From assembly GCA_022827265.1 (NCBI GenBank), contig JAJDTF010000131.1, positions 62,001 to 126,000 on the forward strand: a stretch of DNA of 64,000 nucleotides, in the 5' to 3' direction. Each line of letters starts with the position of its first letter. Position 1 is the stretch's first letter. The notes under the pieces are model-generated. The model did not search any database and was not told the origin of the DNA. It was given only the letters and a program-made list of their open reading frames with translations. Below are positions 1-64,000 of the stretch, one piece after another. The translations under genes were made by a program, and so were the position numbers. This stretch comes from Acidimicrobiia bacterium. Its GTDB lineage: Bacteria > Actinomycetota > Acidimicrobiia > Acidimicrobiales > Poriferisodalaceae.

Positions 1-2742
1 GGGGCGCTGCTGACCGACGGTGACTGCCCGCAGGTGCCGCATCGCAGCTTCGATCAGTTCGAGCGACTCGCTGCCAGCCGACTGCAGCAAAGACTGCTCG
101 AAGGCATCGGGCATTCCTGCTGCGCGCTGGCTCTGCCGCCGCCGACGAGCGAGCTGCCACAGCAGCATCGCGTCGCCGACTGCTGTTCCGGCCAGGCTGC
201 GGCCGACCGGAGAACTCTGGACCGGCGTGGTCAGCCCGCTGGGGGTGGTTCCTGTTACCGATGGCAGGAAGTGCGGCACCCGTGGGGCCTCGGCCTCAGG
301 CGGCCGAGGGGCTTCCGCTGTGCCCATGCCCGGCATTCCTGCGTAGGGCGCCAAGGGATCGGCGGGCGGCATCGTCGGCTCGTCGGGCCATTCGTCGAAT
401 GTGGGCGGCGGCTCGAGGGCGGGTGGAGGCTCCGGGGCGACGTAGGCCGTCGGCGCTTCCGGCGCGGGCGACGGCGCAGCGCCGACGTATGCGGACGGCG
501 GCTGCGGGGTCTCCGCCGCAGGATCGGCGTATACGGGAGGCGGGGTCTCCGCCGGAGGGACCTGGGCCGCGACTGGTTCGGCATCTGGAGGGTCGGCGGG
601 CTGTGGCTCGCGGTGCGGCGGTTCGGCGATCTGCGGCTCGGCATGCGCCGATTCTTCGATGCCGTGCTCCGCTTCGAGCGGTTCGTCCGGCGCCGGCTCG
701 GCCTCCGGCTCGACCGCTGTGTCTTCGACTGTCTCCGGGGCTGTGTCTTCGACGATTCTTGCCTCGGCGATGGAGGCCTCTTCGACGGCGTCGTCCGAAT
801 CAGCCGGTTCGATGGTGCCGATGTCTGCCGGTGGCGCCTCGACGGCTCCGGCAGGTATGTCGGCCGCTGCCTCCGAATCGAGGGTCTCGGGCTGCGCGTC
901 GTCACGCGGCGGCGCATCCAACGACTCGACCTCGAACGCGGCCGCCTCAGCAGGCTGCGGCTGCTCCGTCTGCATCGCCGCAGCGGCCTGGCCCGGCGCG
1001 GGTTCGGTGTGGTCGGGTGTGCTCCAAGTCGCCTCGTCGGGCTCAGACGCGGCTGGCGTCGCTTGCTCGTCTTCATCGTCGCCCGGCAGCGTCGGCGTCG
1101 GCATGGCGTCATCGGGCAGGGCTGCGACGCCCGCGGCAGGCATCGCGTCTTCTGCGGCTTCGGCCGATGCTGCTTCTCCGGCGCCCTCGTCGCCGGCGAT
1201 GTCATCGGGCTCTGAGTCGTCGCCGGCGTCGAGATCGGTGGTCTCGCCTTGTTCCTCGTCATGAGGCGCCTCGCCGTCGGGTGCCTCTGCTGGGGTCGCC
1301 GCGACCGCCGGCATCTCGAAAGCCGACGGGGGCGACAGCGGCGCAGCATCTTGGGATGGCTTCTCGGCGCTGTCGCCGCCGCGGGCAGCGATCTCGGCGA
1401 TGCCGGGCAATTCGTTGCCGAGCGGAGGCTGCGCGGCTTCGGGCAGCGCTCCTTGGGTCAGGCCGCGCCAGAACGGCACCACCTCTTCGGGTGTCGGCTC
1501 GCGGCCCCAAGCCGTGAACAGGAACGTCTCGGCGAGCGTCCAGAGGTACACAGGATCGGGGCGCCCCCACGGCAGCGGATCGCCGGGCAGGGCGAGCGCA
1601 GCACCCTCGGGCAGCAGTTCGTCCGGATCCAGGCCGGTGATGCCGGGATAGGCAGCATTCAGCGTGCGGAGCTCTGACCAGCGCTCAGGTGCATTGAGGA
1701 ACTGCGCTGCGACGCTGCGCAGCGTGTCCTCGGTGCGGGCGATGTAGTACCCCCGCACCGGCACCACCATGGGCGGCTCGTGCTGAGCGATCTCGCTCGG
1801 CGGCACGCTTGCCGGCAGTACGCCTTCGCTGTCGGTGAGGTCTTCCGGCGTCGCTGTCGAGCCGGATTCTTCTGGGTTTGGTGCACCCGTTGCATCTTCT
1901 GTGCCCAGGCGCTCGGGTTCCGGCATCGCATCGTCGTCAGTGGCGGGGATGTCCTCTCCCGTGGCGTCGTCGGATGTCTCGTCGGCGGACATGTCCTCGG
2001 TGGGCACGCCGCCGGACGATGCCGTTGCGCCTTCGGGGTCGGAGAAGTCGATGAGCGGCTCGGGCGAATCGGACCCGTGCCCGATGCCATCGGCCGTCTC
2101 GTCGAGGCCGATCCCCGGCTCCGAGCGCTCCGCTGCTGTCGGCGGCGCCCACGGCGACGAGTTGCCGTGCTGGCGGGGCGCACCGTCTGCTTCGGTTTCG
2201 GCGGGCTGGCTGGCCGGGGTGTCGCCGGAGGCAGTTGCGGATACGGCTTCGGACGCTTCGGCGGCTGGCGCCAGCGGGTCGTCGCCGGCTGCTGTCGCCT
2301 CCCCGTCATTTGACGGCGGGTCGAAGGGGCCTCGCATCCTCTCGGGGAGCGGCCCGGGGTCGGTGACTTGGCCGACTCGCTGAATCATGGGCACAGACCG
2401 CGTAGCTGCGGTGGCAGCGGGGTCTGCCGCTCTCGGCGGCGCGAACTCGTCGGTCGCCGTTCCGCCGCCGCCGGGGGGGCGTGCGGGCGTGGGGCTGTCG
2501 CTGAAGGAAGTGTCGAACAGCGGACCTGACTGCCGGTACCACGGCTCGCCGGTCTCGCTGCCGACTGCCTCGCTGCCGTCGACGGCGGTGGGTGCGGCGG
2601 GTTCGCTCAGCGGCAGCGGCGCGGCCGGTTGGCCGCGCTGCTCGCTGCGGCGCCCGGCACGGCGCCTCGCCGACGCATCGTGCTCGCGCGCTGCCTTCGG
2701 ACGCCGTCGGAACAGTCGGGAGAAGAAGCCCTGTCGAGCCAT
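1..2742 (-). CDS. LysM-like acidic, proline-rich protein, 3' end outside window
   Basis: The frame opens at an ATG (first base 2742) and stays open to the window edge, so about 914 codons are visible and the C terminus is missing. It begins with a basic stretch (MARQGFFSRLFRRR) and then becomes long, acidic and Ala/Pro-rich. About residues 330-387 form a LysM-like module (RGYYIARTEDTLRSVAAQFL, then a helix and a closing LALPGDP strand), followed by a helical part with LAETFLFTAWGREPTPEEV. After a second acidic spacer, a helical segment near residue 850 contains WQLARRRRQSQ. LysM usually binds glycan; no signal peptide is visible, so its location is uncertain. It shares its promoter palindrome with pilus genes. 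LysM proteins of this kind are found near actinobacterial Tad loci, but a direct role in the pilus is inference. Confidence 0.8.
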   Translation of the reverse strand, partial: MARQGFFSRLFRRRPKAAREHDASARRRAGRRSEQRGQPAAPLPLSEPAAPTAVDGSEAVGSETGEPWYRQSGPLFDTSFSDSPTPARPPGGGGTATDEFAPPRAADPAATAATRSVPMIQRVGQVTDPGPLPERMRGPFDPPSNDGEATAAGDDPLAPAAEASEAVSATASGDTPASQPAETEADGAPRQHGNSSPWAPPTAAERSEPGIGLDETADGIGHGSDSPEPLIDFSDPEGATASSGGVPTEDMSADETSDDATGEDIPATDDDAMPEPERLGTEDATGAPNPEESGSTATPEDLTDSEGVLPASVPPSEIAQHEPPMVVPVRGYYIARTEDTLRSVAAQFLNAPERWSELRTLNAAYPGITGLDPDELLPEGAALALPGDPLPWGRPDPVYLWTLAETFLFTAWGREPTPEEVVPFWRGLTQGALPEAAQPPLGNELPGIAEIAARGGDSAEKPSQDAAPLSPPSAFEMPAVAATPAEAPDGEAPHDEEQGETTDLDAGDDSEPDDIAGDEGAGEAASAEAAEDAMPAAGVAALPDDAMPTPTLPGDDEDEQATPAASEPDEATWSTPDHTEPAPGQAAAAMQTEQPQPAEAAAFEVESLDAPPRDDAQPETLDSEAAADIPAGAVEAPPADIGTIEPADSDDAVEEASIAEARIVEDTAPETVEDTAVEPEAEPAPDEPLEAEHGIEESAHAEPQIAEPPHREPQPADPPDAEPVAAQVPPAETPPPVYADPAAETPQPPSAYVGAAPSPAPEAPTAYVAPEPPPALEPPPTFDEWPDEPTMPPADPLAPYAGMPGMGTAEAPRPPEAEAPRVPHFLPSVTGTTPSGLTTPVQSSPVGRSLAGTAVGDAMLLWQLARRRRQSQRAAGMPDAFEQSLLQSAGSESLELIEAAMRHLRAVTVGQQRP

Positions 2743-2752
2743 AGCGTGAAAG

Positions 2753-2769
2753 ACAATAGTCGCGACTAT
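2753..2769 (-). promoter_or_regulatory. Palindromic promoter element of the LysM-like gene
   Basis: ATAGTCGCGACTAT (2756-2769) is a perfect 14-bp palindrome. Read on the minus strand it runs into TATTGT (2753-2758), a plausible -10 hexamer ending 10 nt before the ATG at 2742, so the transcript would have almost no leader. The same palindrome lies upstream of other genes of the pilus locus. Confidence 0.55.
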
Positions 2770-2841
2770 GCACTCCTGCGCCCACTTGCTCGCGTCTTGC
2801 TCGCGTCGCGGCGACTCAGGGTGCCCGCGGGATGTCCGGCG

Positions 2842-2944
2842 CTCAGTCATGATTGGCGCCGGGTTCGGGGTTGCCCAGGTGCGCTGAGCGATTCGCCGAG
2901 GTCTGTTGCGTCTGTGCCTCGCTGACAGCGCGGCCGGTTTCGCT
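2842..2944 (+). repeat. Direct repeat copy 1 flanking a coiled-coil gene
   Basis: This ~103-bp stretch matches 3655-3758 in the same orientation, with a few substitutions and one 1-nt indel. In the second copy the repeat starts inside the last codons of the 3135-3665 gene (CTCAGTCATGA). Copy 1 is therefore probably the 3' relic of an earlier tandem copy of that gene. Confidence 0.8.
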
Positions 2945-3134
2945 TGCATCGAGGCGGCTTTGGCGAAGCAGGTCGATTGTGGCGTGGCTCGGTCGTGTGT
3001 GAGCTGGGCTGTTTCGCGCCGCACGCGATGTGTCGAGAAGTATCGAAAATGATTTGGAGGGTGTGTGCGGGGGCGTCTGCGTTCGCTGGGCGGGTGCTCG
3101 GCTCGGGGCTTGTATGCCGACCGCAGGAGACGTT

Positions 3135-3665
3135 ATGGCTACGATCGCATCTGTGACCGATGACGTCGAGGCTGGCGGTGCTGAGGCTGTTGCGCCGGGC
3201 AGTTCCGGCGGTTCCCGGGGGCGGTCGCAGTCGGGTGGCGGGGCTGCGTCTCGCAGGTCGCGCCGTGTTCCTGGCGCCGGTCAGCGGCAGTTGCTGGCGG
3301 GCAATGCGCAGGTCGCTCTGATCGGAGCGCTGGTGGCGGGCCTGTTCGCCATGGCGGTTGCGGGGTTCAACTCGCTGCAAGGCGAATTCGACTCGGTGCG
3401 CGCCGAGATCGGCACGTTGCGAGCCGATATGGACGCACGCTTCGCCCAAGTCGACGATCGGTTCGGGCGGATCGAGGGGCGGCTGGATTCGATCAACGGG
3501 ACGCTGCTTGATCACACCGACCGTCTCGCTCGCATTGAGGGGCGGGTGGATGCGGTGGAGGGCCGGATGGGTGCGGTCGAACTGACGCTGCTGGGCCACA
3601 CCGACCGTCTCGCTCGCATCGAGGCCACCCAGGACGCCCGTCTGCAGTCCGATACTCAGTCATGA
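3135..3665 (+). CDS. Membrane-anchored coiled-coil protein, paralogue 1
   Basis: A 176-aa protein of unknown function. The start is the ATG after AGGAGA, giving MATIASVTDD, which matches the N termini of the paralogues at 11282 and 12650. Residues 1-52 are Gly/Ser/Arg-rich, about 58-80 form one transmembrane helix (ALIGALVAGLFAMAVAGF), and 80-165 form a heptad-like coil (IGTLRADMDARFAQVDDRF). The unit TLLDHTDRLARIE occurs twice (residues 123-135 and 151-163). An element CGAAAATGATTTG lies 91 nt before the start, as in the other two copies. The gene sits between ~103-bp direct repeats and faces the pilus genes. No catalytic motif is visible; a structural or scaffold role is a guess. Confidence 0.8.
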   Translation: MATIASVTDDVEAGGAEAVAPGSSGGSRGRSQSGGGAASRRSRRVPGAGQRQLLAGNAQVALIGALVAGLFAMAVAGFNSLQGEFDSVRAEIGTLRADMDARFAQVDDRFGRIEGRLDSINGTLLDHTDRLARIEGRVDAVEGRMGAVELTLLGHTDRLARIEATQDARLQSDTQS

Positions 3666-3758
3666 TTAGCGCCGGGTTCGGGGTTGCCCAGGTGCGCTGA
3701 GCGGATTCGCCGAGGTCTGTTGCGTCTGTGCCTCGTTGACAACGCGGGCGGTTTCGCT
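3655..3758 (+). repeat. Direct repeat copy 2 flanking a coiled-coil gene
   Basis: The downstream partner of 2842-2944. It covers the last codons and the 3' flank of the 3135-3665 gene. The repeat period is about 813 bp, the size of the gene plus its flanks, which fits a past tandem duplication with one copy lost. Confidence 0.8.
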
Positions 3759-3836
3759 CCGTCGTTCGTTGTGCAGTTCCGTCTCTGCCGCCCTGAGGCG
3801 CCAAGCCGGTGTTCGGCTCCGGGGAGCTCGGAGCCG

Positions 3837-6800
3837 CTACCTGGAGACCGTCATGGTCTCGTACACAGCGATCCCCACCGGCTCGCTCGTCATGTAGCCG
3901 GCGGCAGACGTTCCGGCTCCGCAAAAGTCATCGAACCGGACGTCCATTACTACGGGGCAAAGATTAGCCAAAGGCTTCTTCGCTGGCTCGTCAGCTGGCA
4001 ACGGCTCGCTCCAATTGTTTTTCAAGCCTACATCCTCCGACGTCAGCTCTAGCACGTTCTCAATGGCAAACTTTAGGCAGTCCAAGTCGGCCTCGACACC
4101 TAGATCGTACGCGCCACTGAGGCGGTTGGAATTGCGCTTGTAGTAGTCCTTGTTTCGGGCTCCGGCTGCTGCCTTAATCGAATCTAACCCAAGGACTGCG
4201 TCGGCTTTCATTGTCCAAACAAAATCTCCATCTATGATGAGTCTGCGCTCATATTTCGGCTCGTTGTTGCTATCGAGTTTGACGTAAGAGCCGGAAGGGA
4301 CGTATGGATCAGGCACGCTTGAGGTCACAAAGGGTCTAGTTTTGTCGGGTGTAGTTTTGGTTCCGTGTACATAGCGAGGAGTGTCTTCGTTGTTGACCCT
4401 GCTGTAGCCCAAGCATTCACCGTTTTCCGGGTCTGCGCTTGCAAGCGTAGCCAAAAGGCCGTGATATCCGTCTAGAGGTTCGCCATGTAGATCTTGGTCA
4501 TACCCTGGTCTCGTCGGGTCTATGCTGAAGCCTTTATCGTCGTCGCGCCGTCTCGTTGAGATATTGGAGGGGAGCGATTTCAGATTCCATATGGTTGTCG
4601 CTTTGACTTCATAGTATCCTGTGCTCTTGGGTTTCCATCCGGACGGGCAATCGACACTGTCGGTCTCGACTTTGCATTCGATCTCGACAGTCAATTCTGA
4701 TAGCCTTCGCGATCTTTCGATATCTTTTTGGGCAGACGTCAAGCTGCCCAAATATGCATAGCCCTGTTGAGCGATCGCTTTCTCTTTTTCCGCCCTGGTG
4801 AGGTCGGTGACACTGTTTGCGTTGTTATTGCATTGCGGTGTGTCGGGATCGCCATAGTTCCATAATTCGATGGCGGTCACTCCGAATAGGCGGCATATCA
4901 TCTTTCGATCTGCATCGCTGTCAGGTAGCAATTTACGTATGCTGACGCTTACCGCCGGGGGATCGTGGTTGTGGGGGTAGCACTCTACCTTCGATTTAAG
5001 TGCGTCTGACAACGTGCCATGGGCGTCGTGAGCTACAAGATCGTTGACATCGCGAAGACGTAAACGTTGTTGCGTGCTCTCGCTGCCAAATATCCAATAG
5101 GATTTCTCGGCAGGTGTCATCGTCATGTAGTTGCCTATATCTTCAACAGATGTGGCTATTTCGACGCCGTCAACACCAAACCATGATTCTTTGGTCTTCC
5201 GGGGATCTTTCTTCCATTGATCCTCGCGCCAAAACTTACCGTTTACATTCAAATAGCGTTTTGTCACCTTAGTGAAAGGCGCATCTGTGACAGTAAACGA
5301 AACCGGTGTTCCTGTGAGGACACGGCCCGATGTGTGGGATGATTTCCAATCCAGTCTGCCAGATGTCAGCGGGGGACAGAGGTAATCGATGCACCTCTCG
5401 CCTTGCTTGGCATAGGAACTCGGGTCGTAGTTACGGATGGTGCCATTTTGGAAATCGCGCTCCATCTCTTGTTTCCAATCGGCACAGGCTCTGCTGTCTG
5501 TAAAGCCTTGGCGGGCGAAGCGCGCGTAATGGACCGCTTCCCACTGTGCGGGGTTTGGAGGCAGGCTAAGTAGTAGCTTGGAGCTAGTGGCCGGTGGGTT
5601 GTCGCAATTCGCGGTGTTGGCAGCGGATTCATCTGGATCGAACAGCGGCCTTGGTGGACAAGGCTCGCAATTCATCGTTCGCAGGTCTTCGTGTGCCGCC
5701 TCGGCAGCGTCGGAATTGGGGGCAGCTTTGCGCAGGTCGATTTGCAGGCTGCGGCACAGGACTGTCCTTGCGATGGCGTTGCAGCCTCCGGTCTGGCTGG
5801 CGCGCATGATGCACCATGCTCTGTGCTTGTCTGCGGGGGGATTCCAGTTGCATGACGGTGACTGGGGAGACGGATCGAAGCAGTCTAAGTTGAGATAGCG
5901 TTTGTCGTATTCGCACCAGTGCTTGTTGAGTTTTTGGCTGCTGTCTGGCTGTATGGGTTCCAAAGGATCGGCCGTGCCGGGCTTGCTGGGGTCATCAAAA
6001 TTTCTTCGGTAGGTGATAGATTTCAAGGGGTCCCCGGAAGTCAGGGGATCGAAAGTTGGGTGACCCCACGCGCTGTCATCTCTGCCGGAATCGCGCAGGA
6101 CTTGTCGCTGAAGGGTGTCCTTGCCGGCGGCGTCGGCGGGTAGAGGCGTGCCGTCGCGGACCTCCAGCACTATTTTGAGATCCATGATGTCGTTGATGGC
6201 TTTGCACGGTTCAGTCAGGTTCTGTGGATCTTGCAGAAAGTCGTCGCCTACATAGTCTTGGCACGGAACTACGGTGCGAGGCACCATGCCGTCACACGCT
6301 GGATGATTGTTCTTGAGGCTGGTGCTGAATGTGGGCGTGCGGTAGCAGGTTCCGAACTGATTGCGCCGGATCGGGTGCGTTGAAGGACAGGTCCAAGTGC
6401 GTCGGTAGATGCCACGGCAGGTGTCTTGGCTGATGCGGTAGAGCCCCGGAGGGCAGCGAGAGGGAAGCCGCAGCTTGCATTCGCTGGCGCTGTCGTCGTG
6501 GAAATTCACGAACCCCAGAACGCCAACTGGGTCGCTTGCACCCCTGAGCGGATTGCCGTCGTCGTCAAGTCGCAAGCACCGGTCAACGAGAGCCGGATCT
6601 TCGGAGTTGGTGGCTACGTCTTCGCAGATGCCCAGTTCGTCTTCAGAGAAGTTCATCCTGCCGTCGAGTTTCGGTGTGCCGTCGCGGTTCTTCGGGTTCG
6701 CGAGCGGGCTGGGCGGGCACGGAGGCACTTCGACCGAGCACAGGCGCGGGTCGCGAGGATGCACGTCCCACTTCGGGATCACATACCTGGGCTGGCCTGA

Positions 6801-7223
6801 TGTGCCGGGCGTCACCGGCTTCATCAGAAAGTCGCCGTGAGGATCGGCTGGATCTGCGGGAGACACCTTCTCCCACCGCGGGTACACATGCTTGTATTGG
6901 CTTGACTGCTTCGGCGGGTTGTCCGGTGTCATCAGGTGCGGATCGACGGTATCGGCACTCCACGTTGAGTAGCCGAGCGGGTACGCCTTCTCGTATTCAG
7001 GCAGGTATGGCGTTGGCGCCGGGGTGCACTGGCTGACGGTGACCTGGGGGTCCGGGAACCTGATTACCTCGCCCTTCACAGGCGTCTGCGTGTTCTGCGC
7101 TGCGGCGGGCTCGGGGGAGAGTTGGTCGAGCGGGGCGGGGAGCAGGTCGGCACTCCACGGGGGCATCACCAGCAGCGCGGCGAGCAACGCCCCGACGACC
7201 GTCCTGATCGCCTGCCGCCCCAT
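3837..7223 (-). CDS. Large secreted Cys-rich protein of unknown function
   Basis: About 1128 aa. I chose the ATG at 7223 (MGRQAIRTVVGALLAALL) because a signal peptide follows directly, ending near AAAQ, and AGGGGAC precedes it; the longer TTG start at 7268 would lie inside the predicted -10. The mature protein has many cysteines in short clusters (CDNPP, CEPCPPRP, CNWNPPADKHRAWC), many Asp-Pro and Pro-Pro pairs, and no later membrane segment. I recognise no domain. The downstream half of the gene (about 3950-5600) is visibly richer in A+T than its neighbours, which suggests that at least this part was acquired. It lies inside the pilus locus behind its own copy of the promoter element, so a surface, adhesin-like role is possible but unproven. 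Confidence 0.85.
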   Translation of the reverse strand: MGRQAIRTVVGALLAALLVMPPWSADLLPAPLDQLSPEPAAAQNTQTPVKGEVIRFPDPQVTVSQCTPAPTPYLPEYEKAYPLGYSTWSADTVDPHLMTPDNPPKQSSQYKHVYPRWEKVSPADPADPHGDFLMKPVTPGTSGQPRYVIPKWDVHPRDPRLCSVEVPPCPPSPLANPKNRDGTPKLDGRMNFSEDELGICEDVATNSEDPALVDRCLRLDDDGNPLRGASDPVGVLGFVNFHDDSASECKLRLPSRCPPGLYRISQDTCRGIYRRTWTCPSTHPIRRNQFGTCYRTPTFSTSLKNNHPACDGMVPRTVVPCQDYVGDDFLQDPQNLTEPCKAINDIMDLKIVLEVRDGTPLPADAAGKDTLQRQVLRDSGRDDSAWGHPTFDPLTSGDPLKSITYRRNFDDPSKPGTADPLEPIQPDSSQKLNKHWCEYDKRYLNLDCFDPSPQSPSCNWNPPADKHRAWCIMRASQTGGCNAIARTVLCRSLQIDLRKAAPNSDAAEAAHEDLRTMNCEPCPPRPLFDPDESAANTANCDNPPATSSKLLLSLPPNPAQWEAVHYARFARQGFTDSRACADWKQEMERDFQNGTIRNYDPSSYAKQGERCIDYLCPPLTSGRLDWKSSHTSGRVLTGTPVSFTVTDAPFTKVTKRYLNVNGKFWREDQWKKDPRKTKESWFGVDGVEIATSVEDIGNYMTMTPAEKSYWIFGSESTQQRLRLRDVNDLVAHDAHGTLSDALKSKVECYPHNHDPPAVSVSIRKLLPDSDADRKMICRLFGVTAIELWNYGDPDTPQCNNNANSVTDLTRAEKEKAIAQQGYAYLGSLTSAQKDIERSRRLSELTVEIECKVETDSVDCPSGWKPKSTGYYEVKATTIWNLKSLPSNISTRRRDDDKGFSIDPTRPGYDQDLHGEPLDGYHGLLATLASADPENGECLGYSRVNNEDTPRYVHGTKTTPDKTRPFVTSSVPDPYVPSGSYVKLDSNNEPKYERRLIIDGDFVWTMKADAVLGLDSIKAAAGARNKDYYKRNSNRLSGAYDLGVEADLDCLKFAIENVLELTSEDVGLKNNWSEPLPADEPAKKPLANLCPVVMDVRFDDFCGAGTSAAGYMTSEPVGIAVYETMTVSR

Positions 7224-7255
7224 GTCCCCTACATGGCCATCCGTGCCATGGGGGG

Positions 7256-7272
7256 ACAATAACAGCAACTAT
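7256..7272 (-). promoter_or_regulatory. Promoter element of the large secreted protein gene
   Basis: On the minus strand it reads ATAGTTGCTGTTATTGT, an imperfect form of the palindrome seen at 2756 and 31943. TATTGT (7256-7261) could be the -10, giving a leader of roughly 25 nt before the ATG at 7223. Confidence 0.45.
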
Positions 7273-7355
7273 CGCAGCGTGCAGGCCCGTGAGACGCGGC
7301 GGGCAGTGCCGCTCGCTGTCGATCCGTCCGCACCGCAGGTCAGACCGTCGGCCTG

Positions 7356-8591
7356 TCAGCGGGAACCGATTGTTCCGGCGGCCTGCCAGCCGACTGGGGA
7401 CGGCCAGTCGTGAGGGCACTCGACGGGCTCGCCGGCCGATGCTCGCTCGCACAATGCGTCGGCGCTCACGTCGGCGCTCGCTTCATGGCCGAGCACGACC
7501 CAGAGCTGGCCTTGGTCGCTCCACTCCTGGGCCTGCTGCACCCATTCGGCCGTCCACGCCGGGGCCTCGGTGCAGTCGGCGGCCGGACGCTTCGTCACAC
7601 GGGCCACCCGGTAGGAGATGTCCTCCACCTCGTCCTCGACGCCACGCGACACCAGCAGCTCGTACGCCTGCAGCGAGGCCTCGTCTGCGCCGGGAATGCA
7701 GGCAGTAGCGAGCGCCGCCGAAGGGCTGGCGGCCACCACTGTGACTTCATGCGGGAAGCTGCCCGCCGGTCGTCGCCCGGCGGTCTCGCCGTCACCGGCA
7801 GAGCGGTCGAGCGCCCCGTCGCTCTCGGGCGCGTCACCGGCTGCGTCGGGGTCGGCAGAGTCGGTGTCGGCAGCGTCGGCACCCGTGCTGTCTGTGCCTG
7901 TGCCTGCGGCCGGTGATGCGGCGACGATCAGCGGCGCCAGCTCAGCGAGGGCATCGTCGCGGGCCTGGTCCACCGCTGCCACGGCCACGCACAGCTGGGC
8001 CAGATGGGTGGGCGCCGCCAGCGCGCCGCGCACCAGATGCTCGTACCGCATCACCCCCAAGGCGGCCATGTCGGTCACGTCGCCGTAGTGCGAGATGTCG
8101 ACGCCGCTCGCCGGCGCCGCAACCGCATCGAGCTCCCATGCGCTGCCGCACACGTCGGGCGGGAACGCCGCATCGAGGTCGTCGACCCACAGCGGCAGCA
8201 CCTGGGCACGCTGTCGGCCCTGGGGGGTCCTCGGATCGGCGCTCGGGTCGAGCCACGCCGGCGCCGAAGGCGGCTCGGCGCTGATGACGATGGGGTCGTC
8301 GATGGCGCTGGCGCCTGCGCCGACGTCTGCATCGCCTTGCACGCCCGCAGCGCCGTCGTCGGCGGTGTCGAGATCGGCCAGGCCGTCGCCCGACGCCGAA
8401 TTGCTGCACGCCGCCGCCACGAGCACCAGCGCAGCCGCCAGCGCAGCGGCGCCGCAGCGGCCGGCGCCCCGGCTCGCAGCACCGGCGCCAGGCCGCGAGC
8501 GCTCGGGCGAGTCAGGCCGGCGCGGTCTCGCCGTGGAGCGCAGCAGGCGGGTCACGATGCGGCAGGGGGCAGCGGGCACTCGGGCAGGCAT
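7356..8591 (-). CDS. Putative lipoprotein in the pilus locus
   Basis: About 411 aa from the ATG at 8591; a GTG at 8555 (TRLLRSTARPRR) is an equally likely start. A basic N terminus is followed by a hydrophobic stretch ending in a lipobox (LVLVAAAC), so the protein should be lipid-anchored. The mature part is Ala/Asp-rich with a low-complexity acidic linker (DAADTDSADPDAAGDAPES) between two folded-looking parts. Conserved-looking pieces include HEVTVVAASPSAALATACIP and WVVLGHEASADVSADALC. I recognise no family. It follows three pseudopilin-like genes on the same strand, about 35 nt after the last, so cotranscription is likely. A role as a pilus assembly or outer-surface lipoprotein is inference. 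Confidence 0.75.
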   Translation of the reverse strand: MPARVPAAPCRIVTRLLRSTARPRRPDSPERSRPGAGAASRGAGRCGAAALAAALVLVAAACSNSASGDGLADLDTADDGAAGVQGDADVGAGASAIDDPIVISAEPPSAPAWLDPSADPRTPQGRQRAQVLPLWVDDLDAAFPPDVCGSAWELDAVAAPASGVDISHYGDVTDMAALGVMRYEHLVRGALAAPTHLAQLCVAVAAVDQARDDALAELAPLIVAASPAAGTGTDSTGADAADTDSADPDAAGDAPESDGALDRSAGDGETAGRRPAGSFPHEVTVVAASPSAALATACIPGADEASLQAYELLVSRGVEDEVEDISYRVARVTKRPAADCTEAPAWTAEWVQQAQEWSDQGQLWVVLGHEASADVSADALCERASAGEPVECPHDWPSPVGWQAAGTIGSR

Positions 8592-8665
8592 CCCGACCCC
8601 ATGTGCGGCTCGTGCCCGGGCATGTTCACGGCACAGCGGGCAGCGGGCACTCGGGCAGGTATCCC
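8568..8665. repeat. 27-bp direct repeat pair at a gene junction
   Basis: The 27-bp sequence at 8568-8594 recurs at 8639-8665 with one mismatch (core GGCAGCGGGCACTCGGGCAG). The second copy is the 3' end of the pseudopilin gene; the first overlaps the start region of the lipoprotein gene. It is probably a short tandem duplication of the gene end and weakens confidence in the lipoprotein start. Confidence 0.75.
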
Positions 8666-9306
8666 AGCGGCTCGGGCTGCCCGTCGGGGCCCACCAGCAC
8701 TGCCTCGGCGGCGCCCACAGCGACGATGGGCTGGCGGTCGCGGAACACCGCGAGTGCGGAACGGTTCTGGTAATAGGTCTCGACCCTCACCTCCACCCAG
8801 GTGCCGCTGCAGCGCAGCCCGGCGAACTCCGAAGGTGCGCCGTACTTGGGCCGTTTGCCGTCGATGGACCGCCGGGCGGCTTCGTCGGCTTGGCAGCCGT
8901 ATGGGTTTCGGGCGAGCTTGCTGTTGAGATCAGCGAATGATCCGGCAAGGCAGGTCGTGCCGCCGGCTGCCACGGTGGCAGCGGCGACCTTCGCCGCCTC
9001 GGTCGCTGTGTGGCTGGCATGCTGGCGCGCAGTGATCAGCCTGGGTGCGTCATAGGCGATACTGCCGAACAGCAGCAAGGCCGAAGCGATCACCGCAATG
9101 AAGATGGCAAAGTCGCCCCGCTCGTCGCCGAGCCGCAGCCGGGCGTCTGAGCGTGGTGCTCTTGTGCGGGCAGCACGGCTGCTCGCACGGACGCCGCCTC
9201 GCTCGGAGGCGTCGGTGAAGCAGATGGGCGCTTCAGCTTCGACCGGAACGCTGCCGCGGCGGCAGGACCTCGCCGGGCGTGTCATGGGCCGCTTGCCGGG
9301 TTTCAT
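8626..9306 (-). CDS. TadG/TadE-like pseudopilin protein 3
   Basis: 226 aa. The ATG at 9306 overlaps the upstream stop (ATGA). The N-terminal ~65 residues are basic and cytosolic. A single hydrophobic helix follows (GDFAIFIAVIASALLLFGSI), then an amphipathic Ala-rich helix (ARQHASHTATEAAKVAAATV), the layout of TadE/TadG minor pseudopilins. The extracytoplasmic part has two cysteines that could pair (TTCLAGSF and NPYGCQ). It is the last of three tandem, overlapping genes of this type. In Tad systems such proteins prime or decorate the Flp pilus; which paralogue does what cannot be told here. Confidence 0.75.
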   Translation of the reverse strand: MKPGKRPMTRPARSCRRGSVPVEAEAPICFTDASERGGVRASSRAARTRAPRSDARLRLGDERGDFAIFIAVIASALLLFGSIAYDAPRLITARQHASHTATEAAKVAAATVAAGGTTCLAGSFADLNSKLARNPYGCQADEAARRSIDGKRPKYGAPSEFAGLRCSGTWVEVRVETYYQNRSALAVFRDRQPIVAVGAAEAVLVGPDGQPEPLGYLPECPLPAVP

Positions 9307-10265
9307 GGGCCCGGTGCCGGGGCGCGCTGGCGGTAGGGGTCTACGACAGACTGGCCCACCGCATACCGCCTCACGCCGTCGGGGCCTGCCACGGTGCGGC
9401 CCAGCTGTCCGGTCTCGAGCATGCATGTGACGCTCACAATTGCCCGGCCTGCTCGGGGCACCGGTGTCGTGGCGCTGTTCCTAGCGCTGGGGCGAGCAAT
9501 GGGGTTCCCGTCCTCATCGAAGGCGTAGTGCCCGCCCGGGCCTGGGCTCTGGCTGGGGTCGTTGGGCCACATGACCTGCGTGGATGCGTCGGCGACGTAG
9601 GAAGGCTTCCCGTTGACGTCGTAGAGAAGCAGACCCTCGTTGCGGAGAGACTTTCTGAGTGTCGTGGGAAAGCCCGCAGGGTCCGTTGTGGAATCGGAGA
9701 AGCGGCGATGCGAGAACCCTGCTGCGTCTTGGGTCCAGTATGTGTAGCTGGGGTACCGAGGGGAGTCGTAGTAGTAGAGGTTCGGGTCCCCGGTTATTTT
9801 GTCTATGTCGAAGCGGGGGTTTCCGTAGACGTCGAGGAAGCTGACATCGATCTCGTCCTTCAAGCGGTCCCTGCTCAGCCGCATGCCTGCTCCGTCGACG
9901 CAGGCGACGCCGCGGGCGCTCAGCGCTCCCGCCAGGCTCTCCTTGGCGCTGGCTGCGGCGTGGCCGATGGTCTCGCAGCACAGCGCGGCCGTCTGGGCGG
10001 CCCGGTCTGCGGCCACCTGCAGCGACTGCTCGGTGCGAGTGGCGTCGGTGATGGCCTGCAGTGCCACGATCACTGCCATCAGCACCGGGTAGATGATCGC
10101 CACGCCGATGGCCGTGCCGCTGCCCTGCTGGCCCCGCAGGCGACGCGCGGGCCGTGCGGTGGTGTCGGGCTGGCGGGCCGACTGCCGGTGCTGTCGGCTC
10201 AGCCGCGCCCGGTCGTGGGCATGCCGTCCCGGCCCCGGCCGGCTTTGCCTCGGCTGGCTCAGCAT
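9303..10265 (-). CDS. TadE-like pseudopilin protein 2
   Basis: 320 aa from the ATG at 10265, which overlaps the 3' end of the upstream gene; the open frame extends further upstream but only as shadow sequence. An Arg/Gln-rich N terminus of ~50 residues precedes GSGTAIGVAIIYPVLMAVIV, a TadE-type hydrophobic helix, then an Ala-rich amphipathic extension with CCETIGHAAASAKESLAG. The C-terminal ~180 residues are unusual for TadE: Tyr/Pro/Asp-rich (DPNLYYYDSPRYPSYTYW), suggesting an added surface-exposed domain. It sits between two similar genes with 4-7 nt overlaps, so the three are almost surely co-translated. Confidence 0.8.
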   Translation of the reverse strand: MLSQPRQSRPGPGRHAHDRARLSRQHRQSARQPDTTARPARRLRGQQGSGTAIGVAIIYPVLMAVIVALQAITDATRTEQSLQVAADRAAQTAALCCETIGHAAASAKESLAGALSARGVACVDGAGMRLSRDRLKDEIDVSFLDVYGNPRFDIDKITGDPNLYYYDSPRYPSYTYWTQDAAGFSHRRFSDSTTDPAGFPTTLRKSLRNEGLLLYDVNGKPSYVADASTQVMWPNDPSQSPGPGGHYAFDEDGNPIARPSARNSATTPVPRAGRAIVSVTCMLETGQLGRTVAGPDGVRRYAVGQSVVDPYRQRAPAPGP

Positions 10266-10822
10266 CCCGCGGAATCGGCGGGCGTGGGGCCGCCGCTCAT
10301 GACGTGGTCGAGCGGGCCGCAGGCGTAGCCGGTCACCTCGATGATGCCGAACACCGGCGAGCGGACGGTCCCGTGGGTCGTCACCGAGACCACTCCGGCC
10401 TGCTCGTCCACCCTCACTTCGGGCGGCTCGGCCTGCCCCACCATGGAGTCTGATGAGAGCATCGACTCGTGGGCCACCCGTGTGCCCTCGCAGGCGCGCA
10501 TGGTGGTGATGTTCGGGGTTGTGGTCGCGCCGGGCACCCACACGGGCTCGCAGTACATGTACCGGTTTGTCCTGTTCGGGTCGTCGCATTTGTTGGCTGC
10601 ATTGGGATCGGTCTTGCACTCCGGGCTTGGCGGCGCTCCCTGGGCTGCGGTTACGCCGCGGTCTGCTGCGGAGTCCACGGCGGTGCGCGCCACGGCGACG
10701 ATGGTGACGTGCAGCCCGATCAGCACTGTCAGCAGCACGCCGCCGAACAGGATCGCCACGGGGAACACCTCGCCGCGCTCGCCGCGGCATCGGAGCGCTT
10801 CGGTCTCTCGCCGCCGGCTCAT
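10259..10822 (-). CDS. TadE-like pseudopilin protein 1
   Basis: 187 aa from the ATG at 10822. A longer frame to 10960 exists, but its TTG lies inside the predicted promoter. After a short charged N terminus (MSRRRETEALRCRGERGE) comes one hydrophobic helix (VFPVAILFGGVLLTVLIGL) and an Ala-rich extension, as in TadE. The secreted part holds cysteines (SPECKTDPNAANKCDDP, MRACEG, YACGPLD). It is the first gene of a minus-strand operon with the next three genes. A GAGGAG about 12 nt upstream may be a weak ribosome site. Confidence 0.75.
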   Translation of the reverse strand: MSRRRETEALRCRGERGEVFPVAILFGGVLLTVLIGLHVTIVAVARTAVDSAADRGVTAAQGAPPSPECKTDPNAANKCDDPNRTNRYMYCEPVWVPGATTTPNITTMRACEGTRVAHESMLSSDSMVGQAEPPEVRVDEQAGVVSVTTHGTVRSPVFGIIEVTGYACGPLDHVMSGGPTPADSAGC

Positions 10823-10956
10823 GCCTCGGTGCGCTCCTCGGACATCCGCTCGGCCCGGCTCGTGCCGTGCCGAGCAACGCTGGGTGTGCTGAGTCACCTC
10901 GGACTCGGCAGAGAGTGCCTTTGTCGGGTCTCGGCCGGGACGGCGGCGACGGCCTG

Positions 10957-10970
10957 ACAATAGCCGTTAT
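10957..10970 (-). promoter_or_regulatory. Promoter element of the pseudopilin operon
   Basis: Minus strand ATAACGGCTATTGT. It matches the CTATTGT half of the palindrome found upstream of other pilus genes, with a poorer second arm. If TATTGT is the -10, the leader to the ATG at 10822 is about 125 nt. Confidence 0.4.
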
Positions 10971-11188
10971 CGCGACAGGCCTGTTGCCCGTACGCTGTCG
11001 GCGGCACGCGCCGGCAGCCAGCGCGCCGAAGGCGGGCGCGGCGCCGCAACGATCACGCAGACGGTCTTGTGATGGCAGTGCGGGACGGTCTTCTGCGTCG
11101 GTGACGCCCTGCCGCCTGACGTGGAGTTCGCCGAGGCCGACTCGGCAGCATGCAAGACGCCGGAGCGCATAGCCAGGCTGAAACAGGC

Positions 11189-11201
11189 CGAAAACCATTT
11201 G
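11189..11201 (+). promoter_or_regulatory. Conserved upstream element of the coiled-coil family
   Basis: CGAAAACCATTTG lies 93 nt before the TTG start. Nearly the same sequence lies 91 nt before the copy at 3135 (3044-3056) and 93 nt before the minus-strand copy at 12650 (12731-12743). Conserved spacing in three copies suggests a promoter or operator. Confidence 0.5.
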
Positions 11202-11281
11202 AATCGCACATTCTGTGACGCCTACCGTCGCCGCGCCTGCGGCCTTCTGCGCAGCGCAAGAGCACAGACCCGGGAGGCGCC

Positions 11282-11758
11282 TTGGCTACCATCACACCCG
11301 TGACCGACAGCGCCGGCGCCGAGCTGCCCGACAGCCCCGGCATCGCTGCGACGAGCGAGCAAGCCGCCCGCGTGGAGACCGGCACCCGGCGCCGACCCTC
11401 AGGCGGCCTGCAGGCAGCGTTGGCAGCGGCGCTGATCACCGGCCTGCTCGGCCTCGCCGCCGCCGCCTTCAACGCCCTGAACAACAACATCAACACCCTG
11501 CACAGCAACATCAACGCCCTGAACAACAACATCAACACCCTGCACAGCAACATCAACACCCTGCGAACCGACGTCGACGCGGACATCGACGCGCTTCGCT
11601 CTGAAATGAATGCCCGGTTCGCCCGGATGGACGAACGGCTCGACGCGCTCAGCCTGACGCTGCTCGACCACACCGACCGGCTCGCCCGCATCGAGGCCAT
11701 CAACAGCACCGGCCCCCACACACACGTACAGCAGCCCGACACACAACAGCAGGAGTGA
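11282..11758 (+). CDS. Membrane-anchored coiled-coil protein, paralogue 2
   Basis: 158 aa, starting at a TTG four nt after GGGAGGCGCC; the same site and TTG serve the copy at 12650. N terminus MATITPVTDSAGAELPDSPG, then a basic stretch (TRRRPSGG), one membrane helix (ALAAALITGLLGLAAAAF), and a coil of Asn-rich 7-residue units (FNALNNN, INTLHSN, INALNNN, INTLHSN, INTLRTD), followed by VDADIDALRSEMNARFARMD and TLLDHTDRLARIE. The tail is His/Gln-rich. The 7-residue units are near-identical 21-bp DNA repeats, which can change number easily. Function unknown; the build suggests a membrane-tethered oligomer. Confidence 0.8.
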   Translation: MATITPVTDSAGAELPDSPGIAATSEQAARVETGTRRRPSGGLQAALAAALITGLLGLAAAAFNALNNNINTLHSNINALNNNINTLHSNINTLRTDVDADIDALRSEMNARFARMDERLDALSLTLLDHTDRLARIEAINSTGPHTHVQQPDTQQQE

Positions 11759-11791
11759 GCCAGCAGGGCTGTTCGCCGGCTGCGCCGCCGA

Positions 11792-11836
11792 TTTCGCGGC
11801 CGCCAGCCCGTCGGGCATGACCCGCACGCCGTGGCG
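11792..11836 (-). pseudogene. Fragment of an AbiEi-type antitoxin gene
   Basis: On the minus strand this encodes HGVRVMPDGLAAAK, almost identical to residues 84-97 of the intact antitoxin at 13057 (DGVRVMPDGLAAAN), with nearly the same DNA. The rest of the domain is missing on both sides. Minus-strand sequence from 11954 (ISLDEALVSALESG) may belong to the same relic or another one. It lies between the two arms of the inverted coiled-coil repeat. Confidence 0.55.
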
Positions 11837-11947
11837 CCGCGCCTCGCAGCCGGATGGGACCGATCAGATCATCGTTGACCTGCGACGAGAGCGATTCGCT
11901 CCCCGATTCCAGTGCGCTGACAAGTGCCTCATCCAGCGAGATCGGGC

Positions 11948-11964
11948 CTGTCAAAATCTGACAG
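11948..11964. repeat. Short hairpin CTGTCA-5-TGACAG
   Basis: A perfect 6-bp inverted repeat with a 5-nt loop between the convergent coiled-coil genes. It resembles half of the longer operator at 12989 (TTGTCAGA / TCTGACAA), so it may be a relic of a toxin-antitoxin operator rather than a terminator; no T tract follows. Confidence 0.35.
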
Positions 11965-11981
11965 TCTGACCGTCCCCATGG

Positions 11982-12650
11982 TCACTGCTGTTGTGTCTCG
12001 GTCTGCGGCGCGTGGACGTGGGGGTGGGCGCTGTGGGTGGCCTCGATGCGGGCGAGCCGGTCGGTGTGGTCGAGCAGCGTCAGGCTGAGCGCGTCGAAGC
12101 GCTCGTCCATCCGGGCGAAGCGTTCGTCCATCCGGGCGAAGCGCTCGTCGATCTGCACGAACCGCTCGTCGATCTGCGCGAACCGTGCGTCGACTTGGGC
12201 GAATCGGGCGTTCATGTCGGAACGGAGCGTGTCGATCTTGGCATCGAGTGCCCTGATGTCCGCGTCGACGTCGGTTCGCAGTGCGTTGATGTTGTCGTTC
12301 ACGGCGTTGAAGTTGTCGTTCACCGCGTTGAAGTTGTTGTTCACGGCGTTGAACGCGGCGGCGGCGAGGCCGAGCAGGCCGGTGATCAGCGCCGCTGCCA
12401 AGGCAGCCTGCATGCCGCCTGCGGGTCGGCGCCGGGTGCGGGTCTCCTCGGCGGATTGCTCGCTTGCGGAGCCATCGCGTCCGTTGCGCTGGGCTGCCTC
12501 CAAGATGTCGAGCAGGCGGCGGAGATCGCTCCCGCCGGCTGAGACGTCAGGCGCGCTGGGCGGCGCAGCCTCGGCGGCACTCGCAGCGGTGCCGGGGCTG
12601 TCGGGCAGCTCGGCGCCGGCGCTGTCGGTCACGGGTGCGATGGTAGCCAA
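11982..12650 (-). CDS. Membrane-anchored coiled-coil protein, paralogue 3
   Basis: 222 aa, starting at a TTG after GGGAGGCGCC, as in the inverted partner at 11282. N terminus MATIAPVTDSAGAELPDSPG, then a longer linker with LRRLLDILEAAQRNGRDG, a basic stretch, the same membrane helix (ALAAALITGLLGLAAAAF), Asn-rich units (FNAVNNN, FNAVNDN twice, INALRTD), then a run of 7-residue units (FAQVDAR, FAQIDER, FVQIDER, FARMDER, FARMDER, FDALSLT) ending in TLLDHTDRLARIE and a His/Gln tail. It has more coil units than either paralogue, so coil length varies by repeat number. No partner or activity can be inferred from sequence. Confidence 0.8.
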   Translation of the reverse strand: MATIAPVTDSAGAELPDSPGTAASAAEAAPPSAPDVSAGGSDLRRLLDILEAAQRNGRDGSASEQSAEETRTRRRPAGGMQAALAAALITGLLGLAAAAFNAVNNNFNAVNDNFNAVNDNINALRTDVDADIRALDAKIDTLRSDMNARFAQVDARFAQIDERFVQIDERFARMDERFARMDERFDALSLTLLDHTDRLARIEATHSAHPHVHAPQTETQQQ

Positions 12651-12988
12651 GGCGCCTCCCGGGTCTGTGCTCGTGCGCTGCGCCGAGCACAGCAGCCGTG
12701 GTGACGGTAGGCATCACACAACGTGCGATTCAAATGATTTTCGGCCTGTTTCGGTCACAGCATGGCACCCGGCGCAAAATACCGAGCCGACCGGCGGCAC
12801 CAGCCCGCAGCCGACGACAGGCTGCCCCCGCTGCCCACACTGTGAACACACCACGGGTACCCGCATCTTGCGCTGCCCCCGGTGATTCACATGATGTGCG
12901 TCGTCGCGGCGGCGGAGGCAGCTCCGCAGGTGCGCCGGGGAACACGACACTCCACAATCCGGGTGCTTGTTCGTTCGATCGTCTGGTG

Positions 12989-13019
12989 TTGTCAGATATA
13001 CAAGATATATTTCTGACAA
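12989..13019 (+). promoter_or_regulatory. Operator/promoter of the AbiEi-type antitoxin gene
   Basis: An inverted repeat TTGTCAGA (12989-12996) / TCTGACAA (13012-13019) around an AT-rich centre (TATACAAGATATATT), about 40 nt before the ATG at 13057. AbiEi antitoxins of known systems repress their own promoters at inverted repeats; the position here fits that. Confidence 0.6.
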
Positions 13020-13056
13020 TATTCTGTTCCCCGCAAGGCACGAAGGGAGATCGCTC

Positions 13057-13680
13057 ATGGCATCTGTGGCGGAGATGATCCTGGAGACAATGGCCGAGCG
13101 CGGTGCGGGAGCGTGGGTGTGCACCCCTCAGGACTTTCTGGGCTTGGCGAGCCGGCAGGCCGTCGACCAGGCGCTGTCGCGGCTCGTCAGAGCCGGCAAG
13201 CTGCGCCGCATCGGGCATGGCCTGTATGACATGCCGCGGTTCTGCAGTGTGCTGGGCCGGCTTGCGCCGGCGGACATGGATGCCGCCATGTCGGCATTGG
13301 CGAGGCGCGACGGCGTGCGGGTCATGCCCGACGGGCTGGCGGCTGCGAACCGGCTGGGTCTCACCAATGCTGTGCCGGCGCGGGTGAGCTATGTCACCGA
13401 CGGTGCTTCCAGGACGCTGCGGATCGACGGCAGAACGGTCCGGCTGCGACATTGCAGGCCCCGAATCATGCAGTGGGCCGGCAGGCCCGCTGCAGCGGCG
13501 GTTCAGGCGCTGGACTGGCTGGGTCCCGATGCCGCCCGTGACGCTCAGGTCGTCGCTGCGCTCAGGCGCTGCCTTCCTGACAACGTGAAGCATGACCTCG
13601 GGCAGCACATCAGCGACGTCCCTGGATGGGCGGTGCCGCTCGTGCGCAGCGTCGTGAGCGATCAGGCGACCGCCGCGTGA
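13057..13680 (+). CDS. AbiEi-type antitoxin (DUF6088-like)
   Basis: 207 aa, ATG start after GAAGGGAGA. Residues 1-60 form the N-terminal winged-helix part (MILETMAERGAGAWVCTPQD, then a helix with ASRQAVDQALSRLVRAGKLR and the wing RIGHGLYDMPRF). The C-terminal part (ARRDGVRVMPDGLAAANRLG, RTLRIDGRTVRLRHC) is typical of the DUF6088/AbiEi group of type IV toxin-antitoxin systems, whose toxins are AbiEii nucleotidyltransferases. Its stop overlaps the GTG of the downstream toxin remnant (GTGA), the usual coupled order. The gene looks intact although its toxin is not. Confidence 0.8.
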   Translation: MASVAEMILETMAERGAGAWVCTPQDFLGLASRQAVDQALSRLVRAGKLRRIGHGLYDMPRFCSVLGRLAPADMDAAMSALARRDGVRVMPDGLAAANRLGLTNAVPARVSYVTDGASRTLRIDGRTVRLRHCRPRIMQWAGRPAAAAVQALDWLGPDAARDAQVVAALRRCLPDNVKHDLGQHISDVPGWAVPLVRSVVSDQATAA

Positions 13681-14124
13681 ACGCGGCACTCGCAGCATTC
13701 CTTGCTCTCAGTGAGCAAGACAGGCGCGATGTGTTCGAAGCAGCAGCGAGCCGTCTCGACACGCTGCCCGGCTACGCAGAAAAGGATCTCTGGGTCTGCG
13801 TCGCGCTCGACGCGATCTTCGGCGGGCTGCCCGACGGCCACTCAGGCGCTGTCAGACCTCGAGCTTCTCGACGCAGTGCGAAGCCACGACCTCGTTGCCT
13901 TCAGGCAAGCATGGAAGCGCTTCGAACAAGCCGCGCCCGGTTCGTTGCGGCTGGTGCCCCAATCCGGGATGCGCGCGGCGATCGAACGGGACTACGCCGC
14001 CATGCAGGACATGATCCTCGGCGACGCCCCCGACTTCGAATGGATCAACGAGAAGCTGCAAGAGGCCGAAGACACCATCAACGGCAGCACCGTGCCCGAT
14101 ACCGGCTGCGACCGGCAGCGGTAA
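13677..14124 (+). pseudogene. Decayed AbiEii-type toxin, centre deleted and frameshifted
   Basis: The GTG at 13677 overlaps the antitoxin stop. The first ~57 residues (FLALSEQDRRDVFEAAASRL, then the start of EKDLWVCVALDAIFGGLPDGH) are a clear AbiEii N terminus. The next expected block, the FKGG(T/S)SLSK nucleotidyltransferase motif and most of the core, is absent. After about base 13840 the coding sense resumes one frame over with an AbiEii-like C terminus (ALSDLELLDAVRSHDLVAFR ... IERDYAAMQDMILGDAPDFE), ending at 14124. Full-length relatives are about 300 aa, so well over half the protein, including the catalytic site, has been lost. It cannot be an active nucleotidyltransferase. Confidence 0.8.
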
Positions 14125-14212
14125 GGCGCTGCCCACGGGCCGAGATGAAGACACACATCATGTGAATCACCCCGGGGTCTTGCCGGAGGCCGCGGGGCCC
14201 CTGAGAGGCTGA

Positions 14213-14297
14213 TAATGCTCGTTATCGCCGGAGGAGTCTCCGGCGTCCTCCTCAGCCGAGGCGGCGACGTGATCAGCGACCTCGAATCCGCAGACGT
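14213..14297 (+). repeat. 85-bp inverted copy of the pilin-like gene core
   Basis: These 85 bp match the reverse complement of 15054-15138 with only two differences. The match starts exactly at TAATGCTCGTT and ends at GCAGACGT; similarity outside is much lower. Such a sharp, near-identical inverted pair could drive inversion of the ~760 bp between them or template gene conversion. Confidence 0.85.
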
Positions 14298-14583
14298 CAG
14301 CGGCAATGAGATCAACACGGTTGACGAATGCACCGACGCCTTTCGCTCGTTGACCGGCTCCACAGCGGCGGCGGGCCCGACAGCCATCGCAACGACTGGC
14401 GTCAACGTGCCGGCTGCAGGGTGGAACGCGTCACAATGCACCATCGTCGACGATCAGCGCAAGACCGGGAACAGCTTCTCGCGACGTGCGTGCGAGCTCT
14501 ACCGTGGCCCAACCGGCGCTCGCGGGCTGTACACGGACGGCACTCAGTCCGCCACGGTTTCCTCCCACTGCAAGATCGCCTAA
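14215..14583 (+). pseudogene. Truncated inverted copy of the pilin-like gene
   Basis: 122 codons starting at MLVIAGGVSGVLLSRGGDVI, which is the second half of the hydrophobic segment of the pilin-like protein at 15274. The N-terminal ~45 residues that precede it there (charged region and first half of the helix) are missing, and no ribosome site is seen. The secreted part keeps the pattern INTVDECTDAFRSLTG ... QCTIVDD ... ACELYRGPTG ... HCKIA with four cysteines, but has diverged strongly. It may be a silent donor cassette, an assembly-dead relic, or a small secreted protein whose start I misjudge. Confidence 0.55.
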
Positions 14584-14627
14584 CCCAAGGCAGCGGAGCC
14601 TCCGGAGCTCTTCAGGGGAACTGGCGA

Positions 14628-14674
14628 GGTGTGGCCTCGGGGTCGGGACGGGATCCCAGCCCCGAGGCCACACC
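14628..14674. terminator. Perfect 15-bp hairpin between convergent genes
   Basis: GGTGTGGCCTCGGGG (14628-14642) pairs without mismatch with CCCCGAGGCCACACC (14660-14674) around a 17-nt loop. It lies between the 3' ends of two convergent genes (14583 and 14771), the place for a bidirectional terminator. There is no T tract, which is common for terminators in GC-rich actinobacteria. CCCAGCCCCGAGGCC repeats once more near 14735-14750. Confidence 0.55.
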
Positions 14675-14770
14675 GCTGGTGGTCGTGTGACCGGGTTGAT
14701 CTAGCAGCGAACCGGCCAGATCGAACTGGAAGTCCCAGCCCCGAGGCCCGCCAAACGACCGGAGCAGTGA

Positions 14771-15274
14771 TCAGATGACGCAAGTTTCGTAGTCGGTCGC
14801 CCCGTTGCTGCCGTCAGGAGTGAACGTACCGCGGTTGCCATCCGGGTCGCGGAACTGCTCACACTCGGTCCGTCCAAACAACTGCTGAGCACTGGATGTC
14901 CCATCGTCGCCATCGCCCCGCACGGTGCATTGTTGAGCGTTTATGTCCCATGACGCAGTCCGTTCGCCGCTGCCAATGACTGCGTTGGAGTCTCCGGTGA
15001 GAGCCCGCGCGGCGCTGGTGCATTCGTCTCGCGAGTTGATCTCGGTGGCGTTTACGTCTGCGGATTCGAGGTCGCTGATCACGTCGCCGCCTCGGCTGAG
15101 GAGAACGCCGGAGACTCCGCCGGCGATAACGAGCATTACCACTATCACGATCACGGTCTGCAGAGCGATGCCACGAGCGTCTGCGGTGACGAGCGGTCTA
15201 CTTCGACGTGAAGCCAGACATATCGCTCCTAGAGCCAGTGGGATCCCCACGGCCAATGCAAGCGTTTCGGTCAT
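14771..15274 (-). CDS. Pilin-like protein of the Tad locus
   Basis: 167 aa from the ATG at 15274, preceded by GGAAGG; a longer ATG at 15331 lacks such a site. A first hydrophobic stretch (TLALAVGIPLALGAICLA) is followed by a basic region and a second, long helix (GIALQTVIVIVVMLVIAGG) that resembles the hydrophobic shaft of Flp/type IV pilins; cleavage after ADARG is possible. The secreted part has four cysteines (RDECTSA, QQCTVRG, TECEQF, YETCVI) that could form two disulfides. It is larger than a classic Flp pilin and lacks the usual Glu at +5, so it may be a pseudopilin. A truncated inverted copy faces it at 14215. Confidence 0.7.
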   Translation of the reverse strand: MTETLALAVGIPLALGAICLASRRSRPLVTADARGIALQTVIVIVVMLVIAGGVSGVLLSRGGDVISDLESADVNATEINSRDECTSAARALTGDSNAVIGSGERTASWDINAQQCTVRGDGDDGTSSAQQLFGRTECEQFRDPDGNRGTFTPDGSNGATDYETCVI

Positions 15275-15354
15275 CGCGCACCTTCCTTGTCGGGCTTGGT
15301 GCGACGCACCCGGCGCCGCTTCCAAGCACACGCTGACGTTGCGGACAGATTGTC

Positions 15355-15369
15355 ATAGTCGCGACTATT
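15355..15369 (-). promoter_or_regulatory. Palindromic promoter element of the pilin-like gene
   Basis: ATAGTCGCGACTATT, the same 14-bp core palindrome as at 2756-2769, about 80 nt before the ATG at 15274. GACAAT follows on the minus strand and could be the -10. Unlike the other sites this one leaves room for a leader with a ribosome site. Confidence 0.55.
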
Positions 15370-15502
15370 CGTCAAGCGATCTGCGAGGCTGCCGGCGGCG
15401 AAACCGCCGCAGCGCTCACGCCCGTCGCGGCAGGAACGTCACACTTGTGGCAGCCCCGGCCCGACGGCAGCCGCCGTGCACAGCGGCTATGTGCCTGGCG
15501 GG

Positions 15503-15784
15503 CTATGTGCCTGGTGCAGTGCCGGATGCAGGCAGGTCGTCTGCCGGCGCGGCGGGCTGGGGCGGCGCTGCCGACGCCGCGGTCTGCCAGCGCCATTCCT
15601 CCAGCAGGCGCAGGCGCCGCTCCACATCGCTCAGCTTGGGGCCGCTGTCATTCGCCGCGGCGACGACCTTCACCGCTACCCGAGCAGCGGTGCGCATGGC
15701 AACCCAGACCCCGACGATGCCGCCGACGAGGCCGACGGCGGCCGCTGCCAGCGCCACCACGTTCAGGGTGCTCACGCTGTTCAC
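15503..15784 (-). CDS. Small membrane protein of the Tad locus
   Basis: 93 aa from a GTG at 15784; the next GTG, giving STLNVVALAAAAVG, is another possible start. One strong N-terminal membrane segment (VVALAAAAVGLVGGIVGVWV) is followed by a short basic part, a helix (KLSDVERRLRLLEEWRWQ) and an Ala/Pro tail. No known family is recognised. It overlaps the preceding coiled-coil ORF by 137 nt in another frame. Confidence 0.5.
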   Translation of the reverse strand: MNSVSTLNVVALAAAAVGLVGGIVGVWVAMRTAARVAVKVVAAANDSGPKLSDVERRLRLLEEWRWQTAASAAPPQPAAPADDLPASGTAPGT

Positions 15785-16049
15785 CGTAGCTGTGACGCCG
15801 ACAGTCCCGCTCCTGTCGATGAGACAGGTGCGTGTGGTTGATGTCTGCCGCAGTGTCGATCAGCGCTGAGGTCTCGATGCGAATTGCACCGACCGTGGTC
15901 TTGATCTGGTGCAGGTCTCGGTCGACGCTGTCGAAGCGTTCGTCCATCTCGGCGCGGATGCCGGAGACCTGTCCGCTGAGGTTGGTGACTTCGTCGCGGA
16001 TGCCGATGATGATGTCACGCAGGTCGTCGGAGTCGCCCATCTGCGACAT
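15648..16049 (-). CDS. Small coiled-coil protein of the Tad locus, odd 3' end
   Basis: 133 codons from the ATG at 16049, which lies six nt after TACTAT, a good leaderless -10. Residues 5-75 form a convincing heptad coil (DIIIGIRDEVTNLSGQVSGI, RAEMDERFDSVDRDLHQIK) similar in style to the coiled-coil paralogues nearby. After about residue 78 the sequence turns into Arg/Gly-rich shadow-like text and overlaps the next ORF. Either the true protein once ended near there, or a frameshift split a single coil-plus-membrane protein. I trust the first 75 residues only. Confidence 0.5.
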   Translation of the reverse strand: MSQMGDSDDLRDIIIGIRDEVTNLSGQVSGIRAEMDERFDSVDRDLHQIKTTVGAIRIETSALIDTAADINHTHLSHRQERDCRRHSYGEQREHPERGGAGSGRRRPRRRHRRGLGCHAHRCSGSGEGRRRGE

Positions 16050-16157
16050 GGCGCAATAGTACCGGTCGTATCACAGGGGAGGCGAGGCATTTGCTGCGCT
16101 GATGCGCTGGGGCGGGCGCCGTGCTGACGGCACCCGCAGGCCTGGGGCAGGGGCCTC

Positions 16158-17012
16158 TCAGAAGCCGGTGGGGATGGCGTCGGAGTTCAGTATTCCGGCC
16201 AGCGGCGGGTAGCCCATCAGCATCATGAACGCGCCGCCGATGAGCGCCAGCGGGGCGCCCATCTTCTCGCTCGCGGATGCCGCCGCCGCATCGGCCTCCG
16301 CCAGCGACTTGGAACGCGCCGCGTCGACCTGGCTCACGATGGCCTGCCGCGACCCTGCACCGGTGGTGCCCGCCAGCTCCAGCGATGCGATGAACGGCTC
16401 CATGAACCGCAGTCGCCGTTCCTCGCTGAGCCGGCGCAAGCCGATCCACGGCGGCTCGCCGAGCGCGGACGCCTCGGCCAGCGCATCGCGTATCGCACCG
16501 AACGCCGGCTGGTTGCTGTAGCCAGCGGCGATGAACAGCGCAGCGTGCGTGTCTGACCCCGCCGTCACGAGCTGAGCGACCAGCTCCAGCCACGCCTCCA
16601 TCGACTGCTTGAAGTGCTCGCGCTCGTTCTCTGCGTCGGTCTTCAGCATCGAGTCGGGCAGCCACCAGCCCAGCAGCGCTCCTCCGGCAGCGGATGCCAG
16701 CGTCAGCAGCAGCGGCAACGACACGCCGAACGCCACCGAGAGCAGCATCGCGCCGATGATGACGAGCACCGCTCCAGCGACCAGACCGGCGAGCTTCGCG
16801 AGCGCGTGGATGTCCAGCGCGCGGCCCACCATGGCTGCGTCCTGGCTCAGATGCCGCTTGGACTGCAGGTCGCGCTGCACGCGGCGTGCGGCCTGCTGCG
16901 CCCCAGCGCGTGCGCTCATGGCCGACTGTGACGATGAAGGCCGCATGCCCGACCACACGAGCACGATGCCGATGCCTGCCGCCACAGCGAGGGCCAGCAC
17001 TGGGGTGATCAT
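16158..17012 (-). CDS. tadC: TadC-like pilus assembly membrane protein
   Basis: 284 aa; the ATG at 17012 overlaps the tadB stop (ATGA). It is an inner-membrane T2SS-F/GspF-type platform protein. Hydrophobic segments lie at the N terminus (ITPVLALAVAAGIGIVLVW), in the middle (LAGLVAGAVLVIIGAMLLSV, then PLLLTLASAAGGALLGWWLP) and at the C terminus (PLALIGGAFMMLMGYPPLAG). The cytosolic T2SS-F core lies between about residues 120 and 250. It should work with TadB as the platform driven by the TadA ATPase. Its place directly after tadA-tadB is standard. Confidence 0.85.
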   Translation of the reverse strand: MITPVLALAVAAGIGIVLVWSGMRPSSSQSAMSARAGAQQAARRVQRDLQSKRHLSQDAAMVGRALDIHALAKLAGLVAGAVLVIIGAMLLSVAFGVSLPLLLTLASAAGGALLGWWLPDSMLKTDAENEREHFKQSMEAWLELVAQLVTAGSDTHAALFIAAGYSNQPAFGAIRDALAEASALGEPPWIGLRRLSEERRLRFMEPFIASLELAGTTGAGSRQAIVSQVDAARSKSLAEADAAAASASEKMGAPLALIGGAFMMLMGYPPLAGILNSDAIPTGF

Positions 17013-17923
17013 GGCGAGACCGCCTCGGATGCGAACGTCAGCCCGGCCAGCCGTTCTTCGAGCTCGTCCTGGTCGAGCAGCCGCACCGGCGCGCCCGAAG
17101 CGGACAGCTTCAGCACCCACAGGATGTTCCCGAAGATCATGGCGCCCACCATCAGCAGGATGATCTGGCCGACCAGCGATCCGAACGGATCAAAGAAACC
17201 GCGATTGAACGCGAACATCAACACCACCGACGCCACTGTGATGCCGGTGATCGACACCACCTGCGTCCATGTGCGTGCGTTGGCAACCTCGTTGCGCCTG
17301 CGCATCTCCACCTCGTTGCGCATGGCGCGAGACACGCTCTCGAACGCCTCGGTGATGCGGGCGCCGGAATCCCAGGCGATGTTCATGCCCAGCACCAGGC
17401 GGTCGGCATAAGGCGACTGCATCTGGGCAGCGAACCAGTCGAGCGCGGCCGTGAGGCCGACGGTGCCTGCCAGCGACGCCATCTGGGTGACATCGGCCCG
17501 CAGCAAGGGCGGCGAGCTCGGAGCTGAGAGCGTGACAGCCTCGAACAGCGAGCCGCTGGCAGCGACAAGATCGCGGATCTGCTCGGTCCACTGCGAGTAG
17601 GCCTCGATCTCGTCTGCCACCGCTCGGCGCTGGCGGGGCACCGAGATCATCTTGGGAGCGATCATGCCGCTGGCCGCTCCGATCAGCGCAGCCACCAGCC
17701 ATCCGGTGGCGTACCAGGCCCCGAAGCCGAGCACCACTGCCAAGCCGAAGCCCAGCAGCAGTGAGGTGTCGACGCTCGAGGTGCGTGCTCGCAGGCTCTT
17801 GGCCCGAAAATTCCGCAGTCGCTGGCGCGGTGCGCGGGCGGGCAGCTTGCGCAGGCCGAGCAGCAGTGTCGCAGCGCCCAAGCCGGCCAGCGCGCCGAAC
17901 GAGACCGAAGCGAAGGTCTGCAC
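17009..17923 (-). CDS. tadB: TadB-like pilus assembly membrane protein
   Basis: 304 aa from a GTG at 17923, three nt after the tadA stop. It starts with a membrane helix (ASVSFGALAGLGAATLLLGL), has paired central helices (LLGFGLAVVLGFGAWYATGW, LVAALIGAASGMIAP), then a T2SS-F domain (EIEAYSQWTEQIRDLVAASG ... RMRNEVEMRRRNEVANARTW region) and two C-terminal helices (VVSITGITVASVVLMFAFN, IILLMVGAMIFGNILWVL). The gene pair tadB-tadC encodes the inner-membrane platform of Tad secretion machines. Confidence 0.88.
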   Translation of the reverse strand: MQTFASVSFGALAGLGAATLLLGLRKLPARAPRQRLRNFRAKSLRARTSSVDTSLLLGFGLAVVLGFGAWYATGWLVAALIGAASGMIAPKMISVPRQRRAVADEIEAYSQWTEQIRDLVAASGSLFEAVTLSAPSSPPLLRADVTQMASLAGTVGLTAALDWFAAQMQSPYADRLVLGMNIAWDSGARITEAFESVSRAMRNEVEMRRRNEVANARTWTQVVSITGITVASVVLMFAFNRGFFDPFGSLVGQIILLMVGAMIFGNILWVLKLSASGAPVRLLDQDELEERLAGLTFASEAVSP

Positions 17924-17926
17924 GGC

Positions 17927-19456
17927 TCAGGTTCCCGTGCGGGGCTGGCGCGGCGGCACAGGACTCTGCGGCGGGCGGGCAGGGACAGCCCCGTTGGGGT
18001 GCGCGGGCCGGGGCTGCGGCTGGCCTTGGGCTGGCGCCGCCGGCCGCTGCGGGTAATGGCTCTGCCCGTGAGGCTGGCGGTACCCCGGCGGCGGGGGGGC
18101 CTGCGGATGGGGCGCAGCGACGGTCGGCAGCTGCTGGGTGACGCCCGCGGGTTGCAGTGGCGCCCCCAGCATGGCCGGGTCGAAGCCGGCCGCCTGCAGC
18201 CTTGCCAGCGCCTCGCCGCCGGGCTTGAAGGGCCGCGTGTAGACGGCTGCGCCGTCAGGGCCGGGCGCGAATACCTCGTTGGTCAGCACCTCGCCGTCGG
18301 CGTAGCCGGTGACCTCGCGGATTGACGTGATGGCACGGCGGCCGTCGGGGAGCTTCTTGATGTACACCAGCAGGTGCAGCACCTCGGCGATCTCCCGCAG
18401 CACAGAGTCTGGCGTGGGCGCGTCGGGCGAGCGCTGCGCATAGATCAGGATCTTGTTGATGGCGGCCTCGGTGCTGCCTGCGTGGATCGTGCCGAGCGAC
18501 CCGTCGACTCCGATGCCCATCGACTGCAGCAGCTGCATCACCTCGCCGCCGCGCACCTCGCCGACGATCACCCGGTCGGGCGACATCCGCAGCGCTGCGC
18601 GCAGCAGGTCGTACATGGCGATCTCGCCGGTGCCCTCGGTGTTGGCAGTACGAGTCTCGAGCGCGAGCGTCCGCTCGTGCAAGCCCGACGAGCGCAGGTG
18701 GAGCTCGAGCGTGTCCTCGACGGTGACGATCAGATCGGACTGGGGCACCTCAGAGAGCAGCGAGCGCAGCAGCGTCGTCTTGCCGGCGCCGGTGCCGCCC
18801 ACCACCAGCATGTTGGCCGGGTCGGGAGGCCGCACCGCTGCGCGCAGCACCGGGATCATCTGCGCGGTGACAGTGCCTGACTGCAGCAGCAGGTCGAGGG
18901 AGGCGGTCAGCATGCGGTGACGCCTGATCACCATGGACGTCCGTTCGGCGACCGCGGTGACCGCGAAGAGCCGGTGTCCCGACGACAGGCGCAGGTCGAG
19001 GATCGGCGAGGCAGCGTCGAACCGGCGCGAGGTGTGACCGGCGGTGGCGGCGAGGTGACGGATCATCGTCACCAACTCCTCCTCGCTGGCGGCCAGCGGT
19101 GGCGCCATGATGCGCTGGCCGTCGGCCAGCGACAGGATCACCGTGTCGTGGCCGAGCACATGGATGTTCTCGACATCGGGACGCTCGAGCAGCGGCACGA
19201 GTGCGCCGCCGCCCATCAGCCCCCGCACGCTGGCGCGGAACTCTCGCCGGCTCTCGGGGTCGAGCTGCGTGCTGCCGCGCATCACAGCAGCGGTATCGCT
19301 CTGCTCGAGCAGCCGGTCCGCGACGGCCAGCAGCCGTTCGTCGATGACCTCGGGCGGCAGTTTCTGGCGCTGCAGTTCGAGGTAGTGGCGCAGCAGGTCG
19401 TTGCGCGACTGCTCGAAGAGCTCGAACCCGGGGCGGCGCTCGGCGGTGTCGGTCAT
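17927..19456 (-). CDS. tadA: TadA/CpaF secretion ATPase
   Basis: 509 aa. A secretion ATPase of the TadA/CpaF (GspE) family that powers pilus assembly at the inner membrane. Visible motifs are Walker A GGTGAGKT (residues 220-227), the Asp box TVEDTLELHL (about 245-254), Walker B RVIVGEVRGGE (about 295-305) and the His box GTIHAGS (322-328). The N-terminal domain before residue 200 is complete. The last ~95 residues are a Pro/Gln-rich low-complexity tail absent from most TadA proteins; the upstream TadZ-like protein also ends in a low-complexity tail, which hints at contact or co-condensation, as inference only. The start is the ATG at 19456, 53 nt after the tadZ-like stop. Confidence 0.95.
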   Translation of the reverse strand: MTDTAERRPGFELFEQSRNDLLRHYLELQRQKLPPEVIDERLLAVADRLLEQSDTAAVMRGSTQLDPESRREFRASVRGLMGGGALVPLLERPDVENIHVLGHDTVILSLADGQRIMAPPLAASEEELVTMIRHLAATAGHTSRRFDAASPILDLRLSSGHRLFAVTAVAERTSMVIRRHRMLTASLDLLLQSGTVTAQMIPVLRAAVRPPDPANMLVVGGTGAGKTTLLRSLLSEVPQSDLIVTVEDTLELHLRSSGLHERTLALETRTANTEGTGEIAMYDLLRAALRMSPDRVIVGEVRGGEVMQLLQSMGIGVDGSLGTIHAGSTEAAINKILIYAQRSPDAPTPDSVLREIAEVLHLLVYIKKLPDGRRAITSIREVTGYADGEVLTNEVFAPGPDGAAVYTRPFKPGGEALARLQAAGFDPAMLGAPLQPAGVTQQLPTVAAPHPQAPPPPGYRQPHGQSHYPQRPAAPAQGQPQPRPAHPNGAVPARPPQSPVPPRQPRTGT

Positions 19457-19509
19457 TGCCGGCCGCTACGGCCTGCCCGCAGCCTCGGCGCGGGCAGGCC
19501 GGGCGGCAT

Positions 19510-21189
19510 TCACGCCGTTGCTCCCTGGTCGGGCTGAGGCCGGTTCCGGTCGGAGTCGTCGGCCGCCGTCTCGCCGAAGAGATGCGCTGCCCATGTGCGG
19601 AACGAGCCGCTCGGCAAGCTGGGCGCCTCAGCAGGCGGCATGGGGAGCGAGTCCGGGGCGGGCTGCGCCGGCTGGTGGGGCGCCTGGGCCGGCTGGCCGT
19701 AGTGCAGCGGCGTGCCGTCGCCGCTGTAGCCGTAGGCCGCCGGGTCGTGCGCCGGCGCGGGTTGCTGCGGCTGGGGCTGCGGGTAGCCGACGGCCGGGTG
19801 GCCGGCTGCGTACTCGGGACCGGTGTCGCCGTGCGGCGGCTGCATGTGCGGCGGGGCTTCCGGGGGGAACGGCACATGGCCAGCGGCAGCCGAGGCAGGC
19901 CCGCCGGCTGGGTATTCCTGCAGCGGGTGGCCCGGCGGAGGGGGGTAGCCCGGCTGCTGTTCGTACCCCTGCGGGGGGTAGCCCGGCTGCTGTTCGTACC
20001 CCTGCGGGGTGTAGCCGGGCTGCTGTTCGTAGCCTTGGGGGGTGTAGCCGGGCTGCTGTTCGTAGCCTTGGGGGGCGTAGCCGGGCTGCTGTTCGTAGCC
20101 TTGGGGGGCGTAGCCGGGCTGCTGTTCGTACCCTTGGGTGGCATAGCCCGGCTGCTGGGGATACTCCCGCTGCTCGTGACCCGGCTGCTGGAACTGCTCG
20201 TAGCCGTCTGGGGGCCGCTGCGCATGGGGCGTCGAGGAAGGGGCGGCGAGGGCGGCGTCTGGCGGCGGGCCGCCGTGGTGCTCGACTGCCGCTGCAGGCA
20301 CCGTCGGCACGGCTGCAGCGGCGTCTGGCGGCGGCGCATTGTGGGCCGGATCGTCGGCGCCGGCGGCAGACACGCTTCGGTCGGCCTCTGCGGGGCTCTC
20401 GCCGTCGGCGGCCTCGTCGATGGCCGGCCGGTTCGCCGCAAGGCGTGCCCGCGGTGCGGCGGCGCTTGCTGGGTGTGCGAACTCGTACAGCCGGTCGGCG
20501 AGTTTTTCGAGGCTGCCGCGCAGCTTGCGCGATTTGCGCTTGCCGCGCGCCATGAACATCGACAGGTCAGTGCCGCGTTCGGAGCTGAGGTCGACGCTGC
20601 CGACGAAGGTCAAGCCGTGATTGGCGTGCCACTCGTCGTCGCTGAGAGGGCTCGATCCGATGGCCGTCACCAACCCGAGCGGTCCGGGTTCGGAGGCTTC
20701 TGTGACCAGAGCGCCCTGGAGGTGCTCGAGGCTCGGGACCTGCGCGTTGTCGCGGGTGACCACCAGCACAGCAGCGGCGCAGGTGGTCAGTTCCGACGTG
20801 CGGGCTTCGGGTGTCAGGCGGCCTCCGTCGACGATGATCCCCATCTCGCTGTCGGAGATGTCTCGCAGCTCCTCGCCGAACCGTGCGAACTTCTCGGCGA
20901 CTGTCCGCGCCCCGGACGGGCTCGACGGAGTGGGCATGACATGGAAGTCGTTGAAGAGGACGTCCTGCGCGTGCTCGACGAGGCTCGCGGCGGTCACTGG
21001 TTTGCCCGCTGCCATGAACGAGGCCGTGCCGGGAGTGAACTGGATGCCGAGCTTCTGGCTCAGCGAGCCGGCGGCAGCGTCGGTCTCGATCAGCAGCACC
21101 TGGCGGCCCGACGACGCCCACTGCGCAGCCAGATAGATCGCGGTGGTGGATGCTCCCGGTGACCCATACGTGCTGTAGACCGTCAACAT
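19510..21189 (-). CDS. TadZ/CpaE-like protein with atypical P-loop and GYEQQPGY repeats
   Basis: 559 aa. Residues 1-235 resemble the ParA/MinD-type ATPase domain of TadZ/CpaE, which marks the pilus site at the cell pole. The P-loop reads [10 protein letters not shown] (8-17): no lysine is present, so ATP hydrolysis may be weak or absent. A basic patch follows ([18 protein letters not shown]). From about residue 260 the protein is disordered: Ala/Pro-rich, then six consecutive copies of the 11-residue unit [11 protein letters not shown], then more Pro/Gly/Gln. The ATG at 21189 lies eight nt after the promoter palindrome that overlaps the upstream stop codon, so the gene may be expressed both alone and with cpaB. 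Confidence 0.85.
19943..20157 (-). repeat. Six 33-bp tandem repeats in the TadZ-like gene
   Basis: Units of 33 bp encode GYEQQPGY followed by AP, TP or PP and Q. Neighbouring units differ mostly at the eighth and ninth codons and at silent sites. Copy number should vary between strains through slippage or recombination. Confidence 0.9.
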
Positions 21190-21196
21190 GTCGGCA

Positions 21197-21212
21197 AATA
21201 GTCCTGACTATT
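21197..21212 (-). promoter_or_regulatory. Palindromic promoter element before the TadZ-like gene
   Basis: AATAGTCCTGACTATT has perfect 7-bp arms around CT and touches the stop codon of the upstream cpaB-like gene. Only eight nt separate the element from the ATG at 21189, so a transcript starting here would be leaderless or nearly so. Confidence 0.55.
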
Positions 21213-21997
21213 CACTCCCCATTGTCCACCGAAATTGCCTCGCCGTCCAGTGCCCGTTGGATGTCGTCGGCAGTGAGGTCGATTCCCAGCCTCCAGATCT
21301 GGCGATCGGTGGCGCGGAGATAGCGGCGAACCAGGCCCTGGATCTCGAGCGCTTTCGCCGGTTCGACGACGTAGATGATGTTGCCGCCCTGGACGTTGTC
21401 GAGCCGCAGCACCCCGATGAGCGAGAGCCCCGGCGCCGACGCGTCGAGCCCGGCGTCGAAGCTGTCATCTGCCAGGAAGTCTTGCGCGGGATCGAGCAGC
21501 GGCTCGCGCCCGATCAAGGCGATGGTGTCGCCGGTCTCGAGCGCGCCGTAGCTGACGTCTTCTGCGGGCAGGCTCACCTGGATGACGATGCTGCTGGCCT
21601 CGGCCTCGCTCGACAGCGGCGGCGGCCGGAACATGCCCGCCGTGATGAACGTGCCTGCGGGGATCGGACCTGTGGCCCACTGGCCGTAGATCGCGCCCAT
21701 CTGATCCGCGGTGGCGGCAGCGCCCTCGCCGACGTTCGCCTCGACGAGCCTGAAGTCTGACGAGCTGACTCGTTCCCAGCGCGCGATCTCGCGTGCCGCC
21801 ACGACGTACTGCCCGCGCTGATCGACGCTCTGCAGCACGTACCAGAACCCGATCGCTGCGCCTGCCACCAGCGCGAAACCGGCAAGCACCAAGCCCATGC
21901 GGCGCTTGCCGGTGCCGCCGGGCATGATGACGGGCCGCGGCTGCCCCGGCACCTCGCCTGCCGGCGTCTGGGCGAAGTCTCGGGTGGCGTCGGACAC
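21212..21997 (-). CDS. CpaB/RcpC-like pilus assembly protein (SAF domain)
   Basis: 261 aa from the GTG at 21997, nine nt after TACATT; the longer frame to 22129 is shadow sequence. The ~35-residue cytosolic N terminus is followed by one membrane helix (MGLVLAGFALVAGAAIGFWY) and then a SAF-like module (YVVAAREIARWERVSSSDFR ... IPAGTFITAGMF), the hallmark of CpaB/RcpC. A second part (IVIQVSLPAEDVSYGALETG, DTIALIG) resembles the CpaB C-terminal region. CpaB proteins act on the outside of the inner membrane in Tad pilus assembly. The protein ends in a short helical segment (LGIDLTADDIQRALDG). Confidence 0.8.
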   Translation of the reverse strand: MSDATRDFAQTPAGEVPGQPRPVIMPGGTGKRRMGLVLAGFALVAGAAIGFWYVLQSVDQRGQYVVAAREIARWERVSSSDFRLVEANVGEGAAATADQMGAIYGQWATGPIPAGTFITAGMFRPPPLSSEAEASSIVIQVSLPAEDVSYGALETGDTIALIGREPLLDPAQDFLADDSFDAGLDASAPGLSLIGVLRLDNVQGGNIIYVVEPAKALEIQGLVRRYLRATDRQIWRLGIDLTADDIQRALDGEAISVDNGE

Positions 21998-22006
21998 GAT
22001 GCTGCC

Positions 22007-22033
22007 AATGTAGTGGTAATACGCATGACTATT
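22007..22033 (-). promoter_or_regulatory. Promoter region of the cpaB-like gene
   Basis: The GACTATT half-site of the shared palindrome lies at 22027-22033 inside AATACGCATGACTATT (22018-22033). TACATT (22007-22012, minus) is a -10 candidate nine nt before the GTG at 21997. The other arm faces the prepilin peptidase gene, so the site may serve both directions. Confidence 0.4.
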
Positions 22034-22071
22034 CTCCCTCTGCCTGCGACAGACGCCGGGCGGCGCCGAGC

Positions 22072-22590
22072 TTGCTGCCGGATCGGCCGAATGCTGTGAT
22101 CTGGACTGGCGCCTTCGTGGTCGCCGCACTGATCCTGTGGCTCACGGCAGCGGCTGCCCTCGCGGTCATCGACCTGCGGACCGGGCTCTTGCCGACCAGG
22201 CTGGTATGGGCCGCCGCTGCGTCGGTGTGGGTGCTGTACGCCGCTGCGTCGCTGACACGAGGCGACCCATCAGGCTTGTGGGGCGCACTCGCCGGGGCGC
22301 TGGCATGCAGTGCGCCGGTGTTCGCGATCCACTTCGCCCACCCGCCGTCGATGGGCTTCGGCGACGTCCGGTTCAGCGTGCTCAACGGCCTCGTGTGCGG
22401 CTGGTGGGGGTGGCACGTGGCCATGCTGGGCTTGGCTGCGAGCTTTGCCGCAGCGCTGCCCGAGGCGCTGGTGGTGATGGCGCGCCATGGCGCACGCAGC
22501 AGCCGGCCGCTGGGGCCGTACCTGGCCGTCGGCACCGCTGCCGCGGCGCTATGGGCCATGACGACATCAGGAGTCGTGCCTGGCGGCTGA
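22072..22590 (+). CDS. Prepilin peptidase, A24 (TadV/CpaA-like)
   Basis: About 172 aa from a TTG at 22072, or 164 aa from the GTG at 22096 (MIWTGAFVVAALILW). An integral membrane aspartic protease that removes prepilin leaders. The two catalytic Asp motifs of family A24 are present: AVIDLRTGLLPTRLV after the first helix and GFGDVRFSVLNGLVCGW, a GxGD motif. It lacks the N-terminal methylase domain of larger family members, as usual for TadV/CpaA. It is divergent from the cpaB-like gene and is the only plus-strand pilus gene, with a promoter probably in the shared 75-bp gap. Confidence 0.85.
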   Translation: MLPDRPNAVIWTGAFVVAALILWLTAAAALAVIDLRTGLLPTRLVWAAAASVWVLYAAASLTRGDPSGLWGALAGALACSAPVFAIHFAHPPSMGFGDVRFSVLNGLVCGWWGWHVAMLGLAASFAAALPEALVVMARHGARSSRPLGPYLAVGTAAAALWAMTTSGVVPGG

Positions 22591-22685
22591 GGTGAGGGAA
22601 GCGCCGCGCCATGCCGTGAACGGGTCCCCATGGCACTGTAAGAATCCCTGCCGCCGTCGGCGCCGCCGGCGGCGACTATCTCGCG

Positions 22686-23726
22686 ATGAGAGGACCCGAA
22701 CAGATGCACGACGATTGCAAAGTCCTCGACGTTCACGGCCATGTGGCGGCACCGCTCAGCCTCTACACGCCCGTCCTGCTGATGCTGGCTGCCAATTCCC
22801 CGCTGCCGAGCGCCGTCAAGACCGGTCCGATGCCGCCGATCCTGCCCTACGACATCAGCGAGCTGGAGGCCGCAGTCGCCGCCCATGTCCGCCAGCTCGA
22901 CAGGCGACGCATCGACGTGCAGATCGTGGGCCCGAAGCCACCGATGCAGTTCGGTTGGGCGCCGACGCACATCATCGAGGCTTGCGCCCATCTGACCAAC
23001 GACCTGATCGAAGCGCAGTGCCGGCTCGCGCCGGACCGCTTCCTGGGAGCTGCCGAGCTTCCCCAGCAGCACGACGCCTCTGATGCCGCGCACATGCTCG
23101 GCGAACTCAACCGGTGCGTGCTCGAACTGGGATTCGCTGCGGCATACGTGAGCCCCAATCCCACGGGGACGCGTTCGGCGCCCGGCCTGCATTCGCACTA
23201 CTGGGATCCGTTGTACGAACGTGCCCAGCATCTGGACATCCCGCTGATCGTGCATGCGTCGGCCAACCGCGACCACCGCTCCCGCGACATCTTCCTGGGC
23301 TTCCAGATCGACTACCAGGCCGAGGAGTACTACGCGAAGCAGTTCCTGCTGAGGGGCCGCGTCTTTGACCGGCATCCTGATCTTCGGATGCTGATCTGCC
23401 ACGGCGGGGGTGTGCTCGAGCGGTACCCGGAGGCCGATCGGGCCCATATGGTCGCCGACGACTTCGCCGACAACCTGTTCTACGACACCTGCGCGTACGA
23501 CCCGGTGCTCCTCAGTGCTGCGATCCGTCAGCGGGGGCCAGACCGCATGTGCTTCGGCAGCGAGGTGCCGAGCGCTGCAGGGACTGCCCGCGACGGTGCG
23601 GCACGCCCCTACGACGATCTCGTGTCGCAGATCGACGAATTCGACTGGCTCGGCGACGACGAGAAGAGCGCCATCTTCCGCGATAACCCGATCCGGTTCT
23701 GCAAGGCCTTTTCGTCGTTCCTGTAG
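22686..23726 (+). CDS. Amidohydrolase-family enzyme (amidohydrolase-2, LigJ/ACMSD-like)
   Basis: 346 aa from the ATG at 22686, which lies six nt after GACTAT; the ATG at 22704 after GAGAGGA is an equally good start. A metal-dependent hydrolase, decarboxylase or hydratase. Motifs: HxH (DVHGHV, residues 15-20), a metal-site His in LIVHASANRDHR, CHGGGVLERYPEA, and FGSEVP near the C terminus where many relatives have GSD. The order and spacing look most like 4-oxalomesaconate hydratase (LigJ) and related aromatic-ring enzymes. It precedes an ABC importer and a sulfatase, so it may process the imported compound. The substrate is unknown. Confidence 0.75.
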   Translation: MRGPEQMHDDCKVLDVHGHVAAPLSLYTPVLLMLAANSPLPSAVKTGPMPPILPYDISELEAAVAAHVRQLDRRRIDVQIVGPKPPMQFGWAPTHIIEACAHLTNDLIEAQCRLAPDRFLGAAELPQQHDASDAAHMLGELNRCVLELGFAAAYVSPNPTGTRSAPGLHSHYWDPLYERAQHLDIPLIVHASANRDHRSRDIFLGFQIDYQAEEYYAKQFLLRGRVFDRHPDLRMLICHGGGVLERYPEADRAHMVADDFADNLFYDTCAYDPVLLSAAIRQRGPDRMCFGSEVPSAAGTARDGAARPYDDLVSQIDEFDWLGDDEKSAIFRDNPIRFCKAFSSFL

Positions 23727-23876
23727 CAGTGCGGCCGCCGCTGCGCCCGTCTGGCAAGACATGTCCCAGTCGAAGAACAATGGCTATTACTATCTGCGGC
23801 ACTTGCTGGTCGGGTGCGGTCAGCACTCAAGCGCGCCATCCCCGCATCGAACCAGCCGAAGGGAAGGGACGAGTCG

Positions 23877-25598
23877 ATGACCCGAAGCAGATGGACCAGA
23901 GCGATTGCTCTCTTGTTCGCATTCGGCATGGCGGCGACCGCGTGCGGCGGTGACGAGACAGGATTCGCCCCTGCGATCGTCGAGGACCCGTCGGCCGACG
24001 CGCCCGACGCGTCTGGCGACGACGCGCCGGCTGGTGCCGGCGCGGACCTGCCTGCGGTCGAGACCGACGACGACGAGGCCGACGATCTGGGACAGATGGT
24101 GGTAGCAGAGGCGGCGAACTGCGCCGAGGAGATGGCTGCGCCGGAGCGGGGCACGTTCGCGCCGAGCGGAGACTTCAGCTTTGCAATCTCGCTCGGGGTG
24201 AACTCGCTGAACCCCCACGACGATCAGACGCCGGCGACGTTCACCTACTACAGCTGGATCTACGAAGGCTTGGTGCGCCAAGAGGCCGATGGCAGTGTCG
24301 TGCCGTGGCTGGCACAGTGCTGGGAGACGAGCGGCGACGGCAGCGAGGTGACGTTCTACCTGCACGAAGGCATCACGTTTCACGACGGTGCGCCCTTCAA
24401 CGCCGATGCTGTGGTCGCCAACGTGGAATTTGTGAAGACCGCCGGTCCGCCGCAGGTGATCCCGCCGGTCGCCGGGCAGCTCGGCATCGTGGACACGGTG
24501 GAGGCGATCGACGAGCACACGGTGAAGTTCAATCTGACGGGCCCGGGCGAGATCCTCTTGCTGAGCGGGCTGATCCGCAACTCGGGCCTGATGGTGTCTC
24601 CCGCATCGCTGGGCAATGCGGCGGCGGCACCGGTCGGCACCGGCCCCTACGAGTGGGCCAGATCGAACCCTGACTTCACTCAGAACGACCTCGTCGCCAA
24701 TGCCGGCTACTGGCAGCCAGGCCTCGTGGGGCTCGAGACGGTCCGGCTGGAGGTAGCGATCGATCAGGTCGCTCGGCTCGACTCGTTCAATGCGGGGCAG
24801 TACGACGCTGCTGTGGTGCTCCTCAACGACCTCGACCGGATGCTGACTGGCGACATCACCACGAACTTCACGGTGCGGATCGGATTCGTCGTCGCCGACT
24901 GGACCGGCGAGCAGATCCCGCAGCTGGCGAATCGCGAAGTGCGCTGCGCGATGGCCCAGGCGCTCAACCGCCAAGGCATCCAGGCGCAGCTGAACGACCC
25001 CGACTCGGTGAACAACCAGTTCGCGACCGGACCGTCCGACTATGCCTACATCGACGATCTCGATGTGCCCGAGTTCGACATCGAGGCGGCCAAGGCGCGC
25101 TTCGCTGCCACGGGCGAAGAGGGCTTCACGTTCACCAATGGCCACCTGCCAAGCGGATTCTGGCCAGTGCTGTCCTCGGCATGGGGTACGGCGCTCGCCG
25201 AACTGGGCATCACCATGCAGAACGAGGCGCTCGACCCGCCGAATGGTGGGGAGATGTTCGGCCGCTTGGCCCGGGGAGCGCACCCGGTGCAGATCATCCC
25301 GTTCAACGAGCCGAACGCGCTGATGTCGTTGGTGGCGCGCACCGGCGAGGCCGGCTTCAACCCGTCGAAAGTCAGTCCGGACGGGGTCGTGGATCTGGTC
25401 ACGGCAGCGAGAGGCAAGAACTTCGACGCCGGCGAGGCCGATGTCGCCGCGGCATGGAAGATCATGCTCGAGGAGTGCATCTTCATAATCAACAACACCT
25501 TGACGACGGTGGTGGCCTACCAAGACGGTGTCGAAGGCGTCCATCACACCCAAGGCATACCGATCCACTTCTGGCCGCACGGGGTCACCAAGAGCTGA
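23877..25598 (+). CDS. ABC importer solute-binding lipoprotein (family 5)
   Basis: 573 aa from the ATG at 23877 after GGGACGAG. Signal peptide with a lipobox (FAFGMAATACGG), so it is tethered outside the membrane. An acidic linker of ~70 residues follows, then a periplasmic-binding-protein family 5 fold (peptide/nickel type): SLNPHDDQTPATFTYYSWIY near the start, LHEGITFHDGAPFNADAVVA, and a conserved-looking C-terminal lobe. This family carries peptides, opines, glycosides and other small solutes, so its name does not fix the ligand. It is followed by its two permeases and two ATPases. Confidence 0.9.
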   Translation: MTRSRWTRAIALLFAFGMAATACGGDETGFAPAIVEDPSADAPDASGDDAPAGAGADLPAVETDDDEADDLGQMVVAEAANCAEEMAAPERGTFAPSGDFSFAISLGVNSLNPHDDQTPATFTYYSWIYEGLVRQEADGSVVPWLAQCWETSGDGSEVTFYLHEGITFHDGAPFNADAVVANVEFVKTAGPPQVIPPVAGQLGIVDTVEAIDEHTVKFNLTGPGEILLLSGLIRNSGLMVSPASLGNAAAAPVGTGPYEWARSNPDFTQNDLVANAGYWQPGLVGLETVRLEVAIDQVARLDSFNAGQYDAAVVLLNDLDRMLTGDITTNFTVRIGFVVADWTGEQIPQLANREVRCAMAQALNRQGIQAQLNDPDSVNNQFATGPSDYAYIDDLDVPEFDIEAAKARFAATGEEGFTFTNGHLPSGFWPVLSSAWGTALAELGITMQNEALDPPNGGEMFGRLARGAHPVQIIPFNEPNALMSLVARTGEAGFNPSKVSPDGVVDLVTAARGKNFDAGEADVAAAWKIMLEECIFIINNTLTTVVAYQDGVEGVHHTQGIPIHFWPHGVTKS

Positions 25599-25698
25599 TC
25601 GCCCGCAGCCGGGAATTCACGCCGTGGTGTGCCGGGGTTGCCTCCCGGAACCCGCGGCCCCGGCGCATTGCTTCTGCCGAACAGACTGAGGGGGGCAC

Positions 25699-26655
25699 GT
25701 GGCGCGGTACATCGGAGTCCGCTTGCTGGCGATGGTCCCCTTGCTGTTCGCCATCGCCGTCATTTCCTTCGCCATCGCCGTCGCCATGGAGGCCCGCGGG
25801 TCCATCGCCGGCTCGGTCTGCGGTGAGGGCGCCACCATCGAGTGCATCGCCCAAGTGGAGCGCCAACTCGGGCTCGACGATCCGATGCCGATCCGGTTCC
25901 TGCGCTGGATCGCCGGCGCCGCCACCGGTGATCTCGGCACATCGTTGACCAATGAGAGCGTCTCAGTAGCGAGCCTGATCGCCGACCGCATCGGGCCCAC
26001 GCTGAGCATTGTGACCTACAGCCTCGTCATCGGCGTGGCCGCTGGGATGGCGATGGGCATCGTCTCGGGCGTGCGGCCCGGCGGCGCCGCCGACCGGGTG
26101 CTGTCGGTTGTCTCTGCGGCGCTGATCGCCGCTCCCGGGTTCGTGCTGGCGATGCTGCTGTCGTGGTGGCTCGCGGTGCAGTGGGGCTGGCTCAGCCCAG
26201 CCGGCTACACCCGGCCCTCGGAGAGCATTACCGGATGGATCCGCAGCATCACGCTGCCCGCCATCGGTTTGGCCCTGCCGACTGTCGCGCTCGTGCAGCG
26301 CCAACTCCGCAGCTCCATGACGAATGCACTGCAGTCGCGCTATGTGCTCGCCGCGCGGGCCCGCGGCATCAGGAGAACATCGCTCATCGCTGAGCATGCG
26401 CTGCCCAATGCGATGATCCCGACGGTCACTGCGATCGGCTTTCGGGCAGCCGCAGCGCTGGGGCTGACGTTCACCGTGGAGGTGGTGTTCAACATCAACG
26501 GCATGGGCACGCTGCTCATCACCGCGATCCAGACCCGCAACGTGACCGTGCTGCAAGGCTCGATGCTGGTGGTGGGCATCGTGGTGCTTGTCGTCAATCT
26601 GCTCGTCGACATCAGCTATGGCCTGCTGAACCCCAAGGTGAGGCTGGAGTCGTGA
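25699..26655 (+). CDS. ABC importer permease, DppB-like
   Basis: 318 aa, GTG start at 25699 after GAGGGGGGCAC. Membrane component of a peptide-type importer. It shows the N-terminal helix (LLAMVPLLFAIAVISFAIAV), an external loop with the QLGLDDPMPIRFLRWIAGA region, four to five further helices, and the EAA loop (AARARGIRRTSLIAEHALPN) that docks on the ATPase. A short insertion with two cysteines (SVCGEGATIECIAQ) sits in the first external loop. Its stop overlaps the start of the next gene by four nt. Confidence 0.9.
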   Translation: MARYIGVRLLAMVPLLFAIAVISFAIAVAMEARGSIAGSVCGEGATIECIAQVERQLGLDDPMPIRFLRWIAGAATGDLGTSLTNESVSVASLIADRIGPTLSIVTYSLVIGVAAGMAMGIVSGVRPGGAADRVLSVVSAALIAAPGFVLAMLLSWWLAVQWGWLSPAGYTRPSESITGWIRSITLPAIGLALPTVALVQRQLRSSMTNALQSRYVLAARARGIRRTSLIAEHALPNAMIPTVTAIGFRAAAALGLTFTVEVVFNINGMGTLLITAIQTRNVTVLQGSMLVVGIVVLVVNLLVDISYGLLNPKVRLES

Positions 26656-28607
26656 GCGACGCCTCGACCGCAACAGCGGTGTCGGCACAGCAGCCGGTGC
26701 GGGCTGCGAGCGCACGCTCTAGGTTCTGGATGCGGCTGTTCCGCAACCCGCTCACCGTGACGGCCGCAGTGTGGGTGACGCTGCTTGTGCTGGCGTGGCT
26801 GTGGCCGGGGCTGCTGGCACCTCATGATCCCTACGCCGGCGACGTCACGCTGACACGAACGTTCGAGGGGCCGAGCTGGGACCACTGGCTGGGAACCGAC
26901 GGGCAGGGGCGCGACCTCTACAGCCGGGTCGTGTTCGGAGCACGGTTCGCTGTGAACTCGATCCTGATCGCGACGGTCGTGGCCGTCGGGCTCGGTGTGC
27001 CGGTGGGCCTGTTCTCGGGCTGGCGAGGCGGTCGCGCCGACCGCATCGTGATGTGGATCAACGATGTGCTGTTCTCGTTGCCGATCGTGCTGTTGGCGAT
27101 GGCGGTCATCATCGTGCTGGAACCGAGCTTGCCTTCGGCGATGCTCGGTGTCGGTATCGCCATGGCGACGCGGTTCGCGCGTCTGACCCGTGCATTGACC
27201 CTCTCGGAGAAGGAGGAGCTCTACGTCGACGCGGCGCGCATCACCGGGCTGTCGCCGTCGACGATCTTGCGCCGCTACATCGCGCCGAACCTGCTGCCGT
27301 CGCTCATCGTGCAAATCGCCATCATCTCAGGAGCGGTCATCCTCATCGGCGCCACGCTCAGCTTCCTGGGCATCGGCGCCAAGCTCGACGACCCCGACTG
27401 GGGAGTCATGCTGGCTCGGGCCCGCTCTGATTTCCGCTTCGAAGGAATCTGGCAGATCGTGCCTGCCGGCGGAGCGCTGGTGCTCACCGTGCTGGCATTC
27501 AACCTGCTCGGCGACGGCATCCGCGACTCGCTCGGCCGTGATGCCGCCAACAGCTCGCTGACGGTGCCCCGGAAGGTCGCGCTGCCTCCCGTGGTGCAGC
27601 TTCATGCGAGCAGCGCCGTCCTGTCGATCCGGGATCTCGCTGTCGGGTTTCCGGCCGCTGGGGGCATGGTCAACCGGGTGCTGTCGGATGTGTCGCTCGA
27701 AGTGTTCCCGGGCGAGACGCTGGGAGTGGTCGGCGAGTCTGGCTCGGGCAAGAGCATGACGATGCTGGCGGCGCTGGGTCTCACGCCCGCGCCCGGGTAT
27801 CTGAGCCAGGGAAGCGTTTCGTTCGACGGCCGCGAGGTCACCTTCCTGCCCGAGCAGGAGTGGCAGGAGATCCGCGGGCGCGACATCGGTGTCATTTTCC
27901 AAGAACCGGTTGCTGCGCTCAACCCTGCGCTGCGAGTCGGGCGGCAGATGGTGCAGTCGCTGCTCGTGCATACCGACACGTCCAGATCGCAGGCGCGAGT
28001 GCGGGCTGCCGAGTTGCTTGCCGAGGTGCAGGTTCCCGATCCGGAACGGCGGCTCGATCAATACCCGCACGAGTTGTCCGGCGGCATGGCACAGCGGGTG
28101 GGCATCGCCATGGCGCTGGCCTGCGAGCCGAAGCTGCTCATCGCAGACGAGCCCACGACTGCACTCGACGTCACCGTGCAGGGTCAGATCCTCGACTTGT
28201 TGGCAGAAGTTCAGCGGCGCCACGAGATGGCCGTCATCCTGATCACGCATGACCTCGGCGTCATAGCCGATGCCGCCGACCGTGTGCTGGTGATGTACGC
28301 CGGCCAAGTGGTAGAGACAGCACCCGTCTCGACGCTGTTCTCGCAGCCGCGCCACCCCTACACGCGGGCGCTGCTCGATACGATGCCGCAGAGCCACCGC
28401 GGGCACGGCGACCTCCCGGTGATCGCAGGGGTTGTGCCGTCTGCTGCTGCGTGGCCGGACGGGTGCCGCTTCGCGCCGCGCTGCGAGTTCGCGACGGACC
28501 GATGCCGCACGTCGGTGCCGTTGCTGGAAGCCATCGGCACCGATCGGGTGCGTTGCGTGCGCCATGCCGAGTTCGAGTTCGGCCCGCCCGTGGAGACGAC
28601 TGCGTGA
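26652..28607 (+). CDS. Fused ABC permease (DppC-like) and ATPase (DppD-like)
   Basis: 651 aa, GTG start overlapping the previous stop (GTGA). Residues 25-300 are a DppC-type permease ([20 protein letters not shown], the [15 protein letters not shown] motif, EAA loop [20 protein letters not shown]). A short linker follows, then a complete ATPase from ~315: Walker A GESGSGKS (about 361-368), signature [15 protein letters not shown] (near 474), Walker B LLIADEP (near 495), and the C-terminal Cys-containing motif of peptide transporters ([15 protein letters not shown]). The two are separate genes in most Dpp/Opp operons. The frame is clean through the junction, so the fusion looks real. Confidence 0.92.
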
Positions 28608-29656
28608 GGGCGCCGGTCCTTGAGGTCGAGAACCTGCATGTGCACTTCGCCGGCCGGCAGCGGCTGTTTCGCCCAGCGATGCCCACCGTGAAGGCGGTCA
28701 ACGGCCTCAGCTTCGCGATCGAGCCGCACCGCACGTTCGGGCTGGTCGGCGAGTCTGGCTCGGGCAAGTCCACGGTGGCACGGGCGATCCTGCAGCTCAC
28801 CGAGGTCACGGCGGGCACCATCCGACTCGATGGGGCCGACGTCACTCATGTGCCGCGTCAGGCAGAGCTGGCGTTTCGCAAGCGGGTGCAGGCCGTTTTG
28901 CAGGATCCGTATTCCTCGTTGAACCAGGTGCACCAGGTTCGCACCATCGTGGGCGACGGCATCACCCGTCACTTCGGCATCAAGCCGGGCCCCGAACGTG
29001 AGCAACGTGTCTTGGCGCTGCTCGGCGAGGTCGGCCTGGTTGACGAGTTCCTCGACCGCTACCCCTACGAGATGTCCGGCGGTCAGCGTCAGCGCGTGTC
29101 GATCGCACGGGCACTGGCGGTAGCGCCGGATCTCATCATCGCGGATGAGGCCACGAGCGCTCTCGATGTGTCCATCCAGAGCCAGGTCATCAACGTGCTG
29201 CGGCGGGCGCAGGCCGACACCGGCGTGGCATTCCTGTTCATCGGGCACGATCTCGATGTCGTGCGGCACGTCAGCGACGATGTCGGGGTGATGTACCTCG
29301 GTTACCTGGTCGAGCAGGGGGCCGCCGACGGCGTCTACGACCTGCCGGCCCACCCGTACACCGAGATGCTCATTGCCTCGGTGCCGGTGCCCGACCCGGC
29401 CGCGCAGGCAGAGCGCAGAGCGCTGCGGCAGACGTTCAAGAAAGAAGCCGAGCCGCCCAGCCCTTCCGACCTGCCGGCCGGCTGCCCGTTCGCGAATCGG
29501 TGTCCGGTGGCGATGGACATCTGCACGGAGCTGATGCCAGAGGCCACCGCTGCCCGGCACGGGGGCTACGTGCGCTGCCACCTGCACACGAGCGGCCCGG
29601 TGCTCGCCGGCGAGTCGGTCGTGCCCTACATCCGCTCGGCGTCGGCGGCGAGGTAG
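28604..29656 (+). CDS. ABC importer ATPase, DppF-like
   Basis: 350 aa, GTG at 28604 overlapping the previous stop; the longer open frame upstream is shadow. Walker [10 protein letters not shown] (near residue 48), Q-loop region VLQDPYSSLNQ, signature MSGGQRQRVSIARAL (near 156), Walker B LIIADEA with TSALD (near 176), switch His in FLFIGHDLDVV, and the C-terminal oligopeptide-transporter motif GCPFANRCPVAMDIC. It pairs with the ATPase half of the preceding fusion to give the usual two nucleotide-binding sites. Confidence 0.92.
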   Translation: MRAPVLEVENLHVHFAGRQRLFRPAMPTVKAVNGLSFAIEPHRTFGLVGESGSGKSTVARAILQLTEVTAGTIRLDGADVTHVPRQAELAFRKRVQAVLQDPYSSLNQVHQVRTIVGDGITRHFGIKPGPEREQRVLALLGEVGLVDEFLDRYPYEMSGGQRQRVSIARALAVAPDLIIADEATSALDVSIQSQVINVLRRAQADTGVAFLFIGHDLDVVRHVSDDVGVMYLGYLVEQGAADGVYDLPAHPYTEMLIASVPVPDPAAQAERRALRQTFKKEAEPPSPSDLPAGCPFANRCPVAMDICTELMPEATAARHGGYVRCHLHTSGPVLAGESVVPYIRSASAAR

Positions 29657-29662
29657 GCGACG

Positions 29663-31222
29663 GTGCGGCTCGAACCGACGGGGTCGAACCCGCCGAATGT
29701 GCTGTTCATCATCACCGACCAGCAGCGCGCCGACCACGTTGGCTTTGTCGGCAATGACGTGGTGCGCACGCCGCATCTCGACTCGATTGCCGCGAGGGGG
29801 ACGGTGTTCGACAACGCCTGGGTGGCCAACCCGGTGTGCATGCCGAATCGGTCTTCGATCATGACCGGCCGAATGCCCTCGGTGCATGGTGTGATTTTCA
29901 ATGACCGCTCGCTGGAATTGGGCGCGAACACCCACGTGCGGCAGTTCCGCGAGGCCGGCTACCGGACCGCACTGATCGGCAAATCGCACCTGCAGCACGG
30001 CATGAGCCGCAACGCAGTCGTGGAAAGCGGGCTGCGATCCGCCGTCGACAGCCCGTACCCGGCAGGGTGGGACACCCTGGAGCATGCAGAGCGCTACTTC
30101 GACGGGGAGCCGGAGTTCCCTGAGAGCTTCTATGGCTTCGGGCACGTCGAGCTGGCGATCGACCACGGATCGCGCATCACCGGGCACCACATGCGCTGGG
30201 CGTTGGAGCAGGGCGCGTCGCAGGAGGAACTCGTCGTGCCGTACACGGCTGAGTGCGCAGCCGAGCGGCGCCATGACGGTTGGTGGCAGATCTACCGGCC
30301 GACTTACGCCGAAGAGCTGCACTCGAGTCGCTTCGTTGCGGACCGCACCGCGGCGTTCATCACTGACGCGGCGCGTGCAGGGGTGCCGTGGCTCGTGTGG
30401 GCCTCATTCCCCGACCCTCACCACCCGATGTGCCCGCCGGGGAAGTGGTTCGACCGCCATCGACCCGACGAGATGGCGCTCCCCCGTACCGTCGACGACC
30501 CTCTCGACTCGGCGCCGGAGCATCTGCGGCGCTTCGCACGCATGCATCCTTCCCGCCAGCAGTACTGGGTGCACCCGTGCGGCCTCGACGGCGACCACGA
30601 CTTGGCGCGTGCAGCGATCGCCGCCACCTACGGCATGGTCGAGATGATCGATGACTGCGTCGGGCAGATCTTGGCCGCTGTGGAGCGCGCTGGCGCGCAC
30701 GACAGCACCATCGTGGTCTTCACGACCGACCATGGCGACATGATGGGCGACCACGGGCTGCTCCTGAAGGGCTGCATGCACTACCGCGGGACGCTGCAGG
30801 TGCCGTTGGTGATCGCCAGCCCCGCTCATGGCGCGGAGCGGACGTCATCGCTGGCGAGTTCGGTTGATCTGGGACCGACGTTGCTCGACCTCGCGGGACT
30901 GGAGTTCTACGACGGCATCCAAGGTGTGAGCCTGGTGCCGGTGCTCGACAGCCCGGCAGCGTCGGTGCGGGAACTGGTACTCATCGAAGACGACATTCCC
31001 GACTCGAACCGCTCGTGGGCGGACATGCCTGCCAAGACACGGACGATCATCGCCGGCGGCATGAAGTACACCCGCCATTCGACAGGCGAGGACCAGCTCT
31101 TCTGCCTCGATGACGATCCAGATGAGCTGACTGAGCTCAGTGCCGACTACCCGACAGCGCACGCTGCGATGGTCGAGCGACTGGCTGATGCGCTGATCGA
31201 GGCCGCAGACTCTGCCCGATGA
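29663..31222 (+). CDS. Type I (formylglycine) sulfatase
   Basis: 519 aa, GTG start at 29663, six nt after the previous stop. Alkaline-phosphatase-superfamily sulfatase: N-terminal metal site NVLFIITDQQRADHVG, and VCMPNRSSIMTGR with the C-x-P-x-R signature (Cys59) that is converted to formylglycine. The second metal site reads VFTTDHGDMMGDHGLLLKG. No signal peptide is visible, so it is probably cytosolic and acts after import. It would remove sulfate from the molecule carried by the upstream transporter. Maturation needs a formylglycine-generating enzyme, which is not in this window. Confidence 0.88.
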   Translation: MRLEPTGSNPPNVLFIITDQQRADHVGFVGNDVVRTPHLDSIAARGTVFDNAWVANPVCMPNRSSIMTGRMPSVHGVIFNDRSLELGANTHVRQFREAGYRTALIGKSHLQHGMSRNAVVESGLRSAVDSPYPAGWDTLEHAERYFDGEPEFPESFYGFGHVELAIDHGSRITGHHMRWALEQGASQEELVVPYTAECAAERRHDGWWQIYRPTYAEELHSSRFVADRTAAFITDAARAGVPWLVWASFPDPHHPMCPPGKWFDRHRPDEMALPRTVDDPLDSAPEHLRRFARMHPSRQQYWVHPCGLDGDHDLARAAIAATYGMVEMIDDCVGQILAAVERAGAHDSTIVVFTTDHGDMMGDHGLLLKGCMHYRGTLQVPLVIASPAHGAERTSSLASSVDLGPTLLDLAGLEFYDGIQGVSLVPVLDSPAASVRELVLIEDDIPDSNRSWADMPAKTRTIIAGGMKYTRHSTGEDQLFCLDDDPDELTELSADYPTAHAAMVERLADALIEAADSAR

Positions 31223-31230
31223 CTGGCTGA

Positions 31231-31932
31231 CTAGCCGCAGTCGAGTCCTTGCAGGGCGAGGCGCCTGCGGCAATCGCTTTCGACCGCCTGCCAAGCAGTC
31301 TGTGCCATGCCGACGGCGACCTGAGCCTCGACGGCAGCGTCCGCCGAGGTGTCCTTACAGCGTTCGATCAGAGCTCTGCCAGTGTCGGCCAACTCTGCGG
31401 TTGCCCATTGCATGATGTCGTAGGCCATTTGCGCGCCTGCGACATCGCCGCTGGGCAGGTCTTCGGTGATCTGATGCTGCCGGCTTTCGATGGCACTGAG
31501 CAGTGACTTCAGCGAGTACAGCTTGGCCTTGCAAAACGTGTCCACACGGGGTGTCGTGGTCGTGGTGGGCGGCACCGTGGCTATAGGTACTGCTTCGATG
31601 GGTGCCGTGTTGATGGGCGTCGAGTTGATGGGTGCCGAGTAGATGACAGCATCGGCGCGTGGCGACGGCTGTGGGTTCGGCTGTGGCGGTGACAGGGCGT
31701 GGCGGTCGGGTGCCGACGGCTGTTGTGTCGCGCCGTGGTTCATCGCTTGAGCGCCAGCACCGCAGCCCGTGACAACCTGCAGCACGATCGCGGCGGCCAC
31801 CACGCCGAGCGTTCCGGCGCCGCCGCCCCCGTCTCGCGGCTTGCCCGACAACGGGGCTCTTCGAGGAGGGGGGGCAGCCGGGGACCGGGTGGCCGGTCCC
31901 CGGCTGCACTCACATGCTCGACTCCCAAGCAC
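31231..31932 (-). CDS. Putative small lipoprotein
   Basis: 233 aa from a GTG at 31932, eight nt after TATTGT. A basic, Pro-rich N terminus is followed by a hydrophobic stretch ending in a lipobox (VVAAAIVLQVVTGCGAG). The middle is a Pro/Thr linker with repeated SAPINSTPINTAPIEAVPIA, then a helical domain with cysteines (TFCKAKLYSLKSLLSAIESR ... RALIERCKD ... ESDCRRRLALQGLDCG). No family is recognised. It points away from the alkyl-sulfatase gene and shares a divergent promoter with it, so it may belong to the same response. Confidence 0.7.
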   Translation of the reverse strand: MLGSRACECSRGPATRSPAAPPPRRAPLSGKPRDGGGGAGTLGVVAAAIVLQVVTGCGAGAQAMNHGATQQPSAPDRHALSPPQPNPQPSPRADAVIYSAPINSTPINTAPIEAVPIATVPPTTTTTPRVDTFCKAKLYSLKSLLSAIESRQHQITEDLPSGDVAGAQMAYDIMQWATAELADTGRALIERCKDTSADAAVEAQVAVGMAQTAWQAVESDCRRRLALQGLDCG

Positions 31933-31940
31933 GCGTTACG

Positions 31941-31957
31941 ACAATAGCAACTATTAT
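31941..31957. promoter_or_regulatory. Shared divergent leaderless promoter
   Basis: The palindrome AATAGCAACTATT (31943-31955) contains two back-to-back -10 candidates: TATTGT on the minus strand (31941-31946) and TATTAT on the plus strand (31952-31957). Each is exactly eight nt from its start codon (GTG 31932 and ATG 31966). Confidence 0.6.
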
Positions 31958-31965
31958 TCGCCCCG

Positions 31966-33306
31966 ATGGCTTCGTCGGACACAGCAGCTTCGGAAGCACT
32001 GCGATCGATCAACCACCTCTTCGCCCGGCAGATCATCGATCTGACCGACCGAGTATGCGTCGCAGTCGGCTACGGCGTGTCGACGTTCTCATTCGTGCTC
32101 GGTGACGCGGGCATCGTTGCCGTCGATTCCGGTTCGCTGCCCGGGGAATCGGCTGCCGCCATCGCCGAACTGCGTGCCCGCACCGACCTGCCGATCCTCG
32201 GCCTCGTCTACACCCATGGACACCCGGATCACACCGGCGGAGCGTCCGCATTCCTGGATGAGAACCCCGATATTGAGATCTGGGGCATCGCTCGCTTCGG
32301 CGACGAGGCTCGTCGCTTCGGCCGCAACGGCGCTCACATTGCCCGTCGGCGCGGACTCCGACAGGCCGGATTCCTGCTGCCTCCAGAGAAACGCATCAAC
32401 AACGGCATCGCACCGGCGATCTATCCGGAAGAGGGGACGCTTGCACAGGGCCCCGCCGGTGGCCCCGATCCCAGGGCGTTGCCGAACCAGACCTTTGAGA
32501 CTCAGGCCACCATTTCGCTCGGCGGCGTCACGCTGGAGGTGTCCTACAACCCCGGTGAGACCGACGACCAGATCATGACGTGGTTCGCGGACCAGCGAGT
32601 GGTGTTCGCTGGCGACAACATGTACCGGTCGTTTCCCAACCTGTACGCGATCCGCGGCACCCAGTACCGCGATGTGCGGGATTGGTGCGAGTCGGTCGAC
32701 CGCATCAGGGCAATGCGCGCCGAGCACCTCGTGCTCGGGCACACCATTCCGTTCTCGGGAGCGGCCCAAGTGGATCGGGCGCTCGATGTGTACAGCCGAG
32801 GGCTGTGGCACATCTACGACCAGACCATCGCTGGCATGAACGACGGAAAGACCCCTGACGAACTGGCTCACGAAGTGGCCCTGCCGCCTGATCTTGCCGC
32901 CGATCCCTTGCTCGGCGAGTACTACGGCAATGTGAGCTGGGGCGTGCGCGCCATCTACAGCGGCATCCTCGGATGGTTCGACGGCAATCCGGCGCAAATG
33001 AACCCGCTCCATCCTCGCGACCGTGCGGGGCGAGTAGCGGCGCTGGCCGGAGGTGTCGACGTGCTGTTCGAACGGGCGAGTGAGGCGCTCGCTGCGGGGG
33101 AGGCACAGTGGGCTGCCGAACTGGCCGACATGGTGCTGGCCCTCGGCCACCGGAAACGCGAGTCACTCGTGCTCAAGGCCGATGCCGTTGACGATCTCGC
33201 CTACAACATGGTGACTGCGACTGGTCGCAACTATCTCCACACCTGTGCCCAGGAGTTGCGTGCCGAAGCAGCTTCGATGAACGAGGACGCAACGGCGGCC
33301 CGCTGA
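31966..33306 (+). CDS. Metallo-beta-lactamase-fold alkyl sulfatase-like hydrolase
   Basis: 446 aa, ATG eight nt after TATTAT. Zinc-binding motif THGHPDH (residues 83-89) followed by TGGASAFLDENPD, then NPGETDDQIMTWF and FAGDNMYRSFPNLYAIRG, a layout typical of type III (SdsA1-like) alkyl sulfatases. After the catalytic domain the alkyl-sulfatase dimerisation motif is present (LLGEYYGNVSWGVRAIYSGI, LGWFDGNP). SdsA1 proteins are over 600 aa and end in an SCP2-like domain; here the protein stops earlier, so that lipid-binding domain is missing. No signal peptide is seen. The neighbouring sulfatase and importer fit a role in organosulfate breakdown. Confidence 0.88.
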   Translation: MASSDTAASEALRSINHLFARQIIDLTDRVCVAVGYGVSTFSFVLGDAGIVAVDSGSLPGESAAAIAELRARTDLPILGLVYTHGHPDHTGGASAFLDENPDIEIWGIARFGDEARRFGRNGAHIARRRGLRQAGFLLPPEKRINNGIAPAIYPEEGTLAQGPAGGPDPRALPNQTFETQATISLGGVTLEVSYNPGETDDQIMTWFADQRVVFAGDNMYRSFPNLYAIRGTQYRDVRDWCESVDRIRAMRAEHLVLGHTIPFSGAAQVDRALDVYSRGLWHIYDQTIAGMNDGKTPDELAHEVALPPDLAADPLLGEYYGNVSWGVRAIYSGILGWFDGNPAQMNPLHPRDRAGRVAALAGGVDVLFERASEALAAGEAQWAAELADMVLALGHRKRESLVLKADAVDDLAYNMVTATGRNYLHTCAQELRAEAASMNEDATAAR

Positions 33307-33373
33307 GCGGCCGAGCGCGGCAGACTGTCGCGGCTGCACTGCCTGATGGCAGGTCTCGCTCGGGAGGGGGTCT

Positions 33374-34162
33374 GTGTCCGGTCATTCCAAGTGGGCCACG
33401 ATCAAGCACCGCAAGGGCGCCGCCGACAAGGCGCGCGGGAAGCTGTTCGCCAAGCTGATCCGCCAGGTCGAGGTGGCCTCCCGCGAGGGCGGTGGCGACC
33501 TCGACGCCAACGCGACCCTGCGGACGATGTATCAGAAGGCACGCGACAACTCGGTGCCGCTGGACACGATCGAGCGGGCCATCAAGCGGGGCACCGGCGA
33601 GCTCGAGGGCGTGTCGTACGAGCAGGTCACCTACGAGGGTTACGCGCCGGGGGGCGTGGCGATGTTCGTGGACGTATTGACAGACAACCGCAACCGCACC
33701 GGCTCGGAGATCCGCAGCGTGTTCACGCGCGCCGGCGGGTCGCTGGCTGAGCCGGGCGCGGTGGCGTGGCAGTTCGAGCGCAAGGGCGTGGTGGTGGTGC
33801 CGGCGGTGGAGCCGGTGCCCGACAGTGCCGCGGCCGGAGGCACGGTGCCCGACGAAGACGAGTTGATCCTGGTGGCGCTGGATGCAGGCGCCGAGGACGT
33901 CGAGCAGGAGGGCGATACCTGGCGGGTCACCGCCGCTGCCGCCGACACGATGGCGGTGCGAGAGGCCATCGAGGCAGCGGGCATCGCGGTCACGTCAGCC
34001 GACTTGACCTATGCGCCGCAGAACCTGATCGAGCTGACCACCGTGTCGGAGGCCAAGCAGGTGATGGCGGTGCTCGACGCGCTCGACGATCACGACGATG
34101 TGCAAGGCGTGTACGCCAACTTCGACATCAGCGACTCGCTGCTGGAGGCAATCGCCAGCTGA
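33374..34162 (+). CDS. yebC: YebC/PmpR-family protein
   Basis: 262 aa, GTG start after GGGAGGGGGTCT. N-terminal MSGHSKWATIKHRKGAADKA is the family signature; the rest matches the three-domain YebC fold (KLIRQVEVASREGGGDLDAN, YEGYAPGGVAMFVDVLTDNR, NRNRTGSEIRSVFTRAGGSL). Members act as DNA-binding regulators or, as shown more recently for some, assist ribosomes at proline-rich stretches. The place before ruvC is the standard actinobacterial order. It is slightly longer than the ~250 aa norm because of a Val/Pro-rich insertion (VVVPAVEPVPDSAAAGG). Confidence 0.95.
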   Translation: MSGHSKWATIKHRKGAADKARGKLFAKLIRQVEVASREGGGDLDANATLRTMYQKARDNSVPLDTIERAIKRGTGELEGVSYEQVTYEGYAPGGVAMFVDVLTDNRNRTGSEIRSVFTRAGGSLAEPGAVAWQFERKGVVVVPAVEPVPDSAAAGGTVPDEDELILVALDAGAEDVEQEGDTWRVTAAAADTMAVREAIEAAGIAVTSADLTYAPQNLIELTTVSEAKQVMAVLDALDDHDDVQGVYANFDISDSLLEAIAS

Positions 34163-34253
34163 GCACATGTGCGTTTCGGCTCTCATCCCAACAGGGCGGA
34201 GCGGCGCGGCGCATACCCGGCTCGGACGGTGCCAAAGGCTACGGTTCGTACTG

Positions 34254-34823
34254 ATGTTCGTATTGGGGATCGACCCCGGATTGTCGCGCTGCGGCTACGG
34301 CGTGCTAGAGCAAATCTCGGGCTCCGGGACGCAGCGCACGCGCGCTGAGGCAGTTGCCCTCGGTGTCATCCGCACCGATCCAGCAGAGTCCCAAGCGGCG
34401 CGCCTCGCCACCCAGATGGGAGAGCTGCAGGCGCTCATCTCCGAGTTCCAGCCCTCGGTGATGGCCGTGGAGCGTGTCTTCTTCCAGGTCAACGCGCGCA
34501 CGGCGATCGGCGTCGCGCAGGTGGCCGGCCTTGCCATGGCGGTCGCGGCCGCTGCGGGCCTCGAGGTGGTCGAGTACACGCCGACCCAGGTCAAGCAGGC
34601 CGTGGCGGGTTGGGGCGGTGCCGACAAGGATCAGATGAAGCGCATGGTGGCCGAGCTGTTGGCGCTGCCGGGGTCGCCGGAGCCGGCCGATGCCGCCGAC
34701 GCGGCGGCCGTCGCTTTGTGCCACCTGTCCCAGGCGCCATGGCACAGCGCTTCGACCGGCGCCCGGGCGCGCGTGCTGCTGCCCGCATCGGGCGCAGCCG
34801 CGGCCCCGCCTGGCGCACCGTGA
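34254..34823 (+). CDS. ruvC: Holliday junction resolvase RuvC
   Basis: 189 aa from the ATG at 34254, eight nt after TACGGT, so probably leaderless; the frame upstream is shadow. It cuts Holliday junctions. Acidic catalytic residues appear in GIDPGLSRCG (Asp7), AVERVFFQVN (Glu) and PADAADAAAVALCH (two Asp). The loop VKQAVAGWGGADKDQM is typical. The last ~25 residues are an Ala/Pro-rich tail. It starts the ruvC-ruvA-ruvB cluster. Confidence 0.95.
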   Translation: MFVLGIDPGLSRCGYGVLEQISGSGTQRTRAEAVALGVIRTDPAESQAARLATQMGELQALISEFQPSVMAVERVFFQVNARTAIGVAQVAGLAMAVAAAAGLEVVEYTPTQVKQAVAGWGGADKDQMKRMVAELLALPGSPEPADAADAAAVALCHLSQAPWHSASTGARARVLLPASGAAAAPPGAP

Positions 34824-34845
34824 TCCCGGCCGGAGACTCGTCCCG

Positions 34846-34877
34846 ATGATCGGTCCACAATGATCGGCCCATCATGA
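34846..34877 (+). promoter_or_regulatory. Two 5-codon upstream ORFs before ruvA
   Basis: Three copies of ATGATCGG lie 14 nt apart (34846, 34860, 34874). The first two start the mini-ORFs MIGPQ and MIGPS, each ending in a TGA that overlaps the next ATG (ATGA); the third is ruvA itself (MIGSVRG). This could be a leader that tunes ruvA translation or a relic of start-site duplication. Confidence 0.5.
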
Positions 34878-35491
34878 TCGGCTCAGTGCGCGGACGCCTG
34901 CTCGACAAGGACCCTGGCGGCGAGCTGCTGATCGAGGCCGGCGGTGTGGGGTACCGCGTGGTCGTCGCTCCCTCCACGCTGGCCGGCGCCGGGCCGGTGG
35001 GTGACGAGTGCTTCGTGTATGCCCACCATCACGTGCGCGAGGACACCTCCGACCTGTACGGATTTGCCGAGCTCGACGAGCGGCGCTGCTTCGAGGCGCT
35101 GCTCAGCGCGCACGGCGTGGGGCCTGCGCTGGCGCTTGCCGTGCTCTCGCACTTGCCGCCAGACGAGCTGCGGCGGGCCGTCGCCGCCGACGACGCCGCG
35201 GCGCTGGAGCTGGTGCCCGGCATCGGTGCCAAGACGTCCAAGCGGATGGTGCTTGACCTGAAGTCACGGCTCGGCGCGCCCGAGACTGCCGGCGCTGGTG
35301 CTGTGGCGGCAGCCGGCGACGGTGCTGGCTCTGCGGTTACGGAAGTGCGGGCCGCGCTGAGCCAGATGGGCTTCGCTCCGGCCGAGATACGCGACGCCAT
35401 GGCCGCCGTCGCGATCGAGGCAGCACGCGACGGCGATGCCGGCACGGGCGCCTTGCTACGCGTGGCATTGCAGGAGCTGGGTCCGCGATGA
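34874..35491 (+). CDS. ruvA: Holliday junction branch-migration subunit RuvA
   Basis: 205 aa from the third ATGATCGG copy (34874). It binds the four-way junction and loads RuvB. N-terminal OB-fold ([10 protein letters not shown] ... [16 protein letters not shown]), helix-hairpin-helix pair ([40 protein letters not shown]), then an Ala/Gly linker and domain III ([20 protein letters not shown]) that contacts RuvB. All three domains are complete. Confidence 0.95.
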
Positions 35492-35546
35492 GCGCGATGA
35501 CACGACACGTCTGGCCGAGGTTGAAGTGGCCGTGGCGGGGTGGGCG

Positions 35547-36752
35547 ATGAGCGCAGGGGGAGCCCGCAGCGAGGGCTACCGGCGCGACGAATCGGCGGCC
35601 GCGGCAGGACCGGGCCGCAGCGAGGTCACCGATCCGGCCCGATCGTCGTCTGACGACGGCGATGCCGAGGCTTCCCTGCGGCCGCGGTCGCTGGAGGACT
35701 TCGTTGGTCAGCCCGAGGTACGCGAGCACGTCGCCATCACGCTGCGCGCCGCGCTGGCCCGTGGCCAGTCGCCCGACCACCTGCTGTTCGCCGGCCCGCC
35801 GGGGCTGGGCAAGACCACGCTGGCGGGCATCATCGCCGTCGAGCTGGGTGCTGCGCTGCACCTCACCTCGGGGCCGGCGGTGGAGCGAGCAGGCGATCTC
35901 GCAGCAATCCTCACCAATCTGGCCGACGGCGATGTGCTGTTCATCGACGAGATCCACCGCCTGCCCAAGGTGGTCGAGGAAGTGCTGTACCCGGCCATGG
36001 AGGACTTCGCCATCGACATCGTGCTGGGCAAGGGACCGGCTGCGCGCTCGATCCGATTCGAGCTGCCCCGGTTCACCCTCGTGGGCGCCACCACTCGTAC
36101 TGGGCTCATCTCGGGACCCCTGCGAGACCGCTTCGGCCTGGTCGAGCGCCTCGACTACTACTCGACGGAGGATCTCACAACGATCGTGGCTCGTGCGGCC
36201 GGGATTCTGGGTGTGGACGTCGATGCCGAGGGGGCCGCGGAGATCGCGTCACGCAGCCGCGGCACGCCGCGGATCGCCAACCGGTTGCTTCGCAGGGTGC
36301 GCGACTTCGCCGAGGTGCGCGCCAGCGGCGCCGTCGACGTGGCGGTGGCGCAGGAAGGGCTCGCCGCGTTCGGCGTCGACGGGCTCGGGCTCGACAAGGT
36401 CGACCGGGCGATTCTCGACGCTCTCGCGGTGACCCATGCTGGGCGACCGTTGGGACTGTCCACTCTGGCGATCACTGTGGGAGAGCAGACCGAGACGGTG
36501 GAGGACGTGTACGAGCCGTTCCTGATCCAGCGCGGGCTGCTGCAGCGCACGCCGCGGGGCCGCGTCGCCACCGCCGCGGCCTACGCGCATCTCGGCGTCG
36601 ACGTGCCGCCGCTCGCAGAGCTTGCAGACACCTCCGCAGGCAGCGACGACGCCACCCTGTTCGATGCATCTGCGGCAGCGGATCCACCGGCCACGCCATC
36701 CGCCGAGCCTCCCGCAGATGCACCGGTGGAGATCGACGACACAGCCTGGTGA
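35547..36752 (+). CDS. ruvB: Holliday junction helicase RuvB
   Basis: 401 aa from the ATG at 35547. AAA+ motor for branch migration: Walker [10 protein letters not shown] (near residue 85), Walker [11 protein letters not shown] (near 130), sensor 1 [11 protein letters not shown], arginine finger region GPLRDRFG, and the C-terminal winged helix ([33 protein letters not shown]). A ~50-residue acidic N-terminal extension and a ~50-residue acidic C-terminal tail are added to the usual core, so the protein is longer than the ~340 aa norm. Confidence 0.95.
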
Positions 36753-36842
36753 GCCTGCGCGGGGCTGACCGATCTTTGACGCATGACACCCGGTGGAGCG
36801 GCCCGGGCCGCTGATTCGCGAGCCGACGTAGCCTCCCGACCG

Positions 36843-38126
36843 ATGAGTGCTTCGCGGCTGCGGATGGAGGAGTTCGACTATGAACTGCCGCCATCGTCGA
36901 TAGCGCACGTGCCCGCCGAGCCGCGTGACGCGGCCCGCTTGCTCGTGGACTGCGGTCCGGATCGGCCAGCCGAACATCGTTGCGTCAGCGACTTGCCGTC
37001 GCTGCTCGGCCCCGGGGACCTCCTGGTGGTCAACGAGACACGTGTGATGCCCGCCCGGCTGCCGCTTCGCAAGCGCACCGGCGGAGCGGCCGAAGTGCTG
37101 CTGCTCGCCCCGCTCGCGAGTCGACCGTCGGACAGCTACGCGGAGCGCCTGCCGAGCGGCAGGGCGGGCACCGGCGATGCCGTGCCGGACATGTCCTGCG
37201 CAGCGACGGAATCTGAGCACAGTGAGGCGGGTTGGGCGGCGCTCGTGCGACCCTCTCGGCGGATCGCAAACGGAACGGTGCTGGTCTCCGAGCGCGACCC
37301 GAGCGTGCGAGTGGTGGTGGGCGAGCGCCTGGACCGGCAGCGCCGGGCCGTGCAAGTGCTCGTGGGTGAGACGCCTCTTGCCGATGTGTCGCAGGCTCCG
37401 CTGCTCGAACGAGCGGGGGAGGCGCCGCTGCCGCCCTACATCGACCCACATACCGCGCGAGGCGCCATTGCTCAGCGACTAGGTGTCGATGCCGCCGACA
37501 GCGATGCTGCTCGGGCGGCGCTGGCCGATCGCTACCAGACCGTGTACGCCCGGTCAGATGGCTCGGCAGCAGCGCCGACGGCAGGGCTTCACTTGACCGA
37601 TCGCGTGCTGGATGCGCTGCGTTCGAACGGCGTCGGCATCGCGACGGTGGATCTCACTGTTGGCTTGGCCACCTTCGCGCCGGTGACGGCCGAGCACGCC
37701 GATGAGCACGAGATGCACACCGAGCACTACCGGGTGCCGGCGCAGACGCTCGCCGCCTGCGCGGCGGCCGAGCGCGTCGTTGCGGTGGGCACTACCACCG
37801 TGCGCGCACTGGAGGCAGCGGCCCGCCAACTACAGGTCCGAAGGCAGGCAGCAGGCGACGCCGGCACAGCCGACGCTCCGGCGGCGCAGACGAGCACAGG
37901 CGATGTGTGCGGCTGGACCGAGCTGTTCCTGCGGCGGGGTGCTGGGTTCCTGCTGGTCGACGCGATGCTCACCAACTTCCACCTGCCCCGATCATCCCTG
38001 CTGCTGCTGATCGACGCGTTCATCGGGCCGCGCTGGCGTGATCTGTACGAGACGGCGCTTGCGGACGGCTACCGCTTCCTGTCCTTCGGCGATGCGATGC
38101 TGCTCCGGCGTACACCACACTCATGA
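36843..38126 (+). CDS. queA: tRNA preQ1(34) S-adenosylmethionine ribosyltransferase QueA
   Basis: 427 aa from the ATG at 36843, eight nt after TAGCCT; the upstream ATG at 36783 is shadow. It transfers and rearranges the ribosyl group of AdoMet onto preQ1 in tRNA, the step after Tgt. Family motifs: YELPPSSIAHVPAEPRDAAR, LLVVNETRVMPARL, SDGSAAAPTAGLHLTDRVLD, VDLTVGLATFAPV and LVDAMLTNFHLPRSSLL. It is 70-80 residues longer than usual because of insertions between the LLLLAP region and WAALVRPSRR, and near residues 340-360. Its stop overlaps the tgt start by four nt. Confidence 0.93.
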   Translation: MSASRLRMEEFDYELPPSSIAHVPAEPRDAARLLVDCGPDRPAEHRCVSDLPSLLGPGDLLVVNETRVMPARLPLRKRTGGAAEVLLLAPLASRPSDSYAERLPSGRAGTGDAVPDMSCAATESEHSEAGWAALVRPSRRIANGTVLVSERDPSVRVVVGERLDRQRRAVQVLVGETPLADVSQAPLLERAGEAPLPPYIDPHTARGAIAQRLGVDAADSDAARAALADRYQTVYARSDGSAAAPTAGLHLTDRVLDALRSNGVGIATVDLTVGLATFAPVTAEHADEHEMHTEHYRVPAQTLAACAAAERVVAVGTTTVRALEAAARQLQVRRQAAGDAGTADAPAAQTSTGDVCGWTELFLRRGAGFLLVDAMLTNFHLPRSSLLLLIDAFIGPRWRDLYETALADGYRFLSFGDAMLLRRTPHS

Positions 38127-39358
38127 GCGGTCCAGACAGCCCTCTGGTGTTCGAGCTGCTGGCGACGGACGGCTCGGCTCGACGGGGACAGGTAACGACG
38201 GCTCGCGGGACGTTCCAGACGCCGGTATTCATGCCCGTGGGTACCCGCGGTGCGGTGATCCATCTCGACGCCACCGACTACGAGCATCTCGGCCTTGAGG
38301 TCGTGCTGGCCAACACGTATCACCTGCTGGCGCGGCCCGGAATCGACGTGGTGGAAGCGCTCGGCGGGCTGCACGGCTTCTCCGGCTGGGACGGCCATTT
38401 CCTCACCGATTCCGGCGGCTTCCAGATCATGTCCCTCGGCCGCCGTCCCGGCGGCGCAGATCAGCCCGGCCGCCGTGCCGGCGGCGCAAGTCAGCCCGGC
38501 CGCCAAGACGGCTCCCCGCAGGATGCGAAATCCAAGGTGGACGACGAAGGCGTGACCTTCCGTTCGACCTACGACGGCACCCAGATGCGGCTGACACCTG
38601 AGGATGCCGTCGATGCGCAGCGCCGCCTGGGATCGGACATCCAGATGGCGCTCGACATCTGCCCCGAACTGCCCGCACCCCCCGATGAGGTGCGCGAGGC
38701 AACCGAACGCACCCACCTGTGGGCAGCCAGGGCCGCGGCAGCCATGGACGCTGCGCGCCAGGGCGGGATCGCCGGAGGGCAGGCATTGTTCGGCATCTGC
38801 CAGGGCGGCATCGATCCCGGCCTCCGGCGCGACAGCGCCGAGACGCTGGCGTCGATCGGTTTCGACGGGTACGGCATCGGCGGGCTGTCTGTGGGCGAGT
38901 CCCGCAGCGAGATGGGCCCGGCACTGCACGCAGCAACCGAGGTGCTGCCTGCGGACCGGCCTCGCTATCTGATGGGCGTGGGCGATCCGGCTCGCATTGT
39001 CGACGCCATCGCAGCCGGAGTCGACATGTTCGACTGCGTGCTGCCGAGCCGGCTCGGCCGCCATGGCACTGCGCTCACGCCCGATGGGCGCATCAACATT
39101 CGCAATGCCCGGTTCGCCCGCGATGCCACACCGCTCGACACCCGTGAGGAGGGCGCCGACGGTCGCCCCCGGCCCGGTGCTCGTTTCAGCCGTGGCTATC
39201 TCCGGCACCTGATGAGCGTGAACGAGCCGACGGCCAGCCGCATCCTGACGCTGCACAACATCGCATTCCTCAACGAGCTGGTGGCCGACGCTCGCTCCGC
39301 TGTCGAAGCAGGCCGCTTCAGCACGTTCCGCGAGCAGGTCAATGAAGTCTGGGGCTGA
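38123..39358 (+). CDS. tgt: tRNA-guanine transglycosylase, zinc-site cysteines absent
   Basis: 411 aa, ATG overlapping the queA stop. It swaps guanine 34 for preQ1. Catalytic parts are intact: FLTDSGGFQIMSL (Asp96) and GVDMFDCVLPSRLGRHGTAL (nucleophile Asp304 by family alignment). Two oddities. First, where Tgt enzymes carry CxCxxC as zinc ligands, just before SRGYLRHL, the sequence is TREEGADGRPRPGARF, with no cysteine; only the ligand-position His378 (LHNI) remains. Second, residues 106-134 contain a low-complexity insertion of about three 10-residue units (GRRPGGADQP, GRRAGGASQP, GRQDGSPQD) between the substrate loop and EEGVTFRS-type sequence (DEGVTFRSTYDGT). The rest aligns well with the family. 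Confidence 0.93.
   Translation: MSGPDSPLVFELLATDGSARRGQVTTARGTFQTPVFMPVGTRGAVIHLDATDYEHLGLEVVLANTYHLLARPGIDVVEALGGLHGFSGWDGHFLTDSGGFQIMSLGRRPGGADQPGRRAGGASQPGRQDGSPQDAKSKVDDEGVTFRSTYDGTQMRLTPEDAVDAQRRLGSDIQMALDICPELPAPPDEVREATERTHLWAARAAAAMDAARQGGIAGGQALFGICQGGIDPGLRRDSAETLASIGFDGYGIGGLSVGESRSEMGPALHAATEVLPADRPRYLMGVGDPARIVDAIAAGVDMFDCVLPSRLGRHGTALTPDGRINIRNARFARDATPLDTREEGADGRPRPGARFSRGYLRHLMSVNEPTASRILTLHNIAFLNELVADARSAVEAGRFSTFREQVNEVWG
38438..38520 (+). repeat. 30-bp tandem repeat inside tgt
   Basis: Units at 38438-38467 and 38468-38497 differ at four positions, and a third, diverged partial unit follows. They encode GRRPGGADQP and GRRAGGASQP. They keep the reading frame, so copy-number change would lengthen or shorten a loop without breaking the gene. 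Confidence 0.85.
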
Positions 39359-39525
39359 GCCGCTGCCGGCAGGGGCAGCCCGGTACGCTGACCCGCCGTG
39401 CCGGCCTCGGATCGGCAGCGTGCTGCACGCGGCGCGTTGCGCTCGGGGGCCTATCGCACGGCGCAATTTGCCAGCGGCCGCTGGCGAGGTGCCCCGCCGA
39501 ACGACGCCACGCTGAGGAGCACGTC

Positions 39526-39840
39526 ATGAGTTCGATCATCATCCTCGTCGCACTCTTCGCCATCATGTATTTCCTGATGATCCGGCCGCAGCGCAAGCGG
39601 GCCGCCGAGCGCGCCGCGATGCTGCGCGCCGCAGACATCGGCGACGAGGTCGCCACGGTCGGCGGCGTCATCGGCAGGATCGTGGCGGTCGAGGAGCCCG
39701 GTGAGGTGGTGTGCCTCGAGGTGGACAGCGACGTGGAGCTGCGCGTGCAGCGCCGCGCCATCGGCGAGATCATCACGTCCGCCAGCGGCGGGGGTGCCGG
39801 AGATGCGCCCGCATCGGACGGCGTCGACGAATCGGAATGA
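39526..39840 (+). CDS. yajC: Preprotein translocase subunit YajC
   Basis: 104 aa, ATG after GAGGAGCACGTC. One N-terminal membrane helix (SSIIILVALFAIMYFLMIRP) then QRKRAAERAAMLRAADIGDE and VATVGGVIGRIVAVEE, the YajC signature. It joins SecDF in the translocon accessory complex. An Ala/Gly/Ser tail follows the conserved core. Confidence 0.95.
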   Translation: MSSIIILVALFAIMYFLMIRPQRKRAAERAAMLRAADIGDEVATVGGVIGRIVAVEEPGEVVCLEVDSDVELRVQRRAIGEIITSASGGGAGDAPASDGVDESE

Positions 39841-39926
39841 GCTTGACTGCAGCGCACAGCGCAGGCATGTACGCGGGTGTCGGCGCGGCGGCGGCCGCGG
39901 CGGGAATCGCTTGCCGACGCCTGTGA
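39837..39926 (+). CDS. Possible 29-aa small membrane peptide
   Basis: An ORF overlapping the yajC stop (ATGA) and ending 21 nt before secD: MSLTAAHSAGMYAGVGAAAA, then AAGIACRRL. It is Ala-rich and mildly hydrophobic with a basic end. The overlap would allow coupled translation, but a random short ORF in GC-rich DNA is equally likely. Confidence 0.25.
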   Translation: MSLTAAHSAGMYAGVGAAAAAAGIACRRL

Positions 39927-39947
39927 GGCTCGGCTTCGGGGTCTGAC

Positions 39948-41567
39948 ATGCGCCGCTCGCAGATCGTCTCGCTTCTCCTCGCGATCCTGATCGGGTTCGG
40001 CTCGCTCGCGGGCGTGCTGGCCGCGGGCTGGGCGCCTGTGCTGGGCGTGCAGCTGCAGGGCGGTGTGGAGGTGCTGCTGCGGCCCACGGCCCCGGCCGAC
40101 GACGAGCAGCTGGAGAGCGCCATCGAGATCATCCGGTCGCGTGTCGATGCGCTCGGTGTGGCCGAGCCCGACATCACACGTCAAGGCGAGCAGGTGGTGG
40201 TGCAACTGCCGGGCGTCAAGGACAAGCAGCGTGCGGTCGACTTGGTGGGGCAGACAGCAGAGCTGCGGTTCCGGCCCGTGCTGCTGACGTTCAACCGCTT
40301 CGACGAGGCCGAGCTCCGCTCCGCGCTGGACCTCGCCGACGCCTACAACGGGGCGATTGCCGACGCCGCTGAAGCCGAGGGCGAACCCGAGCCCAGTGCA
40401 GATACTGAGCCGGCGCCTGACGCGGAGGCCACCGACGATTCGTTGGCCGACTCCTCGGCCGCTCATGCAGACGGGCCGGCGGAAACCGTCGAAGACCCCG
40501 AGATCATCGAGCCCGAGACGCCGCCGACGGAGGCGGACGAGCCCATCGAGATCGAGATCGAAGAGCCTCTGGAACTCACGCAGCCCGAGGACGACTTGGC
40601 GGAGCGGACGGTTGTGCTGACCGACCGCGGCCAGATCACCGGCTATGTGCTCGGCCCGGCCGAGCTGACGGGCGAGGCGGTCGCCGAGGCAGCGGCGACG
40701 TTCAACAACGAATGGGTGGTCAACGTCGACCTCACCGACGAGGGCGCTGTCGGCTTCGACGAGATCGCGGCCCGCTACTTCGGGCAGCAGGTCGCGATCG
40801 TGCTCGACGGCATCGTCGAATCCGCCCCGGTCATCCGGGCCACCGAATTCGGGGGCACAGCCGTCATCTCGGGCACGTTCGACGAGGAAGGGGCGCGCGA
40901 CCTCGCGGTTGCATTGCGCTTCGGCGCCCTGCCCGTCGAGTTCGAGCAGGACGATGTGCGCACCGTGTCGGCCACGCTCGGCGAGGGCACGCTGCGTGCG
41001 GGCGTGATCGCCGGCATCGTCGGGTTGATCCTCGTGGGCCTGTACATGCTGGCCTACTACCGGCTGCTCGGCATTGTGGCGGTGGCCAGCCTGGCCATCA
41101 GCGGGTCGGTCCTGTGGTCGCTCATCAGCTGGCTCGGCGAGAGCCGCGGGCTGGCGCTGACACTGGCCGGCACCACCGGCATCATCGTGTCGATCGGCGT
41201 ACAGGTCGACTCGAACATCGTCTATTACGAGCGGATCAAGGAAGAGGTGCGCCGCGGCCGGGCGGTGCGCTCGGCAGCCGACGCCAGCTTCAAGGGCGCC
41301 TTCATGACCATCGTGTGGGCCGACTTGGCATCACTCATCGGCGCCGGGGTGCTGTACCAGCTCACCAGCGGCACCGTCCGCGGCTTCGCCCTGTATCTCG
41401 GGCTGGCAACGCTGATCGACCTGGCCGTGTCGTACTTCTTCATGCGCCCGCTGGTGGTGTTCATCGCTCGACGGCTGGTGAACGAGCAACCCCGGCGCCT
41501 CGGCGTGCTGCCGCCAGCCGACGGCGATGTCGCCCCGGCAATGGCGACCACGGGAGGCACATCGTGA
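39948..41567 (+). CDS. secD: Protein translocase subunit SecD
   Basis: 539 aa, ATG at 39948. Proton-driven accessory of Sec export. N-terminal helix (IVSLLLAILIGFGSLAGVLA), periplasmic domain (LQGGVEVLLRPTAP, IEIIRSRVDALGVAEPDITR, VVQLPGVKDKQRAVDLVGQT), then the conserved FGALPVEFEQDDVRTVSATL and five more helices (VIAGIVGLILVGLYMLAYYR, then the GIIVSIGVQVDSNIVYYERI motif). Residues ~135-225 form an acidic low-complexity insertion in the extracytoplasmic domain (EAEGEPEPSADTEPAPDAEA and on). The DSNIV in place of the usual DANVL/I keeps the key Asp. Confidence 0.95.
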   Translation: MRRSQIVSLLLAILIGFGSLAGVLAAGWAPVLGVQLQGGVEVLLRPTAPADDEQLESAIEIIRSRVDALGVAEPDITRQGEQVVVQLPGVKDKQRAVDLVGQTAELRFRPVLLTFNRFDEAELRSALDLADAYNGAIADAAEAEGEPEPSADTEPAPDAEATDDSLADSSAAHADGPAETVEDPEIIEPETPPTEADEPIEIEIEEPLELTQPEDDLAERTVVLTDRGQITGYVLGPAELTGEAVAEAAATFNNEWVVNVDLTDEGAVGFDEIAARYFGQQVAIVLDGIVESAPVIRATEFGGTAVISGTFDEEGARDLAVALRFGALPVEFEQDDVRTVSATLGEGTLRAGVIAGIVGLILVGLYMLAYYRLLGIVAVASLAISGSVLWSLISWLGESRGLALTLAGTTGIIVSIGVQVDSNIVYYERIKEEVRRGRAVRSAADASFKGAFMTIVWADLASLIGAGVLYQLTSGTVRGFALYLGLATLIDLAVSYFFMRPLVVFIARRLVNEQPRRLGVLPPADGDVAPAMATTGGTS

Positions 41568-42751
41568 TTGCAGCGCTGCGCACCTTCTACCGAGGCGAGA
41601 ACAGCTGGGACATCCTGCGCCTGTCACGCAAGGTGCTCCTGGGTTCCGCGGCGGCGGTGCTGATCTGTGTCGTGGCGCTGTTCGTCCGTGGCTTGAACCT
41701 GGGCATCGAGTTCGAAGGCGGCTCGGTGTGGGAGATACCGGTGCCCGAGGAAGCTCAAGGCGCCGGGGCGGATGACGCGGCAGCCGCTGATGGCGACGAG
41801 TCCGACGAACTCGGCACCGTCGACGAAGCCGGCAGCGAAGCTGACTCCGCGACCGGCGCCAGCGGCAACCGCACCGGTGTGACGACCGATGACGTCGCCG
41901 CTGTAGCCGCGGCGGCGGGCGTGCCCGACGCGCGCGTGCAGTTCGTGGTGGTCACCGGCGCGCCCGACATCTTCCGGGTGCGCGGCGTGCTGGGGCCCGA
42001 TGCCGACAGCGCGGCGGTGGCCGGAGCGCTGGCTGACGCCGTCGGCGTCGATGTGGAGAGCCTGTCGTCGCGGCAGGTCAGCCCGTCGTTCGGCGACGAG
42101 GTCGCCGGCAAGGCGCGCCGGGCGCTCGTGGTGTTCTTCGTGCTGATCGCGCTGTACCTGTGGTTCCGCTTCGAGTGGAAGATGTCGGTGGGCGCGCTGA
42201 TCGCCGTGGGGCACGACATCGTGCTGACCGTCGGCGCCTACGCGCTGTTCGGGTTCGAGGTGACGCCGGCGACAGTGGTGGCGTTCCTCACGATCATGGG
42301 CTATTCGCTGTACGACACGATCGTCGTATTCGACCGGGTGAAGTCCAACGAGCGGTCGCTGCCGGCGCGCAGCCACTTCACCTACCACGCGCTCGCCAAC
42401 GTGTCGCTCAACCAGGTGCTGACACGTTCGGTGAACACCTCGATCACCTCGGTGCTGCCCGTGCTGTCGCTGCTCGTCGTGGGCGCCGGGTTCCTCGGTG
42501 CGGGCACCCTGGCGGAGTTCGCGACGGCGCTGCTGATCGGTCTGCTCGTCGGGTCGTACAGCTCGATCTTCGTGGCGATGCCCACGGTTGCGTGGCTGAA
42601 GGGCTACGAGCCCGGCTGGGCCGCCGCACAGGTTGCGGCCGACGCCGCCGGCCGTCACGACTCGATGGAAGCTGCCACCCAGGCGCTCGCCGCGGAGAAC
42701 TACACCCGCAGCGCCCCGCCCCGCCCCCGCAAGAAGGGCCGCCGCCGCTAG
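41564..42751 (+). CDS. secF: Protein translocase subunit SecF
   Basis: 395 aa, GTG at 41564 overlapping the secD stop. First helix VLLGSAAAVLICVVALFVRG, then GIEFEGGSVWE (the FxGG motif), an acidic Asp/Ala/Glu-rich insertion of ~45 residues (about 65-107), and the C-terminal five-helix SecF domain (VSPSFGDEVAGKARRALVVF, ATVVAFLTIMGYSLYDTIVV, FDRVKSNE). Its acidic insertion parallels the one in SecD. A conserved actinobacterial neighbour such as apt is not found after it; the vWA/tubulin island starts instead. Confidence 0.95.
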   Translation: MIAALRTFYRGENSWDILRLSRKVLLGSAAAVLICVVALFVRGLNLGIEFEGGSVWEIPVPEEAQGAGADDAAAADGDESDELGTVDEAGSEADSATGASGNRTGVTTDDVAAVAAAAGVPDARVQFVVVTGAPDIFRVRGVLGPDADSAAVAGALADAVGVDVESLSSRQVSPSFGDEVAGKARRALVVFFVLIALYLWFRFEWKMSVGALIAVGHDIVLTVGAYALFGFEVTPATVVAFLTIMGYSLYDTIVVFDRVKSNERSLPARSHFTYHALANVSLNQVLTRSVNTSITSVLPVLSLLVVGAGFLGAGTLAEFATALLIGLLVGSYSSIFVAMPTVAWLKGYEPGWAAAQVAADAAGRHDSMEAATQALAAENYTRSAPPRPRKKGRRR

Positions 42752-43033
42752 CTCTCTACTCGCCGGTGGTCCAGTACCACTGCGGACCTCACGCGCCGCT
42801 CCGTACCCAGCTGGTTCGAACCAAGTCCGATGCTGATGAGAGCGAACACGTGCGTGCGTCCGGTCTGGAAGACTGGCAGGCCGTATGTGTCTCTCACTAC
42901 ATTCACGGCTCAGCATGATCATTCCTACGCGAATGACGCCGGGGGAGTTCAATTGGACGGGATCTTTCGATGATCACCTGCCGGTTCTCTTGTCAAGCCG
43001 AGTGAGGTGCGGGCAGGCAGAAGGCCGGCATCG
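42752..43033. other. Gap between secF and the vWA/tubulin island
   Basis: 282 bp with no convincing gene. GGTTCGAACC at 42813-42822 resembles a tRNA T-loop, but no cloverleaf forms around it. The gap probably holds the secF terminator and the promoter of the island; I cannot point to either. Confidence 0.5.
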
Positions 43034-43469
43034 ATGACCATGACTGATCGCCCGCCGCCGCGTCGGCCGGGCACACCGCCGCCGAAGGGGGGGGGGGTCA
43101 CAGCCGCCCTTTAGGCCTACGGCGGCCGGTACCGCTACCGGACCGCCGAAAGCAAGCTTCGCAGCCGCAGCAGCGGTGCTCGCGTTCACGCTGTTCAGCT
43201 TCTGGCTCGGGGCACGCGCCGAAATCGGCATCGCCAGCACCGGCCGCGAGGTCGACTTCAACACGCTCGGATACGTGGTCGGCTGCTTTGTCAGCATCTG
43301 GATGCTGTACCTGTTCTTGAGGGCAGACAGGCAGGCCCGTTCCACGCTGCGCTACAACGACTGGCCAGGCATCGGCGCCCGGGCTCTCATCGGCTGGCTG
43401 ACGCTGTGCAGTTGGTTGGGCGGCGCGCTGCACCTGTGGTTCTGGGCGCAGGATCTCACGAGGCCGTGA
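43034..43469 (+). CDS. Small membrane protein split by an 11-G tract
   Basis: From the ATG at 43034 the frame encodes MTMTDRPPPRRPGTPPPK, then enters a run of 11 G (43087-43097) and stops at a TAG just after it. With 10 G the frame would instead run on without a stop (SQPPFRPTAAGTATGPPKAS) into the membrane protein whose ORF is open from 43176 (VLAFTLFSFWLGARAEIGIA, then LGYVVGCFVSIWMLYLFLR and ALIGWLTLCSWLGGALHLWF), about 144 aa in all with three membrane helices. The C-terminal end overlaps the vWA gene start (GTGA), so the gene heads that operon. Either the tract is phase-variable and read here in the off state, or it is a length error in the sequence. Confidence 0.7.
43087..43097 (+). repeat. 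Poly-G tract (11 G)
   Basis: An uninterrupted run of 11 G inside the 5' end of a membrane-protein gene. Such tracts change length by slipped-strand mispairing. Removing one G restores one long reading frame. Confidence 0.95.
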
Positions 43470-46462
43470 CGGCCGCACATCGCACTCGTCGCCTGCTCCT
43501 CGCGGGAATGGTGGCACTTCTCGCCGCCTCAGCAGCACCGATGCTTGAGGTCACCTCGGCTGGCGCACAAGCGAGCAGCGAGCCCGGCGCGGGCGGTTAC
43601 ACGCCATGCGAGAGCGGACAGCAAGACATCGACTTGCTGGTCATGATGGACGCCTCGGGCTCACTCAATGCGCCTGCGTCAGGAATCGACAGCGACGGTC
43701 GCTTGCGCCGCACGGCGCTACAGAGGTTTCGCGAAGAACTCACGAGTCTGCTGCAGCGCCTGCCGCCCGCCGATGCCGGCAGCGTTCGCATATCGCTGTG
43801 GCGCTTCGAGAGCGATGTGACGCGCATCGCCGGCTTCGACCAGGCAACGGGCAGTCACCCATCCAACGCTCAGATCGAAGCATCGCTCGGTGAGCCGGTC
43901 GGCGGCGGGTACAGCTACCGCACCAATCACACCGACTATCTCCAGGCCCTGCGCGCTGCTGAGCGGGCGTTTCTGGACGAGGGCACGCCGGGCGCATGCC
44001 GTGTGCTGCTGTTCTTCAGCGACGGCCTGTACGACCCGACTGGCAGGCCCACGCTCGAGCAGGCCGATGAGCTGCGGGACGAGGTATGCCGTGATCTGAA
44101 ACTGAGCTACGAGCGTGCAGGCATCAACACCTTCTCGATCTTGCTCGGTCAAGCCTTCCGAGGCACCGTCGGCGGCTCGGAGCCGAGCGATGCCGACGAG
44201 ATCGACGCAGAGATGGCCGAATCGTCCAAGCAGATCCTGCGCGCGCTCACCGGCCACGCAGACTCGCCGCTGGTGCGGGGCCTGCCGTACTCGCGCCGGT
44301 TCGACTGCGAACGCTGGAGCGATGTGCAGCCCGACGACCGCGACGGGGCGATCATCGCCGTCGATGATCTCGATTCTCTGGCCATCCAACTGCTCGAAGT
44401 GGCTGAGACAGCGGCTCGCCAGCTTGTGGAGTGGAGGGACTGCGGAATTGCGCCTGGCAGCGGAGGACGCTCGGGTCCGCTGCCGGCGGGCAGATACATC
44501 GAGACCATCGTGGCTTACCCGCGCGGATCGCTCATTGAGCAATACGAGATCGTCACGGCTGACGGGCAGACGATCCGTGGACCCGGTGACCTCGACAGGC
44601 CGCTGTATCTCGAAAGCGACGTGCTGAGTGGCCTCGAGGCGGGTTGGACGCTCGAGTTCCTCACGGACGGTGGCAGCGGCGGCATTGAGGTCGCCTGCTA
44701 CGCCAGGAGAGCCACCCCTCCAACGGCCGATGTCGAGGGCACGGTCACTGACAGCGATGAGCAGCTGCTGCCCGATGTGGTCCGCAGCGCCGCCGGTGCC
44801 GACTCGCCGCCGCTCGACGGCGTGCGCATCGTCGCCGAGGCGCCTCCCGGTCTGTGCGAGCAAGGACCCGATGTGTGGCCGGATGAGCGTGTGCGCGATT
44901 GGTGGTGCCGCAGTGACGGCACCGTCGTGTTCGAGCTGCACCCGCTCGAGTGCCAGCAGTCATACGACCTCGACAAGCCGCTGGTGTACCGCTTCGAGCC
45001 GGCCTATGCCGAGGGTCTCTTCGGTCCTGGGGAGGTATCGCAACAGGTCCGCATCGAAGTAGCTGGCTCGGCCCGCCGTCTCTATGACTGCTTGGGCGCG
45101 CCTCTGCTGACGTGTGCAGATGACGCCGGTGCCACAGCCGGGGACGATGCTGCCGAGGCGCAAGATGGCAGCCCTTCAGCGGACGCGGTCGTGCTGACGT
45201 TGGTGATCGAACCCGACAGCCACGAACTGCCGCGCACGCCGCTGTCGGGTGTCACTGCGTGCCGGCTGTACCCACCCCAGGACGGCGTCGTGACCCTGCG
45301 AGCGCACTGGCGGCCTGACGCCAGCGCCGGGGACTTGCCCGGCGAGCTGGACTGGCGCTTCGACGGCGAGCACTACGGCAGCGAACTCGAGGGTGTTCTG
45401 GACGAGTCAGGACGAGAGCTTCGGCTCGGACCGGGCGGTGGCCCGGAAGGCGTGGTGCTCCGCTTCGTCACCACGGATGAGCTCGCGAATGCCGATTGGC
45501 GGATAGTCGGCGTGATCGAGCTAGTGCCCACCTGGCAGACCGGCGTGGCCGACCCGGCGATCAACGCAGTCGCCGACGCGCAGATGGCGGCCCAGCGCAC
45601 CGCAGTGAGAGCGGATGCCTCGTATGCGGCCCGCAGCGACTCGGGCTTGGCACGCTGGCTGACCCTGCTGGGGCTGCTCGCCACATTGCTGCTCAGCTAT
45701 GTGCTGTTCTGCCTGGCCTTGGCATCGACGTTCGGCTTGCCGGACCCCCGCCGATTCTGGTGGCGACACGCGGTGCTGGGGGTCGAACGAAGAACCGGAT
45801 CGAGCTACTCGTTCGTGAGCGGCGCCGTGCCTACGCTGGCCGCAGCGCCGGCCGAGGCGGTCCACAGCCAGCGCGTCGGCAGCAACCGAAGGCCTCGATA
45901 CACGGAGTGGCGTGGTCCTGCCTCACAGGCGGGGACCGACCGCATCAGCGTGGTTCTGCGCCGCTCGCCCAAATTCTGGCTGTTCGGCTTGCTGCGCGGC
46001 CCGTGGAGCGAGGTGCGGTCCGACGGCCGGGCCGTGGCAGTCCGGCCCAAGGGCCACAAGCGGTCTCGGCAGCCGACCAGAGCTGCTTCGCGAGCAGAAT
46101 TCGATCGTCTGATCGTGGTGGGCGCGCCGCGTCGAGACGGCAGCGGCGCCACCTCAGCCTCGGTCTGGGTGGCGCAGCCTAAGGACGGGCGGTTCTCGTC
46201 GTTGGAACAGCGCGATGAGCGCGAGTTGGCAAACCTGCTGAACGACGCCGCTCAGCAGAGTGAGGCTGAAGTCGACCTCGGCCCCCGCAGCGATTTCGTG
46301 ACGGATGCCGGAGCGACGCCCGCACGAGGCGGCGGCGCGGTGCCGGCTGGCGAGCAACCGCAACAGCACGTTGATCCCGAGGGGCCTCGCAGCGAGGAGC
46401 GGCCGCAGGCACCTCCCGGCCGACCTGAGCGACCGCCCCCGAGGCGGCGCAGCCCGGAATGA
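43466..46462 (+). CDS. Secreted/membrane vWA-domain protein of the tubulin-like island
   Basis: 998 aa, GTG at 43466 overlapping the previous stop. A signal peptide (RRLLLAGMVALLAASAAPML) precedes a von Willebrand A domain: DLLVMMDASGSLN holds the metal-site DxSxS (residues 62-66), with the expected Thr (YRTNHTDYLQAL) and Asp (LLFFSDGLYDPTG). The following ~450 residues look like beta-rich extracytoplasmic domains with paired cysteines. One membrane helix lies at ~730-755 (LLGLLATLLLSYVLFCLALA). The C-terminal ~240 residues are basic, presumably cytosolic, and end in a Pro/Arg tail. The topology would link an external metal-dependent adhesion domain to the cytosolic tubulin-like protein encoded next. 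Confidence 0.88.
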   Translation: MTAAHRTRRLLLAGMVALLAASAAPMLEVTSAGAQASSEPGAGGYTPCESGQQDIDLLVMMDASGSLNAPASGIDSDGRLRRTALQRFREELTSLLQRLPPADAGSVRISLWRFESDVTRIAGFDQATGSHPSNAQIEASLGEPVGGGYSYRTNHTDYLQALRAAERAFLDEGTPGACRVLLFFSDGLYDPTGRPTLEQADELRDEVCRDLKLSYERAGINTFSILLGQAFRGTVGGSEPSDADEIDAEMAESSKQILRALTGHADSPLVRGLPYSRRFDCERWSDVQPDDRDGAIIAVDDLDSLAIQLLEVAETAARQLVEWRDCGIAPGSGGRSGPLPAGRYIETIVAYPRGSLIEQYEIVTADGQTIRGPGDLDRPLYLESDVLSGLEAGWTLEFLTDGGSGGIEVACYARRATPPTADVEGTVTDSDEQLLPDVVRSAAGADSPPLDGVRIVAEAPPGLCEQGPDVWPDERVRDWWCRSDGTVVFELHPLECQQSYDLDKPLVYRFEPAYAEGLFGPGEVSQQVRIEVAGSARRLYDCLGAPLLTCADDAGATAGDDAAEAQDGSPSADAVVLTLVIEPDSHELPRTPLSGVTACRLYPPQDGVVTLRAHWRPDASAGDLPGELDWRFDGEHYGSELEGVLDESGRELRLGPGGGPEGVVLRFVTTDELANADWRIVGVIELVPTWQTGVADPAINAVADAQMAAQRTAVRADASYAARSDSGLARWLTLLGLLATLLLSYVLFCLALASTFGLPDPRRFWWRHAVLGVERRTGSSYSFVSGAVPTLAAAPAEAVHSQRVGSNRRPRYTEWRGPASQAGTDRISVVLRRSPKFWLFGLLRGPWSEVRSDGRAVAVRPKGHKRSRQPTRAASRAEFDRLIVVGAPRRDGSGATSASVWVAQPKDGRFSSLEQRDERELANLLNDAAQQSEAEVDLGPRSDFVTDAGATPARGGGAVPAGEQPQQHVDPEGPRSEERPQAPPGRPERPPPRRRSPE

Positions 46463-46529
46463 CGTCGGCCGCAGGGAAGACCTTGGACGACACCGGTCGA
46501 CGGCGTCGATCGCGACGAGGAAGGATCAC

Positions 46530-49500
46530 ATGTACAGCAAGTTCCTGTTCGTAGGACTCGGAGGATCGGGCGGCAAGACGCTTCGCTTTCTGAAACGTGA
46601 GATTGGGCGCTGGCTGGAAGCGAACAGTGCCGACACCCGCATACCGCAGGCGTGGCAGTTCCTCCACATCGACACTCCCACGGTTCCCGACGGCCAAGAG
46701 ATCAACGACATCGCACCCCAGCTCGACGACGACGAGTACATGGGCCTGATCAATGCTGGTCTGCCATTCACGGCGCTGGCGAACATGCTTGACGGCGACC
46801 CGCACCTGCGTCAGGAGTTGCGAACTTGGAGGGTGGAGCCGGCGGGCCTCGGAGTATCGGTGGACCAGGGCGCGGGCCAATTCCGTGCCGTGGGGCAGAC
46901 GGTAGCGATGGCCTATGCGAAGCGGATCCGCGACAAGCTCGAAGAGCGCGTGCGGCGCCTGAGGGGGCCGGGCGCGCAGAGCGAGCTGGGCGAGCTGTAC
47001 GACCGGGTCGGGCCGGCGGGCGACGGTCACGCCGGAGCCGACTCGAACATGTACATCGTCGTCATCAGTTCCCTCGCGGGCGGCACTGGCGCGGGGCTTC
47101 TGAACTTGGTGTGCGACTTGCTCCGCGCCATGGAGACCCCGGCAGGCGACAGCATCTTCGGTCTCTTGTACACGCCGGAGGTGTTCCACTCGCTCGGCAA
47201 AGCGGTGACCGGCGGGGTGTACCCCAATAGCCTGGCGGCGATCTGCGAAATGCTGAACGGCCAGTGGTGGCAGGGCAGCGACGTGGGAGCGCCGTCCATC
47301 GCGGCCCCGAAGCAGCAGGCCGTGCTGAGCCGAGCCGGCTTGCCGAAGCCTCAGGAGCGCAGCGGGCCCACGTACCCGTTCCTCGTCGGACGGGTGGCCG
47401 AGGGCGGCATCGACCACGGCACGCCGGACCGGCTGTTCGAGATGACGGGCCGCTCGCTGTTGTCGTGGGTGACCGACATGACGGTGCAGTCACGCTTTGT
47501 GGCCTACACCTCAGGGAACTGGGCGTCGTCGGCACTGGCGCACGATCAGGGCGACGTGCTGGTCGATGCAGGGGCGACGCACGAGCAAGGCCTGCCGTGC
47601 TTGTCGGCTCTCGGCTTTTCGCGCCTGTCCGTGGGCGGGGAGCACTTCGAGCGCTATGCGAAGGAGCGCCTCGTCACGGACGCGCTGAGCCACCTGGTGC
47701 GATATCACACGAATTCCGCCGAAGCGGTCGCGGTGGCTGAGCGCCTCGACACCGAGGACCCCGATGTGATTCGGCGCGCTATCGCCGAGGATCACCGGCG
47801 TGCGTTCTTGCACGAAACCCGGCTCGTCGAGGTGGGACCGGAAGACAACGAGATCATCGACGATCTCCGCCCGGCGCGTGATGGCGAGCTGTCCGCGGAG
47901 TTTGAGCGCCGAGTGCGGCAAAACGCGGGCCTTGGCCAGTACGACAGGCTAGGTGTCGAGGAATGGCGCAAGTACATCACCGACGCCATCGGCGAGGCTC
48001 GCAGAACCTACGAAGTGGAGTACCGCCGCGGCCTGGAGCATTCGACTGATGTTTGGGTTTCCGCCGTGCAGGTGCGCGTCATCGACGCGGTGAAGCGGCG
48101 CATCGGCATGCACGGGTTGCTGGTGACCGCCGAACTGTGTTCGCAGGCCGGTCGCTACCTCACCGAGGAGGTAGCCGTCGATCTCACCGAGAACGATGTG
48201 GTCCGGTATCGGCGCTGGGCCGCACAGGCGGCGGATATTGTCAACGAGGCCCTTGAGGACGCCAAAGGCAACGTGCAGAGCGACGACGCACGGCTGGAGG
48301 AGGCGGTTTCGCAGGGGGTGAACGCTGCCGGATATGCGGGCGATGCCCTGCTGTGTGGCCAAGCGGCAGCGCTCGCTACCCAAGTCAGCGACAGGATATT
48401 CGTACCGCTGTCGCGGGCGCTGCGCGACGCCCACGAAGTGGCAGAGGATGATGCACGTCGGGCCGTCAGCTGGGTCCATTGGGACGACGAGATTCCACCC
48501 GCACACGTTCGGCCGCCCGTCGGCGATTTCTCGCTGATTGATCCCGACGACTACCCCGGCCACTTCGCCGATCTGCTGAGCAAAGACGTCGGCGAGGCAG
48601 ATGGGCTGCAGGCGAAGCGCGAGCAGGCCCGCAGCGACATCATCTCGGGTTCGTTTCTCGATGAGCCCGCGGCCGCTGCAGGCGCGGATGTCACTTCCTG
48701 CTTGACCGTTGCGGCGTCGTGGTTTCCGGTGTTGGACTCGGCAGGCACTCAGGCGCCGGCCGAGCTGCGAGTCTCGCTGTCGGCCGGCCGCGATGAACTC
48801 GCCGAGCGAGCGCACGCGTGGCTGCGACGCCCCGGTTCGCCTTGGGAGAGCTTCTTGGGGCGCTCGGTTCGCGAATTCGTCGGCTCGACAGATGCGTTCG
48901 ATGCGAAAGCGATCCCCGAAGCCGAGGCGCGCCAGAACCGGTCGCGGTTCATCAACCAGCTCAACGCTGCCCTGAGAGCGGCGGCGCCGCTGATCAATAT
49001 CGACGATGGCCTGCTCGGACTCGTCCACCCCAATACCGCCCTGAGCGGGCCGCGCCTGCAGCTCAGCACCATGCCGTTGGCCGCGCACCCGATCACCGAG
49101 GATCTCCGCGCCGTGCTGTCCGGGGCCGGCATCCAGGACGACGAGATCGAGGCGGCGCTCACCAGCGATGCGTCGGTAGACCACATCGACATCACCAGCG
49201 CACTGGGAGCACCCGTCTCAGTCCTAGCGGTGGAATCGCTGTTGCGTCCGATTTCGGAGGGCTGGTTCGGGCTCGACTCGGTGGGGCAGCGCAACGCATT
49301 CTGGGCCCGCAGGCGTGCGCAGCCGCTCGAGTCGTTCGTTCCTGCCCCGCAGGCGTTAATCCGTTGCATGGTGCGCGGATGGTTCACGGGCCGTTTGCTC
49401 GGGTTGATCAAGGACGACGACGGCTCATGGGCCATCCGGATTCCCCGAGATGGCGGCTACCGGGTTTTCTCAAGCGACACGCTGTCGCGGCCCCGCGCCG

Positions 49501-50003
49501 TCGGCGACCGCGACGCACTGCCGCTTGTGCTCGAAGCCTTGGCGCTGGCATACGTGGACGTAAGCCGCGTCGGCACGCTGGGGCCGCTGGTTCCCTACGT
49601 CGAGCTGCGGGAGCTAGGACGCTCGAAGCCCCACGGCGGGCTGCTCGGCTACGAATCGCTGGCGCCCCCGCTCGACCGCTGGGCGAAGGATGGGCGGCTC
49701 GACGCCGAGGCGGCCGACGACGCGGTGCTGAACTCTGACGCCGCTCGCGAGGTAGTGAGCGCCTCGACGACAGCGGAGCGTTTGCCCGGACTCGCGTCGC
49801 TCTGCCGCGATGTCATTGCGAGCTACGAGAAGAGCTTCGCCGAACTGCAAGCGCAGTGGCGGGCGCAGCCGGCGCTGCTGTCCACCGCACCGCACTGGAG
49901 CGGCCTGTGGGAGCGCCACATGAGCCCGGCGCTCAACGACATTGCCCAGGCCGCGGACCGGCAAGCGCAGCAGCTCGCCGATGGCGCTGGGCCACTGATG
50001 TGA
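46530..50003 (+). CDS. Tubulin/FtsZ-like GTPase (Tubulin_2/FtsZl-1 type)
   Basis: 1157 aa, ATG after AGGAAGGATCAC. The N-terminal ~350 residues resemble the divergent bacterial tubulin-like family: MYSKFLFVGLGGSGGKTLRF (GLGGSGGKT, residues 9-17), FLHIDT, and the GTP-binding loop VVISSLAGGTGAGLLNLVCD with GGTGAG at 184-189, corresponding to the tubulin/FtsZ signature GGGTG(T/S)G. Further family-like parts are FGLLYTPEVFHSLG and YPNSLAAICEMLNGQWW. The remaining ~800 residues are mostly helical and of unknown fold. No membrane segment is seen, so it should be cytosolic. FtsZl-1 proteins are known to be encoded next to vWA and membrane proteins and were proposed to remodel membranes; the role here is inferred from that. 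Confidence 0.88.
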   Translation: MYSKFLFVGLGGSGGKTLRFLKREIGRWLEANSADTRIPQAWQFLHIDTPTVPDGQEINDIAPQLDDDEYMGLINAGLPFTALANMLDGDPHLRQELRTWRVEPAGLGVSVDQGAGQFRAVGQTVAMAYAKRIRDKLEERVRRLRGPGAQSELGELYDRVGPAGDGHAGADSNMYIVVISSLAGGTGAGLLNLVCDLLRAMETPAGDSIFGLLYTPEVFHSLGKAVTGGVYPNSLAAICEMLNGQWWQGSDVGAPSIAAPKQQAVLSRAGLPKPQERSGPTYPFLVGRVAEGGIDHGTPDRLFEMTGRSLLSWVTDMTVQSRFVAYTSGNWASSALAHDQGDVLVDAGATHEQGLPCLSALGFSRLSVGGEHFERYAKERLVTDALSHLVRYHTNSAEAVAVAERLDTEDPDVIRRAIAEDHRRAFLHETRLVEVGPEDNEIIDDLRPARDGELSAEFERRVRQNAGLGQYDRLGVEEWRKYITDAIGEARRTYEVEYRRGLEHSTDVWVSAVQVRVIDAVKRRIGMHGLLVTAELCSQAGRYLTEEVAVDLTENDVVRYRRWAAQAADIVNEALEDAKGNVQSDDARLEEAVSQGVNAAGYAGDALLCGQAAALATQVSDRIFVPLSRALRDAHEVAEDDARRAVSWVHWDDEIPPAHVRPPVGDFSLIDPDDYPGHFADLLSKDVGEADGLQAKREQARSDIISGSFLDEPAAAAGADVTSCLTVAASWFPVLDSAGTQAPAELRVSLSAGRDELAERAHAWLRRPGSPWESFLGRSVREFVGSTDAFDAKAIPEAEARQNRSRFINQLNAALRAAAPLINIDDGLLGLVHPNTALSGPRLQLSTMPLAAHPITEDLRAVLSGAGIQDDEIEAALTSDASVDHIDITSALGAPVSVLAVESLLRPISEGWFGLDSVGQRNAFWARRRAQPLESFVPAPQALIRCMVRGWFTGRLLGLIKDDDGSWAIRIPRDGGYRVFSSDTLSRPRAVGDRDALPLVLEALALAYVDVSRVGTLGPLVPYVELRELGRSKPHGGLLGYESLAPPLDRWAKDGRLDAEAADDAVLNSDAAREVVSASTTAERLPGLASLCRDVIASYEKSFAELQAQWRAQPALLSTAPHWSGLWERHMSPALNDIAQAADRQAQQLADGAGPLM

Positions 50004-53000
50004 GCACTGAAAGCGTGTCGGTCGAACCGGGCAGGGAACCCACTGCCATCACCGGTGCACTCGCGCTGCGCGCGGCAGGCGGCGGGCACCGCATCGTCCT
50101 GGTACTGCGTCACGCCGACGACGCAACCGTCGCGCTTGCCCTCGACGTGTGGGCGGAACTATCGGGGGCATCTCAGTTGTCGCCGTTCATGTGCGTTGAA
50201 CACCGCCCCTTCGCGGAAGACGACCAGACGCCACTGGACTTGGGTCGCTCGACCCGGCTGCTTGCGGGCGGTGCGTGGACGCCGGTCGGATTGATGTACA
50301 CGTTGCACGGCCTTGGCGAACTCAGCCGGGTCGACATTGTGACTGCGTGCACTGCGTTGCTCGACCAAACTCAGCAGGCAGAGCTGGCACGGGCGGACGT
50401 CATGCTGCGGCACGACCTTCGAAGAGTCATGCCTGAGGCCACGCCAGTGTCCTCTCATCGGGTGTGGATACCCCACTACGGGGATGCGGCGATGGCACCC
50501 GATGCCGCATTTGCGAGCCCTGAGGCAAACAGCGCGCTGGTGGTGCTGCCAGTCGACCGGCAGTTTGAGCGAGCCGCGGCCATGCCTGTGAGCGGTGCCG
50601 GCCCTGACGATGTGTACGCCTGGCATGTGGCGGTTGAGGTCGCGTCCCTTGCCGGCCTGTGGTCAACGATGGACGGCGCTCCGCTGGAGTTCGTCGAGAC
50701 GGCCGCCAGCGGCGTGGGCCGACCGCTGGTGCGACTGGTGCGCTCGATGTGCCGCGCCGCTCGCATCCATACGCCATCTCCGGAGCAATCGCTTGACGGG
50801 ACAGGCTTGCTGCCGTTGACGCCAGGCCTGCTGCCGGCCCCTGACGACGCGTTCATGGTCAAGGCCGCTGCGCCGCACATATACCCGTCGACGTTCCGGG
50901 TGTTGACAGGTACGCAGGGCGACATCGGCGCCGGCACGCGCACTGAAGACGGCGACGACGCGCGGCACAGAATGTTGCGCGGTTTGATCCCGCTCTCGGA
51001 GGAGGTGCACGTCCGCCGTCTCGCAGTCGAGACGATCAGCAGTGTGCTCGAGCGCGATGATGCTGCTGCAGACGCAGCGTCACAGCTCGACGACTACATC
51101 GCGGACACCGTCGCGATCGCGTCATGGACGGAGCCGCTCGCCCGAGACGTGGCTCTTGGCGTTGAGGTTTCCTCGACTGCAGGTGCTGAGGCACAGGCGT
51201 TGCTTGACAGCACTCGTGCTCCGGTGTCGATCGAAGCGGTGCCGGTACAGGGCTGGGAGGAATTGCTCGATGGCGTGTTCGGCATGGCCGACGCGACACA
51301 CGCGAGCGAGGGAATCCGGGCTGCTGCGACAAGTGCCCGCTATGTGGTGGTCGACCCTCACGCCCTCGCTCCCGACGCAGACGCGCTGACTACGGCGCTC
51401 TCGGCGCTCGATGGTGATGAGCACCGGCATGCCGACGGTCGCTACAGGAAGGCCGACTCTGCAGGCGACCTCGTGGATCTCGACCCTGGTGATCTTCGGT
51501 CGGACGACGAGATGAGCGACGCGATCGATCTAGCCGACCTAGCGGAGGACGCGGCGCCGGGCATGGTGCAGCGAGCAGGCCCAGACCAACATGGCAAGGC
51601 ACCGCTGCTCATCGAGGTGACGGGCCAATTCGATGCAGAGATCGAGCGGTCCGAGCGCGATGTCGAGCGCCAGATCGAGCTGCTGCACGCCCGCATGCGC
51701 CACGAGAACCGGCCTGAACCGGGCGTCACCTCGTTTGTGGCATACGCACTGTTGGCATCGGTGCTGATCGGCATCGGCTCGCTGTTGACGCTCACAGGGT
51801 TGCGTGAAGTGATCACGCCTGACCGGCTCTCCGAGCAATCCAGGGTTGCCTCGTTCCTGCTGCTGGCGCTGGTCGCGACCTTGCCACCGGTGCTCCGGCT
51901 GACCCCGAGCCGAAGCTGGTCGGCACAGGTTCGTCTCACCCTGGTGGCCGCGATCTACGCCGGAAGCGCCGCTGCGGTGATAGTCGCGGCGCCGGCAATC
52001 GAGGAGAGTCCCCTCGACCGGCCGGGCCAGTGGCTTCCCGCTGGGGCGGTGGTGCTCATCGTGATGTCATTGGCAATCACTGCGTGGATCCGTGGATTCG
52101 TCGGTGACCGGGCGCTGTTGGGCCCCTTGGCGGCACTGGTGGGGGATCGCACTGCCGGGGCGGTGCCGTTTGCCTACGCCTTCGTCATGGTGGTCGCCGT
52201 ACTGAACTTCGATCAGACCGCGCCGGCGGCCTTCGAGAACCGGAACTGGCGGTTGCTCACGGTCCTGCTGGCAGTTGCAATCGCGGTCGCGATAGCAACG
52301 GGGGGTTTGGTTCGCCTCGTACGCCGGCGCGATCGGCGACAGGTGAGCGAATGGCGACAGCGCATCGATGAACTCGTCGATGGGTGTGAGTTGGGCTCGG
52401 CGCGCACGGCGGCGCTTGAGGTGCTCAAGGCCCACTGGCTGACGACAGCGGCCGTGGCGGCTCGGCTCGTGCATCGCCCATTCGGGTCGCACCGTGCGGC
52501 AGCGGCGCCGCACGACCCGGAGTCCGCCGTGCGCAAGCTGCTGATGTTCGACCTCGAGCTCACTGAGGAGACCCGCGACGCTTATCTCGGCGAGCTGTTG
52601 CCTGAGCTCGCGTCGAGCGGCTGGCTACGCGAGCAATACCGCCGGATGTCGTCCCAATTCGTCAATAGCGAACGGTCGAGATTCGGGATCGGCGCCGACG
52701 GCTACATGCCGCCGCCCGAACACTGCACGTACCCGATGTCGCTCGAGTCGGTGATGGGCGCTGGAGGCAGCGGGCCTCGGTGGCGATTCGCAGAGCGTGT
52801 GTACGCCGGCGACTTCGATTCCGTGCTGCACGAAGCCGCGGAAGATGCACTGAGCCGGGCCATGGCGGCGACATTCATGTCCGACCAGATAGCCGTGTCG
52901 CTCGGTCCCGCCGACAGCGGCCGCCAGACGCTTCCGCAACTGCTGGGTGAGCTGCTGCCTTCGGATGAGGCGCGGCTGCCTTCGGGCACGCTGCCCCCGA

Positions 53001-53269
53001 GCACGGAGCCCTCTCCCGAATACCAGTCCTTGGTTTGGTGGCCGGAGGCGGTATCGATGCCCGCCGAAAACCCGCCAACTGCGCATCAGTGTCGACACTT
53101 GCGGCAACAAGGAACGATTCTGTTTCACGCTGTGCGTGTGGACATTTCCGAGCCCGTCGGCATGGAGCGTGTGACTCCGATCAGCGAGCCCGATGTGACT
53201 GACCGGGTCGGTGCGGGCGATTCGGCGACGCGCGGTTCGACCGGCGCACCTGCCGATCCGCTGATGTGA
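50000..53269 (+). CDS. Large multi-pass membrane protein of the tubulin-like island
   Basis: 1089 aa, GTG at 50000 overlapping the tubulin-like stop. No recognised family. The first ~570 residues are soluble with acidic patches. About six membrane helices lie in the middle: SFVAYALLASVLIGIGSLLT, SFLLLALVATLPPVLRL, LTLVAAIYAGSAAAVIVAA, GAVVLIVMSLAITAWI, VPFAYAFVMVVAVLNF, and LLTVLLAVAIAVAIATGGLV. A basic loop (RLVRRRDRRQVSEWRQRIDE) and a ~300-residue mainly helical cytosolic domain follow. Overlapping starts imply co-translation with the tubulin-like GTPase, so it is a candidate membrane anchor or channel for it. Confidence 0.8.
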   Translation: MSTESVSVEPGREPTAITGALALRAAGGGHRIVLVLRHADDATVALALDVWAELSGASQLSPFMCVEHRPFAEDDQTPLDLGRSTRLLAGGAWTPVGLMYTLHGLGELSRVDIVTACTALLDQTQQAELARADVMLRHDLRRVMPEATPVSSHRVWIPHYGDAAMAPDAAFASPEANSALVVLPVDRQFERAAAMPVSGAGPDDVYAWHVAVEVASLAGLWSTMDGAPLEFVETAASGVGRPLVRLVRSMCRAARIHTPSPEQSLDGTGLLPLTPGLLPAPDDAFMVKAAAPHIYPSTFRVLTGTQGDIGAGTRTEDGDDARHRMLRGLIPLSEEVHVRRLAVETISSVLERDDAAADAASQLDDYIADTVAIASWTEPLARDVALGVEVSSTAGAEAQALLDSTRAPVSIEAVPVQGWEELLDGVFGMADATHASEGIRAAATSARYVVVDPHALAPDADALTTALSALDGDEHRHADGRYRKADSAGDLVDLDPGDLRSDDEMSDAIDLADLAEDAAPGMVQRAGPDQHGKAPLLIEVTGQFDAEIERSERDVERQIELLHARMRHENRPEPGVTSFVAYALLASVLIGIGSLLTLTGLREVITPDRLSEQSRVASFLLLALVATLPPVLRLTPSRSWSAQVRLTLVAAIYAGSAAAVIVAAPAIEESPLDRPGQWLPAGAVVLIVMSLAITAWIRGFVGDRALLGPLAALVGDRTAGAVPFAYAFVMVVAVLNFDQTAPAAFENRNWRLLTVLLAVAIAVAIATGGLVRLVRRRDRRQVSEWRQRIDELVDGCELGSARTAALEVLKAHWLTTAAVAARLVHRPFGSHRAAAAPHDPESAVRKLLMFDLELTEETRDAYLGELLPELASSGWLREQYRRMSSQFVNSERSRFGIGADGYMPPPEHCTYPMSLESVMGAGGSGPRWRFAERVYAGDFDSVLHEAAEDALSRAMAATFMSDQIAVSLGPADSGRQTLPQLLGELLPSDEARLPSGTLPPSTEPSPEYQSLVWWPEAVSMPAENPPTAHQCRHLRQQGTILFHAVRVDISEPVGMERVTPISEPDVTDRVGAGDSATRGSTGAPADPLM

Positions 53270-53335
53270 CCATTCGAAGCGCGCCGCGACCGCGGGTCTT
53301 GGCCCCCACTGCGGGGTGTCGCCGGCAGGACACCG

Positions 53336-55168
53336 TTGGCTGAACCTCCGCGCTCGCCGCGCAGTCGCCGCAACCCGTTGCGGCCTGAGCCACTGCAGCG
53401 CCGACCGCCGCCTAGGGAAGACAGCAGCCGCACGACGCGACGTGCCGCGGGCGACGCGCCTCCGCGCACGCAACGGCCCGCCGCTGCACCAATCTCGCGG
53501 CGCTCGCCATCAGATGCTTCCACACGCTTGTCCAGCGGGCGGAGGCCGGCATTCCGCGCGACACGGAAACCGACCCTCGCCTTCACAGCTTTGGCCGTGC
53601 TGATTGTCGTCATCGTCGTGGTGAGCCCTCGGGTGTTCGGTGGTGGTGACCCGACTGATGTTGGGCTTGCCTCGCAATCCGCTCCTGCGAGCGGCGTGAC
53701 CTCGTGGCCACGTGCTGAGACTGATCCGACCCAGGCGCGAGCAGCCCCGGACGACGGCTTTCCCTCAGCATCTAGCGGCGCTGAAGCGTCAGCCAGTCGG
53801 CTCGCAGCCGCTGAGGCCGCACCGAGCGCTGCCCTCCTCGACACGGAAGAACGCGAGTTGCTTGTACACGCTGCCGTTCCCGACTGGGAAGTGCTCGCGC
53901 AGTCGGTAGTGCAGCTGATCGCGCCGGATTGCGAGCAGGCTGGCTCGGGAACGATCATCGGAGACGGTCGGCTCGTCTTGACGAACTCGCACGTACTGCA
54001 CGCCGGTGGAGACGGCCCCGTCTGCGAGGTCTACGCGGGCCTCACTCGACGTTTCGATGCGTCACCGGATGACTGGCAGCCCGCTGAGCTCGTGGCGGAT
54101 GATCTCAGCCGGGACCTCGCAGCGGTGCGCCTCGCCGACACGCCGACGGGCATTCACGCGCCGCTACAGGTCGAGGGAGGCCAGCTCGCGCTAGGCGACC
54201 AATTGACGATTCTTGGCTATCCCGGCTTCGGCGACACTCAGGACACACTGACGTTCACCAGCGGCAGGTTCTCCGGCACGACAACCAGCGCCGAGGGACT
54301 CCAAATGCTCAAGACCGATGCGCTGCTGGACTCAGGCGTGAGCGGCGGCGCAGTGTTCGATCGGCGCGGTCGTCTCGTCGGTGTTGCCACAGGCGGCTAC
54401 GAGGGCGAGGGTGGCACGCTTGGCGCAGTGATCCCCGGCAGGGAGGTGTTGCGCTTCCTCGCTGAGCATGGACTGCAAGCCGGAGTCGGCGCTGCTACGT
54501 CAGGGGCGACGGCGTCATCATCATCGGCGATCATTCCGACCGTCACTTTCCCTGAGGCGTCTGTTCGTGACCCGGAGGCTGAGGCTGCCGATCTTGAGCG
54601 ACGCCGCAGCGTGATCGGCCTGTTCGAGCGTCTACGCGTCGAAACCGAGCACCGTGCCGGCTATCGCCGCGATGATCTCTTCCCTGGGTGGCTCTACAGC
54701 GGAGGTCTATCGACCAGGGACCGCGTGCTCTCCGAGGAGCGACGGTCTGACGGCTCGTGGCTCTCGGCGTATGACGCATCGGTTGTGGCCGAGTCGTCTG
54801 AGTTGGATATCGATCATCTCGTGCCGCTGGCAGAGGCGTGGGAGTCTGGCGGGTACGAGTGGAGGGCCGACACATGGACTCGCTTCGCCAACGACCGCAC
54901 GGACCCGCGCTCGCTGATCGCCGTGAGCGCAACTGCTAACCGGAGCAAGGGCGCGCGGGATCCCGCCGAATGGTGGCCGCCGAGTTCGTCGTACCGCTGC
55001 CAGTACGCGGCCGACTGGGTCGCCGTCAAGGCCCGCTGGGACCTGGCAGTGGACTCCGCTGAACAGGAATCGCTTGACGCGCAGCTCGGCCAATGCACCG
55101 GCGCCGATTTCGACTTCGCCAAGCCGGTGCCGGCTCGAGTCCGGTTAGTGCTCGGACCGGCAGAATGA
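53336..55168 (+). CDS. Membrane-anchored trypsin-like protease fused to HNH nuclease
   Basis: 610 aa from a TTG at 53336 after CAGGACACC. Residues 1-78 are Arg/Pro-rich and cytosolic, and ~79-100 form one membrane helix (LAFTALAVLIVVIVVVSPRV). A linker follows, then a trypsin-like (DegP-type) protease with the full triad: His219 in LVLTNSHVLHAG, Asp260 in LSRDLAAVRL, Ser336 in DSGVSGGAVFD. No PDZ domain follows; instead residues ~420-605 form a secreted-type HNH nuclease of the DUF1524-like group: ELDIDHLVPLAEAWESGGYE (Asp493-His494) and ANRSKGARDPAEWWPPSSSY (Asn535). Both enzymes would face outward. A short overlapping ORF from GTG 53266 may couple translation to the upstream gene. Confidence 0.88.
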   Translation: MAEPPRSPRSRRNPLRPEPLQRRPPPREDSSRTTRRAAGDAPPRTQRPAAAPISRRSPSDASTRLSSGRRPAFRATRKPTLAFTALAVLIVVIVVVSPRVFGGGDPTDVGLASQSAPASGVTSWPRAETDPTQARAAPDDGFPSASSGAEASASRLAAAEAAPSAALLDTEERELLVHAAVPDWEVLAQSVVQLIAPDCEQAGSGTIIGDGRLVLTNSHVLHAGGDGPVCEVYAGLTRRFDASPDDWQPAELVADDLSRDLAAVRLADTPTGIHAPLQVEGGQLALGDQLTILGYPGFGDTQDTLTFTSGRFSGTTTSAEGLQMLKTDALLDSGVSGGAVFDRRGRLVGVATGGYEGEGGTLGAVIPGREVLRFLAEHGLQAGVGAATSGATASSSSAIIPTVTFPEASVRDPEAEAADLERRRSVIGLFERLRVETEHRAGYRRDDLFPGWLYSGGLSTRDRVLSEERRSDGSWLSAYDASVVAESSELDIDHLVPLAEAWESGGYEWRADTWTRFANDRTDPRSLIAVSATANRSKGARDPAEWWPPSSSYRCQYAADWVAVKARWDLAVDSAEQESLDAQLGQCTGADFDFAKPVPARVRLVLGPAE

Positions 55169-55256
55169 GGAACTCTGAGGTTCGAGTGCCGACGGCTCGG
55201 CGAGTAGAGCCATGACCTGAGGCTCGATGGCGCAGGTTTGGTCGTGACCGAGGCGG

Positions 55257-55847
55257 TCAGAAGGCACCGTGGGCTTGCAGGCGCGACAGATCGGCGGCGA
55301 GATCGCGGCCACGGTTTGCGCCACGAGCTGCGAGCAGTTCGACCAGTCGTCGTGCCTCGGACCAGTCATCATCGGATGCCGATTCGCGGAGTGCTCTCAA
55401 GTCGTCTGCATCCATCGGCCGGCGCCGATCGTCGCGTGCCAGCAGCTTCATGACGATCAAGCTGCCGATGCTGGCGACCGGCAGGACGGTTCCGGGCAGC
55501 ACCTCGATCTGCTGCGATGAGGCGACAACCTCAGGCTCGACCCCGCACATGGCGAACATCAAATCCAAGCCCACGCCGGTTCCGGCGTCATGAACACGCA
55601 CACCGGCCAACCGACCGGTTTCGTCCTGCTCGAGCAGCGACGCGACGCCGTACCCGGCCGTCATGAATGCCCTGGCTACGGACTCCGCGTCGCCGTCGTC
55701 AGCTACCGCCACGGCAATGTCGACGTCGCCGGTGCTTCGTGGCACCGTGAGAGCCGAAATCGCGATGCCGCCGACCAGCGCAAAGCCCTTGCCGAGATCC
55801 TTCAGCACTTCGCTGGCGCGCATGAGCGCGTCGTCGAGGCGCGTCAC
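55257..55847 (-). CDS. Nucleotidyltransferase toxin (AbiEii/MNT-like)
   Basis: 196 aa from a GTG at 55847 overlapping the antitoxin stop (GTGA). It has the minimal nucleotidyltransferase motif: GFALVGGIAISALTVPRSTG with the GG, then DVDIAV (the DxD metal pair). The C-terminal half (LPVASIGSLIVMKLLARDDR, RPMDADDLRALRES) matches AbiEii/AbiGii-type or MNT-type toxins. Such enzymes transfer nucleotides to tRNA or to protein targets. Unlike the remnant at 13677 this copy is complete. It sits just outside the vWA/tubulin island, convergent with it. Confidence 0.78.
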   Translation of the reverse strand: MTRLDDALMRASEVLKDLGKGFALVGGIAISALTVPRSTGDVDIAVAVADDGDAESVARAFMTAGYGVASLLEQDETGRLAGVRVHDAGTGVGLDLMFAMCGVEPEVVASSQQIEVLPGTVLPVASIGSLIVMKLLARDDRRRPMDADDLRALRESASDDDWSEARRLVELLAARGANRGRDLAADLSRLQAHGAF

Positions 55848-56053
55848 TGCAAGTGTGGGGGAACGGGGACCTCGCGCAAGTAGCCGTCGGCATCGAGATG
55901 GCGATCACCGCCGGACGCCCATTCGTCGATGGCAGCACGGATTTCCGCCTGTGTGACCGCCGGATTCTCACGTCGAAGCCGGGCCTCGATCATGCGCTCA
56001 GCGGCCTCGAACAAGTCAAAAACGGTAAGGCCGGGATTCGGGTCCGTCCCCAC
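55844..56053 (-). CDS. Small antitoxin partner of the nucleotidyltransferase
   Basis: 69 aa from a GTG at 56053, seven nt after TAGGCT (minus strand), so probably leaderless. It is mostly helical (TVFDLFEAAERMIEARLRRE, TQAEIRAAIDEWASGG) with a short tail (YLREVPVPPHLQ). It precedes and overlaps the toxin gene, the usual antitoxin-first order. The family is not recognised; its role is inferred from context. Confidence 0.6.
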   Translation of the reverse strand: MGTDPNPGLTVFDLFEAAERMIEARLRRENPAVTQAEIRAAIDEWASGGDRHLDADGYLREVPVPPHLQ

Positions 56054-56197
56054 GCTTGCCAGCCTAGAACGCTGGTCGTCGCGTCAATCTGATTTGGGCA
56101 GTCCCCGCGGAGCGGGCACGGCAGAATGGGAGCGTGAGTCTCTTCGCGTTCGGTCCGGTGCCGGGCGAGCACCGCAGCGAGAAGCTTGGCTAGGGCT

Positions 56198-58504
56198 ATG
56201 CCTGCGGTGTCGCGCGTGCTGCCGTGGCGGCGCATCGCGAACACGGTCGCGGCCGACATCTCGCCGGTGGTCGAGCGCTACCGCCAGCGCTGGCCGAAGC
56301 GCTCGCCCGAGCTGGTCATCCGGGCGTACGAAGCAGCGGCGCAGGCACACGAGGGCCAGCGTCGCAAGACCGGCGAGGCGTACATCACCCATCCGGTCGC
56401 GGTGGCCGGAGTCGTCGCCGATCTCGGTCTCGACGACACGTCGATTGCCGCAGCGCTGCTGCACGACGCCGTGGAGGACACCAGCGTCGAGCTGGTCGCC
56501 CTGTCCGACGACTTCGGCCCTGAGGTCGCGGCCATCGTGGACGGGGTCACCAAGCTCGACCGGGTCCGCTTCGCCTCCAAGCAGGCACAGCAGGCCGCCA
56601 CCCTGCGCAAGATGCTCGTGGCGATAGCGAACGATCCTCGCGTGCTGATGATCAAGCTGTCGGACCGGCTCCACAACATGCGCACGATCGGGGCGCTCGG
56701 CGCTGCCAAGCAGGCCGACGTGGCCCGCGAGACGCTCGACATCTACGCCCCGCTCGCCAACCGGCTGGGCATGCAGCAGGTGCGCGATGAGCTCGAAGAC
56801 CTGGCCTTCGCAGCGCTGTACCCGAAGCGCTACGCCGAGATCGACCGCATGCTCGCCGAGCGCACGCCCGAGCAGGAGCGTTACGTCGACCAGGTGCTGG
56901 CCGAGGTCCGCGAGCAGCTGTCGCGGATGAAGATCGAGGCCGCGGTGACCGGGCGCAAGAAGCACCACTGGAGCGTCTACGAGAAGATGGTCATCAAGAA
57001 CCGCTCGTTCGACGAGATATTCGACTTGGTGGGCATCCGGGTGGTGGTGCCGACGATCCGTGACGCGTACGCGGCGCTGGGCTCCATACACGCGACGTGG
57101 AAGCCGGTGACGGGCCGGTTCAAGGACTACATCGCGATGCCCAAGTTCAACCTGTACCAGTCGCTTCACACGACGGTGGTCGGCCCGTCGGGCACGGCGG
57201 TAGAAGTGCAGATCCGCACCGACGAGATGCACCAGCGGGCCGAGTACGGCGTGGCGGCTCACTGGCGCTACAAGGCAGAGCGCAACGGCAACGGCAACAA
57301 GAGCAGCAGCAACCGCAGCAAGGCGCAGCGCCACGGCAGCAAAGCGGAGCGCCACCCCAGCACGGCCGCCGAGGAGGACATGCCCTGGCTGAGCCGGCTG
57401 GTGGAGTGGCAGGCCGAGTCTGACGACCCTGCCGAGTTCATGCGCACGATCGCGAGCGACCTCGGCCATGGCGAGGTGTACGTGTTCACGCCCAAGGGCG
57501 ATGTGGTGACGCTGCCGACCGGCGCGACGCCCATCGACTTCGCCTATGCCATCCACACCGATATCGGCGACACGCTGATCGGCGCCAAGATCGACGGTCG
57601 GCTGGTGCCGCTCGACCGGCCGCTGCGCTCGGGCGACACGTTGGAGGCGTTCACTTCCGACGATCCCGGGACGCGGCCGTCGCGTGACTGGCTGGAGGTT
57701 GCCGTCACCCCGCGGGCCCGCTACAGCATCCGGCGCTGGTTCGCCCGCTCCGACCGTTCCGAATGGGAAGCGGCCGGTCGGGAAGCGGTCTCCGACGAGC
57801 TGCGCTCCGAAGGACTCAAGGCATCGCTGTTGATCGACGGCGACGAGATGCGCGCCGTGGCAGAGCAGTTCAGCCGAGCCGATCTCGACCAGCTCTTCGA
57901 AGCTGTCGGCAAGGGCGACGTGCGGCCCCACTCGGTGGCCAAGCGGCTCGTCAGCAACCTGCGCGGCGAAGGCGACGGGGTGCAGCTGCCTGCACGCCCG
58001 GCCCGGCAGCGGGGCTCGCGCCGCCGCCGCTCTGCCGGCGTGCACGTCGACGGCCACGACGACGCGCTGGTGCGCTTGGCCCGCTGCTGCAGCCCGGTGC
58101 GCGGCGACGAGGTCTTGGGATTCTCCACCAGCGGGCGGGGCATCTCGGTGCATCGCGCCGACTGCGCCAACGCGGGCGAGTTGGCCACCGCGTCAGGTGC
58201 CCGCCAGGTCGAGGTGGAGTGGGACGAGAGCTGGGCGGGCGAGTTCGCCGCAGCCCTCGAAGTTCGAGGTCTCGACCGGAACCGGCTGCTGCTCGACGTG
58301 GTGCAGGTGGTGTCGGGCCGCCACGACCTGTCGATCGCGAGCTGCGACACGTTCGTGGGCGACGACCAGGTGGCGGTGATGCAGTTCGAGGTGGAGGTGG
58401 GCGACCCGATCCTGCTGGACCAGCTGCTGGCCGCCCTGCGCGACGTGCCCGGCGTGTTCGACGCCTACCGCACGCTCGAAGGTCTCGCCCGCACCGAATA
58501 CTGA
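56198..58504 (+). CDS. relA: Bifunctional (p)ppGpp synthetase/hydrolase (Rel)
   Basis: 768 aa from the ATG at 56198; a TTG at 56186 is possible. It makes and degrades the alarmone (p)ppGpp. HD hydrolase domain (YITHPVAVAGVVADLGLDDT, ALLHDAVEDT with His89-Asp90, LIKLSDRLHNMRTIGALGAA), synthetase domain (RFKDYIAMPKFNLYQSLHTT near 307, EVQIRTDEMHQRAEYGVAAH), TGS domain (VYVFTPKGDVVTLPTGATPI) and a C-terminal ACT domain. Between synthetase and TGS lies a polar insertion rich in Asn, Ser, Lys and His (NGNGNKSSSNRSKAQRHGSK), not part of the usual enzyme. Confidence 0.95.
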   Translation: MPAVSRVLPWRRIANTVAADISPVVERYRQRWPKRSPELVIRAYEAAAQAHEGQRRKTGEAYITHPVAVAGVVADLGLDDTSIAAALLHDAVEDTSVELVALSDDFGPEVAAIVDGVTKLDRVRFASKQAQQAATLRKMLVAIANDPRVLMIKLSDRLHNMRTIGALGAAKQADVARETLDIYAPLANRLGMQQVRDELEDLAFAALYPKRYAEIDRMLAERTPEQERYVDQVLAEVREQLSRMKIEAAVTGRKKHHWSVYEKMVIKNRSFDEIFDLVGIRVVVPTIRDAYAALGSIHATWKPVTGRFKDYIAMPKFNLYQSLHTTVVGPSGTAVEVQIRTDEMHQRAEYGVAAHWRYKAERNGNGNKSSSNRSKAQRHGSKAERHPSTAAEEDMPWLSRLVEWQAESDDPAEFMRTIASDLGHGEVYVFTPKGDVVTLPTGATPIDFAYAIHTDIGDTLIGAKIDGRLVPLDRPLRSGDTLEAFTSDDPGTRPSRDWLEVAVTPRARYSIRRWFARSDRSEWEAAGREAVSDELRSEGLKASLLIDGDEMRAVAEQFSRADLDQLFEAVGKGDVRPHSVAKRLVSNLRGEGDGVQLPARPARQRGSRRRRSAGVHVDGHDDALVRLARCCSPVRGDEVLGFSTSGRGISVHRADCANAGELATASGARQVEVEWDESWAGEFAAALEVRGLDRNRLLLDVVQVVSGRHDLSIASCDTFVGDDQVAVMQFEVEVGDPILLDQLLAALRDVPGVFDAYRTLEGLARTEY

Positions 58505-58556
58505 GATCCTGGGGCAGCTAGGACTGGCGGCGGCAGGGCCGTAGCCTGCGCTGGTC

Positions 58557-59909
58557 ATGTCCGGTACGCCTTCGACGCCTACGAGCCCTCTTGGCGGCGG
58601 CGACGCGGCGGCCTCGAAGTCGTTCCGGACGCCGATCGGCACGCACGATCTCGCACCGCCGGAATCCGGTCGCTGGGTGGCGCTGCTGGGTGCCTTCATC
58701 GCAGCCGCGGACCGTGCCGGATTCGGCTACTTGCAGACGCCGATCTTCGAGGACATCGGCGTGTTCGCCCGCATCGGCGAGGGCACCGACGTGGTCGGCA
58801 AGGAGATGTACGAGTTCTTCGACCGCAGCGACCGCCACCTGGCGCTGCGGCCCGAGTGCACGGCGTCGGTGTGCCGCGCCTTCGCCCAGCACCGCCCCAC
58901 CACGCCGTGGAAGGTGTGGTACCAAGGGCCGTTCTTCCGCTACGAGGCGCCCCAGGCCGGCCGCTACCGCCAGTTCCACCAGATCGGGGCCGAGACGCTC
59001 GGCACCGACGATCCCGATGCCGATGTGGAGATCATCGCCCTCGCCGCCGAGTTCTTTCGCGCGATCGGGCTGCAGCAGGTACCACTGCTGGTGAACTCGA
59101 TGGGCGACGCGGGCACCCGCGTGGCCTACGGCGAGGCGTTGAGCAGCTACTTGCATCGCCGCACTGGGGATGTGGACCCGCAGGACCGCGACAAGATCGA
59201 GCGCCACCCGCTGCGCATCCTGGATTCCAAGCGCGAGGCGACGGCGGCCGTGGCCGCGGAAGCCCCCCGGATCACCGACTATCTCTCGGCCGAAACGGCA
59301 GCCCACTTCGAGCGGGTGCGCGAAGGGCTCGACGCACTCGGGATCGACCACGAGGTCGAGCACAAGCTCGTGCGCGGCCTCGACTACTACACCCGCACCA
59401 CCTTCGAGTTCCGCGCCGCCAGCCTCGACGCCGCCCAGGACACCATCTGCGGCGGCGGCCGCTACAACGGGCTCGTGGAGGCGCTCGGCGGTCCGCCGAC
59501 ACCGGGCATCGGCTTTGCGCTGGGCATCGAGCGCCTGCTGCTGGCCTGCGATGCCGAAGGCGTCTTCGACGTTCCGGCACAGCGGGCCGAAGTGTGGGTG
59601 ATCGACACTGCAGGCGGCGCTGCCGCACGCGATCTCACCCACGAGCTGCGCTCGGTGGGCATCCGGGCCGACCGGGCCTTCGACGACCGGTCGATGCGGG
59701 CGCAGATGCGCGCTGCGGATCGCTCCGGTGCCGAGATAGCGCTCATCGTGGGCACCGACGAGGTCGACGCGGGCACCCTCACGGTGCGACCGCTTCGACG
59801 TCCTGACGGCGGCGACGCCGGCATGGCGCAGCAGACCGTGCCGCGGGCCGAACTGCTCGGCACGCTGCGGCGCATCTTCGATGAGCTCAATGCGGAAGGT
59901 GGAACGTGA
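58557..59909 (+). CDS. hisS: Histidyl-tRNA synthetase
   Basis: 450 aa, ATG at 58557, nine nt after TAGCCT, so likely leaderless. Class II synthetase: motif 1 region (GYLQTPIFEDIGVFARIGEG), motif 2 (WYQGPFFRYEAPQAGRYRQF, HQIGAETLG), the histidine-binding LVRGLDYYTRTTFEF, and motif 3 GIGFALGIERLLLAC. The C-terminal anticodon-binding domain is present (VWVIDTAGGAAARDLTHELR). A 20-residue Ser/Thr/Pro/Gly-rich N-terminal tail precedes the core. Confidence 0.95.
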   Translation: MSGTPSTPTSPLGGGDAAASKSFRTPIGTHDLAPPESGRWVALLGAFIAAADRAGFGYLQTPIFEDIGVFARIGEGTDVVGKEMYEFFDRSDRHLALRPECTASVCRAFAQHRPTTPWKVWYQGPFFRYEAPQAGRYRQFHQIGAETLGTDDPDADVEIIALAAEFFRAIGLQQVPLLVNSMGDAGTRVAYGEALSSYLHRRTGDVDPQDRDKIERHPLRILDSKREATAAVAAEAPRITDYLSAETAAHFERVREGLDALGIDHEVEHKLVRGLDYYTRTTFEFRAASLDAAQDTICGGGRYNGLVEALGGPPTPGIGFALGIERLLLACDAEGVFDVPAQRAEVWVIDTAGGAAARDLTHELRSVGIRADRAFDDRSMRAQMRAADRSGAEIALIVGTDEVDAGTLTVRPLRRPDGGDAGMAQQTVPRAELLGTLRRIFDELNAEGGT

Positions 59910-61732
59910 TGGGCGCGGGCATGCGAACCGATTACTGCGGGCGGCTGAGCCGCGCCGACATCGGCAGGGACGTCACCGTGTGCGGCTGGGTCTCCCGGCG
60001 CCGCGAGCATGGCGAGCACCTCGCCTTCGTCGACCTGCGCGACCGCACCGGCATCGTGCAGTGCGTCGTGGACCACGCCCACGATCTGCGCTCGGAATAC
60101 GTGCTGGCGGTGACCGGCACCGTGCGTGAGCGACCGGAAGACACCGCCAATCCCGACCTGGCCACCGGCGAGATCGAGATCGGCGATGCGACCGTCGAGG
60201 TGCTGTCGCGCTCGGAGCCGCCGCCGTTCCAGATAGACGGCCGCACCGAGGTCGACGAGATGCTGCGCATTCGCCATCGCTACCTCGACCTGCGGAACCC
60301 CCGCATGCACTCGAACCTGGTGCACCGGGCACGTGTGAACGCAGCGATCCGCCGCTCGATGGAAGCGGCGGAGTTCATCGAGGTCGAGACACCGACGCTG
60401 GTGGCCTCGACCCCGGAGGGCGCCCGCGACTTCGTGGTGCCCAGCCGCCTGCATCAGGGCCGCTTCTACGCACTGCCGCAGAGCCCCCAGCTGTTCAAGC
60501 AGCTCTGCATGGTGGGCGGCATCGACCGCTACTACCAGATCGCTCGCTGCCTGCGGGACGAGGACCTGCGGGCCGACCGGCAGTTCGAGTTCACCCAGCT
60601 CGACCTCGAGATGAGCTTCGCCAGCGGTGCCGAAGTGCGGGCCGTGATCAGCGAGGCAGTGGCAGAGGCAGCCGCCGAGATCACCGGCGTGCGCCCTGCG
60701 GCGATGGGAGAGATCACCTGGCACGAGGCGATCGACCGCTACGGGTCGGACAAGCCCGACCTGCGCTTCGGGCTCGAGCTGACCGAGCTCACCGATCTGT
60801 TCGCCGAGACCGGCTTCAACGCGTTCAAGGCGCCTGCGGTTCGGGGCATCCGTGTGCCGGGCGGGGGCGACATCAGCCGCAACGCAGTCGACGATCTCAC
60901 CAAGCAGTGCCAGCGCTGGGGCGCCAAGGGACTCGTGTGGATGAGGGTCGCTGCCGGCGACCCGCTGGCCGACGGCGCCCGCAGCGCCGCGGGGGGACGG
61001 CTGGCCGTCACCTCGCCGGTCGCGAAGTTCATGTCCGACGCCGAGATCGACGGCGTGCTGGGGCGGCTCGGCGCCGAGCCGGGGGACATGTGCTACCTGG
61101 TGGCCGACACCTGGCGGCGGGCCAGCGGGGTGCTCGGTCTGCTGCGGCTGGAGCTGGGCCGCCCGCCGGTGAACGAGGGCGGCTTGCACTTCCTGTGGGT
61201 GGTCGACTTCCCGCTGTTCGAGGATGTGAGCGCCGACGGACTGCCGGTCCCTGCGCACCACCCCTTCACGATGCCCCATGCCGACGATCTCGATGTGGTC
61301 GCGGCAGCGTCGGCGCGCATGGCGTCGGGCGGCGGCTTCGACGCTGACACGCTGCTCGGCGTGCGTTCGCAGGCGTACGACCTGGTGCTGAACGGCTGGG
61401 AGCTGGGCTCGGGCAGCGTCCGGATACATCGGGGCGACATCCAGCAGCAGGTGTTCGATCTGCTGGGCATCGACCCCGCCGCAGCGCAGGAACGATTCGG
61501 GTTCCTGCTCGACGCGTTCCGCTATGGCGCGCCGCCGCATGCGGGCTTTGCGTTCGGCATCGACCGCCTGGCGGCTCTGCTGTGCGGCGAGGAGAACATC
61601 CGCGAGGTCATTGCGTTTCCCAAGAGCCAGTCCGGAGCAGATCCGCTCACCAACGCCCCGTCTGCGATCTCCGACGTCCAGCTCGAAGAACTCGGCCTCG
61701 CGATCGTCGCTGACGATGAGGAACCCTCGTGA
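59906..61732 (+). CDS. aspS: Aspartyl-tRNA synthetase
   Basis: 608 aa from a GTG overlapping the hisS stop; the ATG directly after it (59909) is equally possible, with GGAAGG upstream. Bacterial-type enzyme: N-terminal anticodon-binding OB domain (VTVCGWVSRRREHGEHLAFV), motif 2 (YYQIARCLRDEDLRADRQFE, FTQLDLEMSF), the GAD insertion domain of bacterial AspRS, and motif 3 (HAGFAFGIDRLAALLCGEEN). Whether it also charges tRNA-Asn cannot be told from these residues with certainty. Confidence 0.95.
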   Translation: MMGAGMRTDYCGRLSRADIGRDVTVCGWVSRRREHGEHLAFVDLRDRTGIVQCVVDHAHDLRSEYVLAVTGTVRERPEDTANPDLATGEIEIGDATVEVLSRSEPPPFQIDGRTEVDEMLRIRHRYLDLRNPRMHSNLVHRARVNAAIRRSMEAAEFIEVETPTLVASTPEGARDFVVPSRLHQGRFYALPQSPQLFKQLCMVGGIDRYYQIARCLRDEDLRADRQFEFTQLDLEMSFASGAEVRAVISEAVAEAAAEITGVRPAAMGEITWHEAIDRYGSDKPDLRFGLELTELTDLFAETGFNAFKAPAVRGIRVPGGGDISRNAVDDLTKQCQRWGAKGLVWMRVAAGDPLADGARSAAGGRLAVTSPVAKFMSDAEIDGVLGRLGAEPGDMCYLVADTWRRASGVLGLLRLELGRPPVNEGGLHFLWVVDFPLFEDVSADGLPVPAHHPFTMPHADDLDVVAAASARMASGGGFDADTLLGVRSQAYDLVLNGWELGSGSVRIHRGDIQQQVFDLLGIDPAAAQERFGFLLDAFRYGAPPHAGFAFGIDRLAALLCGEENIREVIAFPKSQSGADPLTNAPSAISDVQLEELGLAIVADDEEPS

Positions 61733-62112
61733 GCAGCGGCGACCTCGCAGCCGTGGTCGTCACGGTCTGCGTCGTCGTGGCGCTGGTGGCGCTGATCGCG
61801 GTGCTCACCCAGGCGTTCGCCCTGATGCGGGAATTGCGCCGCAAGCTGGAGGACTTCGACGCCAAGGTCGGGCCGGCGCTGGGCCAGCTGGCAGACACCG
61901 CCGAGATGGCGCAGACCGAGATCGGCCGGCTGCGCGACCTGCTGAACGTGGCGCAGAAGGTCGCCGGACTGGCCGAGTCTGCCGGTGCGGCCACTGCCCG
62001 AGCCGCCTCGGCACCTGTCGACAAAGTCAGGTCGGCCTTTTCTGTCTTGAAGGACCGTCTCGGCGACTCGGAGCGCGACACTGCTGCGAGCGGCGACACG
62101 GGGGAGCGCTGA
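61729..62112 (+). CDS. DUF948-like small membrane protein
   Basis: 127 aa, GTG overlapping the aspS stop. One N-terminal membrane helix (AAVVVTVCVVVALVALIAVL), then a coil (LMRELRRKLEDFDAKVGPAL, AQTEIGRLRDLLNVAQKVAG) and an Ala-rich end. This is the DUF948 layout, found next to alaS in many actinobacteria. Function unknown. Confidence 0.8.
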   Translation: MSSGDLAAVVVTVCVVVALVALIAVLTQAFALMRELRRKLEDFDAKVGPALGQLADTAEMAQTEIGRLRDLLNVAQKVAGLAESAGAATARAASAPVDKVRSAFSVLKDRLGDSERDTAASGDTGER

Positions 62113-62113
62113 G

Positions 62114-62383
62114 GTGTTCAAGCGACTGAGGTGGCTGACGTTGGGCGCGGGCCTGGGTGCCGGCGCCTCGCTGTGGGTGCAGCGACGGCTGCGCTCGTTG
62201 CTGGACCGCTACGCCCCGGTGCGGGGAACGGCCAACGTGCTGGGCACAGCACGCCAGATGCGCCGCGACCTCCGATCGGCGTGGCGTGACGGCAAACGCC
62301 AGATGAACGACGCCGAACAGCGCCTGCGCGACGAACGAGACCGCCGCTGGGCCGAGCGCCGCCACCGCGGCGAAGCCGCCTGA
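62114..62383 (+). CDS. DUF6167-like small protein
   Basis: 89 aa, GTG at 62114, directly after the DUF948 gene. A short N-terminal hydrophobic stretch (WLTLGAGLGAGASLWV) is followed by a very basic helical tail (QRRLRSLLDRYAPVR ... DAEQRLRDERDRRWAERRHR). It pairs with DUF948 upstream of alaS in actinobacteria. Function unknown. Confidence 0.75.
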   Translation: MFKRLRWLTLGAGLGAGASLWVQRRLRSLLDRYAPVRGTANVLGTARQMRRDLRSAWRDGKRQMNDAEQRLRDERDRRWAERRHRGEAA

Positions 62384-62395
62384 GCTGTCAGCTCC

Positions 62396-62554
62396 TCAAG
62401 TCGCGGTGGAGGCTGGCTCAGAAGCTGGGAACGGTGTGCTGCGCTCCGTAGCAAAGATCCGGTCGAGTTCTTCCGCGGTGAATTCGTGGCGTTCGAATTC
62501 CTCGGAGATCCTCAAGCACTCTTCGTCGGTGAGTTCGTCGTGGGTGTCGGTCAT
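62396..62554 (-). CDS. Small acidic antitoxin-like protein
   Basis: 52 aa; its ATG overlaps the stop of the upstream gene (ATGA). Acidic and helical (TDEECLRISEEFERHEFTAE, ELDRIFATE) with a Pro/Ser/Thr tail. Size, charge and overlap with a putative toxin fit an antitoxin; here the order is toxin first. Convergent with the DUF6167 gene. Confidence 0.55.
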   Translation of the reverse strand: MTDTHDELTDEECLRISEEFERHEFTAEELDRIFATERSTPFPASEPASTAT

Positions 62555-62802
62555 GGCCCTCGTTTCCTCAAGTAGGCGGCCAAGACCGGTCTCAGCCGCA
62601 TCGCATGGATGATGGTGACGTCCTTCTGGCCCCGACGATAGATGACCTCGAGCAGATTGCCTGCACGGTCGGGTCCGATGCACAGCTCCCGCGAAGTCTC
62701 GCCGTGGGGGTCGAGATCGAAGAATCGCACGGCGAATTCCCATGCGTGCTCGATGTCTTCGACGGTGACGCCGTGGCGCCGGGCCGAGCTGCGTATGCGC
62801 AT
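62551..62802 (-). CDS. Putative toxin of a small TA pair
   Basis: 83 aa from the ATG at 62802. It starts MRIRSSARRHGVTVEDIEHA and has ELCIGPDRAGNLLEVIYRRG and TIIHAMRLRPVLAAYL, the pattern of a widespread family of small RelE/BrnT-like proteins found with short acidic partners. It is taken as a toxin from context; no activity is proven for this group. It interrupts the usual DUF6167-alaS spacing. Confidence 0.6.
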   Translation of the reverse strand: MRIRSSARRHGVTVEDIEHAWEFAVRFFDLDPHGETSRELCIGPDRAGNLLEVIYRRGQKDVTIIHAMRLRPVLAAYLRKRGP

Positions 62803-62807
62803 ACTCG

Positions 62808-62850
62808 GACTCTATATCATGTATATTCATATATTAACAGTATTTTTCGT
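62808..62850 (-). promoter_or_regulatory. AT-rich promoter/operator of the TA pair
   Basis: This stretch is almost free of G+C and contains imperfect palindromes (ATATCATG / CATATAT), directly upstream of the toxin ATG. TATAGA or TATATT can serve as -10 elements. Autoregulated TA promoters often look like this. Confidence 0.5.
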
Positions 62851-62921
62851 CCGTAGAGATCAGAAGCGGCAGATTTGGAGCGGCCATGGAGGCCGCGAAG
62901 GCCCCTCGGTATCCTCTGGGG

Positions 62922-64000
62922 GTGCGCGCTGGGGAATTGCGTGAGGCGTTCAGTTCGTTTTGGGCGGAACGGGGACATGAGGTCCGCGCCTCCGCGAGCC
63001 TGATCCCGCACGAGCCCTCGCTGCTGTTCACGGTGGCGGGCATGGTGCCGTTCATGCCGTACTTCCTCGGCGAGGAGGTGCCGCCGACGCGCCGCATGGT
63101 CACCATCCAGAAATGTGTCCGCGCAGGCGGCAAGCACAACGACCTCGACGACATCGGCCGCACCAACCGGCACTTCACGTTCTTCGAGATGATGGGCAAC
63201 TTCAGCTTCGGCGACTATTTCAAGGCTGAAGCCATCCCGTGGGCGTGGGAATTCGTCACCGAGGTGCTCGGACTCGAGCGGGAGAAGCTGTGGGTGACGG
63301 TGCACGTCAGCGACGACGATGCAGCCGAGATCTGGCAGACCTCTGTCGGTATCCCACCTGAGCGCATCCAGCGTCTCGACAAGGACAACTGGTGGGCCGC
63401 AGGCGATGTGGGACCGTGCGGGCCTTGCAGCGAGATCTTCTACGACCTCGGACCCGAACTGGGCGAAGGCGGGGGACCGGCGCACGGCGGCGAAGACCGC
63501 TTCGTCGAGATCTGGAACCTGGTGTTCATGCAGTTCGCGGCCGACGGCACCGGCGACATGACTCCGCTCGAAGCCCCCGGCATCGACACGGGTGCCGGCC
63601 TCGAGCGGATCCTGGCGGTGCTGCAGGGGGTGCCCGCAGCGTGGGACATCGACCTGTTCGCGCCGCTGCTGGCCGAGGCCGAGCGCATCTGCGGCAAGAC
63701 GTACGGTGACGATCCCGAGGCCGATGTCTCGATGCGCATCTTCGCCGACCATGCCCGCACCACGGCGATGCTCATCTCCGACGGCGTCTTCCCTTCCAAC
63801 GAAGACCGCGGCTATGTGCTGCGTCGCATCATCCGCCGCGCCGTGCGGCACGCCTGGGTGCTGGGCGTCACCGACGTCGTGATGCCGCGGCTCGTAGAGA
63901 TCGTGGTGGACGTGATGGGCGATCACTACACCGACCTGGTCAAGAATCGACAGTTCATCGCCGACGTCGTGGCCCGCGAGGAGGAGCGTTTTCGGGCCAC
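62922..64000 (+). CDS. alaS: Alanyl-tRNA synthetase, 5' part
   Basis: About 359 codons are visible before the window ends. The start is the GTG at 62922, six nt after TATCCT, so leaderless. N-terminal catalytic core of AlaRS: LREAFSSFWAERGHEVRASA, SLLFTVAGMVPFMPYFLGEE, RTNRHFTFFEMMGNFSFGDY, VGPCGPCSEIFYDLG and EIWNLVFMQF, then GAGLERILAVLQG. The editing and C-Ala domains lie outside the window. Confidence 0.95.
   Translation, partial: MRAGELREAFSSFWAERGHEVRASASLIPHEPSLLFTVAGMVPFMPYFLGEEVPPTRRMVTIQKCVRAGGKHNDLDDIGRTNRHFTFFEMMGNFSFGDYFKAEAIPWAWEFVTEVLGLEREKLWVTVHVSDDDAAEIWQTSVGIPPERIQRLDKDNWWAAGDVGPCGPCSEIFYDLGPELGEGGGPAHGGEDRFVEIWNLVFMQFAADGTGDMTPLEAPGIDTGAGLERILAVLQGVPAAWDIDLFAPLLAEAERICGKTYGDDPEADVSMRIFADHARTTAMLISDGVFPSNEDRGYVLRRIIRRAVRHAWVLGVTDVVMPRLVEIVVDVMGDHYTDLVKNRQFIADVVAREEERFRA

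What the first reader, a model, noticed from the sequence alone, without database searches (positions are those of the whole stretch)
43034..55168. Five-gene vWA / tubulin-like GTPase / membrane / protease-nuclease island inserted between secF and rel
Seen: five co-oriented genes, the first four coupled by GTGA-type overlaps or a short gap with its own ribosome site, encode a 3-helix membrane protein, a secreted vWA protein with one membrane helix, a cytosolic tubulin-like GTPase with GGTGAG, a 6-helix membrane protein, and a membrane-anchored protease-HNH fusion. Known: FtsZl-1-type tubulin relatives were reported next to vWA and membrane proteins and proposed to act in membrane remodelling. 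Inference: this is a transenvelope machine that couples an external sensor (vWA, metal-dependent) to a cytosolic GTPase polymer and delivers or activates an external protease/nuclease, possibly in defence or competition. The pairing with a protease-nuclease effector is not one I know as described.
Basis: partly seen in the sequence, partly recalled or inferred. Interest (0 to 1): 0.88.

Follow-up and report, generated by a model that had tools for sequence, protein, structure and literature searches.

The report
Operon pairing soluble and membrane tubulin-like proteins
This bacterial gene cluster encodes an outside sensor-like protein, a cytoplasmic relative of tubulin, a membrane protein whose predicted shape is also tubulin-like, and in some lineages a surface protease, which makes it an untested candidate for a tubulin machine that works across the cell membrane.

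Summary
The island is real, with one correction: the small membrane ORF at its 5' end is out of frame in a G11 run. Tubulin_2 (PF13809), vWA with intact MIDAS and Trypsin_2+HNH domains are confirmed. Small-TM, vWA, tubulin and 'membrane' genes form one module: vWA-tubulin-membrane were in order in 41/41 loci with enough flank; in 298 genomes of the order the tubulin and membrane genes occur in exactly the same 15 genomes; their distance matrices correlate (r 0.86-0.93). A membrane-anchored trypsin-like protease follows in 11/40, one fused to the membrane protein. The HNH domain is restricted to the window's own small clade. The new point is the '6-helix membrane protein': its AlphaFold model matches tubulins/CetZ (Z to 11.6; top 29 rows all tubulins), with the membrane helices inserted between the two tubulin subdomains and no GTP-binding loop. 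At the same operon position in a distant branch lies a protein that scores as Tubulin_2 by sequence. The island sits at a gain/loss site between secF and rel. Kin: FtsZl1-vWA operons (2010) and actinobacterial GAP1-N2/tubulin conflict systems (2020), without their GAP1-N2. Function is untested; defence is not supported by context.

The parts
43034..43469 (+). small membrane-protein gene, frame broken: ATG frame 43034-43114, hydrophobic part in frame 43176-43469
   Evidence: relatives L035 and L036 read from the ATG into the TM part; window and L046 are shifted at the G-run. A small 2-3 TM gene lies at this place in most loci
43086..43100 (+). G-run (about 11 G) where the frame is lost; phase variation or assembly error
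43466..46462 (+). secreted/TM-anchored vWA protein: signal peptide, extracellular vWA with intact MIDAS and conserved cysteines, TM helix near residue 734, cytosolic Pro-rich tail
   Evidence: Pfam VWA_2 3.9e-5; invariant D62, S64, S66, T156, D186 and C178, C208, C281 in 36 homologues; topology
46530..50003 (+). cytosolic tubulin-like GTPase of the FtsZl1/Tubulin_2 family; complete tubulin fold with a large helical insertion
   Evidence: PF13809 2.1e-35; AF2 model pLDDT 88; VIA-align Z 19.7-22.4 to tubulin/CetZ over model residues 2-1017
50000..53269 (+). predicted membrane-integral tubulin-fold protein: N-domain about 29-300, six TM helices about 578-773, C-domain about 840-1062, no glycine-rich GTP loop
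   Evidence: AF2 model pLDDT 70.6, 80-95 in the two domains; VIA-align top 29 rows all tubulins/CetZ, Z 8.6-11.6; no sequence similarity to the tubulin gene
53336..55168 (+). membrane-anchored trypsin-like serine protease fused to an HNH (GmrSD_C/DUF1524) domain; start codon uncertain
   Evidence: Trypsin_2 2.1e-22, GmrSD_C 5.8e-8; His/Asp/Ser conserved in the family alignment
55257..56053 (-). AbiEii-type nucleotidyltransferase plus small partner ORF, an accessory pair between island and rel; not part of the conserved module
   Evidence: AbiEii 1.8e-10; partner ORF
42752..56113 (.). extent of the island relative to empty sites (secF-rel gap of 110-144 bp in five genomes of the genus)

Best explanation
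The island is an accessory transmembrane machine built on two tubulin-fold proteins. SHOWN: a conserved module (small TM protein, secreted vWA protein with intact MIDAS, GTP-loop-bearing tubulin-like protein, membrane protein) kept and diverging together, in some lineages followed by or fused to a membrane-anchored protease. PREDICTED: the membrane protein is a second tubulin fold without a GTP loop, split by a block of membrane helices, with both halves on the cytosolic side. INFERRED: the membrane tubulin anchors or nucleates the cytosolic GTPase tubulin at the inner face of the membrane (as gamma-tubulin caps, or FtsA/ZipA tether, a filament); binding of a metal-dependent ligand by the external vWA domain is relayed through its single TM helix and cytosolic tail to trigger or reset GTP-driven assembly; assembly acts back on the envelope, and where a protease is present its output is outside-face proteolysis. 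In the window's clade the protease has also acquired a nuclease domain.
For: vWA, tubulin and membrane gene in order in 41/41 loci; the same 15 of 298 genomes carry the tubulin and membrane genes; Mantel r 0.86-0.93, 0/2000 shuffles. Tubulin model Z 22.4 to CetZ. Membrane-protein model: top 29 rows all tubulin family, Z 8.6-11.6, next row Z 6.8, N- and C-domains both aligned across the TM block. The positional counterpart in a distant branch (L160:1553-3796, central TM helix) matches Tubulin_2 at 3.5e-9, above the cut-off, and its family aligns to the module's tubulin profile at E 1.7e-5. MIDAS invariant in 36 vWA homologues. Proteases right after or fused to the membrane gene in 11/40; other zinc-protease-like genes in L085 and L087.
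Against: Nothing here tests polymerisation, GTP hydrolysis, ligand binding or signalling. The membrane protein's fold rests on one AlphaFold model of moderate confidence; Foldseek alone gave no hit below E 0.06, and its profile shows no similarity to the tubulin or to the distant-branch counterpart. In most loci no protease follows, so proteolysis cannot be the general output. The small TM gene is frameshifted in this genome.
Confidence: 0.42

Rival explanations
1. Membrane-remodelling or vesicle machine, as proposed for FtsZl1 operons in 2010: the tubulin pair deforms the cytoplasmic membrane, the vWA protein couples it to the wall or surface, and the protease only matures envelope proteins. 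No role in conflict.
For: FtsZl1-vWA-membrane gene association and that proposal (PMC2875224). Flanks of modules mostly housekeeping. Core more widely conserved than the protease association.
Against: Patchy presence (about 5% of genomes of the order), gain and loss within one genus and faster divergence than the flanking secF gene do not fit a basic cell function.
Confidence: 0.25
2. Stripped-down member of the NTP-dependent conflict systems: the vWA-tubulin-membrane core of actinobacterial GAP1-N2/tubulin systems that lacks GAP1 and its GTPase and uses a protease(-nuclease) as effector against invaders.
For: The same vWA-tubulin-membrane core lies upstream of GAP1-N2 genes in a Rhodococcus opacus megaplasmid (L170) and in G682 (L163), with one gene in between; such systems are argued to be immune or apoptotic (PMC7159879). 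In this genus the locus alternates with toxin-antitoxin genes and an AbiEii-type gene.
Against: GAP1-N2 is absent from the window's genome and from all other module-bearing genomes of the order that were searched. No enrichment of defence genes beside other modules. A nuclease on the outer face would not meet intracellular phage DNA.
Confidence: 0.22
3. The fifth gene is an unrelated neighbour: an HtrA/MarP-like envelope protease with a DNA-scavenging HNH domain that merely sits next to a four-gene module.
For: 66-bp gap and no overlap; NCBIfam weak hits to DegP and MarP; 29 of 39 examined loci lack it.
Against: Ten of 12 trypsin-like genes found in 981 kb around modules lie directly after the membrane gene, one fused to it and one (L051) overlapping it by 4 bp; the label changes at least five times on the tubulin tree.
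Confidence: 0.12
4. The tubulin match of the membrane protein is a generic Rossmann-like resemblance and the protein is an unrelated membrane scaffold.
For: Moderate model confidence, no sequence link for the window's protein, Foldseek without a significant hit.
Against: Unrelated Rossmann folds (Rab, Arf) score only Z 5.5-6.1 while all 29 top rows are tubulins, and the match includes the C-terminal domain beyond the TM block; the distant-branch counterpart is tubulin-like by sequence.
Confidence: 0.2

Closest known systems
FtsZl1 (Tubulin_2, PF13809) operons, Makarova and Koonin 2010 (PMC2875224)
   Same: Tubulin-like protein with GTP loop, helical central part and C-terminal domain; operon with a vWA protein carrying MIDAS and with membrane proteins; patchy distribution.
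   Different: That paper could not identify T6-H7 or a tubulin C-terminal domain and left lineage-specific membrane genes unassigned; here the model shows a complete tubulin fold and the membrane gene is predicted to be a second tubulin fold; a membrane-anchored protease is a recurrent partner.
Actinobacterial GAP1-N2/tubulin GTPase-centric conflict systems, Kaur et al. 2020 (PMC7159879)
   Same: Single tubulin gene with helical C-terminal part and a membrane-bound vWA protein; the same vWA-tubulin-membrane core lies upstream of GAP1-N2 in Rhodococcus opacus (L170) and G682 (L163).
   Different: No GAP1-N2 anywhere in the window's genome or in the other module genomes of the order searched; a protease or another lineage-specific gene follows instead.
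BtubA/BtubB, alpha/beta- and gamma-tubulin, CetZ
   Same: Fold; idea of two different tubulin-fold partners.
   Different: All soluble and without membrane insertions as far as known (own knowledge); no vWA partner; sequence identity about 5-14% in structural alignment.
GmrSD type IV restriction enzyme / DUF1524 nucleases
   Same: HNH domain of the GmrSD_C family.
   Different: No DUF262 (GmrSD_N) domain; the domain follows a TM helix and a protease and is predicted to be extracellular.

Membership tests
FtsZl1 / Tubulin_2 | N-terminal Tubulin_2 domain with glycine-rich GTP loop | tested here: met
   PF13809 2.1e-35, SSLAGGTGAG; G184, G185, G187, G189 invariant in 47 sequences
FtsZl1 / Tubulin_2 | central helical/coiled region and C-terminal domain | tested here: met
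   AF2 model: long helices 476-644 and a C-terminal domain aligned to tubulin
FtsZl1 / Tubulin_2 | operon association with a vWA protein | tested here: met
   41/41 loci with enough flank
Tubulin/FtsZ superfamily (for the membrane protein 50000-53269) | tubulin fold of N- and C-domains | tested here: met
   predicted model only: top 29 rows tubulins, Z 8.6-11.6
Tubulin/FtsZ superfamily (for the membrane protein 50000-53269) | GTP-binding GGGTG(S/T)G loop | tested here: not met
   no such motif in the 40-sequence alignment
Tubulin/FtsZ superfamily (for the membrane protein 50000-53269) | detectable sequence homology | tested here: inconclusive
   none for the window's family; positional counterpart in G618 matches Tubulin_2 at 3.5e-9, but that family does not align to the window's
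GAP1-N2 GTPase-centric conflict system | GAP1-N2 protein in the neighbourhood | tested here: not met
   absent from the operon and from the whole genome as held
GAP1-N2 GTPase-centric conflict system | tubulin with helical C-terminal part plus membrane-bound vWA protein | tested here: met
GAP1-N2 GTPase-centric conflict system | TRAFAC-type DO-GTPase in the operon | tested here: not met
   no such domain among the five proteins; not searched in the rest of the genome
MoxR-vWA ternary system | MoxR-like AAA+ ATPase in the operon | tested here: not met
   no AAA+ domain in the five proteins
HtrA/DegP or MarP protease (fifth gene) | trypsin fold with His-Asp-Ser triad | tested here: met
   Trypsin_2 2.1e-22; alignment
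HtrA/DegP or MarP protease (fifth gene) | curated family score (PDZ-bearing HtrA or multi-TM MarP) | tested here: not met
   46 bits (degP_htrA_DO) and 41 bits (MarP) against cut-offs of 416 and 250; no PDZ hit
GmrSD restriction enzyme | GmrSD_N (DUF262) domain with GmrSD_C | tested here: not met
   only GmrSD_C found

The most novel reading that the evidence does not exclude
Bacteria use a two-component tubulin system in which one partner is an integral membrane protein: a GTP-loop-less tubulin fold interrupted by membrane helices anchors or nucleates a cytosolic GTPase tubulin and links it to an external metal-dependent sensor and, in some lineages, to a surface protease.
Probability: 0.4. 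Interest if true: 0.86.

Novelty: new variant of a known kind. Interest (0 to 1): 0.66.

Why it matters
FtsZl1 proteins have been known since 2010 and I found no paper that tests their function; no membrane partner was understood. If the membrane gene is a tubulin fold, the reviewer's 2010 objection (how a cytosolic tubulin could work with secreted partners, PMC2875224) gets a concrete answer that can be tested: a tubulin built into the membrane. It would be, to my knowledge, the first integral-membrane tubulin homologue, and it would tie FtsZl1 operons and GAP1-N2/tubulin conflict systems to one shared core. Relatives in Rhodococcus, Kutzneria, Actinosynnema and Patulibacter put the module within reach of cultured bacteria.

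Tried and rejected
Sequence link between the two tubulin-fold proteins: hhalign of whole profiles and of separate N- and C-domains found none. GAP1 as the identity of the membrane protein: no GAP1 hit in 40 homologues. Known solved relatives by sequence: none for the membrane protein; only weak FtsZ/TubZ hits at the GTP loop for the tubulin. Foldseek on the membrane-protein model: nothing below E 0.06. Defence annotation: PADLOC found only the generic trypsin domain in the window's proteins and no defence enrichment in 78 flanking proteins (hits such as DndA are cysteine desulfurase look-alikes). Mobility: no phage match; two Rhodococcus megaplasmids only. Compositional foreignness: none. Promoter and terminator scan: below the shuffle expectation. 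Laying out the whole genome and the phylum-wide alignment search failed for technical reasons. HNH as a general part of the system: rejected, fused only in the window and L036; stand-alone DUF1524 genes near L054, L075 and L076 may be chance.

Full report
WHAT IS THERE. Between secF (41564-42751) and rel (56198-58504) lie, on the plus strand, a vWA gene (43466-46462), a Tubulin_2 gene (46530-50003), a membrane-protein gene (50000-53269) and a protease-HNH gene (53336-55168), preceded by a small membrane ORF and followed by an AbiEii-type gene pair on the minus strand. The small ORF is not intact as described: the frame from ATG 43034 stops at 43114 after a G11 run, and the hydrophobic segment is in another frame (43176-43469). 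Relatives L035 and L036 read through; L046 is shifted too. This may be phase variation or an assembly error.

THE FOUR-GENE MODULE. Starting from the tubulin protein, 298 genomes of the order gave 15 with a convincing homologue (16 with one spurious fragment), and a scan of a collection with one genome for each of 84,980 species gave 80 loci. Gene maps show the order small TM protein, vWA protein, tubulin, membrane protein. A frame-independent count found vWA and membrane gene in order around the tubulin in 41 of 41 loci with enough flank. A separate search with the membrane-protein profile found strong matches in exactly the same 15 genomes. Distance matrices correlate at r = 0.92 (membrane/tubulin), 0.93 (membrane/vWA) and 0.86 (tubulin/vWA), with 0 of 2000 shuffles as high. 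Caveat: the loci were collected through the tubulin, and the profiles were built from a subset of them.

THE TUBULIN. The AlphaFold model (pLDDT 88) matches tubulins and CetZ at Z 19.7-22.4, with residues 2-1017 covering tubulin residues 1-434. A large helical insertion, roughly 400-650, separates the GTPase part from the C-terminal part. The 2010 description of FtsZl1 could not identify T6-H7 or a tubulin C-terminal domain (PMC2875224); the model supplies a C-terminal domain in prediction.

THE MEMBRANE PROTEIN. It has no Pfam match. Its model (pLDDT 70.6 overall, 80-95 in most of two domains) was compared by VIA-align: the top 29 entries are all tubulin-superfamily proteins (CetZ1 Z 11.6, 244 residues, rmsd 4.3), and the first unrelated row is Z 6.8. 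The alignment runs from residue 30 to about 1062 and so spans both sides of the TM block (about 578-773). The number of TM helices by hydropathy is mostly even across homologues (six or two; a few are called odd by the crude method), as expected if both halves are cytosolic. The GTP loop is missing. Sequence comparison does not link it to the tubulin. Further support comes from a distant actinobacterial branch: at the same operon position lies a protein of about 780 residues with TM helices in the middle; one of these matches Tubulin_2 at 3.5e-9, over the cut-off, and the family aligns to the tubulin profile at 1.7e-5. That family and the window's do not align to each other by sequence, so their equivalence rests on position, layout and predicted fold.

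THE PROTEASE. A trypsin-like gene follows the membrane gene in 10 of 39 loci with enough sequence, plus the window; in L027 it is fused to the C-terminal part of the membrane protein. Ten of the 12 trypsin-like genes detected in 981 kb lie at this position. On the tubulin tree the trait needs at least five changes. Other lineages carry zinc-protease-like genes nearby: an HELGH motif in L070 and L085 and a matrixin in L087. The HNH domain is fused only in the window and L036; L046 has the protease without it.

THE SITE. In the window's genus (11 genomes) four carry the module at 77-100% identity. The others show secF and rel 110-144 bp apart (G184, G312, G100, G314, G159), a Phd/YefM-ParE toxin-antitoxin pair (G059), or a PHD-like antitoxin gene plus remnants of the protease-HNH 3' end and of the AbiEii region (G268). 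G268 therefore looks like a scar: its lineage once carried sequence from this island. G313 has the module between secF and rel; G315 has it next to secF; G316 carries two modules, location relative to secF not shown. Island genes are more diverged than secF, and the tubulin allele of the window is more diverged (dS 0.85) than its neighbours (0.36-0.62), which suggests replacement of the tubulin gene by recombination.

RELATION TO KNOWN SYSTEMS. The tubulin is an FtsZl1 member. The core also occurs upstream of GAP1-N2, with one gene in between, in a Rhodococcus opacus megaplasmid and in G682, which ties it to the tubulin subtype of the GAP1-N2 conflict systems (PMC7159879). GAP1-N2 is absent from the window's genome and the other module genomes of the order searched. 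So the window holds the shared core without the GAP1 arm.

FUNCTION. Shown: conservation as a unit, invariant MIDAS in the vWA domain, recurrent protease. Predicted: two tubulin folds, one in the membrane. Inferred: anchoring of a GTP-driven tubulin assembly to the membrane, control by an external ligand, protease output in some lineages. Defence is possible but not supported by neighbours; membrane remodelling remains open.

Noticed in passing
window 43086-43100: G11 run breaks the frame of the small membrane gene; the relatives differ in length and frame here, so it may be phase-variable.
   Followed up: partly
window 55257-56053 (-): AbiEii-type nucleotidyltransferase with a small partner ORF between the island and rel.
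   Followed up: partly
L148 (G268) 1128-1270: Remnant of the protease-HNH 3' end and of the AbiEii region at an otherwise module-free secF-rel site: a deletion scar.
   Followed up: yes
L147 (G059): Phd/YefM-ParE toxin-antitoxin pair occupies the same secF-rel site.
   Followed up: yes
window 46530-50003: Tubulin allele is more diverged from close relatives (dS 0.85) than its operon neighbours (0.36-0.62), suggesting gene replacement within the operon.
   Followed up: partly
L070:16008-17756, L085:17479-19071, L087:16035-16919: Metalloprotease-like genes (HELGH motif without Pfam match; matrixin) downstream of the module where no trypsin-like gene is found.
   Followed up: partly
G316 (L036, L044): One genome of the genus carries two different modules, 78% and 45% identical to the window's tubulin.
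   Followed up: no
L165:7307-8290: Divergently oriented membrane-anchored trypsin-like gene beside a distant-branch vWA-tubulin operon.
   Followed up: no

Follow-up and report, generated by a model that had tools for sequence, protein, structure and literature searches.

A long G tract as a candidate phase-variable switch in the opening gene of an FtsZ-like/vWA operon from the Acidimicrobiia

We analyzed a 64,000-nucleotide stretch of contig JAJDTF010000131.1 (positions 62,001 to 126,000) from the Acidimicrobiia assembly GCA_022827265.1; this stretch is called the window, and all positions refer to it unless a locus is named. The window contains an operon on the plus strand with the gene order small membrane protein, vWA protein, FtsZ-like protein, large membrane protein and trypsin-like/GmrSD_C protein. 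The body of the small membrane protein (43098..43469) has two strong hydrophobic segments and a weaker third one, as judged from hydropathy, and its frame terminates at TGA 43467-43469. This stop overlaps the GTG (43466) that starts the next gene, and the overlap reads GTGA (43466..43469). The second gene (43466..46462) codes for a secreted or membrane vWA protein with the MIDAS sequence DASGS; its VWA_2 score of 24.7 bits lies below the 27-bit cut-off. The next gene encodes the FtsZ-like protein (46530..50003; Pfam Tubulin_2, PF13809, E 2.2e-35), and the last two encode a large predicted membrane protein without a Pfam match (49937..53269) and a trypsin-like protease, identified by Pfam, with a GmrSD_C C terminus (53336..55168). 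The operon is flanked by tgt-secD-secF on one side and by rel-hisS-aspS on the other; the names come from sequence reading, that of secD from Pfam. A PADLOC search for a defence role of this island gave no match for the first four ORFs, and the protease ORF matched the RT-Protease and PDC models via its trypsin part.

The gene content resembles the FtsZl1/vWA operons described by Makarova and Koonin in 2010, which contain lineage-specific membrane proteins and for which a role in membrane remodelling was proposed (PMC2875224, accessible part). Shared with these systems are a Tubulin_2 gene beside a vWA gene with DxSxS, here intact as DASGS in the same operon, and the additional lineage-specific membrane proteins. 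The FtsZ-like loop reads AGGTGAG and differs at two positions from the GGGTG(S/T)G quoted in the accessible part of that study. A kinase, a divergent GTPase and OmpA are frequent but not required operon partners according to the same text; the locus differs in that none of the three turned up when its five ORFs were scanned against Pfam. It also differs from the systems covered there in that the small membrane protein comes first and that its reading frame depends on a homopolymer.

This homopolymer is a run of exactly 11 G at 43087..43097 on the plus strand, as the original prediction had stated; its first G lies 53 nt after the A of the upstream ATG at 43034, and the run is thus situated in the 5' part of the coding sequence. 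Translation also confirmed the frame arithmetic that had been proposed. With the 11 G of the assembly, the ORF from the ATG (43034..43112, plus strand) comprises 26 codons followed by TAG and yields the peptide MTMTDRPPPRRPGTPPPKGGGVTAAL (26 aa). With 10 G it runs for 144 aa into the small membrane protein, and the end of the body overlaps the vWA start. When the tract length was altered from G7 to G13, single-base changes moved the small gene in and out of frame: 7, 10 or 13 G restored it (143, 144 and 145 aa, each ending in the small membrane protein), 8 G gave a short product of 25 aa, similar to the 26 aa of the assembled form, and 9 or 12 G led into the third frame (94 and 95 aa).

Runs of this length are rare in the window, where the longest other G/C run has 7 bases. 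A run of at least 11 appeared in 16 of 200 simulated windows of order 1 and in 2 of 200 of order 3. The genome as a whole contains 16 G/C runs of at least 9, and nine of them have at least 11 bases; the corresponding expectation is about 0.6, a rough value scaled up from the order-3 rate of 2/200. As a separate observation, positions 19862-20103 of the window hold six G6 runs in one minus-strand coding frame, which are spaced about 30-80 bases apart and look repeat-like.

In the assembled form the body frame offers no ATG, GTG or TTG up to and including two conserved proline codons (PP, 43143..43148) ahead of the first membrane segment. The first body-frame start codon past the tract is GTG 43176..43178, and the ORF from this GTG has no Pfam match. 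As the main start this codon was rejected: it lies downstream of the PP and of part of membrane segment 1, both of which are conserved and would be removed. The PP is present in 15 of 15 rows of the alignment of homologues (A4); the case that would have spoken against an upstream coding part, namely that all homologues start at 43176, was therefore not found. In-frame starts at or before the PP are absent from the window and from two of the homologous loci (genomes G007 and G426). In G419 and G082 the start scan did not find the PP anchor, and in-frame starts are present in both.

Within the genus, three of the ten remaining genomes have an orthologue of the small protein (G001, G005 and G007). 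A search of 39 genomes of the family added one more distant copy (G030), and G005 also has a paralogue. All three sisters carry the vWA gene and then the FtsZ-like gene downstream; synteny upstream was scored on tgt and secD, and both lie upstream of the operon in G001 and G007 as well. A comparison of tract length and frame with the sisters had been suggested as a check, and its outcome partly supports the prediction. In two of the three, G001 (143 aa) and G005 (146 aa), the same ATG leads in frame into the membrane protein. The window misses the frame by one base; G007 misses it by a different amount, and its body frame also contains a TAG. Measured from the last common CCG to TCA/TCG, the spacer has a different length in each of the four species: 13 nt in the window, 9 in G001, 17 in G007 and 18 in G005.

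The claim that the proline-rich N terminus and the sequence after the tract make up one protein is borne out by G001 and G005, which read both parts in frame; MTMTDRPPPRRPGTPPPKGGGVTAAL corresponds to the proline/arginine-rich N terminus of their small membrane proteins. Identity across species is 0.88-0.94 over the 51 nt that precede the tract, as opposed to 0.60-0.73 over the 60 nt upstream of the ATG. Variable columns at codon positions one, two and three number 2, 2 and 5 before the tract (third positions 5/9, P 0.145), which is weak evidence when taken alone because the stretch is short; they number 6, 5 and 13 after it (P 0.028) and 8, 7 and 18 when the two parts are pooled (third positions 18/33, P 0.0097). 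In the body the numbers are 13, 6 and 37 (P 5.6e-7). Together, these sequence comparisons indicate that the pre-tract stretch is genuine coding sequence of the membrane protein. Between the window and G001, third positions hold 6 of the 7 post-tract changes, and the frame break in the window therefore looks recent. The situation in G007 appears to be different; no tract length removes the TAG from its body frame, so that in this species the N terminus seems to have been lost and not to switch.

Profile searches extended the family to 27 loci, consisting of the window, the sisters, the copy in G030, the paralogue and the new loci found in 397 genomes of the order (9), in 51 genomes of the family to which G255 belongs (5) and in 395 genomes of the class (7). 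The small gene ends in TGA in all 27 loci. In 25 of them its stop overlaps a start codon that lies in the frame of the following ORF (the exceptions are G166 and G261), a DxSxS protein follows in 25 (exceptions G591 and G082), and both features occur together in 23.

Five of the 27 loci have runs of at least 9 near the start of the small gene. Besides the G11 of the window, these are C13 in G255 (L095, 1460-1472), C11 in G426 (L109, 1407-1417) and C12 and C20 in G423 (L110, near the contig end), all in the proline-rich N terminus, and a G9 in G218 (L102, locus 1472-1480) that lies five bases before the ATG. The locus in G426 mirrors the window with a GTG start, a C11 and an excess of one base. 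In G255 the frame break is only probable, because an in-frame GTG lies 115 nt upstream of the tract. From the genome-wide density of runs, at most 0.24 near-start runs would be expected, and the probability of at least four, without counting the window, is about 1e-4. This recurrence does not, however, call for selection, since peptides rich in Pro and Gly often yield runs of at least 9 when their codons are resampled: the probability was 0.13 for the window, 0.45 for G255 and 0.38 for G426, and 0.26, 0, 0.17 and 0.06 for four relatives without a long run. The control is partly circular, in that some residues of the resampled peptides (window, G255 and G426) are encoded by the tract itself. 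The recurrence was thus not accepted as a demonstration of selection for the tract, because composition alone often gives such runs. The long runs appear to be largely explained by the Pro/Gly-rich peptides, and as far as composition can tell they show an N terminus that is prone to slippery runs and are not evidence that the runs are selected. Apart from this, another locus of the window's own genome (L082, contig C37) has a G11 at locus position 2001, a few bases before an ATG; its run and that of L102 occupy the position of a ribosome-binding site, where the spacing could affect translation.

The 15 other tracts of at least 9 in the same genome were scored for codon usage on both flanks. 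Three of them are flanked on either side by clear coding sequence of one strand; the remaining 12 are not. One of the three, a C10 on contig C13, is in frame and the other two switch frame. The first of these (L084; contig C56, 43632-47641) is a DNA methyltransferase that is broken at a C10 tract (locus 2001-2010, minus strand); according to Pfam, N6_N4_Mtase positions 1-181 precede the tract, positions 176-219 follow it in another frame, and an HNH domain comes next. The second (L085; contig C88, 8511-12523) is an HmaA-like helicase, identified by PADLOC and Pfam and broken at a G13 tract (locus 2001-2013); positions 414-740 of the HmaA model lie before the tract and 1038-1130 after it, in two frames, with Pfam matches to Helicase_C and NOV_C (NO VEIN). 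In the sister genome G010, 17 tracts of at least 10 were scored among the matches listed, which covered 50 of its 56 ten-G windows, and five of these tracts had clear coding on both sides: one is in frame, three switch frame and one keeps its frame with a stop between two ORFs. The frame-broken genes of G010 (L123, L124 and L133, tracts of 12-13 nt) encode a periplasmic binding protein (Peripla_BP_6 1-61 / 65-338) and two permeases, one for xanthine/uracil, whose tract sits close to the N terminus, and one of the MacB/FtsX type. Over both genomes, and among the matches listed, the frame is broken at 6 of 9 coding tracts of at least 10 when the window is counted and at 5 of 8 when it is not; the 11-G run itself fails the 200-nt two-sided coding score, its N-terminal part before the tract having only 53 nt. 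Breaks of this kind at long runs fit slippage, and random errors of assembly length would look alike.

The mismatch repair background was examined as well. A search for MutS_V gave no match in any of the 11 genomes of the genus, and of 14 control genomes 11 had one; NucS was found in the window's own genome. NucS of M. smegmatis does not repair indels of 1-2 nt, which the authors of that study connect to mycobacterial phase variation (PMC11551767, accessible part). The repair context, with NucS present and MutS absent, thus supports slippage as the favoured process.

The best explanation, whose chances we consider evenly balanced, is that the 11-G run is a hypermutable homopolymer and serves as a phase-variable switch, captured in its OFF state. 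The run lies within the coding part of the gene that opens the FtsZ-like/vWA membrane operon, and slippage of the replicating strands, presumably in living cells and in a reversible manner, would alter its length. Lengths of 7, 10 or 13 G would be ON and give the full small membrane protein, while other lengths would be OFF because of an early stop or a wrong frame; the assembly would hold the OFF form with 11 G. Stop/start overlaps usually make translation of the second gene depend on that of the first. Because the vWA start sits within the overlap with the small-gene stop, the early stop at 43112, or any other loss of the small-gene frame, should also reduce translation of vWA, and the run would then act on the operon start. 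Any benefit of switching is something that we infer. Points that speak against this reading are the TAG of G007, the Pro/Gly-rich peptides, by which the tracts require no selection, and the position of 12 of the 15 other long tracts of the genome outside clear coding sequence. What had been predicted as a possible phase switch is upheld in part, with respect to the coding upstream part, the starts of the homologues, the differing spacer lengths and the repair context; cell-to-cell variation of the tract, and with it switching itself, is presumed.

The main rival to a phase switch is an error of sequencing or assembly, which we hold to be rather unlikely; the true genome would then have 10 G throughout and the gene would always be intact. 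Long G runs are error-prone in sequencing, and the window comes from a single draft assembly of 163 contigs. The sequences with which it was compared are also all single assemblies, one genome per species and probably short-read metagenome bins, and the proportion of 6 out-of-frame cases among 9 coding tracts of at least 10, among the matches listed, is also expected from random length errors. Such errors are nevertheless not general, because those 6-base runs of the window that are flanked on either side by clear coding sequence stay in frame in 11 of 11 cases, and the differences between species in spacer length and in the adjacent bases are genuine.

The frameshift could also be permanent, with an N terminus that is dispensable or a gene that is decaying and perhaps translated weakly from GTG 43176. 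The out-of-frame G007 with its TAG would fit this, as would the conservation of that GTG in the four species; but the N terminus and the body still evolve as coding sequence between the window and G001, body and vWA gene alike are open and conserved, and the GTG start would sacrifice the PP found in all 15 homologues together with part of membrane segment 1. We regard a fixed loss as quite unlikely. Slippage during expression is in our view improbable as well. Here RNA polymerase or the ribosome would slip on the run, and a single DNA length would yield a fixed mixture of products. The cell could then tolerate tracts that are out of frame, and poly(A) slippage, which is described for Buchnera (PMC2831843, accessible part), provides a precedent. 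The shift that would be needed is, however, -1 in the window and G426, +1 (or -2) in G255 and G007 and 0 in G001 and G005; to judge from these frames, no single programmed direction is conserved, because the needed shift differs between species.

A phase-variable switch of this kind would have relatives in known systems. Homopolymer phase variation in mycobacteria likewise involves indels in mononucleotide tracts of coding sequences with NucS present and MutS absent (PMC11551767, accessible part), and the ESX-1-associated phase variants of M. tuberculosis are an actinobacterial example with homopolymeric tracts (PMC11898584, accessible part). Unlike the cases covered in those two texts, the present one concerns an 11-G tract in a membrane-operon gene of uncultured Acidimicrobiia and was studied in single assemblies. 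With the homopolymeric tracts at the 5' ends of prokaryotic genes (PMC2831843, accessible part) it shares the position near the 5' end and the early loss of frame. In that survey, as far as its accessible part goes, poly(A) and poly(T) are over-represented and poly(C) and poly(G) generally under-represented; the tracts described here differ in being poly-G/C of 10-13. A literature search for Acidimicrobiia together with phase variation led to PMC13082232, where the terms are unrelated in the accessible text. Searches on FtsZl1, on Tubulin_2/von Willebrand and on actinobacterial poly-G phase variation gave no report of the locus among the papers listed, in a literature set that covers subscription journals thinly.

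As a wider and more doubtful proposal, which we offer tentatively, uncultured Acidimicrobiia with NucS and without MutS may keep poly-G/C contingency genes. These would include anti-phage-type genes (the methyltransferase and the HmaA-like helicase) as well as the gene that heads the FtsZ-like/vWA operon, and the operon would be switched as a unit via the conserved overlap. If the switch is real, an FtsZ-like/vWA membrane operon would be turned on and off at random, as happens in surface and defence systems, and this would hint at such a role for it. Homopolymer phase variation, which is well studied in pathogens, would then extend to an uncultured actinobacterial class that lacks MutS, and supposed 'pseudogenes' with long G runs in genomes of this kind may in fact be genes under such a switch.
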